Positions 1 through 64,000 of a stretch of DNA of 64,000 nt are shown here, piece by piece. The position numbers and the translations under genes are program-made. Origin of the DNA: Cymodocea nodosa. Lineage: Eukaryota; Streptophyta; Magnoliopsida; Alismatales; Cymodoceaceae. The DNA is taken from the NCBI GenBank assembly GCA_036874045.1, contig CM072336.1, forward strand, positions 13,573,001-13,637,000. The letters run 5' to 3'. How positions within the stretch are numbered: position 1 is the first letter of the stretch; every line of letters begins with the position of its first letter. The notes under the pieces are model-generated. The model saw only the letters and a program-made list of their open reading frames with translations. It was not told the DNA's origin and did not search any database.

Positions 1-760
1 CCAACTTCTACAATGGAACATAGTTTTCCATTTTTCAATGATTCTTCTTTTTGCTGCAATATTCCTTGTACACCTGCAGTTAGTCCAAAATATTCTAATG
101 TCTTTTTCTTTTTCCGACTATATGTCTGCAGTATTTCTGGTTGTTCAGGAGGTTCTAAAATTTTCTTAATTTCTCCTGTTAAAGGCACCTATGGTCGTGA
201 TGGTCCTTCACCATGATGCCTAGGTGGTAATAATGAAATATAGAGTTTTAAGCTCTCAACCTCTGCCATTTTAGTTGATAAACTTTTTGTCCTTCACTTC
301 GAAGGCTCATTTTTCTAATGGCAGTTTTCTGTTCATCTATATACTATTGAATGTCATCTAAAACAGCCGGAGGGAAATAATGTTGGGAATACAAAGATTC
401 TAATTCCCTGTTTGCATTTTCTATCATTGGTCCTCATTTCTTTCCATAGTAAGTGATAGACTGTACTGATTTTTCTGGTGCATGTCTAGAACTTGTAACA
501 ACCGTAGGGTTAGGTTGTAAAGTTCGTTTCCATAGTTGTAATGCAGAAAGTTCAGTCTGTTTTAGTCTAAACTGTGTTTCAGCATAATTGTGAATAAACT
601 TCCAACAAAAATTTTTCTCATCTTGAACAACTTTTCTAATTTCATGTAGTACTTCATTTGTAAAAGTGTACCTTGAGTAGATGTCGTTGATTTCACTTTG
701 TATTTTCTGAAGTTTCGGCTCTCTTTTCTACACTTTTGTCATTCTATCATGTCCTGACAT
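1..760 (-). pseudogene. Degenerate unidentified ORF, probably element-derived
   Basis: Read from an ATG at 760 on the minus strand, this gives a mostly hydrophilic protein (start MSGHDRMTKV) that is interrupted by nonsense codons and runs off the left edge. It has many Lys, Glu and Gln and no catalytic motif I recognise. The stretch before the ATG contains an AAACCCTAG-like leader, as do the leaders of ORF3 in elements A and B, and a gypsy-type LTR remnant lies just upstream on the same strand. It may therefore be a divergent ORF3-type protein of an older element; that link is inference and no alignment was possible. It is not a working gene. Confidence 0.35.
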
Positions 761-780
761 TGTCGATTAATCTTCGCTGT

Positions 781-1700
781 GCACTATAGAACTTAGTGGA
801 AGTAAAGATTGTGAAACTAGGGTTTTACCAAGGTAGAAACACGAAAGGTTGTCAATAAAACATTTATAACTCTTCGAGTTTATAAACGGATAGACAAATT
901 CAATCATTGAAATCATAAATATAAGATCCGTTATTGATAAATAACTCGAGTGCTTACAATAACTGTACGAGTTTTACAACCGACAAAAGTAGAATACTTA
1001 GCGTAACTATTCGTGTAAAGAAAATAACTTCAGGCTAAGTGAAAAGTGAAAAAACTCGAAAACTTATGATAACTATTCAAGTTTTGTGAGTAGTAAAGCA
1101 TATAACTATACGACAAATGAGAATAGTTATTGTCAGACATTAAGTCTTTCAGAAAAATATTAGAATATTAAGTTAACTGTTCGAGTTTCTCAAATGAATA
1201 GGTGTGAAAGTCAAAGAGTTAAACATAATTGTTTGAGTTTTTCAAATGGATAGGTGTGAAAGTCAAAGAGTTAAACATAATTGTTCAAGTTTCAACTGAG
1301 ACATAATAAAGCAACGAAATTCAACACGTGCATAATTCTAACTTAAAGAGTTCAGATATTTTCGGATACTTATAAACCTAACTATCCAATGCTCAGATGC
1401 ATTTCGGAGAGTTACCAGATAACTTACTGAACATTCACTTAAGATATGCATTTAGACTTCGACATGTGCACTTCAAGAAATAATAAAATATTCTATTGAA
1501 CATTTAAAACATAACTGTCCAATATACATACAATATAGTCTTCCGAAATCATAGAAAATTCAGATACTTATGAATTAAAAAACCTATATTTCACCGATAA
1601 TTTAGAAATGTACTTAATTAATGTTAATTTCCTAAAATTATGCAGATTCTTTCATGAAAACATATAATAGTTCATAAGAGTTGAATTATTATATAAGAAA
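781..1700 (-). mobile_element. Remnant of an Athila-like LTR
   Basis: On the minus strand this stretch follows the same order as the U3 of the LTRs of N, B and C: a block with GAAAGAATCTGCATAATTTT, then TTAACATTAAT, then paired boxes around CTCTCCGAAATGCAT and a TTGGATAGTT. The TGTTTAGAATG start seen in the other LTRs is missing, so the left terminus has decayed or been lost. A purine run GTAGGGGGAGC (minus strand, 1703-1713) sits where a polypurine tract is expected. Confidence 0.5.
1179..1282. repeat. Two tandem copies of a 52-bp unit
   Basis: The unit containing CAAATGAATAGGTGTGAAAG and AGAGTTAAACATAATT is present twice in direct order with a spacing of 52 bp and few mismatches; a third copy begins and then diverges. 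It lies inside the LTR remnant and resembles the box duplications in other LTRs of this window. Confidence 0.7.
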
Positions 1701-2819
1701 TTGCTCCCCCTACATAAATGTAGTCTAAAGAATTTATGGCGTACTTAAACTAGGTTGCTAAGCCTTAAGTAGATTTGGCTTTAAAATGTCAAATAGCTTA
1801 CTTAAAAAGGATACTAAGCCTTAAATAAATTTGAGTCTCTCTCTATATATATATATATTTTTAAATATAAATTAAATACAGAAATAAGTAGTAGATTTAA
1901 CAATTTAGACTTTCTAGCTTTTATCTTATTTAGTTTACAAAAGATAATTCATAGAGATGTACTTTCAGGAACTTTAAAAGAATTCAATAATGAGTACACG
2001 AACTTAAGAAAATAAATATGTACATTATGTGTAAAAAATAGATAATAACAAGGAAGAATAACAAAGATTATATGCATAGATTATGGTAGGATTGTTATAA
2101 CACATTGAAAAATCAATTAAGCTTGAGTACATTGCCCTCCTTTTTCTTTTTCTTTTATATTCATATATATATATATATATTATGTATTACCTCCTACGAT
2201 ATCATCTTTTTACATGAACACAATCCCTTGCTTAGGGGAAAGATAACCAGTTACTCAATGACAAGTGAGAACAGGTAAAAAAAAAAAAAAAAAAAAAAAA
2301 TTAATATAATCTAAATTACTTGCAAAATGAGTTTTCAATCAGTACATCCCAAACCAATTGGTTTAAGTGACTAGGGTTTAAGATCCCCCAACGGACTTAA
2401 TTACTCAAATAATTACAGACAAAAAAGAAATAAAATAAAATAGTAAATTAAATTAGAGGCAAACGCAAGACTTAATTTTTCTAACAGAATGTTAATAACT
2501 TTCCTTTAATAAAAAGTACACACTTTCTATGTATTTTCCTGTTAAAATCTCTATAATAGCATATACAAAAGTAACAAAAATATAGTTGGCACTCACATTG
2601 AATCAATTTAACTTTCCTTAAGTAATCTTTTCTAAATTTTTCTTAAATAAATTGACTTCAATAAAAATCAGAATTTTATAAATTCTTAACTACCAAAAAA
2701 TTGTAATTCGAAAATAGATATTTTGTTTTGTTTTTTTTTAATAATAAAGACATTAATTTCTAAAACTACCTTTTTAACAAACTAAAATATAATGAACAAG
2801 ACAATTTAAACATCAGATA
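1701..2819. other. Non-coding 3' flank of a copia pol fragment
   Basis: No ORF of note. The stretch holds a TA-rich microsatellite near 1843-1860, another near 2165-2182, and an A run of about 24 at 2277-2300. It lies downstream of the copia RNase H on the coding (minus) strand and is probably its 3' untranslated region. Confidence 0.4.
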
Positions 2820-4583
2820 ACCTATAAATACCAAGTTCTATTCGTAATTTTGAAAAGGTATTTTCATCTAAGGGTTTTGTAAATAGATCTGCTAATTGTT
2901 CTGTGGTAGGAACAAAATTTAATACTATTTTTCCTTTTATAACATTATCCCTTAGAAAATGATGTCGAACTTTTATATGTTTTGCTCATGAATGTAAGAC
3001 AGGATTTTTAGACAAACTAATTGCAGAACTACTATCACAAAAAATCTTAGTTGGTTCATAGTCTAAATTAAAATCTTTTAAAGTTTGTCTGATCCATAGG
3101 ATTTGAGCACAGCAAAGTGCAGCAACTATATATTCAGCTTCAGTTGTAGATAATGCTACACAATTTTGCTTTTTGCTAAATCATGACACTAAAGAATTTC
3201 CTAATAATTGACAAGTGCCACTGGTGCTTTTTCTTTCAGACTTACATCCTGCAAAATCAGCATCACTATAACCTACTAAGTTTAAAGAACTATGTTTAAA
3301 GTAAAATAGTCCGAAATTGATGGTTCCTAATAGATATTTAAAAATTCATTTAACAGCAAGTAGGTGTGATTCCTTAGGATTAGATTGATATCTAGCACAA
3401 GTACACACACTAAACATAACATCTAGTCGGCTAGTTGTTAAATAAAGTAATGAACCAATCATGCTTCTATATTGTTTTACATCTACAGTTTTTCTAGAGT
3501 CATCTTTATCCAACTTGGTGATAGTACTCATTGGTGTATTTTTTGTTTTAGTGTTGTCTAAACCAAACCTCTTTAATAAATCTTGAGTATATTTTTCTTG
3601 TGAAATAAAAGTACCCTGATCTAATTGCTTAATTTGTAAGCCTAAAAAAATGATAGTTCACCCATCATACTCATTTCAAATTGATTAGTCATGTCTTTCG
3701 AAAAGGACTCAACTAATTTATCATTTGTTGCTCCAAATATGATGTCATCTAGATAGATTTGAACTACCAATATATCTTTTTCGATCTTCTTGATAAAAAG
3801 AGTGTGATCTGCCTTTCCCATAGAATACCCTTTTTCCATAAGAAATTTAGATAATCTCTCATACCAAGACCTAGGGGCTTGTTTAAGGTCATATAGTGTC
3901 TTTTTAAGCTTATAAACATATTCAGGATATTTTGAATCTTCAAAACCTGGAGGTTGTTTTACATACACTTCTTCTTTTATATATCCATTTTAAAAAGTAG
4001 TCTTAACATCCATTTGATATAATTAGAAATCTATATAACAAGCATATGCTAACAAAATTCGTATTGATTCTAGTCTAGCAACAAGAGCAAATGTTTCATC
4101 ATAGTTATTTCCTTCCTCTTGCTTGTAACCTTGAGCAACTAATCTAGCTTTATTTTTAATTATATGTCCATCTTAATCTACTTTGTTTCTAAATATCCAC
4201 CTTATTCCTATTATGGACTGATTTTCAAGTGGTGGAACTAGATCCCATACCTCATTTCTTATAAATTGATTTAGCTCATCTTGCATAGCTAAATACCAAA
4301 ATTCATCTTCTAAGGCATCTTCAATTTTCTTAGGTTCTAGTAAAGAAACAAATGAATAAGCACCACAAATGTTGACTACTGATGACCTAGTCCTAACTCC
4401 TTGATTAGGATCGCCTATTATCTGATCAATAGGATGAGATAAAGCATAACGCCAATTTCTATGTTGTTCCATATTTTCTATAAGTATGACATTATTTTCT
4501 TCTAAATTTTCATCATTTAAGTTTATATTTCTTATTCCGTCAGATAATCTCTTAATTTCTCTATCAACATCATTTGGTACCAT
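2820..4583 (-). pseudogene. Ty1/copia reverse transcriptase and RNase H, broken
   Basis: The minus strand carries the copia RT with the YLDDIIFG active-site motif (around 3740-3765) and the upstream signature [19 protein letters not shown]. The copia RNase H block follows: AGCKSERKSTSG, then the STTEAEY motif around 3100-3150. The N-terminal part includes the ALEDEFWYLAMQDELNQF stretch typical of the start of copia RT. Several nonsense codons and frame changes break it into pieces (4583-4173, 3968-3642, 3531-3346). It continues upstream into the integrase in the usual copia order integrase, RT, RNase H. It cannot make an active enzyme. Placement in the SIRE/Maximus-like group is suggested by the upstream GPTQKWVP linker but is not proven. 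Confidence 0.9.
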
Positions 4584-4589
4584 TTCTGG

Positions 4590-5890
4590 GAGAATTTCTT
4601 AATCAAAGTTTTCAACAAGTCCAACATCCAAATGAGAATTTTCATGAAATTTCACATGTAGGGTTTCCTCAATGGTTTTTGTTGATTTGTTAAAAACTCT
4701 ATATGCCTTACTTCTAGTGTAATAACCAACAAAAATACCCTCATCTGATTTGGCTCTAAATTTGTCTCTTCATTCCTTAGTGTTTAAAATAAAATACTTA
4801 CAACCAAAGGGTTTTAAATAACTTATTTTGGGAACCCTATTATACCATATCTCATAAGGAGTTTTATCTAAAATTGGTCTTAGATGTACTTTATTTATAA
4901 CATAGCATGTTGTATGAACTGCTTCTGCCTAGAGAAATAAGGGTAACTTATTTTCATTTAACATGATTTTGTACATTTTCTGAAGTGATCTGTTTTTACG
5001 TTCTACTATCCCATTTTGTGAAGGAGCTCTTGGAAATGAGTACCTATGATCTATGCCTAATTCTTCACAAAAGGTGTCCATTTGATCATTATTAAATTCT
5101 GTACCACGATCACTCCTAAGTTTTTGAATTTTAACATTTTGCTCATTCTAAACTTTATTACAAAATATCTTAAATATTTCAAAAACTTCAGTTTTATTAG
5201 CTAGAAAATAGACCCAAGTAAATCTAGAATAGTCATCAACTAGTATAAAAGCATAATGTTTACCTCCTAGACTGGTTGTCATAGTAGGTCCAAATAAATC
5301 CATATGCACTAGTTCTAATACTCTTTCGCTTGTTATTTCATTTAAACTTTTAAAGGATGTTTTATGTAATTTACCTAGTTGACATGCATCACACATAAAC
5401 TCTTTCGAGTACTTAATACTAGGTAAACCTCTAACTAGATTCTTTTTAGATAGCTTTTGTAATAATTTTAAGTTTGAGTGTCCTAGCCTTCTATGCCATA
5501 AAATAACTTCATCTGATTTTGCAATTAAGCATGCATTGTCTTTAATAATATTAGAAGGCAAATTCAGAATACAAATGGATCCTTTCTTGTATGCAGTGAA
5601 TAAAATTTCGTTTGTAGACATGTCCATAATTTTACAAGAATCTTTTTCAAAAATTACTCTGTAAAACTTCATTAAAATAGGAACACTCAATAAATTAAAA
5701 CCTAAGTTTTCCACTAATAAGACATCATTTATAAAGCATTTCTTAGTTACCTAAACCTTGCCAGACCCAAGGATATTTGTTTTGCTTTTATTTCCAAAGG
5801 TAACTTGTCTGTTCTTGGTCTTTGTTATTTCTGTAAGTAATCGTATATCTTTAGTCATGTAGCTGGATGCTCCACTATCCATTATCCATT
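4590..5890 (-). pseudogene. Ty1/copia protease end, GAG-pre-integrase and integrase, broken
   Basis: Minus strand. Near 5870 the protease signature DSGASSYM is readable. The frame 5714-5148 has the zinc-binding GAG-pre-integrase region (WHRRLGHSN followed by CDACQLGKLHK) and the start of the retroviral integrase core (HMDLFGP with first Asp, ILVDDYSRFTW). Further downstream (5130-4600) the core continues in a decayed form, with an EFNND-like stretch and the NGIVERKN-type region recognisable. Stops occur at many positions. It belongs to the same fragment as the RT/RNase H to its left in sequence. Confidence 0.88.
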
Positions 5891-6073
5891 TTGATTTGTG
5901 TACCTACAAAACAGTCAAAAAGAGAATTTATCTCTTGGAACCCATTTTTGAGTGGGTCCAAGAATTTTAGAGAGAGTCATATCAGAATAATCAATATTTT
6001 TAAACTTCAACTTATCTATTTTCTGATAATTATTCTTGCGTTTCTTTCTCTTAGTGTTATAATTATCAAATAA
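5891..6073 (-). pseudogene. Copia gag-pol linker remnant
   Basis: On the minus strand a lysine/asparagine-rich stretch ends in DYSDMTLSKILGPTQKWVPR, directly before the protease. The KILGPxxxWVP pattern is found before the protease in SIRE/Maximus-type copia elements. The remnant stops at about 6074, where an unrelated LTR fragment begins, so the rest of gag is absent here. Confidence 0.55.
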
Positions 6074-6390
6074 CTTAACTATTCAGATAGTTAGCCTTTT
6101 TAACTTTTCAGTTTCAAAGTATTTCTAAATAGTTGGCTCTTCTAACTTTCTAAAGAGCTTTCTTGCTGCATTTAAGTAGTCTTTCAAATACTTAACTTGT
6201 TAACCTTCCGAAAATCTATTTCTCCAAGATACTTAAGCTTGTGAACTACTTGAACCTCTTGAAATTATCTATCAACTATGAATGAACTGCTTATGACTAA
6301 CTATTAATTATTTATCTATCGACCTATGAAATACAAAAAATGATTCCTTACATTGATTTTTATATTATCAAAATTCAAAAGTCCTTTCAG
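6074..6390 (+). mobile_element. 3' end fragment of a D/E/F-type LTR
   Basis: The last part reads TATTATCAAAATTC then AAAGTCCTTTCA, matching the end of LTR F (minus-strand ATTATCAAAATC, then GGTCCTTTCA). The body has the GATAGTTAGCC and CTTCCGAAAATC boxes seen in D and E. It separates two copia fragments. The left end is a broken boundary and no target duplication could be assigned. Confidence 0.5.
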
Positions 6391-6391
6391 T

Positions 6392-7127
6392 TCATTTTGA
6401 ACAAGATAACAAAACATTTTAAACTTTTCAAAAGCTTTTCTTTTTTATGCTAGAAAATATACCTAAGTATATCTAGAGAAGTCATCTACTAAAACAAATA
6501 CATATTGTTTACCACCAAGACTCGTGGTTCTTGTTGATCCAAATAAATCCATATGTATAAGTTATAAGACTTTCTTGCTTGATATATTATTTTTGGATTG
6601 AAAGAGTTTTTATGGAGTTTACCTAACTCACATGCATCTCATATGAAATCCTTTGAGTATTTAATCTTTGGTAAACCTCTCACCAAATTTCTACTTGATA
6701 ATTTATGCAACAATTTCATATTTATATGTCCAACCCTTCTATGCCAAAGATATGCATCACTAGTTTCAGCTAGTAAACATGAATTTAAATCAACTACATT
6801 AGAAGGTAAAAATAAAATACAGATAGAACCTTTTCTTTTAGTAATAAATTTAATTTCATCTGTAATTTTATTAATAATTTTGCATACATTATCTTTAAAT
6901 AGCACATAATATCCATTATCAATTAGTTGTATAACACTTAACAAATTAAATCCTAGGTTTTCTATATATAGTACATTCAAAATAATACAAGTAAAAGTTA
7001 TTCGAACATTGCTCATACCTATGATTTTGTCTTTACTTTTATTTCCAAATACTACACTTTCTTTCTTAACATTTGTAAAATCTTCCAATAAGCTTTTTTG
7101 TCTGATCATGTGACTTGATGCTCCACT
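6392..7127 (-). pseudogene. Second Ty1/copia fragment: protease, GAG-pre-integrase, start of integrase
   Basis: The minus strand gives SGASSHM (protease, with the residue before SGASS lost at the LTR junction), then NLGFNLLSV, WHRRVGHINMKLLHKL and the first part of the integrase core. It is clearly related to, but different from, the fragment at 4590-5890 (for example NLGFNLLSV and RNLVRGLP are shared), so two diverged members of one copia group lie side by side. LTR G is inserted exactly in the protease motif at 7127/7128. The bases CCACT before the junction (7123-7127) are the expected target duplication copy; its partner lies outside the window. Confidence 0.85.
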
Positions 7128-8204
7128 TGTTAGGACCAAATAGCTTACCAAAGGAGGGGTGAATGGTAATTTTTGATTTCTTAATAGTATATTTTACCTT
7201 ACACTAAAATGATTATTTACTATGCTAAATTATAAATGAATCAATAATCTTATGCACAATAGAGTAAAGAAGAATGAAACATAGAGAATTTTAGGTGGTT
7301 CACCACTAATGACTAGTTCACCCCTAAAGAGCACTTGGGCTTTACTAAGTATTTCAACACTTACAAACACTTGCTTTAAGCTCAAAGTAAGAACCAACCA
7401 ATCACTTGAGCTTTTTAGTCATAGCTCTAACTAACCAATTCTTAAAAGTTTGAGGTTGAAACTTCAGCAAACCAATAGTTTGAATCAATCAGAAATTTTG
7501 GTGCAAAGAGCTTTTCACTTATATTTGCTTGAGTATTCTTCAAATTTGCACTTGTTGAATTTGAATCTAAATTGTTTCTATAATTTCTACATAGCTCTGT
7601 GTATGAGTGTATATGATAATCGTTATTTTTTACTTTCACTTGTTAATCATACTTATACCAAGAGGTATAATGATCATATTTCTCTCAATAGTATTTGTCC
7701 TTTTGTACTTACTAAACAGTTAATTCTAAATATAGTAAGTTACCATTGTGTGAGTAGTAGAATTAGAACCATCCAAAAATTCTAAATCTTCAAAATATTT
7801 CATTTGAAACCTTCCAAAGGTTTTCCTGAAACCTTCTGATCGCTTGAGAAGTCCCTTTGTCCATGTCACATGAGCACTTAAAGTTGTCATGTGAGGTCCT
7901 TTTAATTTATACCTACTTGTACAAAAACCTTTCAAAGTTTCTTCATTTTCAAATAGTTACATTTGAAACTTTCCAAAAATTCTCTTTCAAAGTGTTCGAC
8001 TTTTCTAAACCATTATTTCTGTTAGTCACGTGAGTCTTTAAGTTAGACACATGAGATCTTTTAAGTGCAAGCTATTTAAATTGAAACCTTCCGAAATTTT
8101 CCCAACTTTCAGATAGTTTCATTCTAACCTTCCAAATCTTTATTTCAAAGCTTCCGACTTCTTCGAACTTTTATTTCTACTTGTCACATGAGTTTTTAAG
8201 TTCT
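7128..8204 (+). mobile_element. LTR G, 5' part, interrupted by element A
   Basis: Starts TGTTAGGACC and has the GGAGGGGTGAATGG stretch some 30 bases later that D (plus) and E (minus) also have at the same place, followed by the shared AGGTGGTTCACCA and CACTTACAAACACTTGC blocks. The right part holds repeated CTTTCAAA and CTTCCGAA boxes with TCACATGAG-type near-G-boxes. At 8205 the TGTTTAGAATG start of A's LTR breaks it; the rest of G should resume right of the window. Assignment to copia is inferred from the family resemblance and is not shown by an attached primer site. Confidence 0.65.
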
Positions 8205-9946
8205 TGTTTAGAATGAAAAAGTGCATAATATTAATGGTTAAATAATGGTTAATTGCATAATATTTAGCTTATCCTGTGAGAATTAAGTCATTATGTTATA
8301 ATTGCACAATTATATGCTGTAATGAAAGAATATGTATAATTTAAAGGAATTAGCGTTAATTAAGTTTATTTGTAAATTGTTGGTAAGTTTTGGACTTTTG
8401 AATTTCTTAAGTATCTGAAATGTCTATTATTTTGGAGAGTTACATTTTAACTATCGAACAATTTTGTTTTAAAATGCTAAATGAGTATTTATTATTGTTT
8501 TAAGGACATGTGTTGTAATTTGAATGCATGACTTAAGTTATATTTTATTTGCTGATGACATGTGGTACAGATATTATTATATTTATATAATATCTATGGA
8601 ATAAACTTTACTCAATGGAGTAAGTTTGTTGAGTTATGGTTAAGTCAACGGAGTGAGTCTATTGAGTTACACTAACTCCACGGAGTTGATATTTTCTAAT
8701 ATTTAACTATGAGAAGTTGTAGAAATAGAAAAATAGAAGGAAACCACGATCACACGTATCTCACAAGAATTAAATTACAGAATGAGGAAGAAATCACCAT
8801 CATTGATATAATTGAAGGAAAGAGGTAGAAGCAATTACTACTAAAAAGAAATATAAAAAGAAGAGGAGAAAAACATAGAAAATGGGTGAAAAATCGCGCC
8901 TACTGCAGGAAGCATTGAAAGTTCCTTGAAGCTCCACAACACCACCATAATCACCAACCATCAAAGGTCTGTGAGGATACTTTCCAAATGTCAGATTGAT
9001 TTCAAGCAAAAACACAATGACTGACAACCACTATGAGGAGTGAAGGCATCATAGGAAGGAAGGCCATTCACACCAAGCACTGACTCATCTCTCAAGAGAT
9101 TGTAAAGCTTCTATCCTTGGTTACAGGTTGATGCCAATATATTGAAGAGTAGATCAACTTACAAGTCTCAATTCGCGACTCTATAGGGAGAGGAGGCGTG
9201 ACTGTAAGTGATTAAATTTTCAAGGTGTAATTGCATCACAGGTAGTGACAGAAGTTTTTACTGTCAATAGAGAATTTCTACATTTCACCTTTCATTCATC
9301 TTCAGGAACATATCAAAAGAAAACCAAAAATACCAAAAATAAACTAGTTATTTGTGTTTGAAGTTAGTATTTATGTGTTGTATTGTTTGTTCTGTATTAT
9401 GAGTACCGTAAATGTTGTTAGTGTTGTGAACATTTGTGTTTATTTGATTCTGAAAATATAAAATAGTTTTATTGATTATTGAAAATTACAAGTATAGAAT
9501 ACCTTAAAAAAATCTTATTAGTTACTATTCGAAATGTCTGAATGTTAGTGTTGATTAATGATAAACATCATGTTAACTAACATTAAAAGTTAATTGATGT
9601 TATTTACACTTTGTGAAACCGCCCAATGGTTGGCCAAATTCCTCTCTAAATAGTAGAAACTTAACTAAAATTTAATAGGAAGCTCGCGTAGTTAACTTAA
9701 GTCCATGAGGTTAATCCGTTGAGTTAGCAGTAAGTCAACGGAGTGTGTAATTTAATACACTTGCAACTTAGGTTATAAAAATCAAAATAGTACAGTATTT
9801 TCATTTAATCTTTCTCTTGGGATCGACTTGTACTTGCACACAAATACAAAAAACATTATGTGCTTGTAGTTAAAAACAAATTGGACTAAATATCTAATTT
9901 ATGAAAAGAAAAAGGTTTTTTGGTATCATTGTTAGAAACCTGAACA
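8205..9946 (+). repeat. 5' LTR of element A
   Basis: Begins TGTTTAGAATGAAAAAGTGC, the same start as all Athila-like LTRs here, and ends GAACA directly before the primer site. It contains GTTGAGTTA modules (8610-8690, 9660-9735), the CCCAATGGTTGGCC block near 9628 and a TATA box near 9774. Just before its end is one PBS-like extra copy (GGTATCATTGTTAG). Short frames on either strand of this LTR are not considered genes. Confidence 0.85.
9625..9782 (+). promoter_or_regulatory. Probable LTR promoter: CCAAT block and TATA box
   Basis: A CCCAATGG box lies about 145 bases upstream of TATAAAAAT at 9774-9782. The same TATAAAAAT occurs in the LTRs of C and in A's 3' LTR, and TATATAAAT in B. Transcription would start about 30 bases downstream, inside the conserved stretch around TACTTGCACACAAATAC. 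The start point is inferred. Confidence 0.45.
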
Positions 9947-9973
9947 AGTCTTTCTAGCATCGTTGCCAGGGAA
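9947..9973 (+). promoter_or_regulatory. Primer binding site of element A (tRNA-Asp type, degenerate)
   Basis: CTAGCATCGTTGCCAGGGA follows the LTR end. Elements C (TAGCACCGTTGCCGGGG) and B (TAGCGCCATTGCCGGA) have clearer versions. The GCGCCGTTGCCGGGGA pattern is the known Athila primer site, complementary to the 3' end of tRNA-Asp. Confidence 0.75.
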
Positions 9974-10023
9974 AGATTATTAAGCTAAGCAAACTGTAGT
10001 GCTGTTTTGTTTTAATAGCATGA

Positions 10024-10167
10024 GTGTTGTGTATTTTTATTATTGAAAATATGACATATGCTTATACTCAAAGATTTCTGAAACCTGTAGTTAGCATATG
10101 TGAATTCTACAATTTGGAATGTCATGACATTGCTGATTGTTTGAAACTAAGACGATTGCAGATGGTT
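10024..10167 (+). pseudogene. Zinc-knuckle ORF of element A, first part
   Basis: Begins only about 50 bases after the primer site, leaving no room for a capsid domain before it. The readable protein has a CCHC knuckle in which the second Cys is Tyr (CEFYNLECHDIADC); element C has an intact version. The frame is then broken by LTR D and resumes at 12013. In Athila-type gag this knuckle normally follows the capsid domain; here it opens the pol-side ORF. Confidence 0.7.
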
Positions 10168-10849
10168 TGTGTTAGGATCGGAAGACTCACCAGAGGGGAG
10201 GTGAATGGTGAATGTGTGTAATTTTTATATTCTTTTGATTGTTGAATCAAATGATTCAACAGAAATGAAATGAGATGAAACTAAACCAAAGCAAAGTAGT
10301 AGAGAAACATAACACACAGCAAGTTTTAGGTGGTTCACCAACTTGGCTAGTCCACCCCCAAGATTCACTTGGGATCCACTAAGTGTTTCAACACTTACAC
10401 ACTTGCTTTTAGGTTAAAGCAAGAACCAACAACATAGAAGTTTTCAGGTATAAACTTTAGTAAACCTACCTCTAGAGTTTTCAGGTTGAAACTCAAACCA
10501 ACAACTGAATGTAACTTTCAAGTTGAAGCCACGAACCAACAGCATGAGTCTTTCAATCAGAGCTTTGGCACACAGAGCTTTTTCTGCGGTAGATCTTTAG
10601 AATATGCTTCACTGTTTGCAAACTTGAGTGTAATTGGAATTGGAGTGTAGCTCACTGTATGTGGTATATATGTTATCTCTGTGTTTTCTTCTCTTAAACT
10701 CCTCATATTTATACCAAAGGTATAACGATCATAACTTTTCTTTCAACGGATGTATTCTGCTGTACTTGGAAAATAATCAGACCTACATATGGTAAGTTAC
10801 CGTTCTATCTAATGTTTAGTAAGTAACCTTACGAAAATCTCAAGCATTC

Positions 10850-11830
10850 GGATGGTTATAAAAATAACTTACCGAAGAGCATCCATAACTTACCGATTCA
10901 TTACTCATATCCTGTTATTTGAGTCACGTGAGATTTTAAGTGCTCACGTGTAATGTCAAGAGTTCAGAGTCTTGTATTTAACTTACCGAAAAGAGCTCCT
11001 GACTTTTGGATAGTTAACTATTGTAACTCTCTGACATTTTTTTTAATTCTCCGACAGCTGTCCCTTCTAATCTACATGTGCATAAAAGCATAACTTAAGT
11101 TTCAGATAGTTAATAATGTAACTCACCAAAACCTTCCTATTTTTCAGATAGTTATCTTTCTAAGTTTTCGAAAACCCATTTGAGCATCTGTCTGGAATTC
11201 TGTACGTGGGAAATTCACTAACTTAAGTTTCGGATGGTTAAACCGTAACTCACCAAAAGTTCACTTGAGATTTCGGATAGTTATCTTTCTATCTCTCCGA
11301 AAACTTAAATGATCTTCTTTTTGGAATTTTGCACGTGGCAATTTCAATAACTTAAGTTTCAGATAGTTAAACTATAACTTATCGAAACTCTCTTTGAAAA
11401 TTAAGATAGTTATCTAACTCTCTGATTTTCCCTTTTAAGCTTTCAACTACCAACTTCTCCATTCTACACGTGCATAATAAGATGACTTAAGTTCTGGAAA
11501 GTTATACCTGTAACTCTCCGAAAAACTCGAATAGTTATCTAACTCTCCGAAAGAAAACTCGGATAGTTATCTAACTCTTCGAAAAGTCCTTTAAGATTCT
11601 GTTTTGTATTTCTACACGTGGTTAATTGAATAACTTAAGTTTCGGATAGTTAGCCTTTCTAACTTTCCAATTTTCCTTTTTCTTTCAGATAGTTAACTCC
11701 ATAACTCTCTGATCATTCAACCAACTTAACTGTCTAATTAAATAACTCTTCGAAGGCTTTGTAGAATTGGATAGTTATCCTTCTAACTATCCGATGGACT
11801 TACTGTTGTTTTACTCTTCAGATACTTGGA
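10850..11830. repeat. Degenerate tandem box array in LTR D
   Basis: Repeats of the scheme CTTAAGTTTCGGATAGTTA, a short spacer, then TAACTCTCCGAAA, separated by CACGTG-type sites (10915, 10945) and TACACGTG stretches near 11205, 11330, 11465 and 11615. This is the reverse complement of the array in LTRs E and F, where the unit is about 130 bp. Confidence 0.7.
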
Positions 11831-11871
11831 CCTGTAACTGTCTGATTTTCCTGTAGCTTTAAAGCAGTATC

Positions 11872-11884
11872 TTCTAGAACTTTC
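11872..11884 (+). promoter_or_regulatory. Perfect three-block heat-shock-element sequence in LTR D
   Basis: TTCTAGAACTTTC fits nTTCnnGAAnnTTCn with no mismatch. In plants this pattern can bind heat-shock factors. Whether it is used here is unknown; a match of this length can also arise by chance in AT-rich DNA. Confidence 0.35.
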
Positions 11885-12012
11885 TCCATCTGTTCATCCG
11901 CTTGGAATTTGTTCTATCTACCTTTTGATCTAAAGCTGCACTGACTTAACTGTGAAATACAATATGTTTCCTCACATAGGTTTTGCATTATCAAAATACT
12001 CGAGTTCTAACA

Positions 12013-12830
12013 GTTAGATCACATGAACAACAAATGAATTATACCCAATATAATAGAATCGAGTATGAGAATCCTATAGTTTACCCACCTAATAGTCAAT
12101 ATAGAATATTTAATATGTCGAGAGATAAGGAAGTGTGGGATAGGTATGACAAACTAGAGCGTAGTTTAGAAAAAAACCTTGATAGATTAGAACAATGCAT
12201 GTATTATCAACAAGAAGTCAACCAACTAAACTATAAGGAAGATTATTTAGAACCAAAAATCAATATAATCTATGAAATTGAGAAAACCATAATGAAAATT
12301 GATCAAAAATTAAATGCAATAAGATTAGATGATCTAGAAAGAAAGTTAAAAGCACTAGATAAATTTATAGCTAAATTACAAGTTATGCAATTGGAAAACA
12401 CAAATGAAAATTGTAATGTCGAAGATCTACATAATTTGTAAAATTTAAAGATAAAAGAAAGGGCCAAAGCCATAGGAATTGAGAAATGTAATTTAACAAA
12501 AGAAAAATTAGAAGTAAAAGAAAGCCAAAATCATAAGAATGTAATGCAGGAACATCATGAAAGTAATGAAAATATGGAAGATGTGTGTATAACATTAAGA
12601 TCTAGAACGTATGTGCCACCAAGAATTCAAAAAGAAAACAAAATTGAGAATGATAAAAATGAAATTCCCAATGAAAAAGAATTTGAAAAGTCTGGAAATT
12701 TAGAAATTAATGAAGAAAAATCTAAATCTAAAATGAAATTGAAAATCTCCAAGAGGAACAAATAGGTGAAAAAGAGTTTTGTAAGACACAATTATTAGCA
12801 CCCTATCTTGAAAGACTAAAACAAACATTT
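12013..12830 (+). pseudogene. Zinc-knuckle ORF of element A, second part: coiled coil and TLRS linker
   Basis: Resumes after D with RSHEQQMNYTQYNR, then a region rich in Leu, Lys and Glu (KLNAIRLDDLERKLKALD) that should form a coiled coil, then CITLRSRT, which corresponds to the ITLRSG motif before the protease of Athila-type polyproteins. A stop at 12439 splits it. The next block, rich in Lys and Glu, leads to the APYLERLKQTFPEK stretch that directly precedes the protease. Confidence 0.75.
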
Positions 12831-13600
12831 CCTGAAAAATAAGAAAAAATTAGAGAAATTTTGAAAAAGTACAAGTTAACATTCCTTTGTTAGATTTATT
12901 GCAAAAAATACCACCTTATGCTAAATTTCATAAGGATTTATGTACCAAGAAAAGTAAGTGAAAGGTGTTAAGAAAAGTATTTTTAGCTGAACAAAGTAGT
13001 TCTCTATTTCTACCATAAATTCCTAAAAAATTATTTGATCTAGGAATCCCTATTATATCATGCACTATAGGAAATACACTTTTGGAAAGAACCTTAATAG
13101 ACCTAGGTGTAGGTATAAATGTTATGCCTAGTAATATTTTTATATCTCTTGGATTAGAAGGTTTAATCCCTACTAGGATTGTCATTCAATTGGCAGATTG
13201 AAGTATAAGATATCCTAGAGAAAAAATAGATGATGTATTAATTAAAGTAAAAAACTTCATATATCCTATTGATATTATTGTTTTGGATTCCCAACAAATT
13301 ATACATCAGAATCAAGATACATCTTTAATTTTGGGAAGACCATTTCTAGCAACATCAAAGGCTATTATAAACTGTAAAAATGGAATGATGAAATTAGCAT
13401 ATGATAATGAAGTGATTCAACTAAATATTTTCAAACCAGAATAGGATGAGGAATTAGAAATGTCCTTACATATATTGTAGATTTTCTAGAGGATGAAGAT
13501 GTGCTAGAAGATGTGATTCAATAAGAATTAAATGAGCAACTAGATACTGCAAATTTAGAATTAAAAGAAAATATAGGCAGAAACTTAAACATAGATCAAG
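12831..13600 (+). pseudogene. Aspartic protease region of element A, broken
   Basis: Around 13080-13130 the frame reads LIDLGVGINVMP, with the catalytic Asp in a DLG context as is normal for Athila-type proteases. Downstream are LILGRPFLATS (13330-13355), the second conserved protease motif, and an acidic spacer. Numerous nonsense codons (near 12841, 12960, 13199, 13442) disable it. It matches element B 54367-53700 along its whole length. Confidence 0.82.
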
Positions 13601-13679
13601 AAAGAGACCAAGCAGAGTTTAATTTAGAAAATGGGAATATTAAATTAGGAGCTCTAACTTTTGATGGTCAACCCTTAGA

Positions 13680-14816
13680 TTGGAAACCTTACCTCTCGAA
13701 TTAACTTATATATTTTTGAAAGAAGAACAAACTTGTCCAATCATTATTGCATCTGATTTGAATGAAGATCAAATATCTAAACTAAAAAATGTAGTAAAGA
13801 CATATAAAGAAGCAATAGGATGGACCATGGCTGACATTAAAGGGTTAAGTTCTACTATATGCTGTCATCATATCTATCTAGAAGAGAATGCTAAACCAGT
13901 TAGAATTCTTGAAAGAAGATTGAATCCAAAACTTAAAGAAGTAGTTAGGAAGGAAATTGTGAAATGGTTATATAATGACATAATTTATCTGATTTCTGAC
14001 AGCACATGGGTTAGTCTAATCCATGTAGTTCCAAAGAAATCTCGATTAACTATTATAAGAAATTAGTATCGAGACTTGATACCCACTAGAATTCAATCAG
14101 GCTAGAGAGTGTATATAGATTATAGGAAACTGAATGTTGTGACTAGGAAAGACCACTTCCCTTTGCCTTTTATATATCAAATGTTGGAAAAGTTAGTAGG
14201 GAAATAGTATTTCTATTTCCTAGATGGTTATTCAGGATATAACCAAGTTTCAGTAGCATTAGAGGATCAAGAGAAGACAACTTTTACTTACCCTAATGGA
14301 ACTTACGCTTTTAAGAGGATGTCATTCAGATTATGCAATACACCTGCTACCTTTCAAAGGTGTATGCAAGGCATATTCATGGGAATGACCGAAGAATTTT
14401 AGGAAATATTTATGGATGACTTTACTGTATATGGAACTTCATTTGAAAAATGTTTAAACAATTTAAATCTAGTATTAAAACACTATGTAGAAAAGAATCT
14501 AGTTTTAAATTAGGAAAAATGTCACTTCATGGTAAAACAAGGCATAGTCTTAGGACATGTAGTTTCAATTAAGGGACTGGAAGTAGACAAAGCTAAGATA
14601 GAAGTAATTTCTAACCTACCAGAACCTAAATCAGTAAAAGATATCAAATCATTTCTAGGACATGTAGGATTTTATAAGAGGTTTATTAAAGATTTTAGCA
14701 AAATAGCTAGACCTTTAACTAATTTATTAAAGGACATATCATTTAACTTTAATAGAAGTTGTAAAGAAGCTTTCTATAAGCTTTCTATAAGCTTTCTATA
14801 TGTAAAGAAGTTGTAA
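13680..14816 (+). pseudogene. Ty3/gypsy reverse transcriptase of element A, broken
   Basis: Contains the entry to RT (ERRLNPKLKEVVRKEIVKWL), the IDYRKLNVVTRKDHFPLP block, FLDGYSGYNQ, and the catalytic FMDD motif in IFMDDFTVYG (about 14407-14440), followed by the connection region with FLGHVGFYKRFIKDFSKIA. At least five stops interrupt it, most explained by single transitions from Trp, Gln or Arg codons. Confidence 0.88.
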
Positions 14817-14874
14817 ACTAGCTTAATTTCAACTCCTATAATACAAGTACCAAATTAGAGCTATCCATTTAAGT

Positions 14875-15197
14875 TAATGTGTGATGCATCTGATTTTGCT
14901 ATAAGAGCAGTACTAAGACAAAAAATAGAAAAATCTCCTATAGTGATTCATTATGCAAGAAGAACTCTAAATGACGCTCAAGTTAATTATACAACTACTG
15001 AAAAAGAATTATTAGCTATTGTGTTTGCCTTAGAAAAATTTAGATCATATTTAATAGGAACTAAAGTGATAGCATACACAGATCATTCAACTTTAAAATA
15101 TTTAATAGCAAAGAACGAAACTAAACCTAAACTAATCCGATGGATATTATTATTACAAGAATTTGATCTAGAAATTAAAGATAAAAAAAGGATGTGA
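14875..15197 (+). pseudogene. RNase H of element A
   Basis: One clean frame of about 105 codons. It carries CDASDFAI (first Asp), [18 protein letters not shown] (catalytic Glu) and [11 protein letters not shown] (Asp), the usual order of a gypsy RNase H. A short duplicated stretch (AAGCTTTCTATA, near 14768-14798) shifts the frame just upstream, so it is separated from RT. Confidence 0.88.
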
Positions 15198-16610
15198 AAA
15201 TTTAGTAGCTGATCATTTATCAATATTACAATTAGAAAAATCAAATATTGAAATTAAAGATCATTTTCCTGACGAACAATTATTGACCTTGAGCACAATG
15301 CCTTGGTATGTAGATATAGTTAATTACTTAGTTACAAGATTAACACCTAAAGATTAGAATAGACAGAATAAGAAATTATTCTTTTCAAGAGTTAAATATT
15401 ACTACTGGGATGACCCATACTTATTTAAGAACTGTCTTGACTTAATCATAAGGAGGTGTGTTCTAGAAATTGAATATCAAAGCATATTGTCTTTCTGTCA
15501 TGACCAAGCATGTGGAGGATATGTTAGTTCAGGAAAAACTACTACAAGAATTTTGCAATGTGGGTTCTACTAGCCAACATTATTTAAAAATGCTCATAAC
15601 TACTGCTTGAGTTGTTTTAGATGTCAAAAAAGGAAGGATGTCAAAGAGGAATATGCTACCTTTGAATCCTATTGTTGAAGTCGAGATCTTTAATGTATGG
15701 GAATAGATTTTATGGGTCTATTTCCTCTATCTAATCAATTTAATTATATACTATTAGGAGTGGATTATGTATCTAAATGGATAGAAGTTATTCCTACAAA
15801 AACTAATGACAACAAAGTAGTAATGCATTTCATAAAAACTAATATAATTGCCAGATTTGGAATACCTAGAGCTATTATAAGTGATAGGGGAACTCATTTC
15901 TGTAATAGAAGTTTTGAAGTTTTAATGAAAAATATGGAGTAAAACACAAAATTGCAACTTCATATCATCCGCAAATAAGTGGACAAGTAGAAAGTGCAAA
16001 CAAACAAATCAAACTTATCTTAGAAAAAGTAGTAAATTCTATTAGGAAAGATTGGGCTAACCGATTGATAAATGCACTTTGGACTTATAGGACAGCCTAT
16101 AAAACAAGCCTAGGTATGTTACCTTTTAGGATAGTTTATGGAAAAAGATGTCATCTACCAACTAAATTAAAACATAGAGCTTATTAGGCATTAAAAACTT
16201 TAAATACTAATTTAAATCAAGCTGCTGAAAATAAGAAGTTACAATTAATTGAACTAGAAGAATTTAGAAATGAAGCTTATTCAAGAACTCTAAAAGAAAA
16301 AGAAAAAATGAAGATGTGGCATGACAAGAAAATTATTTCGAAAACTTTTGAAATAGGTCAAGAAGTATATCTTTTATGACTAGACTTCATAACCATCTAG
16401 GGAAATTAAGATCTATATGGGCAAGACCTTACATAATTCGAAACATTTATTCCTATGGAATAATTGAAATTGAAAATCCTAAAAATCAGAATATATTTAA
16501 AGTAAATGGATAAAGAGTTAGACCTATTCTGAAATTTCCAAATAGTTCTGTAGGAATTATAGAAGAAGTAAGAGTAGATGATTACTCAAATTCTAGTAAG
16601 TAGAATCTTT
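15195..16610 (+). pseudogene. Integrase of element A, broken
   Basis: After RNase H comes the zinc-binding part with CHDQACGGY and CLSCFRC, then the core: GIDFMG (first Asp, near 15700), ISDRGTHF (second Asp, near 15880) and HPQISGQVESANKQ (Glu, near 15970-16005). The C-terminal part continues through a GQEVYLL stretch to about 16600 without a recognisable chromodomain. Stops occur near 15356, 15574, 15675 and 15940. Confidence 0.87.
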
Positions 16611-17090
16611 AAAATATATATATATATTATTATTATTATTATTAATTAATTAAAAAAAAATTTCAATGTCACCAAAAGTATCCATCGGTCCCACCAAAAT
16701 AAAAAAAATTATATATATATATATTTAAGAAAAGTGTTGGTTTGACCGAAACATAGTATCAATTTAATCAAGTAAAAAATGTGTAATTTTGGTTCAACCG
16801 AGGAAGTTCAACGGTCTAACTGAAGTTCAGAAAAGTAAAATCAAGAGTTGGTCAGACCAAAGATTTTTTGGTTTTGACCAAATATAATTATTGTATTTGC
16901 ATTATTATTTTTTTAGTTAGTTTTTAGTTATAATTGTACGGGAAGTTTGTTGAGTTAAGTTTAACTCAACAAACTTACTCTGTTGAGTTAACTATAACTC
17001 AACGAAGTACTATAGATAAGTCCACAAACTTAGTTCATGGAGTTAACTATAACTCCATGAAGAGGTAAGTGAGAGAAAAATCAATTGTGC
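16611..17090 (+). other. Integrase-ORF3 spacer with microsatellite and inverted-repeat module
   Basis: A TTA/ATT trinucleotide run (16625-16650) is followed by repetitive GGTTTGACC-type boxes and then by the module. At 16943-16976 two 16-bp arms (AAGTTTGTTGAGTTAA and its exact reverse complement) are separated by two bases. Two further GAGTTAACTATAACTC pairs follow to 17060. Element B has the same trinucleotide run and module at the same place (50280-50443). Confidence 0.75.
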
Positions 17091-17099
17091 GGGAAATGA

Positions 17100-19430
17100 C
17101 CTAATTACCCGATAAAAACTTAGGGCTTATTTAAGTTAAAACTTAGGATTTGGGAGCATTATCTGCAAAAACCATTTAGCATTTAAAACACCCAAGATCA
17201 GAGCCATTCCATTCTGTAACATCACGAAGAACAAGATGACGCTAGAGTTCTGAGAGTCGATTGACACCACAAGATTTCTCAAGAAGTCAAAAGAATGGCA
17301 CTCCAAACAAAAGATTAGAAATACAACAAGGGAAAAGCAATTAGAGGATGTAGAAGCTGACATTTTTTTCTAGGCATGAGTTTTGGTTGATTTAAACATC
17401 AGAATACCACAAATAGTTGAGACTAGGATTAAGGTAGCAACAGAAACTACAGTGAACCAAGAAAGAAGAATTAGATCGAATAACGAAGTTGCCCTAGAAC
17501 TTATTAGATATAAGTCTAGATTGTGGTTCGTACGACATATTGCAAGAAATGCAAGGTATGAACTTTGGCAACAATAGAGAGAAGTAAGAGAAGAGCCTAC
17601 TAGAGAAGAGTAGCAACCGAGACCTTCACTTCCACCACCCAAACTAGTAGAGAGAGTAGTATTTACGGGTCCATCAACGGTAGAAGACTTAAGGGACTTT
17701 GAAGAATTAGTACAAGTGGGTAAGAGCCAAGGAAATTCTGAGGAAATGGCAATAGCCAAGGCTCACCTTTTGTTTGAAGCATTACAGAAGAGGAGGGCCA
17801 AAGAAAAACTAAAGGCCCAATATAGAATTAAAGTTGAATAGCATTTTGAAGTAGCTAGAGCACAGCTACAAGGGAGACTAAAGCTGGCCCTTCGAGACCA
17901 GCAAGTATTAAGAGAGAAATAAAACAGGAAGAGTCGGTACTTGTGGCTCGAGGGCCAAAAGAGTCTAGTTTTGTTGATCTGGTATCTGAGGAGGAGGAAG
18001 AAGAATAACAAGCACAACTTGTGAGAAAAATAAAAGGAAAAGAAAAGGTACCTTAGGCTCAAGAGGAAATAAAACTTGAGCCAATAATATTTAAAAGAGG
18101 GCCCCTAGTGCCCTTTTTTGTTGATTTATTATCTAAAGATGAAGAGGAGCAGCAACAACAACAACAAAGTAAAGATAATAGGATGAAATTAGTCTATAGC
18201 CTATAGAAATGGAAGAAAGAATCAAGGCAGAATCTGACTTGCTTGGGACTCCATCCCAATCTGTCAATGATTCTGAGAAAACATTGACATTAGAGATTGG
18301 TTGTGAGTAGGAAGAAGAAATAGAAGAAGCTAAATAGAAAAATACAAGACAAGAAGAAAAACATTCAAAAGATTCCACTAAAGATGGAGAAACTCTTTAG
18401 CAATTTATAGAAAAATTACAAGAAAGAAGAGTGGAAAGCTCTGCCAGCTCTCCACCACAAACAGAAATGCAATTGCAGGAATCTCTGAGTGCTTTTCAAC
18501 ATCAACAAGTTCAATACATTGAAGAAGAAATTGAAGAACAAACCCCTCTAAAGCAACAAGTGCAACTTCATGATCTAGCTTACAAGATAATTCTAAATGA
18601 AGTTTACTTCTGGAGTTAGGAAGTATTAAATAAATATCATAAGATAAAGGGGTTTGACATCATTTACAGTAGGCCAGTAAACTAAGATGGAATGGAAGAC
18701 ATTAAAGAATTATTCGAGTTCTAGGGCCTACTGAAATTTATTTCTCAATAGAAAGGGCAAGTAATTTGTGAAAATCTAGTGCCCTACTTTTATGTGAATT
18801 TGTAAGAGGAAGAAATAGGTTTAATTTCAAATGTGGAGCAAGCTAATGTACAGATAACACCAGAGTTTCTCCACAATATATTTGGATTGAAAAATGAGGG
18901 GAAAGAAATACTTGAAAGCACAACTGCAGTCAAGTGGGTAGAGCAGGACATAAAAGAATGTTTAGCTATCAACCCTAGTGTAACTTTATTAAATAGATTG
19001 AAGTACTTGAATGGCAAGGCACACATGTTAGCAAACATTTTGATTAAAAATGTCTACCAATGACAAGGCCACGACATAGAACTAAGTCAATTTGTCAAAT
19101 GGGCTACCTATGTAGTTGTAAAGAAAATTCAAGTAAATTGGTACAAAGTTTTTGTTTCAAAGATTAAAGCAACGTAGAAAAAGTTACTTTATGGAGATTT
19201 GATTCCACTACTGATGGTGGAAGCAATAGATTTCACGAAATGAACATCAAAAAGGATGAAATCTAGAGCCATTTTAGTAAAAGAATATAGAACTTACATT
19301 GCTGCTATTAGTACTTATATTGCAGGACCTTCTAGAGAATTTACTAAAGCTAAAGAACGTATAAACCAATTAGAGCAACAATTAGAAAAACTCCAGAAGT
19401 AAATAGATGAATTAAGGAAAAAAGATTAAA
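17100..19430 (+). pseudogene. ORF3 of element A: coiled-coil protein with putative plant transposon-type domain
   Basis: Downstream of integrase, a long broken frame of about 740 codons. It starts with a charged Arg/Lys/Glu-rich part (17400-17580), then a Glu/Gln-rich middle (17990-18550). A globular part follows (18560-19140) with VPYFYVNL, ITPEFLHNIFGL, a run ending LNRLKYLNGKAHMLANIL and an AILVKEYRTY stretch. It ends in a Leu/Glu/Gln coiled coil with a stop near 19428. From memory of the family, the globular part resembles the 'putative plant transposon protein' domain found next to Athila-like elements. It occupies the env-like position, but I see no signal peptide or membrane segment. 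Function unknown. Confidence 0.7.
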
Positions 19431-20172
19431 TGTACTATTCATCTACTTGAAATACAAAATATCTAACTGATTGTAATGAAATGTAAACAGTATATATGAA
19501 TGAATATTGAACTTCAATATGTTTCTAAATTCATATGTTGTGAATGAATGACCTAATTTAGAACTGTATTGATGATGAATTTGCATATATATATGTGTTT
19601 AAAGCTTTGCGAGACAAGTTTTTAAATTTTTAAGAATGATATGGTTCAATGCATAATGAGTTGATAATATTTGAATATATCTACATACTGAAAAGAAATT
19701 TAATTTTTGCATAGTTGGAATTGAACTGAAAGTTAAATATACATATTTGAACTTGAATGAATTTTTATCTAAAATATGGAATTAATGCTTTGTAATTTAA
19801 CTTTATTTAAGTTAATAATATGTAAGAAAAGAAATATGGAAGTTAAGATGAAAAGTAAGTTTTTAGAGAAATTTGCTAAATGTTAACTCAACATAGTTAG
19901 TTCATGGAGTTAGCAAATAAAAGTTGAGGCAACTCCGATGAGTTAATTGTAACTCAACGAAGTTAGTCTGTGGAGTTAGCTGTAACTCAATGAAGTTAGT
20001 TTGTGGAGTAAGTAGAACGGTTATTCTTTTCTCTATGAATGAAATTTCGTAGATTCAACAGTTACTGAAATTTAAAAAATGAGAAGTGGAACACATACCC
20101 ATAAAAATAAGAACCATACTGCACGTTACAATATACATTCTTGCAACGAGACTCATCGGTAGTATGGGGCAT
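19431..20172 (+). other. Leader between ORF3 and gag of element A, first part
   Basis: Non-coding and AT-rich. It carries the inverted-repeat module at 19881-20010 (GTTAACTCAAC, AATTGTAACTCAACGAAG and TGGAGTTAGC repeats), which corresponds to 45480-45700 in element B. The conserved GCACGTTACAATATACATTC stretch follows. It is interrupted at 20172 by element N and resumes at 30112. Confidence 0.7.
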
Positions 20173-22098
20173 TGTTCGTGTTTTCCCAGCACTACACTAG
20201 AAAAACTTGGATTTGTTACTTCTATTTTTACTTAGTTAATTTATCTTTATGCCTATTCTTTCTTTTAGAAGTAAATAAACAACCTTTAATACAATTTAGA
20301 TATTAATTCCAATTTGTACTTTAACTGCAAGTGCACAGTGTCTATTGTATCAATGTGCAAGTATAGGTCGATCCCACAGGGAATTGCTGACGAATTTAAG
20401 AAATGTTTGATTGTGAACAATTCAAATTTATATTCAATAAGTACTCCGTTGAGTTACAGTTAACTCAACGGACTAAGTTCGTTGAGTTATGGATAACTCA
20501 ACGGACTATCCTCGTGGACTTAAGTTAACTCCACGAGCCTGTCTCTTCTTTATAATACTGCTATTTACAGAGGAATTCGGCCAACCATTGGGCGATTCCA
20601 CAGATTGTAAATAACATCAATTAAGCTTTTTAATGCTAGTTAACATTGGATTTATCATTATGTAATACTAACATTTAGATGATTCAAACAGTAACCATTA
20701 AAATTTTTAAGTTGTTTTGTACAAACCAATTTCAGTAAACTGTAAAATTAAAACTAACATAAAACAATCTTAAGCTTTTTAATGCTAGTTAACATTGGAT
20801 TTATCATTATGTAATACTAACATTCAGATGATTCAAATAGTAACCATTAAAATCTTTAAGTTGTTTTGTACAAACCAATTTCAGTAAACTGTAAAATTAA
20901 AACTAACATAAAACAATCATAAAACTAATACAAATAACATTAATCACAATACAACACAAACAATACAACACTCAAATACAACATACAAACAAAGATAAAT
21001 TGTTTTTGGTATTTTTGTTTTTATGTGATGGGCGAAAGGTGAAATGTAAAGTAATTTCACTTGACAATAAATACTTCTGACACTACTTGCAACGCGATTA
21101 CACCACTGAAAATTGAACCACTTACAATTCTGTCTCCTCTCCCTATAGAATCGCGAGTCCAGAATTGCAAGATGATCTCCTCTTCAGCATACAGGCATCA
21201 ACCCGAAGCTAAGGCTAAAAGCTTTACGATCTCCTGAAATATGAGTCGGCGCTTGGTGAAAATGTCTTCCCTTCCCGCGATGCGATCACTCCTCACAGTG
21301 GTTGTTAGGCACTGTGTTTGGCTCGGAATCGACCCGACATCAGGCAAGTATCCTCACAAACCTCCAATGATTGGTGATTATGGTGGTGATACGATGGTTG
21401 GTGTGATACTTCGGAGAATCGCTGATACTGTCTGTAGAAAGCTCGATGCTCCTCCTCTATATACACTGGCCATCCATCGATCACACTCTTTCTTTTTTTC
21501 TTCTTTTCTTTTATATTTCATTAGTGGTAACTGCTTCTGCTTGATACATGCGAACGTGGTTTTTCCTTCCAATTGTCTGTTCTTGCAACCGCTACAGTGG
21601 CATATTAGAAAATATATAGTCCGTGGAGTTACAGATAACTCAACGGACTTCCTTCGTTGATTTAACTATAAAACATGTGCAAAAATAACAACTTAAGTTT
21701 ATAACGCTAACCTAACGCGTTGCCTTAGTGTATTTTCATGTAACTCAAAGCGTGCAGTTATACTAACTTAACGAGTTATAACTTAAGTAAATCTACCAGC
21801 TCTCAACACGTGTCAGCAGCAGTTTAAACATAAAATAACATTTCGGAGAGTTACAAGTATAACTATCCGATGCTCAAATGCATTTTCGGATACTTAAGAA
21901 TTTCACAGCCTGCAATTTACCGACAGTTCATAAATGTACTAAATTAACATTAATTCCCCAAAATTAAGCAGATTCTTCAATTAAAGCATATAACAGTGCA
22001 ATTATAATATAATGGCTTAATTCTCATATGATAAGCTAAATATTATGCAATTAACCATCATTTAACCGTTAATAATATGCACTTTTTCATTCTAAACA
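20173..22098 (-). repeat. 3' LTR of element N
   Basis: Minus strand starts TGTTTAGAATGAAAAAGTGC directly after the polypurine tract and ends CACGAACA. It contains TATCCGA/CTCTCCGAAA boxes (21840-21900), a G-box in ACACGTGTCAGC (21808-21820), GTTGAGTTA modules (20440-20540, 21610-21665) and the CCAACCATTGGGCG block (20582). The last 30 bases before the end hold one PBS-like copy (CTAGTGTAGTGCTGGGAAAA). Confidence 0.88.
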
Positions 22099-22110
22099 CT
22101 TCCCCCATAC
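22099..22110 (-). promoter_or_regulatory. Polypurine tract of element N
   Basis: GTATGGGGGAAG on the minus strand immediately before the LTR start, the position where plus-strand DNA synthesis is primed. The same motif precedes the 3' LTRs of A, B and C. Confidence 0.85.
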
Positions 22111-23893
22111 CTAAATTTTGCTAGTCCCTTAGCAAACTAAGATCTAATTAATTGGTCTTTCAAAAAGTGCTAGAATTAATTCTTCCCCTTTTGTTTTTTT
22201 TCTTCTGTTTAGCATAAACATATATTCTGTATGTTTTAGTAATCAACCTGCAAAGATATTTAGAATATATGTAAATTACATACAAAGTATATCATCTTCA
22301 TATAGATGTTAATTATATTATCATTTGTTCTTCTTTTCATCATCTGTAATCCTAAATTTTCCAATAAGTTTTCTAAAAGAAATTTCAACAACATACGAAT
22401 CAAAGTACAATCCAATTCAATCTGATTAAGACAAGTAGAATAAAGAATTGTATTTCCATTAAACAACTTCAAAAGTCAATTCCATATTCATATTTCAGCA
22501 ATTCTAGATAACAGAAAATATACTCGATTCATAAGATATCTGTATTTCACAAAACACTTGTATCTTTTCAGAACAGTATATGTTTTTTTCTTTTTCTTTT
22601 TTTTTATCTTTTTTTTTTGTGTACTTTAAAAGTTAATTTGACAAGCTTGAATCATGCAAGAGCTTTCTAATGTACCCATGTAACGAGCTTTCAGTCAACA
22701 ATCCCAGATCTAATCAAGATCTTAGGTTGCCAGATTTTCAGAGTCCTTTTTCAAGTCAACAATCCTTACATACCTATCTGCTCAAGTACAAAAGGCTCGT
22801 GATCAAACAAGTCAATAAACTCTCAATATTTTTTTTTTCTTTTTCTTTTTCTTTTTTTTTCTAAAAATAAATGCACACACAAAACAAAGCATTAATCACA
22901 TACTGTATATGCACGTATTTCATTAATACAGATGTAGTAAAACACCAATCTCATGTAATCCTGCTTCTATCATTTACTAAAGATATGAATCCATAACAAT
23001 AAGCTCATACTTTATCTGTAGTTTAATAAGATCTACACATAAATCATTCTACAAGTTCAATCAATCAAAGTAAATGTATCTTTCATCATATGTGTTTCAT
23101 TTAATCTAGAATTCACATCTCAGCTCCTTCAGGACTTCAGATAATTTTCTAATTAAGCATTAAATATTCTGATTTCATTTTAAAATCGTGAAACTGTTAA
23201 ACTCATGAAATTCAGAAAAATCATAAGATACTATATCTAGATTTACATAAATAATAAATTCTATAGCATCTTCTATAGCCTTCTAAATATAACATTCAAG
23301 TAATTTATAAAAATTTTACAGTCTCAATTATTAGATAGTTATAGCAAGTTCATAAAAATTTTCAATTTCCTCAAAACTTTGTAGTACCATTTTAATTCCT
23401 TTAATTAACAAACTTACATCGCTGTTACTTTAATTACCTCTCCCCCATACCTACATTTTGCATTGTCCTCAATGTAAAAGATTTGACAATAAGTATAGTA
23501 ATTGTAGCAGGCATGAATAAAGTTTTGTTTGATTTAAAATTCAGGATAAGTAATTGGTTGCATACCTTGTTCCATTTGTATCTCTTTCTGCATATTCCGA
23601 TTTTTGATTCTGAAAAACTTTCATTCCCAGATAAACACAGAATATAAAACAAAATAACATTTAACAGATATTAATAAATCAGTGTCTTGTGTGGAACCTA
23701 GGCTCCTATGCCTTTGGTGGCTCACAAGCAAGCAAGTTGGTTTCCCAGAACAGATACCAACAAACTGGTTTGATATTTTGTTTTGTTTGTTTTTTTTTTT
23801 TTTTTTATAAAATGAACATGAAAAACTTCAAAATTCTTTTTTTTTCTAAAAATAAATGCAGAATACACAACATTAAACACACAAAATCACAGC
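22111..23893 (-). other. 3' untranslated region of element N with second purine tract
   Basis: No convincing gene. It is conserved in layout with A (33021-34869), B (40735-42476) and C (58199-59990). A second polypurine tract GTATGGGGGAGAGG lies at 23437-23450, preceded on the minus strand by ACAATGCAAAATGTAG. Another shared block near 23690-23760 contains GTGAGCCACCAAAGGC. T-rich runs occur near 22590-22620 and 22830-22860. Confidence 0.7.
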
Positions 23894-25030
23894 TTAAGAA
23901 CATGATTGAAAAGTAGAAACAAATGGAATAAATGTATCAGTCCAAGCAAACTTTTTAGGCATAGTTCTTCTTGCTATTAATTCTGTTTTAATGCAGTTCT
24001 TGGTCCTTTTTAATTTGTAAACATGCAATATATTATAAATTCCAAATACGAGTGTATTACCATTAATGATATGTAATGCAGAAAGGGATCCTTTTTAGTT
24101 CCAGGGTAATGTAGCAGTTTCTATTTCTACATCTATTTCAATATACTCCTCTTCCCACTTCCATTCATTCATGTCTTCCATAATCCATATTTGAAATTTC
24201 ATCAATTCATCCCACCATCTTATCAGACATAAAGTAGGATCATCTTCTTCATTATACCACATTCCTATTTGAATTTTATTAAATTTTTTAGATGGTGGTT
24301 TAGCTATTTCACTCGGTACAGGTAAAATTTCTGTATAATCATCATAACTGTCTATGCTCACTATGTATAAATCAGATCTATATGCTATAGATATCTCCAT
24401 GACTAAATATATATAACCATCAAGTATGACAGTTTGGTTAATTAATGATTTTTGTCCTAGATATATTATAATGTTTTCATTCCAAGATCTGTTTAGAAAA
24501 TTATACACACTTAAGCGTAAATCTTCACCCCAATTTCCTGTAGGTCTCCAATAATATAATTTTTCAGGAATTGCAAAATTTTTATCAGAAAATATTAAAG
24601 ATGACCCACAATTTTCAGTTGGTGCTTCAAATATATTAGGTCTTCCTATATTACATTCTTCTCCTGTTATAAGATTTCTTATCAAAATCTCAGGTAATGA
24701 TAAACTTGCATACCTTGGTCTCGTCTTGTATATGATTAATCCTTCATCTATCCCCATAATATGACTCATTCCTTCTAATGCATTAGTTGGAATTCCAGTA
24801 GTTTCTTCCATAGCCAGATATTCATGGGTATTTGAACTACGATTAAATGACCTCCATATGAATCCATCTCTAATCTTAGTCATTTTTGCAACTTGTAGTC
24901 CCTGAAAATATTCTTCTTCAATACAGTCTTTAATTTCCTTTGATACACAACACATCCTGCAAAGATCTTTAGCTGACAAGTTACTTAGTATTTCCCTTTG
25001 TGCATCCAACGGTAATTGCATTAATTCCAT
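23894..25030 (-). pseudogene. F-box protein ORF of element N, one nonsense codon
   Basis: Start MELMQLPLDAQREILSNL; the first 45 residues form an F-box (Leu-Pro near residues 6-7, the DLCRMCCVSKEIKD helix), the part that in F-box proteins binds SKP1 in an SCF ubiquitin ligase. The rest (residues 60-378) has repeating strand-like segments ending in aromatic residues (KLYYWRPTGNW, DLYIVSIDSYDDY, LCLIRWWDELMKFQIW), which looks like an F-box-associated beta-propeller used for target binding. One stop follows LPWN (near 24094); the frame continues to residue 378 and a natural stop at 23894-23896, the same length as in B. It lies about 195 bases after gag. Confidence 0.8.
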
Positions 25031-25092
25031 TTGTCGATTCTGTAAAATAAAAACAAAAATTTAGTAGAGACAAAAATTAACATAACTACTAC

Positions 25093-25165
25093 ACACCCTC
25101 GTGGAGTTAAGGCATAACTCAACGGACTAAGTTCGTTGAGTTAAAAATTAACTCTACGATACTAT
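25093..25165. repeat. Inverted-repeat module between gag and F-box (element N)
   Basis: TAACTCAACG (25115-25124) and CGTTGAGTTA (25134-25143) form a perfect 10-bp stem with a 9-base loop, inside an outer pair GTGGAGTTA / TTAACTCTAC. The same module is at 43690-43755 in B and, decayed, at 31745-31805 in A. Confidence 0.8.
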
Positions 25166-25225
25166 TAACTTAAAATAAAAATAAAAACATATATACATAC
25201 AGATAGTTGCTTCAGATATGCTGCT

Positions 25226-26495
25226 TCATTTAGCTGCCCTCCTAGAAGAGGTATCAATTTCATTAACCGTTCTATTGACAGGATTAGATATAGCTTGTAT
25301 TGGCAATCCTCTAGTAGGTCTAACTTCCATTGGTTCCTTTTGTCTAAGTGATATATTTCTATTCTGATTTTGATTTACAGCATTTCCAAATATAAATTCT
25401 AGATGATTGTTTACTTGTTGGATTATCTTTTCTAATTTCTCTATTCTAGCTCCTTGTTCAATTAATACTTCATAACTTTTGTTCTTCTCATTTATATTTT
25501 CTCCTCCCTGGAAATTGTTGTTTCTCCAAGATAAATTCGGGTGATTTCTCCAATTATGATTATAAGAATTTCCCAAGTTATCTCTCTGGTTTCTAGTATA
25601 AATAATATCTAAGTCATTTATGTTTGTATTCTTTTCTGCTAGCTTTTGATTTAATGATAACTCTTCTATTTTCTTTGTTAATTCATTTAATTTCACCTCA
25701 AGCATAGTATTGGAATCTATTTCATGCATTCCTCTTGGCAATAATCTTTTATCTGTAATAACTTCAGCCGAATTTTCCCACTGTGCAGTTCTTTTTGCAA
25801 AATTTTCTAAATATGCCCATGCTTCTTCACTACATAATTTTAAAAATCCATTTTGACAAGTAGATTCTAATAAAGATTTCGTTGAAACGTCTATGCCTTC
25901 ATAAATTATGCCTATTAATTGTGCTTTACTCATTGCATGATGTGGACATTGAGTCAGTAAATCTTTAAATCTTTCAAAATATTTCTAGAATGATTCACCT
26001 TATTTTTGTCTACACATTAATATTTCTTTCTTCTTTTTAATCATTTGATGTGTTGGATAGTATCTTTCTAGAAAAACAGAGCAAAATTCAGTCCATGTAC
26101 AAATTGAATCAGGCGACAGAGTATATAACCATCTTTTAGCTATATCTTTTAAAGCAAAAGGGATATATCTAAGTAGAATAGCATCTATACTCATGTTCGG
26201 CATTCTCATCATTTGACAAACTTCATTAAATTCTCTAAGGAAATAATAGGCATCCTCTCTTTCTAATCCATGAAAATGTGGTAATTGACTAATATAATTA
26301 GATTTCAGTTCAAACTTATCTCCCTCAAAGTTTGGCAATCGAATACATGAAGGTTCATCAATTAGTTCAAGATACAGAATCTCTCCTAATGGTTTTTCTA
26401 CTGGAGCAGCCATCTCTACGTTCTCTTTTAAGGAAAGGTTAGCTACACCCCAAAGAATTTCGTTAAAGTTCAGTTTAGAAAGTTTTTCAGTACTC
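25226..26495 (-). pseudogene. Capsid-type gag of element N, truncated at its N-terminus
   Basis: Matches the retrotransposon gag (capsid) domain of Athila-type elements: PNFEGDKFELKSNYISQLPH, LRYIPFALKDIAKRWLYTL, TWTEFCSVFLERYYP, then SFWKYFERFKDLLTQCPHH and LLESTCQNGFLKL. A coiled-coil part (LNELTKKIEELSLNQKLAEK), the NHNWRNHPNLSWRNNNF stretch and a second coiled coil follow. It contains no CCHC zinc knuckle, which in ordinary Athila gag would lie before NHPN. Two stops (near 25987 and 25998) interrupt it. The N-terminus is cut by the copia junction at about 26495. Confidence 0.87.
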
Positions 26496-27941
26496 CTCTG
26501 AATCTAATTCAAGTTCATTTATAATGTTTCTCAACATTTCATTTTCAGATTCTATCTTTAATTTTTTAGCATTTATATTCTGTATTTGTTCATGCAAGAT
26601 ACATTCATTAAATCTAATTTTTTGCAAATCTCTAGCATGATTTTCATTATCACATTTAAACTTTTCTAAAGTAGTAGACAGGAAACAATTTTCTTCTTCC
26701 ATAATGGATGAAGATTTTCTAATATTCTTATTTTCCAGTTTACAAACTTTAAGTTTTTGTAATAATGCATGACAAGCACATAATAATTCATCAAAGTTGA
26801 AATCTAAATGACTTTCAGGATCAGATATTACCTTAGACTCATCTACCATGAAGCACACATGAGCAACGTCTTCTAACTCTTGTTCTCCTTCTGAATGTGA
26901 AGATTTTGATGCTGATTCCTCAGATTCAGACTCTTCAGACGTGTCATCCCAAGTGATCTTTAAAGCCTTTTTCTTATAAAACTTTTTCTGAGTTTTCTGA
27001 GCCGTCTTCTTTTGATTTGTCCTACTTTGCTTTTCATTTTTCCTCATAGGACAATCTAGAGAAAGATGTCCAGGTTTCTTACAGTTGGAACATACATACT
27101 TTCTGGATGAAGAATTCTTGTCATTCAATGATTTTGATGTTGAGGGTTTATTATTTTTGTTCCTTTGCTGTTTCCTAGCTTTCCATGCTTTCTTGAATTT
27201 CCTAGTCAGCAAAATCAAATCCTCGTCAGAATCAATAGATATATCAGAATCTGAATTAATTTCGAAGGCTATTTCTTTCTTCATTTTTAGTTTGTTGTGA
27301 CTCAGTGATTCATTTAATTGAACTTCATAAGCTATTAAATTTCCTATAAGTTCATTCATAGAATAAACATTTAAATCTCGTGATTCCTCAATTGATGTTA
27401 CTTTCTAAGACCATTTAGAACTTAGGGATCTGAGAATTTTCCTCACCAAATCCTTCTGTTCAAAATTCTTTCCTAAACATTTTAATGAGTTTATGATATC
27501 AAGAAATCTGGAAAACATCTCAGAAATATTTTCGTCTTCATGCATCTTAAAGAGTTCATATTTATGAATCAACATGTTTATTTTTGTTTCTTTAACTTGA
27601 GAAGTACCTTCATGTGAAACTTCTAATGCATGCCACACCTCATAAGCAGATTTATATGCCGACACATTACTGAACTGTTCATAACTCAATGCACAAAATA
27701 AAATATTTAAGCCCTTAGCATTCAGAGTTTCATTTTCTTTTTCATTAATTGTCCAAGTATTATAAGGAGTAGTTAACGGAGTATATGGTTTAGAAATCAT
27801 GAACCACAACTTATGATCTATACTTTGAAGAAAAACAGTCATCCTATATTTCCAATATTCAAAATGTATTCCATCAAATAAAGGAGGACGATTAAGATTT
27901 TGGCATTCATATAAAGAAAAATTACCATTTCCAGTAACCAT
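26496..27941 (-). pseudogene. Ty1/copia gag with zinc knuckle, within element N
   Basis: Two frames on the minus strand. 27941-27405 begins MVTGNGNFSLYECQNLNRPP and has the copia gag core (FDGIHFEYWKYRMTVFLQS, YEVWHALEVSHEGT). The following frame (27359-26496) contains the CCHC knuckle CSNCKKPGHLSLDC and a Lys/Ser-rich, acidic and coiled-coil C-terminal part. A stop between them (near 27403) breaks the protein, and the end is fused out of frame to the gypsy gag. Protease and the rest of pol are absent. Confidence 0.88.
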
Positions 27942-28127
27942 TTTACCTTAGATTTTTCAACCTATTTGATTTTAAATAGTCTAAAAACTTTAAAACAACT
28001 TGAGCCTTAAATCAATAGAGTTAAACGTATGCTCAAATATTAATTTCTGTTTAAAAACAAGGAACGTAGAATAAGCAATGATATTAAATAAATTGGTATC
28101 GATTTTATATCAAAGATTATTAACAAA

Positions 28128-28139
28128 GCTCTGATACCA
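28128..28139 (-). promoter_or_regulatory. Copia primer binding site (initiator Met tRNA)
   Basis: TGGTATCAGAGC on the minus strand, two bases after the LTR end CCTACA. This is the classical copia primer site, complementary to the 3' end of initiator Met tRNA. It fixes the LTR boundary and orientation. Confidence 0.92.
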
Positions 28140-28141
28140 CT

Positions 28142-29786
28142 TGTAGGATCGTATGGCTACATAAGAGGGGGGTGAATTGTGTATTTTTAATATTTTTTGA
28201 AATATAATTGAAACTTTAAAACTCAAAAATAAGTCAAGACATTGTTTTCATAAAATCAGTTTTATTCAAGGTTTCAATTACAATATACAATTCAATTCTC
28301 CTCAAAAATTGTAGATGCAATTATATTTCGATACCATGTATCATCTAAACAATTTCATTACTACAAACAGAGAAAACTAACTTGCGGAATTTAAAACTTT
28401 TCTCCCTGTTTGAGATCTTTCTTCTTCTTCTTTTTCTTCTTCAGCAATTCTTTAGTGACAAATATCTTGTCTTTTCATGCTTCACCGAATTTGCTTTCTT
28501 TTGATACTTCAAATCTTCAGTGACGAAAATCTTACCTTTTTATGCTTCACTGAACTTTCTTCCACTTGAGAGATTGTAAATCTTCAGTGACGAAAATCTT
28601 ACCTTTTTATGCTTCACTAAACTTTCTTCCACTTGAGAGATTTTCCCCGAGAAGGTGTTTTTTCATCCTTGAAAAAGATTTTTCTTTTGGTGTGCAGGGA
28701 TGGTTTAATCATTGAAAAGATTTTTCTTTTTGTGTGCAAGGATAAATTGATCAACGAGAATTCTATGCCTTTTATATTGTATCTTCATTTCATGCATATC
28801 CTTCACGTTTAACCACCACCAGTTTTCCACTTCTCCATGTCTTTTCTTTTTCCTTCATCGAAACACACACATTCTAACCCACGTTTATATTTCAAATTTT
28901 CTTTAATCATCAGTCCTGGATCTCTGAAAAATTTCCTACAAAATAAACTTTCTCGTCCAAAAGTTTTTCATCAATGTAATAAGAAGTCGTTACTTTAATG
29001 TTAACTAAACGAGTAACACAAGTATATATATAGCTTAACGTTTCTAACTTAACGAGTTCCTCATGTGCCATTTCACGTGACAAGTACTGTAGCTAACTCA
29101 ACGAACTATGTCCGTGGTGTTATGCTATCTCAACGAACCATCTCCGTTGTGTTATGATAACTCAACGAACCAGTAATAAACAAATGTTTTTATAATAAGA
29201 ATTTTACCACGTGCAAAAATAACAACTTAAGTTTATAACGCTAACCTAACGCGTTGCGTTAGTGTTCAATATAGCAACTCAACGCGTTTAGTTATGTTAA
29301 CTTAACGAGTTAAACATGTGCACCTCATGTGATACAATACAACATTCGTAACTTATAATTTCACCACGTGTATAACACTAACTTAACGAGTTCGTCTCTT
29401 CTTTTACTCACTAACTTAACGAGTTATCACGTGACCTATTTTAACCTTTAAGCCTTTAACTTAACGAGTTCTCACGTGACCTCTCTACAAACAAAACTCT
29501 AACTTAACGAGTTGTCTAAACGTGCACTGTTCATGATACAGAAGATATAACATTAAAACATATCATGCTTTTCAATAAAAACACACGTTAACTTAACGTT
29601 TAGCTCAATGAGAAATTAATGCAACGAAACGACTAGTTATTAACTTTAGATCCAATACAGACAAGTATTTATATCAGTAAGCTTTTTCTATATTAATTGA
29701 TGATTTTAATTTCTTTTCACAAGCAATAGTAATTGAGCAAATATGATTATTTTCATTCAGCACACATCATCAAAACAAAAATACTC
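28142..29786 (-). repeat. Copia 5' LTR within element N
   Basis: Ends (minus strand) CGATCCTACA before the primer site; begins near 29786 with a CAGTTGAGTATTTTTG stretch whose TG has decayed. U3-like part (28990-29600) is an array of CTAACTTAACGAGTT boxes alternating with CACGTG sites. The part 28450-28648 has three tandem units of about 67 bp. A segment at 29207-29262 is nearly identical to the Athila-like LTR at 21666-21721. Confidence 0.75.
28450..28648. repeat. Three tandem units of about 67 bp in the copia LTR
   Basis: The unit CTTCAGTGACGAAAATCTT...TTTATGCTTCACTGAAC occurs at 28515 and 28582 with almost no change and, more diverged, at 28450. A further pair of about 45-bp repeats (GAAAAAGATTTTTCTTTTGG) follows at 28665-28740. 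Confidence 0.75.
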
Positions 29787-30106
29787 AACTGTAAGTAAAT
29801 CTACCAGCTCTCAACACGTGTCAGCAGCAGTTTAAACATAAAATAACATTTCGGAGAGTTACAGGTATAACTATCCGATGCTTAGATGCATTTTCGGATA
29901 CTTAAGAATTTCACAGCCTGCAATTTACCGATAGTTCATAAATGTACTAAATTAACATTAATTCCCCAAAATTAAGCAGATTCTTCAATTAAAGCATATA
30001 ACAGTGCAATTATAACATAATGGCTTAATTCTCATATGATAAGCTAAATATTATGCAATTAACCATCATTTAACCGTTAATAATATGCACTTTTTCATTC
30101 TAAACA
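29787..30106 (-). repeat. Remnant of the 5' LTR of element N
   Basis: The first 320 bases of the LTR, starting TGTTTAGAATG at 30106, nearly identical to 21787-22098. It ends abruptly at the copia LTR. Confidence 0.85.
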
Positions 30107-30111
30107 GGCAT

Positions 30112-31649
30112 GCATTATAAAAGGAAACAAAAAGTTATTCACTAGTCACCACCAATTGAGGGATGACAGAAGAATGCGTTAAAGGAACTAGAAGGAGAAG
30201 TAGCTAATTCATCTTCATCTGTTAACAACTATCTGTTTAGAGTAAAGCTTTAGACTGGTATGTAATTAACTTTTTTATAAATTTACTATATGTAAGAGTT
30301 TATGATACATGGATTCATTCTCCTAGTACTAAACGATTAGTAAGAACACCTATATAGGATTATCCAATACAAAAGCATACTGATTTATTTTCTGAAACAA
30401 ACTTTAACAAAATCCTTAGGGGTGTAGTTAACCTTTCTTTAAGGGAAAACACAGACATGGCTACTCCAACAAAAAAACCATTAGGAGAAATTCTGTATCC
30501 TGAATTAGTTGATGAAACTTCTTGTAATTGATTGCCAACCTTTGAGGGAGATAGGTTTGAATTGAAATCTAATTATATTAGTCAATTATCACACTTTCAT
30601 GGATTAGAAAAGGAAGACACCTATTATTTCCTTAGAGAATTTAATGAAGTTTATCAAATGATGAAAATGCCAAACATGAGTCTTGATACCATCAAACTTA
30701 GATATATCCCTTTTGCTTTAAAAAACATAGCTAAGAGACGGTTATATACTTTGTCACCTGATTCAATTTCTACATGGACTGAATTTTGCTCTGTTTTTCT
30801 AGAAAAATACTGTCCAACACATCAAACAATTAAAAAGAAAAAGGAATATTAATGTGTAGCCCAAAACAGGGAGAATCATTTTGAAAATATTTTGAACAAT
30901 TAAAAGATTTGTTAACACAATGTCCACATCATGCAATGAGTAAAGCACAATTAATAGGTATAATTTATGAAGGTATAGATGTTTCAACTAAATATTTATT
31001 AGAATCTACTTGTCAAAATGGATTTCTGAAATTGTGTAGTAAAGAAGCATGGGCTTATTTAGAAAACTTTGCAAAAAGAATTACTTAGTGGGAAAACTCA
31101 ATTGAAGCTATGATAGATAAGAGGATATTGCCAAGGGGGATGCATGAAATAGATTCGAACACTATGCTTGAAGTTAAATTAAATGAATTGACAAAGAAAA
31201 TAGAAGAGTTATCATTAAATCAAAAACCAACAAAGAAGCATGCAAAAATGAATGATTTAAATATTATCTATGCTAGGAACCAAAAAGATAACTTTGGTAA
31301 TTCTTATAACCCTAATTTGAAAAAACACCTGAATTTATCTTGGAAAAATAACAATTTCTAGGGAGGAGAAAATATAAATGAGAGAAATGTGAGTTATGAA
31401 ACATTAATTGAACAAGGATCTAGAATAGAGAAATTAGAAAAGATAATTCAACAATTAAATAATCATCTAGATCATGTGCTTGGAAATACTACCATTCAAA
31501 ATCAAAATGTGCATAGAAATATACCACCTAGACAGAAGGAATCAATAGAAGTTAGACCTATAGGAGGACTACCACTACAAGCAGTACCGAATTCTCTAAA
31601 TAGAACTGTAAATGAAATTGATACCTCCTATGGGAGGGAAGCTGAATGA
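30112..31649 (+). pseudogene. Leader and capsid-type gag of element A
   Basis: The leader continues from 20172. Gag begins around 30308 in the frame GSPSTKRLVRTP-like (a one-base deletion in A removes the ATG used in B at 45174). It contains the same capsid motifs as N and B (FEGDRFELKSNYISQLSHFH, LRYIPFALKNIAKRRLYTL, TWTEFCSVFLEKYCP), then SFWKYFEQLKDLL-like sequence, coiled coils and NPNLKKHLNLSWKNNNF. There is no zinc knuckle. Stops lie near 30351, 30528, 30850 and 31361; the natural stop is at 31647-31649. Confidence 0.85.
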
Positions 31650-31744
31650 GGCATTATGATTATAAGCAACTATGTATAATATTAGTAAGTAAAAAAAAAC
31701 ATATAAAAAGAAAACATATATATAAGTTTTAGTTATAGTTAGTA

Positions 31745-31805
31745 GTACCGTAGAGTTATTACTTAACTCAACAAACTTAGTCCATTGAGTTATGCCCTAA
31801 CTCCA
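31745..31805. repeat. Inverted-repeat module between gag and F-box (element A)
   Basis: TTAACTCAAC and TCCATTGAGTTA face each other with outer TAGAGTTA / TAACTCCACG; decayed version of the module in N and B at the same place. Confidence 0.7.
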
Positions 31806-31892
31806 CGAAGGTGTGTAAATAGCTGTGTTGATTTTTATTTTTATTTTTTATTTTATTTTTAGTTTGTATTGTTGAATGTAGAGTCACAACAA

Positions 31893-33020
31893 ATGGAATT
31901 ACCACTAGATGCACTGAAATAAATACTAAATAATTTATCAACTAAAGATCTATACAGACTATGTTGTGTGTTGAAGTAAATTAAAGAATATGCCAGAGAA
32001 AAATATTTTCATGAAATGTAAGCTGTGAAGATGATTAATATGAAAGAGGGAGTTTTATGGAAATCATTTAATTATAGTTCAATCAGCTACGAATATCTGA
32101 ATATAGAAGAAACTATTGGAATTCCACCAAATTCATTGGAAGGAATAGGTCATATTATGAGAATAGATGAAAGATTTATCCTATATAGAACCAAACCAAG
32201 GTATGCTATTCTGTTTCCAGATATTTTTATTAGAAATTCTATTACTAGAGAAGAATGAAATATAGGAATACCTAATATGTTTGAAGTACCAACTGAAAAC
32301 TATGGATCAACATTGACATTTTCTAATAAGAATTCTATTATTCCTAACAAATTATATTATTGGAGACCAATAGGAAATTGGGATGAAGGATTATGCTTAA
32401 GTGTTTACAATTTTATGGATAGATCTCGGAATGAAAATATTATGATATATCTAGGAGAGAAAGCATTAGTTAACAATATACATGTGATACTTAATGGATA
32501 TATATATCTAGTCATGAATATATCAGTTGCATTTAGATCTAATCTATATATTGTGAGCATAGACTGTTATGATGATTATATAGAGATACTACCTATACCT
32601 AAAGATATAGCCGAACCATCAACTGCACAATATGATAAGATTCAACTAGGAGTATGGTATTATGAAGCTCATGATCCTACTCTATGTTTAGTTAGATGAT
32701 AGGATGAGCTAATGAAATTTCAAATATGGATTATGAAAGACCTAAATGAATGGACATGGGAAGAGGAATATATTGAAATATTTGTGGAAATAGAAACAAC
32801 TACATTATCTTGGAATAGAAAAGGATCACTTTCTGCATTTCATTTCATTAATGGTAACACACTTATATTTAGTATTGAGAATATACTACAAGTTCATAAA
32901 TTGAAAAGACAAGCAAATTACATTAAAATAGAATTAATAGCAAGAATAATTATACCTAAAGGTTTTGCTTGGATAGATATGTTTATTCCATTTGCCACTA
33001 CTTTGCAGTCATGTTCTTAA
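31893..33020 (+). pseudogene. F-box protein ORF of element A, broken
   Basis: Starts MELPLDALK and can be followed to the same C-terminus as in B and N (IPFATTLQSCS). Stops at several places (near 31918, 31978, 32020, 32257, 32697) and a frame change near 32700 disable it. The propeller-like segments (YYWRPIGNWDEGLCLSVYNF, LYIVSIDCYDDYIEILPIP) are well kept. Confidence 0.82.
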
Positions 33021-34869
33021 ACTATGATTTTGTTTGTTTTTGTTTTATATATGTTGCTTTTATTTTAGAATAAAAAGAAGAAAAAAACTTTAGTTTATGT
33101 TTATTTATTTTGCAAGAAAAGAAAAAAATATCAATCTAGTTTGTTGGTATCTGTTCTAGGAAACCAACTAGCTTACTTGTGAGCCACCAAAGGCATAGGA
33201 GCCTAGGTTCCACACAAGATGCATATTTAACAGTTTGTTTTATTGTTAATTGTTATTTTGTTTTATGTTTTACTTTTATTTATGAATGGGAAGTTTTTCA
33301 GAATCAATCGATGGATGATATTAAGGGAAACAAAAGAACAATGTATGTGATTGATTACTTATGTTAAACCTAGTTCATGGAGTTATTCATTAACCCAACG
33401 AACTAAGTTTGTTGAGTTAGGTGCTAAGTCAATGAAACAACATTCATGCTTGCTAACAATTATTGCATTTTCTGTAAATCTTTTACATTGGGGACAATGC
33501 AAAATGTAGATATGAGGGAGAGGTAATTAGAAAACCTAAGTAACTTTGTTAATTGTAGGAACCAGGGTTGTGCTGCAAAAAAAATTCTGTGGAAACTAAT
33601 ATTTTTTTTATGAATTTTACTATAATTTTTCAAAAATTTCCTATAATCATCCCAAATTTTTCTAAAAAATTTTGAGAACTAAATCAGAAATAGTAATTAC
33701 CTAAATGTTATATTAAGGATTTTATACAAGATAAGATACTCAATAATTTACTATAATATCTTATGTTTTTACTGAATTTTATGAGTTTAACAGTTTTACA
33801 ATTTTAAAAGGAATTCAGAATACTTAATTGAAACTCAGAAAATTATCTGAAGTCCTAAATGAGTTGAAATGTTGATTTATAGATTAAATGAAATGCATAT
33901 GATAAGGATACATTTAATTTGATTGATTAAACTTGTAGAATGATCTATTTGTAAATCATGTTAGACTATGGAAAAAGTATGAGCTTATTGATATGGATTC
34001 ATATTTTTCAGTAGATCATAGAAGCAAGATTTATATGAGATTTGTGTTTTGTTGCATCTATATAAATGAAATACATATATATTGTATTGAAAAGAAAAAA
34101 ATAAAAAATGTGAAAAAACTTCGAGAGTTTATTGAATTGTTTGATCATGAGCTTTTTGTACTTGAGCATATAGGTATGTAAGGATTGTTGACCTGAAAAA
34201 GGACTCTTTAAATCTAGCAACCTAAGGTCTTGATCAGATCTGGGATTGTTAACTAAAAGCTCAATACATGAGTACACTAGAAAGTTCTTGTATGATTCAA
34301 GCTTTTTAAAATAACTTTTGAAGTAAAAATATGCATTTACTATTATGAAAAGATGAAAGTATTTTTACATATACAGATATCTTTTGAATCGAGTATATTC
34401 TCTGTTATTTATGGCTACTGAGGGTGAATCTAGATTAGACTTTTGAAGTTGTTTACTTGAGATACAATTTATTATTCTTCTTATTTTAATTGTATCAGGT
34501 TGAATTGTATTTTGACTCATATGCAATTGAAGTTTATTTTGGAACTCATACTAGAAAATTCAAGATAATAGATGATGCAGAATTTTGATAGATAGTTACC
34601 ATTTATTTTCTGCTGATATATTTTGTATTTAATTTCAATATTTTTTGAAATATATTTGCAAATGAGGGAGGAGAAAATAATGTTAAATTAGATTACTAAA
34701 TTATAAGTATATCTTTATGTTAATCTAATCTTAGTATTCTGAGTATACAAAGTGAAGAAATATTTTTATAAGGAATACTGATTTATGAAGAAAAGAAATA
34801 GTTCTAAACACTTTAGAAAGACCAATTCATTAGACAGACATAATTTGTTAAGGAACTAGCAAAAGTTAA
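33021..34869 (+). other. 3' untranslated region of element A
   Basis: Non-coding. Shared blocks: GTGAGCCACCAAAGGC (33180-33195), a GTTGAGTTA module (33370-33425), a second purine tract TATGAGGGAGAGG (33511-33523) after TTGGGGACAATGCAAAATG, and the block with AAGGATTGTTGACCTG and GGTCTTGATCAGATCT (34183-34250). Its last 0.9 kb is duplicated further right. Confidence 0.7.
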
Positions 34870-34936
34870 GTATGGGGGAGGTGTTTAGACTGAAAAAGTA
34901 TGTAATATTAATGGTTAAATAATGATTAATTGCATA
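34870..34936 (+). repeat. First polypurine tract and LTR start of element A
   Basis: GTATGGGGGAGG (34870-34881) followed by TGTTTAGACTGAAAAAG at 34882, but after some 55 bases the LTR is abandoned and the sequence jumps back to 3' untranslated sequence. Confidence 0.8.
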
Positions 34937-35794
34937 TTGATATGGATCAATATTTTTCAATAGATCATAGAAGTAGGATTTATATGATATTTGTGCTTTA
35001 TTGCATCTATATAAATGAAATACATATATATTGTATTGAAAAGAAAAAAATAGAAAATGTGAAAAAACTTTGAGTTTATTGAACTATTTGATCACAAGCC
35101 TTTTTTACTTGAGCATATAGGTATGTAAGGATTGTTGACCTAAAAAATGACTCTTTAAATCTAGCAACCTAAGGTCTTGATCAGATCTAGGATTGTTGAC
35201 TAAAAGCTCGATACATGAGTACACTAGAAAGATTTTGTATGATTCAAGCTTTTCAAAATAACTTTTGAAGTAAAAATATACATTTACTATTATGAAAAGA
35301 TGAAAGTATTTTTACATATACAGATATCTTTTGAATCGAGTATATTCTCTATTATATATAGCTACTAAGGGTGAATCTAAATTAGACTTTTGAAGTTGTT
35401 TACTTGAGATACAATTTATTATTCTTCTTGTTTTAATCGTATCAGGTTGAATTGTACTTTGACTCATATGCAATTGAAGTTTATTTTGGAACTCATACTA
35501 GAAAATTCAAGATAATAGATGATGGAGAATTTTGATAGATAGTTACCATTTATTTTCTACTGATATATTTGCAGATGGGAGAGGAGAAAATAATGTTAAA
35601 TTAGATTACTAAATTATAAGTATATCTTTATGTAAATCTAATCTTAGTATTCTGAGTATACAAAGTGAAGAAATATTTTTATAAGGAATACTAATTTATG
35701 AAGAAAAGAAATAGTTCTAAACACTTTAGAAAGACCAATTCACTAGATAGACTTAGTTTGCTAAGGTACTAGCAAAAGTTAGGTATGAGGGAGG
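34937..35794 (+). repeat. Tandem duplication of the 3' region, with second polypurine tract
   Basis: Repeats 33988 onward (ATTGATATGGAT, then AAAGTATTTTTACATATACAG and the other blocks) with scattered changes and a 36-base deletion, ending in a second purine tract (TATGAGGGAGG) before the LTR proper. Confidence 0.85.
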
Positions 35795-37391
35795 TGTTTA
35801 GACTAAAAAAGTGTGTAATATTAATGGTTAAATAATGGTTAATTACATAATATTTAGCTTATCCTGTGAGAATTAAGCCATTATGTTATAATTGCACAAC
35901 TATATACTATAATGAAAGAATATGCATAATTTAAAGGAATTAGCGTTAATTAAGTTTATTTGTAAATTGTCAGTAAGTTTTTGACTTTTGAATTTCTTAA
36001 GTATTCAAAATGTTTGTTATTTTGGAGAGTTGCATTTTAAATACTGAACATTTTTGTTTTAAAACGTTGAAAGAGTATTTTATTACTATTTTAAGGACAT
36101 GTGTTGTAATTTGAATGCATGACTTAAGTTATATTTTATTTGTTGATGACACGTGATACAGATATTATTATATTTATATAATATCTATCCATGGAATAAA
36201 CTTTACTCAATGGAGTAAGTTCGTTGAGTTATAGTTAAGTCAATGGAGTGAGTCCGTTGAGTTACACTAACTCCACGAAGTTGATATTTTCTAATATTTA
36301 ATTGTGAGAAGTTGTATAAATAGGAAAATCGAAGGAAACCATGATCACACATATCTCATAGGAATTAAATTGTGGAATGAGGAAGAAATCACCATCGTTG
36401 ATATGATTGAAAAAAATCTAACCAATCAAAGAGGTAGAAGTAGTTACTACTGAAAACAAATATAAAAAGAAGAGGAGAAAAATGTAGAAAAGGGGTGGAG
36501 AACCACGCTCACTATAGGAAGCATCGGAAGTTCCCTAAAGCTCCACAACACCACCATAATCACCAACCATCAGAGGTCTATGAGGATACTTTCTAGATGT
36601 TGGGTCGATTCTGAGCAAAAACATAGTAACTAAAAATCATTGTGAGGAGTGATCGTGTCATAGGAAGAAAGACCATTCGATCAAGTACCGACTCATCTCT
36701 TAGGAGATTATAAAGCTTCTAACCTTGGTTTCGAGTTAATGCTAATATACTAAAGAGGAGATCAACTTACAAGTCTCTATTTGTGATTCTATAAGGCGAG
36801 GATGTGTGACAATAAGTGATTAAATTTTTAGGGTATAATCGCATCACAGGTAGTAACAAAAGTTTTTACTATCAATAGAGAATTTCTACATTTCACCTTT
36901 CATTCATCTTTAGGAACATATCAAAAGAAAAACCAAAAACAAACTAGTTATTTGTGTTTTAAGTTAGTATTTATGTGTGATATTGTTTGTTTTGTATTGT
37001 GAGTAGTGTAAATGTTGTTAATGTTGTAAATGTTTGTATTTATTTGATTCAGAAAATATAAAATAATTTTACTAATTATTGAAAATTACGTGTACAGAAT
37101 ACCTTAAAAAAATCTTATTGGTTACTATTCAAAATATCTAAATGTTAGTATTGATTAATGATAAACATCATGTTAACTAACATTAAAAGTTAATTGATGT
37201 TATTTACATTCTATGGAATCGCCCAATGATTGACTGAATTCCTCTATGAATAGTAGGAACTTAATTGAAATTTAATAGGAAGCTCGTGGAGTTAACTTAA
37301 GTCCACGAGGTTAATCTGTTGAGTTAACAATAAGTCAACGGAGTGCGTAATTTAATACACATGCAACTTAGGTTATAAAAATAAAAATAGT
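35795..37391 (+). repeat. 3' LTR of element A, cut by element C
   Basis: Matches the 5' LTR 8205-9787 along its length, including the internal AAACATCATGTTAACTAACA block. It stops after TATAAAAATAAAAATAGT at 37391, just downstream of the TATA box, where C begins with TGCC. The rest should lie right of the window. Confidence 0.85.
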
Positions 37392-38652
37392 TGCCTTGAT
37401 GTGAAAGGTTAGATCAGACAATTGGTTTAATTTGTCTTTAGGCTTCAATCAATAATTACTTTTTAGAAGTAATCTAACAAATTTTCACACAAATTAGATA
37501 TTAATTTTAACTACAAGTGCATAGTGTATATTGTATTTGTGTGCAAGTGCAGGTCGATCCCATAGAGATTGAGTAAGAATTGTGTACTATTTCGATTTTT
37601 ATATTGGAGTTTATGTGTTCAGTTAAGCACTCCGTTGAGTTACAGTTAACACAACGGACTTAGTTCATGGAGTTATGGCTAACACAACGAACTAACCTCG
37701 TGGACTTATGTTAACTCCATGAGACTATCTTTCTAGTTAAATATTGCTATTCACAAAGGAATTCGGCCAACTATTGGGCGGTTCCACAGATTGTAAATAA
37801 CATCAATTAAGCTCTTCAATGTTAGTTAATCTGAGATTTATCATTAGGCAATACTAACATTCAGATGTTTCAAATAATAACCATTAAAATCTTTAAGTAT
37901 TTGGAACGAATCAATTTTAGTAAACTATAAAACTATTATTTATTTTCTAAATCAAACAAACATAAAACATTCACAATACTGACAATGATAACATTAATCA
38001 CGATACAAAACAAACAATACAACACTTTAATACTAAATGTAAACATAGATACTTTGTTGTTTTTGGTATTTTTGTTTTGATATGTTCTTGAAGATGAATG
38101 AAAGGTGAAATGTAAAAATCTCTATCAACAGTAAAAATTTCTATTACTACATGCGACGCGATTACACTACTGAAAACTTAATCACTTACAATCCTGCCTC
38201 CTCTCCCTATAGAATCGTGAATCCAAAATTATAAGATGATCTCTTCTTCAGCATACTAGCATCAACCTGAAACCAAGGCTAGAAGCTTTATGATCTCTTG
38301 AGATATGAGTCGATGCTTGGTGAAAATGGCTTCCCTTCCCGCAACGCGATCACTCCTCATAGTGGTTGTCAAGCACAATGTTTGGCTCGGAATCGACCCG
38401 ACATCAAGAAAGTATCCTCATAGACCTCCGATGGTTGGTGATTATGGTGGTGGTGTGGAGCTTCAGGGAATTTCCGACGCTGCCTGCAATTAGCGTAGTT
38501 CTCCACCCTCCCTACGTACACTTTTTCTTTGTCTTTTACATTTCTTACAGTAATAACTGCTCTACTTAAATGATCGGTTGGATTTCCTTCGTTCCTATCA
38601 ACGATGGTGATTTCTTCTTCCTTCCACGAGTGAATTCCTACATGATACATGC
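37392..38652 (-). repeat. 3' LTR of element C, distal part
   Basis: Carries the ATTGTATTTGTGTGCAAGTG block near 37530, GTTGAGTTA modules (37620-37720) and the CTCTCCCTATAGAATCG block (38200). Joined to 57479-58186 across the B insertion. Frames such as the one at 38305 lie antisense to the LTR and are not regarded as genes. Confidence 0.8.
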
Positions 38653-40722
38653 TATTTGGATCTCCAGCACGGCACCAGAAAACTTGATTGGTTACCTAGC
38701 AACGTGCTAGAAAAACTTGGATTTGTTAACTTCTGTTTTTACTTAGTTAATTTATCTTTATGCCTATATCATTGAATTCATTTTTAGAAGTAAACAAACA
38801 ACCTTTCACACAAATTAGATATTAATTCCAATTTGTATTTTAACTGCTAGTGCATAGTGTCTATTGTATTAGTGTGCAAGTACAGGTCGATCCCACAGGG
38901 AATTGCTTAAGAATTGCGAACTGTTCCATTTTTAACAATCAAATTTATATATTCAATAAGATCTCCGTTGAGTTATAGTTAACTCAACGGACTAAGTTTG
39001 TTGAGTTATGGCTAACTCAACGGACTAACCTTGTGGACTTAAGTTAACTCCACAAGTCTACCTTTCCTATTTAATACTGCTATGTATAGAGGAATTTGGC
39101 CAACCATTGGGTCGTTCCACAGATTGTAAATAACATCAATTAAGCTCTTTAATGTTAGTAAACACTAGATTTATCATTAGGCAATACTAACATTAAGATA
39201 ATTCAAACAGTGACCATTAAAATCTTTAAGTCTATTGAACGAACCAATTTCAGTAAATTGTAAAACTAAAACAAACATAAAACATTCACAACACTGACAA
39301 AGATAACATTAATCACGATACAAAACAAACAATACAATACTCAAATACAAAATACAAACACAGATAAGTTGTTTTTGGTATTTTTGTTTTGATATGAGCA
39401 TGAAAATGGGCGAAAGGTGAAATGTAAAGTAATCTCAGTCAATAGTAAATACTTCTGTCACTACATGCGACGCGATTACACCATTGAAAATTAAACCACT
39501 TACAATTCTGTCTCCTCTCCCTATAGAATCGTGAGTCCAGAATTGCAAGATGATCTCCTCTTCAGCATACAAGCATCAACCCGAAGTCAAGGCTAGAAGC
39601 TTTACGATCCCCTGAGATATGAGTCGGCGCTTGGTGAAAATGGCTTCCCTTCCCTCGACGCGATCACTCCTTACAGTGGTTGTCAAGCACTGTGTTTGGC
39701 TCGAAATCAGGAAAGTATCCTCACAGACCTCCAATGGTTGGTGATTATGGTGGGGGTGGTGATGGTTGGTGTGGTACTTTAGAGAATTGTCGACGCTGCT
39801 TATAGAAAGCTCGGTGATCCTCCTCTACACACACTGGCCACACCCATCAGCCACACACCTTTACTTTTTTTTTCTTCTTTTCTTTTATATTTCTTCAGTG
39901 GTAACTACTTCTGCTTGAATGATCCATTGGATTTCCTTCATTCATATCAACGACGATGATTTCTTCTCCCTTCGACAAGTGAATTCTTACGTGATACATG
40001 CGATCGTGGTTTTTTTCTTCCAACTGTTCTATTCCTGCAACCGCTACAGTGGCATATTAGAAAATAAATGGTCCATGGAGTTATAGATAACTCAACGAAC
40101 TTGTTTCGTTGATTTAACTATAAAACACGTGCATAAATTTAACTATCCGATGCTCAGATGCATTTCGGATACTTACAAACTTAACTATCCGATGCTCAGA
40201 TGCATTTCGGATAGTTACAAATAACTCACCGATATACAACTTAAGTCAATCTTCTAGAACATGACACGTGTCATCAGTAGTTTTATAATAAAGAAATATT
40301 TCAGAGAGTTACAAGTCTAACTATCTGATGCCTAGATGCATTTCGGATAGTTAGAGATAACTCGTCGAAAGTCCACTTATGTCATGCATTATGGTTTCGA
40401 CACGTGAACTTTAGGAAATAATAAAATATTCTTTTAAAACATAACTGTTCGGTAATTTAAACATAACTCTTTGGTACATTAAACATAACTGTTCGAAATA
40501 ACAGAAAATTCGAATACTTAAGAATTTCACAACCTACAATTTACCAACAGTTCAGAAATGCACTAAATTAACATTAATTCCCCGAAATTAAGCAGATTCT
40601 TTCATTAAAGCATATAACAGTGCAATTGTAACATACTGGCTTAATTCTCATATGATAAGCTAAATATTATGCAATTAACCATCATATAACTGTTAATATT
40701 ATGCACTTTTTCATTCTAAACA
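38653..40722 (-). repeat. 3' LTR of element B
   Basis: About 2.07 kb. Starts TGTTTAGAATG after the purine tract. U3 has repeated GATGCTCAGATGCATTTCGG boxes (40140-40215 and 40320-40350), a TTCTAGAAC plus GACACGTGTC pair (40250-40275), and GTTGAGTTA modules (38960-39050, 40075-40125). The end has two PBS-like extra copies (38670-38725); the terminal TG (plus strand) has become TA. Confidence 0.87.
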
Positions 40723-40735
40723 CTCCCCCCATACC
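40723..40735 (-). promoter_or_regulatory. Polypurine tract of element B
   Basis: GTATGGGGGGAG on the minus strand, immediately before the LTR start. Confidence 0.85.
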
Positions 40736-42476
40736 TAAATTTTGCTAGTCCCTTAGCAAACTAAGACCTAATTAATTGATCTTTCTAAAAGTGCTAGAAT
40801 TAATTCTTCCTTTTTTCTTTTGTTCAGCATAAGAACTTGTATTATTATATAGATATTCTATATGTTTCAGTAATTTGTTTTAACATTGTTTTCTCCTCTT
40901 CAACCTGCAAATATACTTAGAATATATGCAAATTACATACAAAGTATATCATCATCACATAGGTGTTAATTATATTATCGTTTGTTCTTCTTTTCATCAT
41001 CTGTCATCTTGAATTTTCCAATAAGATTTCTAGAAGAAATTTCAACAACATACGAATCAAAGTACAATCCAATTCAAGATGATTAAGACAAGTAGAATAA
41101 AGAATTGTATCTCCATAAAACAACTTCAAAAGTCAATTCTTAGATTCATATTTCAACAATTCTAGATAACAAAAAATATACTCAATTCAAAAGATATCTA
41201 TATTTCACAAAACACTTGTATCTTTTCAAAATAGTATATGTATTTTTGTACTTTAAAAGTTAATTTGACAAGTTTGAACCATACAAGAGCTTTCTAATGT
41301 ACCCATGTAACGAGCTTTCAGTCAACAATCCCAGATCTGATTAGGATCTTAGGTTGCTAGATTCCAAGAGTCCTTTTTCAGGTCAACAATCCTTACATAC
41401 CTATCTACTCAAGTACGAAAGGCTTGTGATCAAACAAGTCAATAAACTCTCAAAATTATTATAATTTTTTTTCTCTTTTTTTTTTTACAACACTAATCAC
41501 ATACTATATATGTACGTATTTCATTAATATAGATGCAAAAAAACACCAATCTCATATAGTCCTACTTCTATTATCTACTGAAAATATGAATCTATATCAA
41601 TAAGCTCATACTTTTTCTATAGTTTAATAAGATCTACGCATAAATCATTCTACAAGTTTAATCAGTCAAATTAAATGTATATTTAATCATATGTGTTTCA
41701 TTTAATCTAGAATTCACATTTCAGCTCTTTCAGGTCTTCAGATAATTTACTGATTTTTCATTAAGCATTCTGATTTCATTTTAAGATCGTGAAACTGTTA
41801 TACTCATGAAATTCAGAAAAAACATAAGATACTATATATAGATTTGCATAAATAGTAAATTCTATAGCATCTTATATAGCCTTCTAAATATAACATTCAA
41901 GCAATTACAGTTTATAAAAAATTTTACAGTCTCAATTATCGGATAGTTATAGCAAGTTCATAAAAAAAATTTCAATTTCCTCAAAATTTGCAGTACCATT
42001 CTAATTCCTTTAATTAACAAACTTACATGGTTGTTACTTTAATTACCTCCCCCCCATACCTACATTTCTCATTGTCCTCAATGTAAAAGATTTGACAATA
42101 AATACGGTAATTGTAGCAGGCATGAATACAGTTTCGTTGATTTAGCACCTAACTCAACGAATGAGTTTAAATCTAAATTCAAGATAAGTAATCAGTTACA
42201 TACCTTGTTTCATTTGTATCTCCTTCTGCATGTTCTGATTTTTGATTCTGAAAAAGTTTTTATTCACAGATAAAAGCAGAATATATAACAAAATAATAGT
42301 TAACAGATATTTATAAATCATTGTCTTGTGTGGAACCCAGGCTCCTACGCCTTTGGTGGCTCACAAGCAAGCTAGTTGGTTTCCCAGCACAGATACCAAC
42401 AAACTGGATGATATTTTTTTTTTTTTCTCTAAAAGTAAATGCAGACTACACAACAAAAAAAACACAGAATCATACT
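40736..42476 (-). other. 3' untranslated region of element B with second purine tract
   Basis: Non-coding. Second tract GGTATGGGGGGGAGG at 42046-42060 (minus), preceded by the TGAGGACAATGAGAAATG stretch. GTGAGCCACCAAAGGC block near 42350. Partial GTTGAGTTA box at 42150-42160. T-rich runs near 41467-41490 and 42414-42427. Confidence 0.72.
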
Positions 42477-43613
42477 TTAAGAACATGACTGAAAAGTAGA
42501 AACAAATGGAATAAACGTGTCAGTCCAAGCAAACTTTTTAGGCATAATTCTTCTTGCTATCAATTCTATTTCAATGCAGTCTATTTTCCTTTTTAATTTG
42601 TAAACTTGCAGTATGTTATCAATACTAAATATAAGTGTATTTCCATTAATGAAATGAAATGCAAAAAGAGATCCTCTTCCGTTCCAAGATAGTGTAGCTG
42701 TTTCTATTTCTACATCTATTTCAATATATTCCTCTTCCCACGTCCATTCATTTAGGTCTTTTATAATCCATATTTGAAATTTCTTCAATTCATCCCACCA
42801 TCTTATTAAACATAAAGTAGGATCATCATATTCATTATACCACATTCCTAATTGAATTTTATCATATTCTGCAGATGGTGGTTTAGCTATATCACTTGGT
42901 ATAAGCAAAATTTCTATATATTCATCATAACTATCTATGCTTACTATGTATAAATCAGATCTAAATGCAACTGATATATCTGTGACTAGATATATATATC
43001 CATCAAGCATGACATGCATGCTGTTAATTAATGATTTTTGCCCTAGATATATCATAGTGTTTTCAGTCCAAGATCTATTAAGAAAATTATACACACTCAA
43101 GCATAAATCTTCATCCCAATTTCCTGTAGGTCTCCAATAATATAATTTTCTAGGAATGGTCGAATTTTTATCAGAAAATATTAAAGCTGGCCCATAATTT
43201 TCAGTTGGTACTTCATATCTATTAGGTCTTCCTATATTCCATTCTTCTCTTGTGATAGGATTTCTAATCAAAATATCAGGTAATAGAATTGCATACCTTG
43301 GTTTGGTCCTGTTTATAATTAATCCTTCATCCATCCCCATAATATGATCTATTCCTTTTAATGTATTGCGTGGAATTCCAGTAATTTCTTCCATATTCAG
43401 ATATTCATGGCTAATTGAACTACAATTAAATGACTTCCATATGAATCCATCTCTAATCTTAGTCATTTTTGCAGCTTGTAGTCCATGAAAATATTTTTCT
43501 CTAAGACAATCTTTAATTTCCTTTGATACACAACACAGCCTGCACAGATCTTTAGCTAACAAGTTACTTAGTACTTCCCTTAGTGCATCCTGCGATAATT
43601 GCATCAATTCCAT
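42477..43613 (-). CDS. F-box protein carried by element B, open reading frame intact
   Basis: 378 codons without interruption. Residues 1-45 form the F-box (MELMQLSQDALREVLSNL, DLCRLCCVSKEIKDCL), expected to bind SKP1 as the adaptor of an SCF ubiquitin ligase. Residues 60-378 show repeated strand-like segments with Trp/Tyr (GFIWKSFN, KLYYWRPTGNWDEDL, YIVSIDSYDEYIEIL, IRWWDELKKFQIWI, LNEWTWEEEYIEI), like an F-box-associated propeller for target recognition. No membrane segment or signal peptide. It lies 212 bases after gag, separated by the inverted-repeat module, and no other promoter is obvious. The target is unknown. The frame is open in a copy whose gag and pol are broken. Alternatively it is simply a young or lucky pseudogene. 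Confidence 0.75.
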   Translation of the reverse strand: MELMQLSQDALREVLSNLLAKDLCRLCCVSKEIKDCLREKYFHGLQAAKMTKIRDGFIWKSFNCSSISHEYLNMEEITGIPRNTLKGIDHIMGMDEGLIINRTKPRYAILLPDILIRNPITREEWNIGRPNRYEVPTENYGPALIFSDKNSTIPRKLYYWRPTGNWDEDLCLSVYNFLNRSWTENTMIYLGQKSLINSMHVMLDGYIYLVTDISVAFRSDLYIVSIDSYDEYIEILLIPSDIAKPPSAEYDKIQLGMWYNEYDDPTLCLIRWWDELKKFQIWIIKDLNEWTWEEEYIEIDVEIETATLSWNGRGSLFAFHFINGNTLIFSIDNILQVYKLKRKIDCIEIELIARRIMPKKFAWTDTFIPFVSTFQSCS

Positions 43614-43689
43614 TTGTTGATTCTATATAACATAAACACAAAAATTTTAGCAAAGACAAAAATTAACATAACTACTGCACACCCTTGTG

Positions 43690-43755
43690 GAGTTAGGGCA
43701 TAACTCAACGGACTAAGTTCGTTGAGTTAAGTAATAACTCTACGATACTATTAAC
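43690..43755. repeat. Inverted-repeat module between gag and F-box (element B)
   Basis: TAACTCAACG (43701-43710) and CGTTGAGTTA (43720-43729) form a perfect 10-bp stem with a 9-base loop GACTAAGTT; outer arms GTGGAGTTA and TAACTCTACG flank it. In the RNA it would be a strong two-tier hairpin just before the F-box start. Confidence 0.82.
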
Positions 43756-43824
43756 TACAAATAAGCCTACATTTTTTTTTTTTTTACTTACTATATTATA
43801 CATAGTTACTTCAGTTATACTACT

Positions 43825-45174
43825 TCATTCAGCTATCCTCCTAGAAGAGGTATCAATTTCATTAATAGTTCTATTGACAAGGTTAGGTACTTCTTGCATT
43901 AGCAATCTTCCAATAGGTCTAACTTCTATTGATTCTTTCTGTCTAGGGGGTATATTTCTATTTATATTTTGATTTTGAATTGCAGCATTTCCAAATACAA
44001 AATCTAGACGATTGTTTAATTGTTGGATTATCTTTTCTAATTTCTCTATTCTAGATCCTTATTCAATTAATGCTTCATAACTTATATTCTTGTCATTTAT
44101 ATTTTCTCCTCCCTGAAAATTGTTGTTTCTCCAAGATAAATTCGGGTGATTTCTCCAATTAGGATTATAAGAATTTCCAAAGTTATATTTTTGGTTTCTA
44201 GCATAAATAATATCTAGATCATTAATGTTTGCATTCTTTTCTGCTAGCTTTTGATTTAATGATAACTCTTCTATTTTCTTTGTTAATTCAGTTACTTTAA
44301 CTTTAAGCATAGTGTTTGAATCTATTTCATGCATTCCCCTTGGCAATATTCTTTTATCTACAATAACTTCAGCTGAGTTCTCCCATTGTGTAGTTTTTTT
44401 TGTAAAGTTTTCTAAGTATGCCCATGCTTCTTCACTACACAATTTTAAAAATCTATTCTGACAAGTAGATTCTAATAAAGATTTTGTTGAAACATCTATG
44501 CCTTCATAAATTATACCTATCAATTGTGCTTTACTCATTGCATGATGTGGACATTGAGTTAGTAAATCTTTAAATCTTTCAAAATATTTCCAAAATGATT
44601 CTCCCTGTTTTTGGCTACACATAAATATTTCTTTTTTCTTTTTAATCATTTGATGTGTTGGATAATATTTTTCCAGAAAAATAGAGCAAAATTCAGTCTA
44701 TGTAGAAATTGAATCAGGCGACAGAGTATATAACCATCTCTTAGCTGTGTCTTTTAAAGCAAAAGGAATATATCTAAGTTTAATAGCATCTATACTCATG
44801 TTCAGCATTTTCATCATTTGACAAACTTCGTTAAATTCTCTAAAGAAATAATAGGCATCCTCTCTTTCTAATCCATGAAAATGTGGCAATTGACTAATAT
44901 AATTAAATTTTAGTTCAAACCTATCTCCCTCAAAGTTTGGCAATCGAATACATGAAGGTTCATCAACTAATTCAGGGTACAGAATTTCTCCTAATTGTTT
45001 TTCTACTAGAGCACCCATATCTACGTTCTCTTTTAAAGAAAGGTTAGCTACACCCCAAAGGATTTCGTTAAAGTCCAATTCAAAAAATGTTTCAGTACGC
45101 CTCTATGTTGAATATTCCTAGGTAGGTGTTCTTACTAATCGTTTAGTACTAAGAGAACGAGTCCATGTGCTCAT
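43825..45174 (-). pseudogene. Capsid-type gag of element B
   Basis: About 450 codons from an ATG at 45174 (MSTWTRSLSTKRLVRTP) to a stop at 43825-43827, with few breaks: stops near 45121, 45106, 44697 (a Trp codon turned TAG) and 44059. Domain order: N-terminal arm, capsid domain (FEGDRFELKFNYISQLPHFH, LRYIPFALKDTAKRWLYTL, FWKYFERFKDLLTQCPHH), coiled coil (VTELTKKIEELSLNQKLAEK), NPNWRNHPNLSWRNNNF and a second coiled coil. No zinc knuckle; that sits in the separate ORF at 55340. It would form the shell of virus-like particles in the cytoplasm. Confidence 0.86.
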
Positions 45175-46137
45175 AAATAAAATAGCAAAAGATTAATTAC
45201 ATACTAGTTTGAAGTTTTCCATTCAGTAAATATTTGTTGACGGATGAAGTTGAATCAGTTGCTTCTCCTTCTAGTTCCCCAACGCATTCTCCTTTCTTTC
45301 AAAAGTGCTAGTAACTCGTAAATAACATTCTGTTCTATATATATAATGCACATCCATAAAGTAAATAAATCTTGTTGCAAGAACGTGTCTTGTAACGTGC
45401 AGCGTGGTTCCTATTTTTATGGGTACGTGTACCACTACTAATTTCAAATTTTGGTAACCGCTAAGCCGACGAAGTTTCATTCATGGTTAAAAGAATAACT
45501 GTTCTGCTTAATCCACGAACTAACCTCGTTGAGTTACAGATAACTCAACGGAACAACGTTGGTTACTGTTGCTAACTCCACGGACTAACCTCGTTAAGTT
45601 ACAGATAACTCAACGGAGTGATCTTATATTATATTATTGACCTCGTGGAGTTAAGGTTAACTCAACGGACTAACCTCATTGAGTTAACACTTAGCAACTT
45701 CTAAGTCTACTCCTCGTAAGTACCTCTATTTTTTTTTTTTTCCTGCACTCTGCTAACTGAAATAAAGTTAAATACCTATCATTAATGCAGCATTCTAATC
45801 AAAATTCGTTTAAATCTGAACACTATATAAATATTTAATTTGCAGTTCATTTCATGTTATGCAAAATTTACATTTTACCTTACAGCATGTAGATATTTTC
45901 AAGCATCTATTCTTTAATCCTGTCATTCAGCAAACTGTAAATCTTTTTAAATATTCATGCATAATGTTCCACAAATTATATAACATTCAATATAGTTCAT
46001 CCATTTCATCATTCTAAACACGCATGAAAAATATATCTAAAAAACATATTCATTCATATGAATAAATTACAATACAATCATATCAGATATTTTTCATACA
46101 AATATATACAAGTACAAGTAGACGAACAATACAATTT
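45175..46137 (-). other. Leader between ORF3 and gag of element B
   Basis: Non-coding. It contains a large inverted-repeat module at 45480-45700 with several GTTGAGTTACAGATAACTC pairs, the GCACGTTACAAGACACG stretch (45385-45405) shared with A, and an AT-rich part at 45790-46130. Confidence 0.7.
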
Positions 46138-47814
46138 AATCTCTATTCCTAAGTTCATCTACTTCCTTCTGGAGTTTTTCTATTTGTTACTCTAATTGTT
46201 CTATCCTTTCTACAACTCCAATAATGCCTCCAGAAGGTACAGATACTTCAGTTGTAGCATAATTTCTGTATTCTTTCACTGAAATGGTTCTTGATCTTAT
46301 CCTTTTAGATGTCCATTTCGTGAAATCAATACAGTCTACCATCAATATAGGTATCAAATCTCCATAAAATAATTTCTTCTTTGCAGACTTCATTTTGGAT
46401 AGGAAGACTTGACACCAATTAACTTGAATTATGTTCACAACTGCATAAGTGGCTCATTTTTCAAATTGACTCAATTCAATGTCATGGCCCAGTCGTTGGT
46501 AGACGTTTTTAATCAAAATGTTAGCTATCATGTGTGCTTTACCATTTAAATGCTTCAGCCTATTTAATAATGGCGCACCAGGATTGATAGCCAAACTGTC
46601 CTTGATTTCCTGCTCTGTCCATTCAACGGTAGTTGTGCTTTCCAAAATTTCTTTTCCTTCATTCTTCAATCCAAGAATGTTGTGAAGAAGCTCTAGTGTT
46701 ATCTATACATCAACTTCCTCCACGTTGGAAATTAATTGTCCTTCTTCTTCTCTTAAATTAGCATAAAAGCAGGGCACTAGATTTTCATATATTGCATGCC
46801 CTTTCTGTTGAGAAATAAATTGTAGTAGACCCTGGAACTCAAATAATTCCTTGATTTCTTACATTCCATCCCAATTTACTAGTCTTCTGTATATGATATC
46901 ATAACCCCTAATCTCTTGGTATTTATTATAAGCTTCCTAACTCCAAAAGTGTACTTCATTCAGAACTGTTACTTCAGTTGGGTCAGGAATGTGACTTTGT
47001 TGCTCTAGAGGGGTTTGTTCTTGATCTTCCTCTTCCACAGGCTGAACTTGAACTTGCTGAAAATATTCTACAGATTCCTGAACATTTGCTTCTGCTTTTG
47101 TCTATAGTGGTGAGCCGGTAGAACTCTCCACTCTGTCTTAAAGTGTTTCATTAAATTCAGTCAAATCTGCAAAGTCATTTTTGTCCATATGGCTTTGTTC
47201 AGCTTCTTGTTCATTCTCTATTCTTTCTTCTTCCTCCTAACTACCAATCTGCATTGTCACTATTCTTTCTAATTCTTTGGCAGATTGGGATGGAGTCATG
47301 GGCAATTCAGTTTCTATCCTATTTTCTGTTTCTTCTTCTTGTATAGGCTGCAGACTAATTTCAACCTGTTTTTCTTCTTCTCTTTGTTCTTGTTGCAGCT
47401 CCTCCTGCTCCTCAGAATCAGATAGCAGGTTTACAAAATTTATCTTTGCAAGCCCTACTGACATTTGCATTTCAAATTTAATCTCATCGTGATATTCAGA
47501 CACTATCTCTTTTCCTTTCCTTTTTCTGATTAATTGTGTTTGGTCTTCCTCTTCCTTAAATCCACAAAAATAGGCTCTACAGGCCTTTGAGTCATAGGTA
47601 CTGGCTCTTCCTGTTTAACTTTTTCAATATTTGCTGGTCTCGAAGGACTAGCTTCAGCTTCTCCTCTTGCAGCAAATCTGACAATGGTTCTTTGATGTTG
47701 TTCCACTTTGATTTTATATTGGGCTTTCAACTTTTCTACAGCCCTCTTTTTGTAAAGTGCATCAAACACTAGGTGTGCTTTAGCCACTACCAAATCTCTG
47801 ATTCTCCTTGGTTT

Positions 47815-49583
47815 TCGTTAGGACCCTAGTATTTTGATAATGCAAAAACCTATGTGAGGAAACCAAATTGTATTTCACAGATATGATAGCTCAGCAAAAG
47901 ATCAGAAAGTAGATGAACAGATGGAGAAAGATTCAGAAGATACTGCTATAGAGCTACAGGAAAATTGGACAGTTACAGGTCTAAGTATCTGAAGAGCAAG
48001 TTTAAAGTAACAGCAATACTATCGGACAGTTAGAAGAATAACTATCAAAAATTATAAAGCCTTCGGAGAGTTATGAAAGGCAGTTGGTTGAATGATTGGA
48101 GAGTTAAGGAGTTAACTATCCGAAAGCAAAAGGAAAATCGAAAAGTTAGAAAGGTTATCCAAAATTTAAGTCATTCAATTAACCACGTGTAGAAATTCAG
48201 AACAGAAGCTTAAAGAAATTTTCGGAGAGTTAGGAAGATAACTATCCAACTTTTTCGATAAGTTACAGGTATAACTTTCTGGAACTTAAGTTATCCTATT
48301 ACGCACGTGCAGAATGGAGAAGATGGTAGTTAAAAGCTTAAAAGGAAAAATCGGAGAGTTAGATAACTATCCAAAATTTCAAGAGAGTTTCAGTGAATCA
48401 CTATTTAACTATTCGAAACTTAAGTCATTGAATTTCCCACGTGCAGAAATCCAAACAGAAGCTTAAAAGGAAAATTAGAAAGTTACTAGAGATAACTATC
48501 CGAAATCTTGAAGCGTTTCGATGAGTTACAGGTATAACAATCCGAAACTTAAGTCAGTCTTTTATGCACGTGCTGAATTGAAGCAATCGTAAATTTAACG
48601 AAGGGTTACTGTAGTTAACTATTTGCCAGTTAAGTAACAGTTCGGTAAGTTGCAGCTACAAGTATCCGATTGAATGACAGCTCGCATTGTATGATCTGGA
48701 ATCCTACATGATAGAAAGACTTAAGTGATCTTTCGGTGAGTTACAAGCATTCTTCGGAGAGTTACACAGCTAACTATCCGAAAGGTTAAGAAAATCGGAA
48801 GGATATCTTGAAATATCTTTCTGAATGGTAACTTACCGTATTTGGGACTGAAGTCAAATCAAGTACAGCAGAATAAATCTGTTGAGGAGAAAATATGATC
48901 GTTGGATATTCAAGCATATATACAGTCAGATCATTCAGTATTCAAAAAGAGCTTACAAGTGAGATTACAGATACAATTACATACAAAGATACAGTATACA
49001 TTGCAGATCAATTACTGATATAGAAGAAAGTTCAAATTCAGTTCAACAAAGAATCGATTGAAAGCTAGATTTACAAGAAGATTCTTAAAGCTCTCCATTT
49101 GCTAAAAGTCTGATCCAAGAAGGATCATTTGGTTCGTGGCTTCAACCTGAAAGCTTCATTCAATTGTTGATTTGAGTTTCGACCTGAAAACTCAAGAGGT
49201 TGGTTTTCTGGAGTTTATACCTGAAAACTTCTAAGTGTTGGTTTTCTAGAGTTTATACCTGAAAACTTCTGAGTGTTGGTTTTCTGGAGTTTATACCTAA
49301 AAACTTCTGTGTGGTTGGTTCTTGCTTCGACTTGAAAGCAAGTGTATAAGTGTTGAGACACTTAGTGAAGCCCAAGTGACCCTTGGGGGTGGACTAGCCG
49401 AGTTGGTGAACCACCTAAAATTCTCTTGTGTTTCTTACCTTTATTTCCGTTGTGCATGATATTTTTATCTGATTATTACTTGTGAAAACTAATTAATCAA
49501 ATTAGTTATTAATTAATCAAATTAGTTAATATTCACACTATTCTCCATTCACCCCCCTCTGGTGAAGCCATTCATTCCTAACA
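47815..49583 (-). mobile_element. Solo LTR E (copia-like) inside ORF3 of element B
   Basis: Minus strand begins TGTTAGGAATG with GAGGGGGGTGAATGG shortly after, and ends AATACTAGGGTCCTAAC. Flanked by GGTTT(T) at 47810-47815 and 49584-49589. The flanks rejoin to the ORF3 frame (VEVGK / NQGES, as VQVGK / SQGNS in A). The interior (47985-48790) has the same box array as D and F. No coding part, so a solo LTR. Confidence 0.82.
48100..48800. repeat. Tandem units of about 130 bp in LTR E
   Basis: Units begin near 48262, 48403 and 48530, each with AACTATCCGAAACTTAAGTCA-like start, a CACGTGCAGAA site, an AAGCTTAAA stretch and a closing GGAGAGTTAGATAACTATCC. Older partial units flank them. Confidence 0.72.
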
Positions 49584-50279
49584 GGTTTTTCCCAACTTCA
49601 ACCAGTCCTTGGAATTCTCTTAATTCCTCTTCAGTTGAAGGCCCCATAACTACCACCCTTTCTAATGGTTTAGGAAGTGGATTTGAAGGTTCAGGCTGTT
49701 GTTCCTCAAGAACAGGTCTTTCAGCAGTCGGCCCCTCTTGTCCTTCAGTTGCCTCTTCTTCATTTTCTTTCCTTTCTTGCTCCCAAATCGCCCATTTAGC
49801 TCGTCTACAAATTCATCTTTTGAACCAGAGCCGGGACTTACGTTGGATTAATTCTAAGGTAACTTCATTGTTTGGCCTTATTTTTCTTTCCTTACTAACA
49901 TCAATTTCTATTGCTACTCTGATTCTTGTTTCCATTATCTAGGGTATTTGTATACCCAAATCTATTAAAACTCTTCTGAAGTTGAAAAGTTCAGATTCTA
50001 CCTTTTGTAGTTCTTTTTTTCTTGTCGTATTTCTAATTTTCTGCCTCGTGTGCCATTCCTCTGATTCTTTTAGAAATTCTAATGTATCAATAGGATCTTC
50101 CCAGAATTCGGGCATCATCTTCCTCATCGTCGAATTACACAATGACACGAAATTGCTCTGATCTTTCTATTCTAAGTTCTAATTGATCTGTCGAATAACG
50201 CCCCCAAAACCCTAGGTTTTAAAATAAACCCTAAGTTTAGGCGAGTAAACGGGTCATTTCCCGAACCAACTCTCGCTCT

Positions 50280-50408
50280 CTCATCCGTGGAATCACAGAT
50301 AACTCCACGGAATAAGTCCGTGGACTTAACTACAGTACTCTGTTGACTAACTCAAGAGAGTAAGCTCGTTGAGTTAAGCGTAACTCAACGGACCTCCCGT
50401 ACAGATAG

Positions 50409-50445
<37 letters not shown>
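50280..50445. repeat. Integrase-ORF3 module and trinucleotide run (element B)
   Basis: CGTTGAGTTA (50367-50376) and TAACTCAACG (50381-50390) form a perfect 10-bp stem with a 4-base loop; a GTGGA...TCCACGG pair precedes at 50285-50310. An ATA/TAA run lies at 50411-50443. Same arrangement as in A at 16625-17060. Confidence 0.8.
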
Positions 50446-50446
<1 letters not shown>

Positions 50447-50559
50447 GAGATAATAGTTTTTTTTTTCTTCGATTTTTATTGGTTTAACTGATACTATGTT
50501 TCGGTCAAACTGAATTTTTTTTTCAGTTGAACCGATACTATGTTTCGATAAAACCAAAT

Positions 50560-52060
50560 TTTTTTACTAAAAATTAATATAGATTTTTTATGTTCTAGTC
50601 ATACCGATGGATCTAGTCGGTTGAATTGCAACAATTTTTTTTTTAATAAAAATGAAAATAAAATAAAAACTGATTTCTTACTGAGTAAAGCTCGAGTAGT
50701 CCTCTACTCTTACTTCTTCTATAATTCCAAAGGATCTTTTTGGTATTTTCAAAATAGGTCTAAGTCTTTGTCCATTTACTTTAAATATATTCTGATTTTT
50801 CGGATTTTCAATCTCAATAGCTCCATAGGGAAAAATATTTCGAATTATATAAGGTCATGCCCATCTAGATCTTAATTTTTTTGGATGGTTATGGAGTCTA
50901 GTCATGTAAAGATATACTTCTTGTCCTATTTCAAATCTTTTTGGAATAATTTTCCTATCATGCTAGAATTTCATTTTCTCTTTTTCCCTTATAGTCTTCG
51001 AATAAGCTTCATTCCTAAATTTTTCTAATTCAATCAATTGTAATTTTCTAATTTCAGCAGCTTGATTCAAATTAGTGTTCAGAGTTTTTAATGCCCAATA
51101 AGCTTTATGTTCTATCTCAACTAGTAAATGACAACTTTTTCCATATACTAGCCTAAAAGGTGACATACCTAAGCTTGTCTTATAAGCAGTTCTATATAAG
51201 CCCAAAGTGCATCTATCAATCTATTAGCCCAATCTATTCTAGTAGGATTTACTACTTTTTCTAAGATTAACTTAATTTGTTTGTTAGCACTTTCTACTTG
51301 TCCACTTGTTTGCGGATGATATGATGTTGCAATTTTGTGGTTTACTCCATATTTCTTCATTAAGGCTTCAAAACTTCTATTACAGAAATGAGTTCCTCTA
51401 TCACTGATAATAGCTTTAAGTATTCCAAATCTAGCAAATATATTGGTTCTTATAAATTATATTACCACTTTGTTGTCATTAGTTTTTGTAGGAATAGCTC
51501 CTATCCATTTAGATACATAATCCACCCCCAACAATATGTAATTAAATTGATTAGACATAGAAAATGAACCCATAAAACCTATTCCCCACACATCAAAGAT
51601 TTCAACCTCAACAATAGGATTAAGAGGCATCATATTCCTCTTTGATATTCTTTCTATTTGTTGACATCTTAAACAACTTAAGCAATATTTATGAGCATCT
51701 TTGAATAGTGTTGGCCAATAAAATCTACATTGTAGAATTTTTGCAGCAGTTTTCCCTGAGCCAAAATGCCCTCCACAAGCTTGGTCATGACAGAAAAACA
51801 ATATGCTCTGATATTCAGTTTCTAGAACACACCTCCTTAAAACTAGATCAAGACATTTCTTAAATAAGTATGGGTCTTCCCAATAGTAATATTTTACTCT
51901 TGAGAAAAATAATTTCTTATCCTGTCTATTCCAATCCTTAGGTGTTAAACCAGTAACTAAGTAATTAACTATGTCTATATACCAAGGCATTGTGTTGATG
52001 GTCATTAATTGTTCATCAAGAAAATTATCTTTAATTTCAATATTTGATTTTACTATTTGT
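50560..52060 (-). pseudogene. Integrase of element B, broken
   Basis: Zinc-binding part intact ([11 protein letters not shown] with CLSCLRC, near 51790-51650). In the core the first catalytic Asp is Gly (GIGFMG, near 51580), the second motif ISDRGTHF (near 51395) and the Glu motif HPQTSGQVESANKQ (near 51320-51285) are kept. A stop at 51454 and frame changes near 51200 and 50950 break it. The C-terminal part runs to about 50690. Confidence 0.86.
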
Positions 52061-52410
52061 AATCTTGATAAATGATCTGCTACTACATTCTCACAACCTT
52101 TTTTATCTTTAATTTCAAGATCAAATTCTTGTAATAATAATATCCATCGGATCAATCTAGGCTTAGTTTCTTTTTTTGCTATTAAGTGTTTTAAAGCTGC
52201 ATGATCTGTGTATACTATTACTTTAGCTCCAATCAGATATGATCTAAACTTTTCCAAGACAAACACAACAGCTAATAGTTCTTTTTCAGTAGTTGTGTAA
52301 TTAACTTGAGCATCATTTAAGATTTTGCTTGCATAATGAATCACTCTAGGAGATTTTTCTATCTTCTGTCCCAACACTACTCCTACAGCAAAATCAGATG
52401 CATCGCACAT
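52061..52410 (-). pseudogene. RNase H of element B
   Basis: [38 protein letters not shown] and [10 protein letters not shown] show the Asp, Glu and Asp of the active site. The frame is open and runs on into the integrase; only the upstream RT is broken. Confidence 0.88.
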
Positions 52411-52428
52411 TAATTCAAATGGATGGCT

Positions 52429-53620
52429 CTAATCAGGTGCTTGAATTATAAGAGTTGAAATTAAGCTAGTTTTAAGTCTAAAAAATGCTTTCATGCAATT
52501 TTTATCAAAGTTAAATGGGACATCTTTTAATAGATTATTTAAAAGTCTAGCTATTTTGCTAAAGTCTTTAATAAATCTTCTATAAAAACCAGCATATCCT
52601 AGAAATGATCTAATATATTTTACTGATTTAGGTTCTGGTAGATTAGCTTTATCTACTTCCAACCCTTTCTTAGAAACAACATGCCCTAAGACTATTCTTT
52701 GTTTTAACCATGAAGTGACATTTTTCCCAATTTAGAAACAGATTTTTTTCCACACAGCATTTTAATATTTGGTCTAAATTTTTTAAACACACTTCATATG
52801 AAGTTCCATAAATAGTAAAATCATCCATAAATATTTCTAAAAAATCTTCAATCATTCTAGTAAATATGCCCTGCATACACCTTTGAAAGGTGGTTGGTGC
52901 ATTGTATAATCCGAATGGCATTCTCTTAAAAGCATAAGTTCCATTAGGACAAGTGAAAGTTGTTTTCTCTTGATCCATAAGTTCCATTAGTCATTCTACT
53001 AGAATTTGATTATAACCTGAATACCCATCTAGGAAACAAAAATATTCTTGCCTTGCTAATCTTTCCAGCATTTGATCTATAAAAGGTAAGGGAAAATGAT
53101 CTTTCCTAGTCACAACATTCAGCTTTCTATAGTCTATACATACTCTCCAACCTGATTGAATTCTAGTAGGTATCAAGTCTTGACTTTCATTCCTAATAAC
53201 TGTTAATCCTGATTTCTTGGGAACTACATGGATTGGGCTAACCCACGAGCTATCAGAAATCGGATAAATTATATCATTATCTAACCATTTTACTATTTCT
53301 TTCCTAACTACTTCTTTAAGGTTTGGATTTAATCTCCTCTTAGGAATTCTAACAGGTTTTGCTTTCTCTTCTAAATATATATAGTGACAGCATAAAGTTG
53401 AACTTAACCCTTTTATATCAGTCATAGTCCATCCTATTGCTTCTTTATAACTTTTCACTACATCTTTTAATTTAGCTATTTGATCCTCTTTTAAATCTGA
53501 AGCAATAATGATTAGACAGGTTCGTTTCTCTTCCAGAAATATATAGGTTAATTCAGGAGGTAAAAGTTTTAATTCTAAATGTTGCCCACCAGAAGCTAAA
53601 GCTCCTAATTGAACATCATC
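52429..53620 (-). pseudogene. Reverse transcriptase of element B
   Basis: Upstream half in the long frame 54367-52991 (IDYRKLNVVTRKDHFPLPFI, FLDGYSGYNQ). A local insertion and stop at 52988 separate it from the second half, which has FMDD in IFMDDFTIYG (near 52825) and FLGYAGFYRRFIKDFSKIA (near 52580). A frameshift near 52672 lies between. Confidence 0.88.
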
Positions 53621-54367
53621 ATTTTCTAAATTAATTTCTTCCAGATCTCCTTTTATATTTATGTTTTCACTTTCCTCTAAAGTTTCAGAATTGATTTGCC
53701 TATTTAATTCTTCTTGAATCACATCATCTAACATATCTCCTTCATCCTCTAAAAAGTCTATGGTATGTAAGGACATTTCTAACTCCTCAAACCTTTCTGG
53801 TTTGAAAATATTTAATTGAGTATTCTCATTACCATATGCTAACTTCATTATTCTAGTTTTACAATTTATAACAGCCCCTGATGTTGCTAAAAATGGCCTT
53901 CCCAAAATTAAAGATGTATCACTATTTTTATGCTTAATTTGTTGGGAATCCAAAATTACAATATCAATAGGATATATAAAGTTTTTGATTTTAATTAAGA
54001 CATCCTCTATTTTTCCTCTAGGGTATCTTATACTTCTATCAGCTAATTGAATAACCGTACTAGTCAGAGTTAAGCCTTCTAATCCTAAGGATGCAAATAT
54101 ATCACTTGGCATAACATTTATACCTACACCTAAGTCTATTAAGGTTCTTTCTAGAATGGTATTTCCTATGATGCATGATATAACAGGGATTCTAGAATTA
54201 GATAACTTTTTAGGAATTTGTGGCAGAAATAGGGAACTACTTTGCTCAGCTAAAAAGACCTTTCTAAGAACTTTTTGCTCTCTTTTCTTAGTACACCAAT
54301 CCTTCAAAAATTTAGCATAAGGTGGCATTTTCTGCAATAGATCTAACGAAGGAATGTTAACTTGCAC
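53621..54367 (-). pseudogene. Protease region of element B, frame open
   Basis: Same open frame as the RT start: LLQKMPPYAKFLKDWCTKKR, then LIDLGVGINVMPSDIF with the catalytic Asp (near 54130), LILGRPFLATSGAVINC (near 53880), then an acidic spacer to RT. In this copy protease and first half of RT are undamaged for 458 codons, which makes it the best preserved pol segment of the window. Confidence 0.85.
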
Positions 54368-54394
54368 TTTTTCAAAAATTTCTTTGATTTTTTC

Positions 54395-55345
54395 TTATTT
54401 TTCAGGTATTGTTTGTTGTAATCTTTCAGGATAGGGTGCTAAAGATTGTGATTTAAAAGATTCTTTTTCTTTCGTTTGATTTGTTTGATCATTTTTAGCC
54501 TCATTAGCAGATTCAGATTGTTCTTCAGTGATTTCTAGATTTTCAGCTATTACATTTTCATTATCATTTTGATTTTTGTTCTTATCCACCTTCATATTAT
54601 TTTCATTTTGAGTTCTTGATGGTATATCAATTCCAAATCTTAATGTTACACATACATCTTCTAGATTTTCGTTACTCCCATGATGTTTTGGTATATCATT
54701 TTCGTGATTATGATCTTCAATTGTTTTTAGTTTTAAAGTGCATTCTTTAAATTCTCTTTAAATTAGTATTTTCTTTTAGCTGTGTATTTTGCAAATTATA
54801 CAGATCTATAACATTATAATTTTCATTGTCCTGTTGCATAACTTGCATTTTCATTGTATATTCGTCCAATGCTTTTAGTTTTCTTTCCAGATCATCTAAT
54901 CTCATTGCATTCAATTTTTGATCAATTTTCATTATGGTTTTTTCAGTTTCGTAAATTATATTCATTTTAGGTTCTAAATATGCTTCCTTATAGTTTAATT
55001 GGTTGACTTCTTGTTGCTGACATATAAAGTATTCTAGTTTGTCTAGGTTTTGCTCTATACTACGCTCTAGTCTGTCATACCTATCCCAAACTTCAGTCTC
55101 TCAACATCTTACACATTCTATACTGACCATCAGTTGGATAAACTATAGGATTCTCATACTCGACTCTATTATATTGAGGATAATTCATTTGTTGTTCATG
55201 GGATCTAGCCATCTGCAAATGTCTCAGTTTCAAACAGTCAGAAATGTCGCGTCCTTCAGAATTGCAGAATTCACATATGCTAACTATAGGTTTCAGAAAT
55301 CTTTAAGCATAAGCATATGTCATATTCTCAATTATAGAAGAAAAC
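54395..55345 (-). pseudogene. Zinc-knuckle and linker ORF of element B, broken
   Basis: Starts about 60 bases after the primer site. Knuckle reads CEFCNSEGRDISDC (His replaced by Arg). It then has RSHEQQMNYPQYNR, the coiled coil MRLDDLERKLKALDEYTMKM and TLRFGIDIP (near 54620, equivalent to ITLRSG), followed by the acidic linker to the protease. Stops near 55300, 55100 and 54745. Confidence 0.78.
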
Positions 55346-55401
55346 ACACAACACTCTAGCTATTAAAACGAAACAGCTCTAACGGTTGCTTATATGAATT
55401 C

Positions 55402-55419
55402 TCCGGCAATGGCGCTAGA
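55402..55419 (-). promoter_or_regulatory. Primer binding site of element B
   Basis: CTAGCGCCATTGCCGGAG on the minus strand, ten bases after the LTR end CCAAACA; tRNA-Asp type. Confidence 0.8.
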
Positions 55420-55424
55420 AAACT

Positions 55425-57478
55425 TGTTTGGATCTCCAACACGGCACCAAAAAACTTGATTGGTTACCCAGCAACGTGCCAAAAAAACTTGGATTTGTTA
55501 ACTTCTGTTTTTACTTAGTTAATTTATCTTTATGCCTATATCACTGAATTCATTTTTAGAAGTAAACAAACAACCTTTCACACAAATTAGATATTAATTC
55601 CAATTTGTATTTTAACTACAAGTGCACAGTGTCTATTGTATTAGTGTGCAAGTACAAGTCGATCCCATAGGAAATTTCTTAAGAATTGCGAACTGTTCCA
55701 TTTTTAACAATCAAATTTATATATTCAATAAGATCTCCGTTGAGTTACAGTTAACTCAACAGACTAAGTTCGTTGAGTTATGGCTAACTTAACGGACTAA
55801 CCTCGTGGACTTAAGTTAACTCCACGAGCCTGCCTTTCCTATTTAATACTACTATTTACAGAGGAATTCGGCCAACCATTGGGTCGTTCCACAGATTGTA
55901 AATAACATCAATTAAACTATTTAATGTTAGTAAACACTAGATTTATCATTAGGCAATACTAACATTCAGATAATTCAAACAGTAACCATTAAAATCTTTA
56001 AGTCTATTGAACAAACCAATTTCAGTAAACTGTAAAACTAAAACAAACATAAAACATTCACAACACTGACAAAGATAACATTAATCACGATACAAAACAA
56101 ACAATACAATACCCAAATACAAAATACAAACACAGATAAGTTGTTTTTGGTATTTTTGTTTTGATATGAGCATGAAAATGGGCGAAAGGTGAAATGTAAA
56201 GTAATCTCAGTCGATAGTAAAAACTTCTGTCGCTACATGCGACACGATTACACCACTGAAAATTAAACCACTTACAATTCTGTCTCCTCTCCCTATAGAA
56301 TCGTAAGTCCAGAATTGCAAGATGATCTCTTTAGCATACAGGCATCAACCCGAAGCTAAGGCTAGAAGCTTTACAATCTCTTGAGATATGAGTCGGTGCT
56401 TGGTGAAAATGGCTTCCCTTCCCGCAACGCGATCACTCCTCACAGTGGTTGTCAGGCACTATGTTTGGCTCGGAATCGTCCCGACATCAAGAAAGTATCC
56501 ATAGACCTCTGATGGTTGGTGATTATGGTGGTGGTGGTGATGGTTGGTGTAGTACTTTAGAGAATTGCCTACGCTACCTGCAAAAAGCTCGATGATCCTC
56601 CTCTGCACACACTGGTCACACCCATCAGCCACACACCTTTACTTCTTTTTTCTTATTTTCTTTTATATTTCTTCAGTGGTAACTACTTCTGCTTGAATAA
56701 TCCGTTGGATTTCCTTCATTCATATCAACGACAATGATTTCTTCTCCCTTCGACGAGTGAATTTCTGCGTGATATGTGCGATTGTGGTTTTTTTCTTCCA
56801 ACTGTTCTGTTCCTGCAACTGCTACAGTGGAATATTAGAAAATAAATGGTCCATGGAGTTGCAGATAACTCAACGGACTTGCTTCATTGATTTAACTATA
56901 AAACACGTGCATAAATTTAACTATCTAATGCTGAGATGCATTTCAGATACTTACAAAATTAACTATCTGATGCTCAGATGCATATCGGATAGTTACAGAT
57001 AACTCACTAATATATAACTTAAGTCAATCTTCCAGAACACGACACATGTCATCAGTAGTTTTATAATAAAGAAATATTTTGGAGAGTTACAAGCCTAACT
57101 ATCTGATGCCTAGATGCATTTTGAATAGTTAGAGATAACTCACCGAAAGTCCACTTAAGTTATACATTATGGTTTCAACATGTGTACTTCAGGAAATAAT
57201 AAAATATTCTTTTAAAACATAACTATTCGGTAATTTAAACATAACTGTCCGAAATAATAGAAATTTTGGATACTTAAGAATTTCACAGCCTGTAATTTAT
57301 CGACAATTCAGAAATGTACTAAATTAACATTAATTCCTTGAAATTAAGCAGATTCTTTCATTAAAGCATATAACAGTGCAATTGTAACATACTGGCTTAA
57401 TTCTCATATGATAAGCTAAATATTATGCAATTAACCATCATAAAACCATTAATATTATGCACTTTTTCATTCTAAACA
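55425..57478 (-). repeat. 5' LTR of element B
   Basis: About 2.05 kb, colinear with the 3' LTR; a 215-bp sample near 56845-57050 differs at about 19 positions by eye, mostly transitions. Two PBS-like extra copies at its 3' end (55434-55495). GTTGAGTTA modules at 55735-55825 and 56850-56885. Confidence 0.87.
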
Positions 57479-58186
57479 CGTGCAATCATGGTTTTCCTTC
57501 AAATGTCCTCTTTCTGTAATCGCTACAGTGGCATATTAGAAAATAAATGGTCCGTGGAGTTACAAATAACTCAACAGACTTACTTCATTGATTTAACTAT
57601 AAACACGTGCAATAAAGAAATAAGCTGCTAACATAACGCATTACCTTAGTGTGTATTCCTGTAACTCAACACGTACAGTTATACTAACTTAACGAGTTAA
57701 ACATGTGCATCTCACGTGATATACTAAAGCATTTAATTTCAACATGTGCATGATTCTAACTTAACGAGTTTAGATATTTCAGATACTTACGAACCTAACT
57801 ATCCGATGCCTAGATGCATTTTGGATAATTAACAGACAACTTACCAAAAATCCACTTAAGTTATGCATTATGGTTTCAACACATGTACTCCAGGAAATAA
57901 TAAAATTTTCTTCTATCGTTAAAAACATAACTGTCCAGTACATGCAATATAACTCTCCGAAATAATAGAAAATTCGGATACTTAAGAATTGAAAAACCTG
58001 CAACTTACCGACAATTCAGAAATGTACTTAATTAACATTAATTCCCTGAAATTATGCAGATTCTTTCATTAAAGCATATAACAGTGCAATTATAACATAA
58101 TGGCTTAATTCTTATATGATAAGCTAAATATTATGCAATTAACCATCATTTAACCATTAATATTATGCACTTTTTCATTCTAAACA
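57479..58186 (-). repeat. 3' LTR of element C, proximal part
   Basis: Starts TGTTTAGAATG at 58186, after the purine tract CTTCCCCCATAC (58187-58198, plus strand). Contains ACTTAACGAGTT boxes (57690-57700, 57760-57770) and CATGTG/CACGTG sites that resemble the copia LTR at 29270-29400. Broken by B at 57478/57479. Confidence 0.85.
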
Positions 58187-58198
58187 CTTCCCCCATAC
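58187..58198 (-). promoter_or_regulatory. Polypurine tract of element C
   Basis: GTATGGGGGAAG on the minus strand (read with the plus-strand ACTT variant further upstream), directly before the LTR start. Confidence 0.82.
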
Positions 58199-59990
58199 TT
58201 AAATTTTGCTAGTCCCTTAGCAAACTAAGATCTAACTAGTTGGTCTTTCTAAAGCTAGAATTAATTCATCCTTTTATTCTTCTTCAGAATAATAATTTAG
58301 ATTACTATATAGATATTCTGTATTTTTCAGTAATCTGTTTTAACTTTGTTTTCTCCTCTTCAACCTGCAAATATATTTAAAACATATGTAAATTATATAC
58401 AAAATATATTAGCATCACATAGGTGTTAATTATATTATCATTTTTTCTTCTTTTCAACATCTGTCATCCCAAATTTTTCAATAAGATTTCCAGAATAAAT
58501 TTCAACAACATACGAATCAAAACATAATCCAATTCAATATGATTAAGACAAGTAGAATAAAGAATTGTGTCTCTGATAAACAACTTCAAAAGTCTATTCT
58601 AGATTCATACTTCAATAATCTTAGATAATAGAAAATATACTCGATTCAAAAGATATCTGTATTTCACAAAACACTTGTATCTTTTCAGAATAGTATATGC
58701 ATATTTGTACTTTAAAAGTTAATTTGACAAGCTTGAATCATACAAGAGCTTTCTAGTGTACCCATGTATCGAGCTTTCAGTGAACAATCCTAGATCTGAT
58801 CAGGATCTTAGGTTGCCAGATTTAAAGAGTCTTTTTTCAGGTCAACAATCCTTACATACCTATCTACTCAAGTACAAAAGGCTTGTGATCAAACAAGTCA
58901 ATAAACTCTCAAAGTTTTTCTCTCTTTTTTTTTTTTTCAAAACAAACACAATATATATACGTATTTCATTAATATAGATGCAATAAAACACAAATCTCAT
59001 ATAGTCCTGCTTCTATTATTTACTAAAAATATGAATCCATATCAATAAGCTCATATTTTTTCTGTAGTTTAATAAGATCTACACATAAATCATTCTACAA
59101 GTTTAATCAATCAAATTAAATGTATCTTTGATCATATGTATTTCATTTAATCCAAAAATCAACATTTCAACTCTTTCAGGATTTCAGATAATTTACTAAG
59201 TTTCAGTTAAGCATTCTGATTTCTTTTTAAAATCGTGAAATTGTTAAACTCATAAAATTCAGCAAAAACATAATATACTATATCTAGATTTGTATGAATA
59301 TTAAAATTTTGTAGCATCTTATATAGGATTATAAATATAACATTCAAGTAGTTACAATTCTTAAAAATTTTACAATCTCAATTATCAGATAGTTATAGCA
59401 AATTCATAAAAATTTTCAATTTCTACAAAACTTTACAATACCATATTAATTAAATTACCTCCCCCCATACCTACATTTTGCATTGTCCTCAATGTAAAAG
59501 ATTTTACAATATATACAGTAATTGTAGCAGGCATGAATATTGTTTCGTTGACTTAGAACCTAACTCAATGAACTTAATTCCTTGAGTTAATGAATAACTC
59601 CATGAACTGAGTTTAAATCTAAATTCAGGATAAGTAATCAATTATATACCTTATTCTTTTGTATCTCCTTCAGTATATTCTGATTTTTTATTCTGAAAAA
59701 CTTTTCATTCATAAATAAAAGCAGAATATATAACAAAATAACATTTAACAACAAAACAAATATTATTAAATCAATGTCTTGTGTGGAACCTAGGCTCCTA
59801 TGCCTTTGGTGGCTCACAAGCAAGCCAGTTGTTTTCCCAAAACAGATACCAACAAATTGGATTGATATTTTGTTTTTTCTTTTCTTTTCTTTTATAAAAT
59901 AAAACTAAAACTAAAATTTTTCTTTCTTCTTCTTTTTTTTCTAAAAATAATTGTAGAATACACACAACATTAAAAGCACAAAATCACAAC
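58199..59990 (-). other. 3' untranslated region of element C
   Basis: Non-coding; same blocks as in B: second purine tract GTATGGGGGGAGG (59458-59470), module remnant at 59540-59600 (ACCTAACTCAATGAAC and CTTGAGTTAATGAATAACTCC), and the GTGAGCCACCAAAGGC block near 59805. Confidence 0.7.
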
Positions 59991-60420
59991 TTAAGAACAT
60001 GATTGAAAAGTAGTAACAAATGGAATAAACGTGTCAATCCAAGCAAACTTTTTAGGTATAATCCTTCTTGCTATTAATTCTATTTTAGTGCAATTTGTTT
60101 TCCTTTTTAATTTGTAAACTTGTAGTATGTTATCAATACTAAATATAAGTGTATTTCCATTAATGAAATGAAATGCAGAAAGGGATTCTTTTCTGTTCCA
60201 AGATAATGTAGCTGTTTCCATTTCTACATCTATTTCAATATATTTTTCTTCCCACTTCCATTCATTTAGGTCTTTCATAATCCATATTTGAAATTTCATC
60301 AATTCATCCCACCATCTTATCAGACATAAAGTAGGATCATCATATTCATTATACCACATTCCTAATTGAATTTTATCATATTCTGTAGACAGTGGTTTAG
60401 CTATATCACTAGGTATAGCT
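59991..60420 (-). pseudogene. C-terminal fragment of the F-box protein in element C
   Basis: Encodes IPSDIAKPLSTEYDKIQLGM to the C-terminus FVTTFQSCS, about 143 residues, open and colinear with B residues 237-378. The F-box itself is missing. Joined upstream to RT sequence. Confidence 0.88.
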
Positions 60421-61560
60421 ATCAAAAATCAGATAAATTAAGTCATTATCTAATCATTTCACTATTTCCTTCCTAACTACTTCTTTAAGGTTTGGATTTA
60501 ATCTCCTCTCAGGAATTCTAACTAGTTTAGCATTCTCTTCTAAATATATGTGGTGACAGCATAAAGTTGCACTTAACCCTTTTATATCCGTCATAGTCCA
60601 TCCTATTACTTTTTTATAAGTTTTTACTACATCTTTTAATTTAGCAATTTGATCATCTTTTAAATCTAAAGCAATAATGATTGGACATGTTCGTTTTTCT
60701 TCCAGAAATATATAGGTTAATTTAGGAGGTAAAGGTTTTAATTCTAAATGTTGCCCATTAGAAGCTAGAGCTCCTAATTGAACATCATCATTTTCTATAT
60801 TAATCTCTTCCTAATCTCCTTTTACATTTATGCTTTCACTTTCTTCTAAAATCTCAGAATTGAGTTGCCTATTTAATTCTTCTTGAATCACATCATCTAG
60901 CATATCTCCTTCATCCTCTAAAAAGTCTATAGTATGTAAGGACATTTCTAACTCCTTAAACTTTTCTGGTTTGAAAATGTTTAATTGAGTATCCTCATTA
61001 CCATATGCTAACTTCATTACTCCAGTTTTACAATTTATAACAACCCCTGATGTTGCTAAGAATGGTCTTCCCAAAATTAAAGATGTATCATGATTTTTAT
61101 GCTTAATTTGTTGGGAATCCAAAATTACAATATCAATAGGATATATGAAATTTTTTATTTTAATTAAGACATCCTCTATTTTTCCTCTATGGTATCTTAT
61201 ACTTCTATCAGCTAATTGAATAACAGTCCTAGTAGGAGTTAAGCCTTCTAATCCTAAGGATGCAAATATATCATTTGGCATAACATTTATACTTGCACCT
61301 AGGTCTATTAAGGTTCTTTCTAGAATGATATTTCCTATGGTGCATGATATAATAGGAATTCCAAGAGCAGATAACTTTTTAGGAATTTATGGCAGAAATA
61401 GGGAACTACTTTGCTCAGCTAAAAAGACTTTCCTTAAAACTTTTCGCTCTCTTTTCTTAGTACACCAATCCTTAAGAAATTTAGCACAAGGTGGCATTTT
61501 CTACAATAAATCTAACAACGGAATGTTAACTTATACTTTTTCAAAAATTTCTCTAATTTT
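60421..61560 (-). pseudogene. Protease and first part of RT in element C
   Basis: Protease: NVMPNDIFASLGLEGLTPTR and LILGRPFLATSGVVINC (61281-60811), then the RT entry (ERRLNPNLKEVV-like, near 60500) up to DLIYLIFDS, where the frame passes into F-box sequence. Stops near 61390, 60810 and 60470. Confidence 0.82.
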
Positions 61561-62521
61561 TTCTTATTTTTCAGGAAATGTTTGTTGTAATCTTTCAGGA
61601 TAGGGTACTAATGATTGTGATTTAAAAGATTCTTTTTCTTTCATTTGATTTGTTTGATCATTTTTAGTCTCATTTTCATATTCAGATTTTTCTTCATTGA
61701 TTTCTATATTTTCAAATATTACATTTTCATTATCATTTTGATTTTTGTTCTTATCCACCTTCATATTATTTTCGTTTTAAATTATTGATGGTATATCAGT
61801 TCCAGATCTTAATGTTATACATACATCTTCTAGATTTTCGTTACTTTCTTGATGTTCTTGTATATCATTTTCGTGATTACGATCTTCAACTGTTTTTAGT
61901 TTTAAATTGCATTCTTTAAATTCTATTACATTGGTATTTTCTTGTCTATATGTCTTGCAAATTATGTAGATCTGTAATATTAAACTTTTCATTTATACTT
62001 TCTTGTTGCATAACTTGTAATTTCATTGTAAATTCATCTAATGCTTTTAGTTTTCTTTCCAAATCATCTAATCTCATTACATTCAATTTTTGAACAATTT
62101 TCATTATGGTTTTTTCAGTTTCGTAAATGACATCAATTTTAGGTTTTGAATATTCTTCTCTATAGTTTAATTGGTTGACTTCTTGTTGCTGCCACATATA
62201 TTATTCCAGTTTATCCATGTTTTGCTCTAAACTACGCTCCAATTTGTCATACCTATCCAAAACTTCCTTGTCTCTCAACATATTACACATTCTATACTGA
62301 CCATTAGTTGGGTAAACCATAGGATTCTCATACTCAACTCTATTATATTGAAGATAATTCATTTGTTGTTCATGTGATCTAACCATCTGCAATCGTCTCA
62401 GTTTCAAACAATTAGAAATGTTGTGACCTTCCAAATTGCAGAATTCACATATACTAACTACAGGTTTTAGAAATCTTTGAGCATAAGCATATGCCATATT
62501 CTCAATTATAGAAGAAAACAC
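61561..62521 (-). pseudogene. Zinc-knuckle and linker ORF of element C
   Basis: Begins MFSSIIENMAYAYAQRF 58 bases after the primer site. The CCHC knuckle CEFCNLEGHNISNC is intact, the only intact one of the three. Coiled coil (VMRLDDLERKLKALDEF), CITLRSGTDIPS (near 61800) and the acidic linker follow. Stops near 62198, 61944 and 61775. Confidence 0.82.
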
Positions 62522-62579
62522 ACAACACTCCTCCTGCTATTAAAACAAAACAACACTCACAGTTGCTTAGCTTCTCAAT

Positions 62580-62597
62580 CCCCGGCAACGGTGCTAG
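62580..62597 (-). promoter_or_regulatory. Primer binding site of element C
   Basis: CTAGCACCGTTGCCGGGG on the minus strand, closest of the copies to the Athila tRNA-Asp primer site. Confidence 0.85.
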
Positions 62598-62603
62598 AAA
62601 ACT

Positions 62604-63015
62604 TGTCTTAATGTGAAAGGTTAGATCAGACAACTGGTTTAATTTGTCTTTAGGCTTAAATCAATAATTACTTTTTAGAAGTAATCTAACAAACTTTCAC
62701 ACAAATTAGATATTAATTCCAATTTAACTACAAGTACACAGTGTATATTATATTTGTGTGCAAGTACATGTTGATCCCACAGAGATTGAGTAAGAATTAT
62801 GTACTATTTCGATTTTTATATTGGAGTTTATGTGTTTAGTTAAGCACTCCGTTGACTTACAGTTAACACAACAGACTTAACTCATGGTGTTATGGCTAAC
62901 TCAATGGACTAATCTCGTGGACTTATATTAACTCCATGAGCCTATCTTTCTAATTAAATACTACTATTCACAAAGGAATTTGACCAACCATTGTGCAGTT
63001 CCACAGATTGTAAAT
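62604..63015 (-). repeat. 5' LTR of element C, 3' part
   Basis: Ends CACATTAAGACA before the primer site, with no PBS-like extra copy. Includes TATAAAAATCG (near 62815) and a GTTGACTTACAG/GTGGACTTA module (62850-62940). Broken by LTR F at 63015/63016 in the block CCACAGATTGTAAAT. Confidence 0.82.
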
Positions 63016-64000
63016 TGAAAGGACCTCTAGATTTTGATAATGCAAAAATCAATGTGAGGTTTTGAATTGTATTTCTTAAGTTTAGTTAGTGCAGTAAAAG
63101 ATCAGAAGGCAGACAATCCTAAGTAGCAAATAGATTGTAGTAAATCTCAGAATGTGCTACTGCAGAAAATCGGACAGTTAAGAGTTGTATTTCTCAGGAT
63201 AAGAAGAATTGAATGATCGGATCGTTAAGGAGTTAACTATCCGGAAGCTTAAAGGACTTTTCAGAGAGTTACAGGTATAACTATCCGAAAGTTAAGTCAT
63301 TCAAATTAATCACGTGCAGAAATATAGAACGGAAGCTTAAAGGACTTGTCAGAGAGTTAAATAACTGTCCGAGTTTTCTTTTAGAGAGTTAGATAACTAT
63401 TCGAGTTTTTCAGTGAGTTACAAGTATAACTTTTCGAAACTTAAGTCATCCTATTATGCACGTGCAGAATGGAGAAGTCGGTAGTCAAAAGCTTAAAAGG
63501 AAAAATCGGAGAGTTAGATAACTATCTGAAATCTCGAAGAGAGTTTTGGTGAGTTACAGTTTAACTATCCGAAACTTAAGTCACTGAATTCCCCACGTGC
63601 AAAATTCCAAACAGAAGTTCATTTAAGATTTAGGAGAGTTAGAAAGATAACTATCTAAACATTCAAGAGAGTTTCGGTGAGTTATAGTTTAACTATCCGA
63701 AACTTAAGTCATTGAATTTCCCACATGTAGAATTCCAGAGAGAAGCTCAAATAAGTTTTCAGAGAGTTAGAAAGATAACTATCTGAAATTCTGAAGCGTT
63801 TCAGTGAGTTACAGGGATAACCATCCGAAACTTAAGTCAAGCTTTTATGCACGAGCTGAATTAAAGCAATCGAAAAGTTAACAGAGGGTTACTATAGCCA
63901 ACTATCCGATAGTTAAATAACTGTTCGGTAAGTTACAATTATAAGTATCTGATTGAATGACAGCTTGTAGTATATATTCTGGAATCCTACATGGCAGAAA
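63016..64000 (-). mobile_element. LTR F (copia-like), 3' part, runs off the window
   Basis: Plus strand begins TGAAAGGACCTCTAGATTTTGATAATGC, the reverse complement of the end of E-type LTRs. The bases TAAAT (63011-63015) are the expected target copy. From 63277 it is a tandem array of about 130-bp units. Confidence 0.7.
63277..63945. repeat. Five tandem units of 127-150 bp in LTR F
   Basis: Units start at 63277, 63426, 63560, 63688 and 63815. Each has AACTATCCGAAACTTAAGTC, then in most a CACGTGCAGAA-type site, an AAGCTTAAA stretch, and GAGAGTTAGA...ATAACTATC. A GTGAGTTACAG box closes each unit. Confidence 0.82.

Follow-up and report, generated by a model that had tools for sequence, protein, structure and literature searches.

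A putatively spliced F-box gene at the env-like position of an Athila-like retrotransposon family in Cymodocea nodosa

An F-box gene was found between gag and the 3' LTR of retrotransposons in a 64,000-nucleotide stretch of Cymodocea nodosa DNA (contig CM072336.1, positions 13,573,001 to 13,637,000; hereafter the window) and at many other places in the genome. We favour, with some reserve, the explanation that it belongs to an Athila-like Ty3/gypsy family, that it takes the place of an env-like gene, and that its product, an F-box/FBA-like protein made from a spliced RNA, serves the element as an SCF receptor. What is new is the arrangement, as gag lies 3' of pol and, judged by its borders, inside an intron that ends 9 nt before the F-box ATG. 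The genome searched comprised 374.6 Mb in 28 contigs, and the genomic loci that were read carry L-numbers.

The F-box gene and its elements in the window

The F-box open reading frame of element N (42477..43613, minus strand) begins with ATG and comprises 378 codons without internal stop; it would form exon 2 of a spliced gene. The preliminary description of its product as an F-box protein was borne out by Pfam, as the F-box model (PF00646) matched residues 4-42 with 29.4 bits (E 6.6e-7) at a curated cut-off of 20.5. All 11 members of the set A2 matched this model at E≤0.1, the best with E 3.2e-11. An FBA_1-like stretch (PF07734; residues 201-317) scored 14.4 bits (E 0.035), below the cut-off of 21.1, and was matched at E≤0.1 by five of the 11 members (best E 0.026). 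None of the 1148 candidates obtained from a large protein collection reached E≤0.001, and a PDB sequence search gave no credible match (sole match E 0.68). Given its F-box domain, the protein is predicted to bind SKP1 and to act in SCF ubiquitination.

Self-comparison of the window, reading frames and element edges resolved a nest of elements. Element N is bounded by a 5' LTR (55427..57478, minus strand; inner edge approximate) and a 3' LTR (38655..40722, minus strand; outer edge approximate). Its primer binding site (PBS; 55400..55417, minus strand) has three mismatches to the tRNA-Asp PBS, and its polypurine tract (PPT; GGTATGGGGGGA; 40723..40740, minus strand) lies just before the 3' LTR. 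Element A (20173..30106 from LTR to LTR, minus strand) sits inside element B and has the target site duplication (TSD) GGCAT on both sides (20168-20172 and 30107-30111). Its LTRs are at 30106-29787 (partial) and 22098-20173, and its 5' part has been replaced by a nested copia-like element. The F-box frame of A (24095..25030, minus strand; F-box E 6.2e-10) stops after 311 amino acids, and homology continues to the same C-terminus as in N. Element B, on the plus strand, runs from an LTR at 8205 via pol (11980-16184) to 20172, where A interrupts it, and resumes beyond A with gag, F-box and then two LTR starts (34882 and 35795); the LTR at 8205 pairs with that at 35795-37391. Its F-box is decayed (31893..33017, plus strand; six in-frame stops), and its splice donor is retained at 30258. 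In element C, approximately the last 140 codons of the F-box gene (59994..60428, minus strand) are joined by a deletion to the RT region. The gene is thus found, as had been proposed, at the same place in N, A, B and, truncated, in C.

An LTR beginning TGTTTAG follows the F-box gene at a distance of about 1.8 kb in N, A and C and is preceded there by a PPT-like purine tract (e.g. GGTATGGGGGAAG). N, B and C also contain pol, located 5' of gag (N, B) or 5' of the deletion (C). A tRNA-Asp-type PBS was recognised in N, B and C with two to four mismatches to the motif, and by reading with one mismatch in L006. Five-bp TSDs flank two copies (GGCAT in A, AACAC in L006). The family thereby shows the LTR pair, PBS, PPT and 5-bp TSD of LTR retrotransposons, the PPT and PBS in window copies and the PBS in L006. 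Divergence between paired LTRs (K2P) was 0.016 for A (319 aligned bases), 0.046 for the genomic copy L006, 0.070 for N and 0.127 for B; only if a rate of 1.3e-8 applies would these values place the insertions at about 0.6 to 5 My ago.

Several further features were observed in the window. The 3' end of B (33983-35849, plus strand) contains a tandem duplication of about 0.95 kb that creates the second LTR start. At the end of the N 5' LTR (55400-55500, minus strand) three PBS-like repeats stand in a row (TTTTTTGGCACG, TTTTTTGGTGCCG and TTTTCTAGCGCC), the first two of which (TTTTTTGGCACG, TTTTTTGGTGCCG) are also present at the end of the N 3' LTR. Short inverted motifs of the type GTTGAGTTA...TAACTCAAC occur in the LTR (55740-55810, minus strand) and in the gag-F-box spacer (43700-43740, minus strand). 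ARAGORN predicted a tRNA-Asp (anticodon atc), which may be a pseudo-tRNA, on the minus strand at 3743-3828. A copia-gag stretch in A (27941-26487) was considered as a second cargo and rejected, since it belongs to the nested element; nesting is indicated because L031 and L052 share the terminus at 29789 and because other loci have the element at different breakpoints. This copia-like element (window 29789-26500; Retrotran_gag_2, zinc knuckle) stands outside the F-box family and is repeatedly nested in it. It was also seen in L031, L039, L044, L052, L054 and L056, in several of them near the F-box end or the 3' region, and an insertion preference is possible.

Gene order and occurrence in the genome

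In N, pol (50966..54394, minus strand) lies upstream of gag and gave strong RNase H and integrase zinc-binding matches; its protease and RT matches stayed below the Pfam cut-off. The RH-IN frame of the broken pol, part of which was scanned, matched only the RT_RNaseH models and Integrase_H2C2. The gag (capsid) frame (44062..45102, minus strand) is broken by one stop and matches Retrotrans_gag in its second half (E 2.8e-8). The 5' ORF of N (start at 54398..55321, minus strand) begins shortly after the PBS and contains, by reading, a decayed zinc knuckle and no capsid match; the knuckle is intact in C (CEFCNLEGHNISNC, 62536-62204), where Pfam gave only E 0.11. Capsid matches in the window adjoin the F-box only, and none was found between PBS and protease. 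With capsid confined to the 3' side of pol, the window elements depart from the Athila order GAG-PROT-RT-RH-INT. The order pol, gag, F-box was repeated in L001 and L010.

L006 (172-9389), complete between TSDs AACAC, contains gag and an F-box gene with one stop and lacks pol; the F-box has therefore been kept even where pol was lost. L006 and L017 are short forms (LTR-gag-F-box-LTR, no pol seen) that were presumably mobilised in trans.

The interval between integrase and gag of N (45400..50960, minus strand) holds short ORFs and repeats. Longer ORFs homologous to about 46450-47200 (minus strand) of the window occupy this interval in L018 (1022-1669) and L019 (1019-1618). They match Transposase_32 (PF20167) weakly (best E 0.002; 18.5 bits, the cut-off being 45), and the window's own integrase-gag pieces gave no match to this model. 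Tandem repeats common to the elements were located at 48088-48717, 11078-11720 and 63209-63861, in the integrase-gag interval or near the end of C.

A protein search of the genome yielded 7015 first-look candidates, of which 109, the window included, were scored; all had E<1e-222, and they were distributed over 19 of the 28 contigs. By table count, 14 of these F-box copies are free of stops and 95 have stops. Twenty loci of 9.9 kb each were taken from Pfam F-box hits, mostly for long open frames and thus not at random, and 19 of them hold the gene with 65.6-87% identity over the main match. A second set of 20 loci (F-box hits ranked 2-4 and 6-22; 1.3 kb each) was read for the gene only; every one of them contains at least part of it, with 59-89% identity. 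Altogether, 39 of the 40 genomic F-box loci read carry the element gene, whole or in part. L014 contains a plant-like host F-box gene. Of 150 F-box hits scored, the top 22 include 21 that represent the element gene, so the element would inflate any count of F-box genes made in this genome.

A sample of 3' ends was chosen without regard to the F-box, namely the best 39 matches to the PPT/3'-LTR junction of N outside the window (40 scored of 5323 candidates); at 94-96% identity to N, they are N-like copies. At 24 of the 39 junctions, an F-box gene, whole or in part, was found in the expected 1.5-kb slot. The 15 misses fell into the following groups: (i) eight show another element, which is an LTR in L024 and L037 and copia-like in L031, L039, L044, L052, L054 and L056, and which does not prove that an F-box was formerly there; (ii) four show shifted 3' sequence only (L026) or partial family sequence (L022, L041, L049); (iii) three (L021, L038, L043) show no feature that accounts for the miss. 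An extra sense ORF of at least 250 codons between pol and the 3' LTR, here one of 378 codons, is hence present at least in part in most members sampled. The preliminary description had named absence from most family members as the observation that would count against a cargo gene, and such absence was not found.

The distance from the F-box stop to the 3' LTR start is 1457-1859 bp in 14 of the 19 loci and 845 bp in L020; no full LTR start was detected downstream of the F-box in L004, L007, L009 and L013. Homology runs unbroken from gag across the F-box gene into the LTR. Among 18 copies, pairwise F-box distances were correlated with those of gag (Mantel r 0.97; r 0.90 when the two deepest copies were left out; p≤0.0005). 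On contig CM072336.1 (8752573-9714509), 13 element F-box copies lie about 59-139 kb apart, all of them on the minus strand, each with a frame of 405 aa and a score of 758-764 bits; judged from spacing and scores, the cluster resembles a large array of tandem or segmental copies.

Probable splicing across gag

In N, gag is contained in a predicted GT-AG intron of 1582 nt (43623..45204, minus strand; donor ACTA|GTATGT, acceptor TTATATAG). The end of the upstream exon (45205..45222, minus strand) has an in-frame ATG (ATGGAAAACTTCAAACTA). A 9-nt spacer (AATCAACAA; 43614..43622, minus strand) separates the splice acceptor from the F-box ATG and leaves the exon-1 ATG in frame with the F-box, and translation of N may start nine codons upstream, in another exon. 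The upstream-exon ATG is in frame with the F-box also in L002, L003 and L005 (MESFRLNRQ-MELMQL). An N-terminal extension in all copies was considered and rejected: exon 1 is in frame in N and in copies of the young clade, which have the 9-nt spacer, whereas in many older copies the spacer measures 11 nt and the upstream ATG is out of frame.

Five of the 39 genomic copies lack gag exactly at the intron junction. Four of them (L002, L003, L005, L009) were among the first 19 loci with the gene, and L067 was the sole one in the next 20. The gag-less junction reads CTTCAGACTG|AATCRACAAATGG. Gag-bearing copies continue from the left part into GTATGTAATTAATC, and just before the right part they have a T-rich tract and then, in most cases, ACAG or ATAG. 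The donor GT was present in all 15 rows reaching the donor site. Of 37 unspliced contexts, counting the three of the window, 31 had the acceptor AG. At up to two mismatches, the genome contains 202 occurrences of the joined 28-base pattern, compared with 0 for the control; these occurrences are copies and not separate events. Deletion junctions in L010, L005, L007, L015 and L006 were also considered as introns and rejected, none having both GT and AG.

In the tree, L009 pairs with the unspliced L007 (96/90), apart from the other gag-less copies, and L002, L003 and L005 fall into one unresolved clade with the unspliced copies L006, L017, L001, L010 and window A. The separate placement of L009 therefore points to at least two independent losses of gag. 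Because gag was lost at the exact junction in at least two lineages, and because 202 joined sequences stand against 0 in the control, we infer that the F-box RNA is produced, as for retroviral env, by removal of the GT-AG intron holding gag. Spliced RNAs appear to have been reverse transcribed back into the genome at times.

Selection, proposed function and known systems

Under the favoured explanation, unspliced RNA would give rise to Gag and spliced RNA to the F-box protein, so that a single splice choice would decide between particle protein and ligase receptor. The F-box would bind host SKP1, and the C-terminal part would select a protein whose ubiquitination by SCF would benefit the element. 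P0-type viral suppressors are F-box proteins that degrade ARGONAUTE, and by analogy with polerovirus P0 the likeliest target would be a host silencing or restriction factor. The element's own Gag is the next likeliest candidate, in which case the splicing switch would be coupled to particle timing. A bolder version is offered tentatively: the lineage would have been rearranged to pol-gag-F-box, would make an SCF receptor of its own only when gag is spliced out, and would have had this receptor selected as a counter-defence against host silencing, in at least 200 copies.

A special case of the favoured explanation, according to which the F-box protein would ubiquitinate Gag or pol products of the element itself and gag splicing would switch between particles and shut-down, strikes us as unlikely. 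Gag and the F-box protein as alternative products of one splice choice, and the adjacency and co-inheritance of their genes, are consistent with it, but any element gene is expected to be co-inherited.

Selection bears on a different reading, namely that a host F-box retrogene was captured once and has been carried by chance as a passenger of no use to the element. Captured genes are known in LTR elements (PMC3726574), stops occur in 95 of the 109 scored copies, and close copies evolve as a passenger might: in ten close pairs dN/dS was 0.26-0.70 and the codon-position test was significant in none (p 0.06-0.69). For N-A, dN/dS of 0.52 was not discriminated from wrong-frame controls (0.43 and 0.65). 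Among copies mostly chosen for open F-box frames, pooled dN/dS was 0.42 for the F-box, fairly close to the values of its wrong frames (0.52 and 0.75) and of non-coding controls (0.53-0.66), which were higher, and above those of PR-RT (0.26) and RH-IN (0.24; four copies each); the two parts of gag gave 0.24 and 0.43. Deep pairs, by contrast, argue against a passenger. Over a dS of about 0.5, the frame was retained in N-B (dN/dS 0.26-0.27; wrong-frame controls 0.62 and 0.85; codon-position differences 60/46/102, p 5e-6) and in N-L020 (0.34; p 4e-4), and values for B-L020 and A-L020 were 0.44 and 0.45, with codon-position tests on deep pairs giving p 5e-6 to 0.01. Non-coding controls (0.53-0.66) were without a codon-position pattern. 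B and L020, the deep copies, have six stops each. We read these data as purifying selection on the F-box frame in the deeper history of the family, probably laxer than on pol, with copies decaying after insertion. In addition, donor, acceptor and start are conserved across subfamilies, and the F-box is retained in the pol-less L006 and in gag-less spliced copies, so that a mere passenger appears rather improbable.

That the gag-less copies go back to one ordinary deletion spread by transposition, with no spliced RNA involved, is very improbable: the shared clade of L002, L003 and L005 may indeed reflect one event, but L009 groups with L007 away from them, and the missing segment is bounded precisely by GT...AG, the AG being preceded by a T-rich tract. 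Numerous as plant F-box genes are, a host F-box family beside which many retrotransposons landed by chance can practically be dismissed in view of the order and spacing that 14 of 19 loci have in common, the continuous gag-F-box-LTR homology and the TSDs that flank the LTRs in A and L006. There is strong support for the earlier view that the gene is part of the element and was not a host gene struck by chance, namely the 39 of 40 loci, co-inheritance with gag, TSD-bounded LTR pairs and deep-pair selection.

No report of an F-box gene carried throughout a family of LTR retrotransposons was found in a search by title and start of abstract, with most subscription papers and all preprints outside its scope. 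The term F-box is absent from the whole text of PMC7264820, from the main text of PMC3726574, and from the searched parts of PMC6317226, PMC11963269, PMC5408684 and PMC13317346. The supposition that such cargo is undescribed thus held within the literature searched, with a single F-box 'LTR-gene' reported for Thlaspi (PMC8764390). A survey of 13,863 elements states that only 21.4% of extra-ORF proteins resembled a known domain, gives the Ty3/gypsy order as GAG-PROT-RT-RH-INT and removed other orders as likely mispredictions (PMC6317226); pol-gag-F-box elements may therefore have been overlooked. The genome described here apparently preserves both copies of the spliced RNA and a gene order which that survey discarded. 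The role of extra genes in plant LTR retrotransposons is an open question, and a clear F-box domain points to one host pathway and makes the question testable.

Captured host genes (Bs1, rice/sorghum, Thlaspi) are similar in that a host-type gene lies between LTRs, but transduced genes are present in one or a few copies (PMC7264820), whereas 109 scored copies and 202 spliced junctions were found here. In Bagy-2 and in bdelloid rotifer elements, a 3' extra ORF is likewise expressed from spliced RNA (PMC7264820 and PMC5408684); those ORFs are env-like, DEDDy or GDSL, whereas here an F-box gene follows an apparent intron holding gag.

Genetic parasites that encode an F-box protein include poleroviruses (P0) and nanoviruses (Clink); the likeness is in the F-box alone, as the present protein is plant FBA-like and resides in a retrotransposon. 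If anti-silencing, here a conjecture, were true, VANC of VANDAL DNA transposons would be a parallel as a transposon gene directed against host silencing, albeit a different protein in another element class.

A tRNA-Asp PBS is typical of the Athila lineage, and the family shares this type with Athila/Calypso (OTA non-chromovirus Ty3/gypsy), along with long LTRs, Retrotrans_gag and a pol with RNase H and integrase. A further likeness is the long region between pol and the 3' LTR with an extra sense ORF (PMC1142308 and PMC6317226), and an 'apparent retrogene' after pol is mentioned there for Tpb1-1, an Athila relative (PMC1142308). Archaeal-type RNase H marks Tat, according to PMC6317226. Unlike in Athila/Calypso, the extra ORF of the present family encodes an F-box protein and not an env-like protein or Athila ORF-1, and gag is located 3' of pol.
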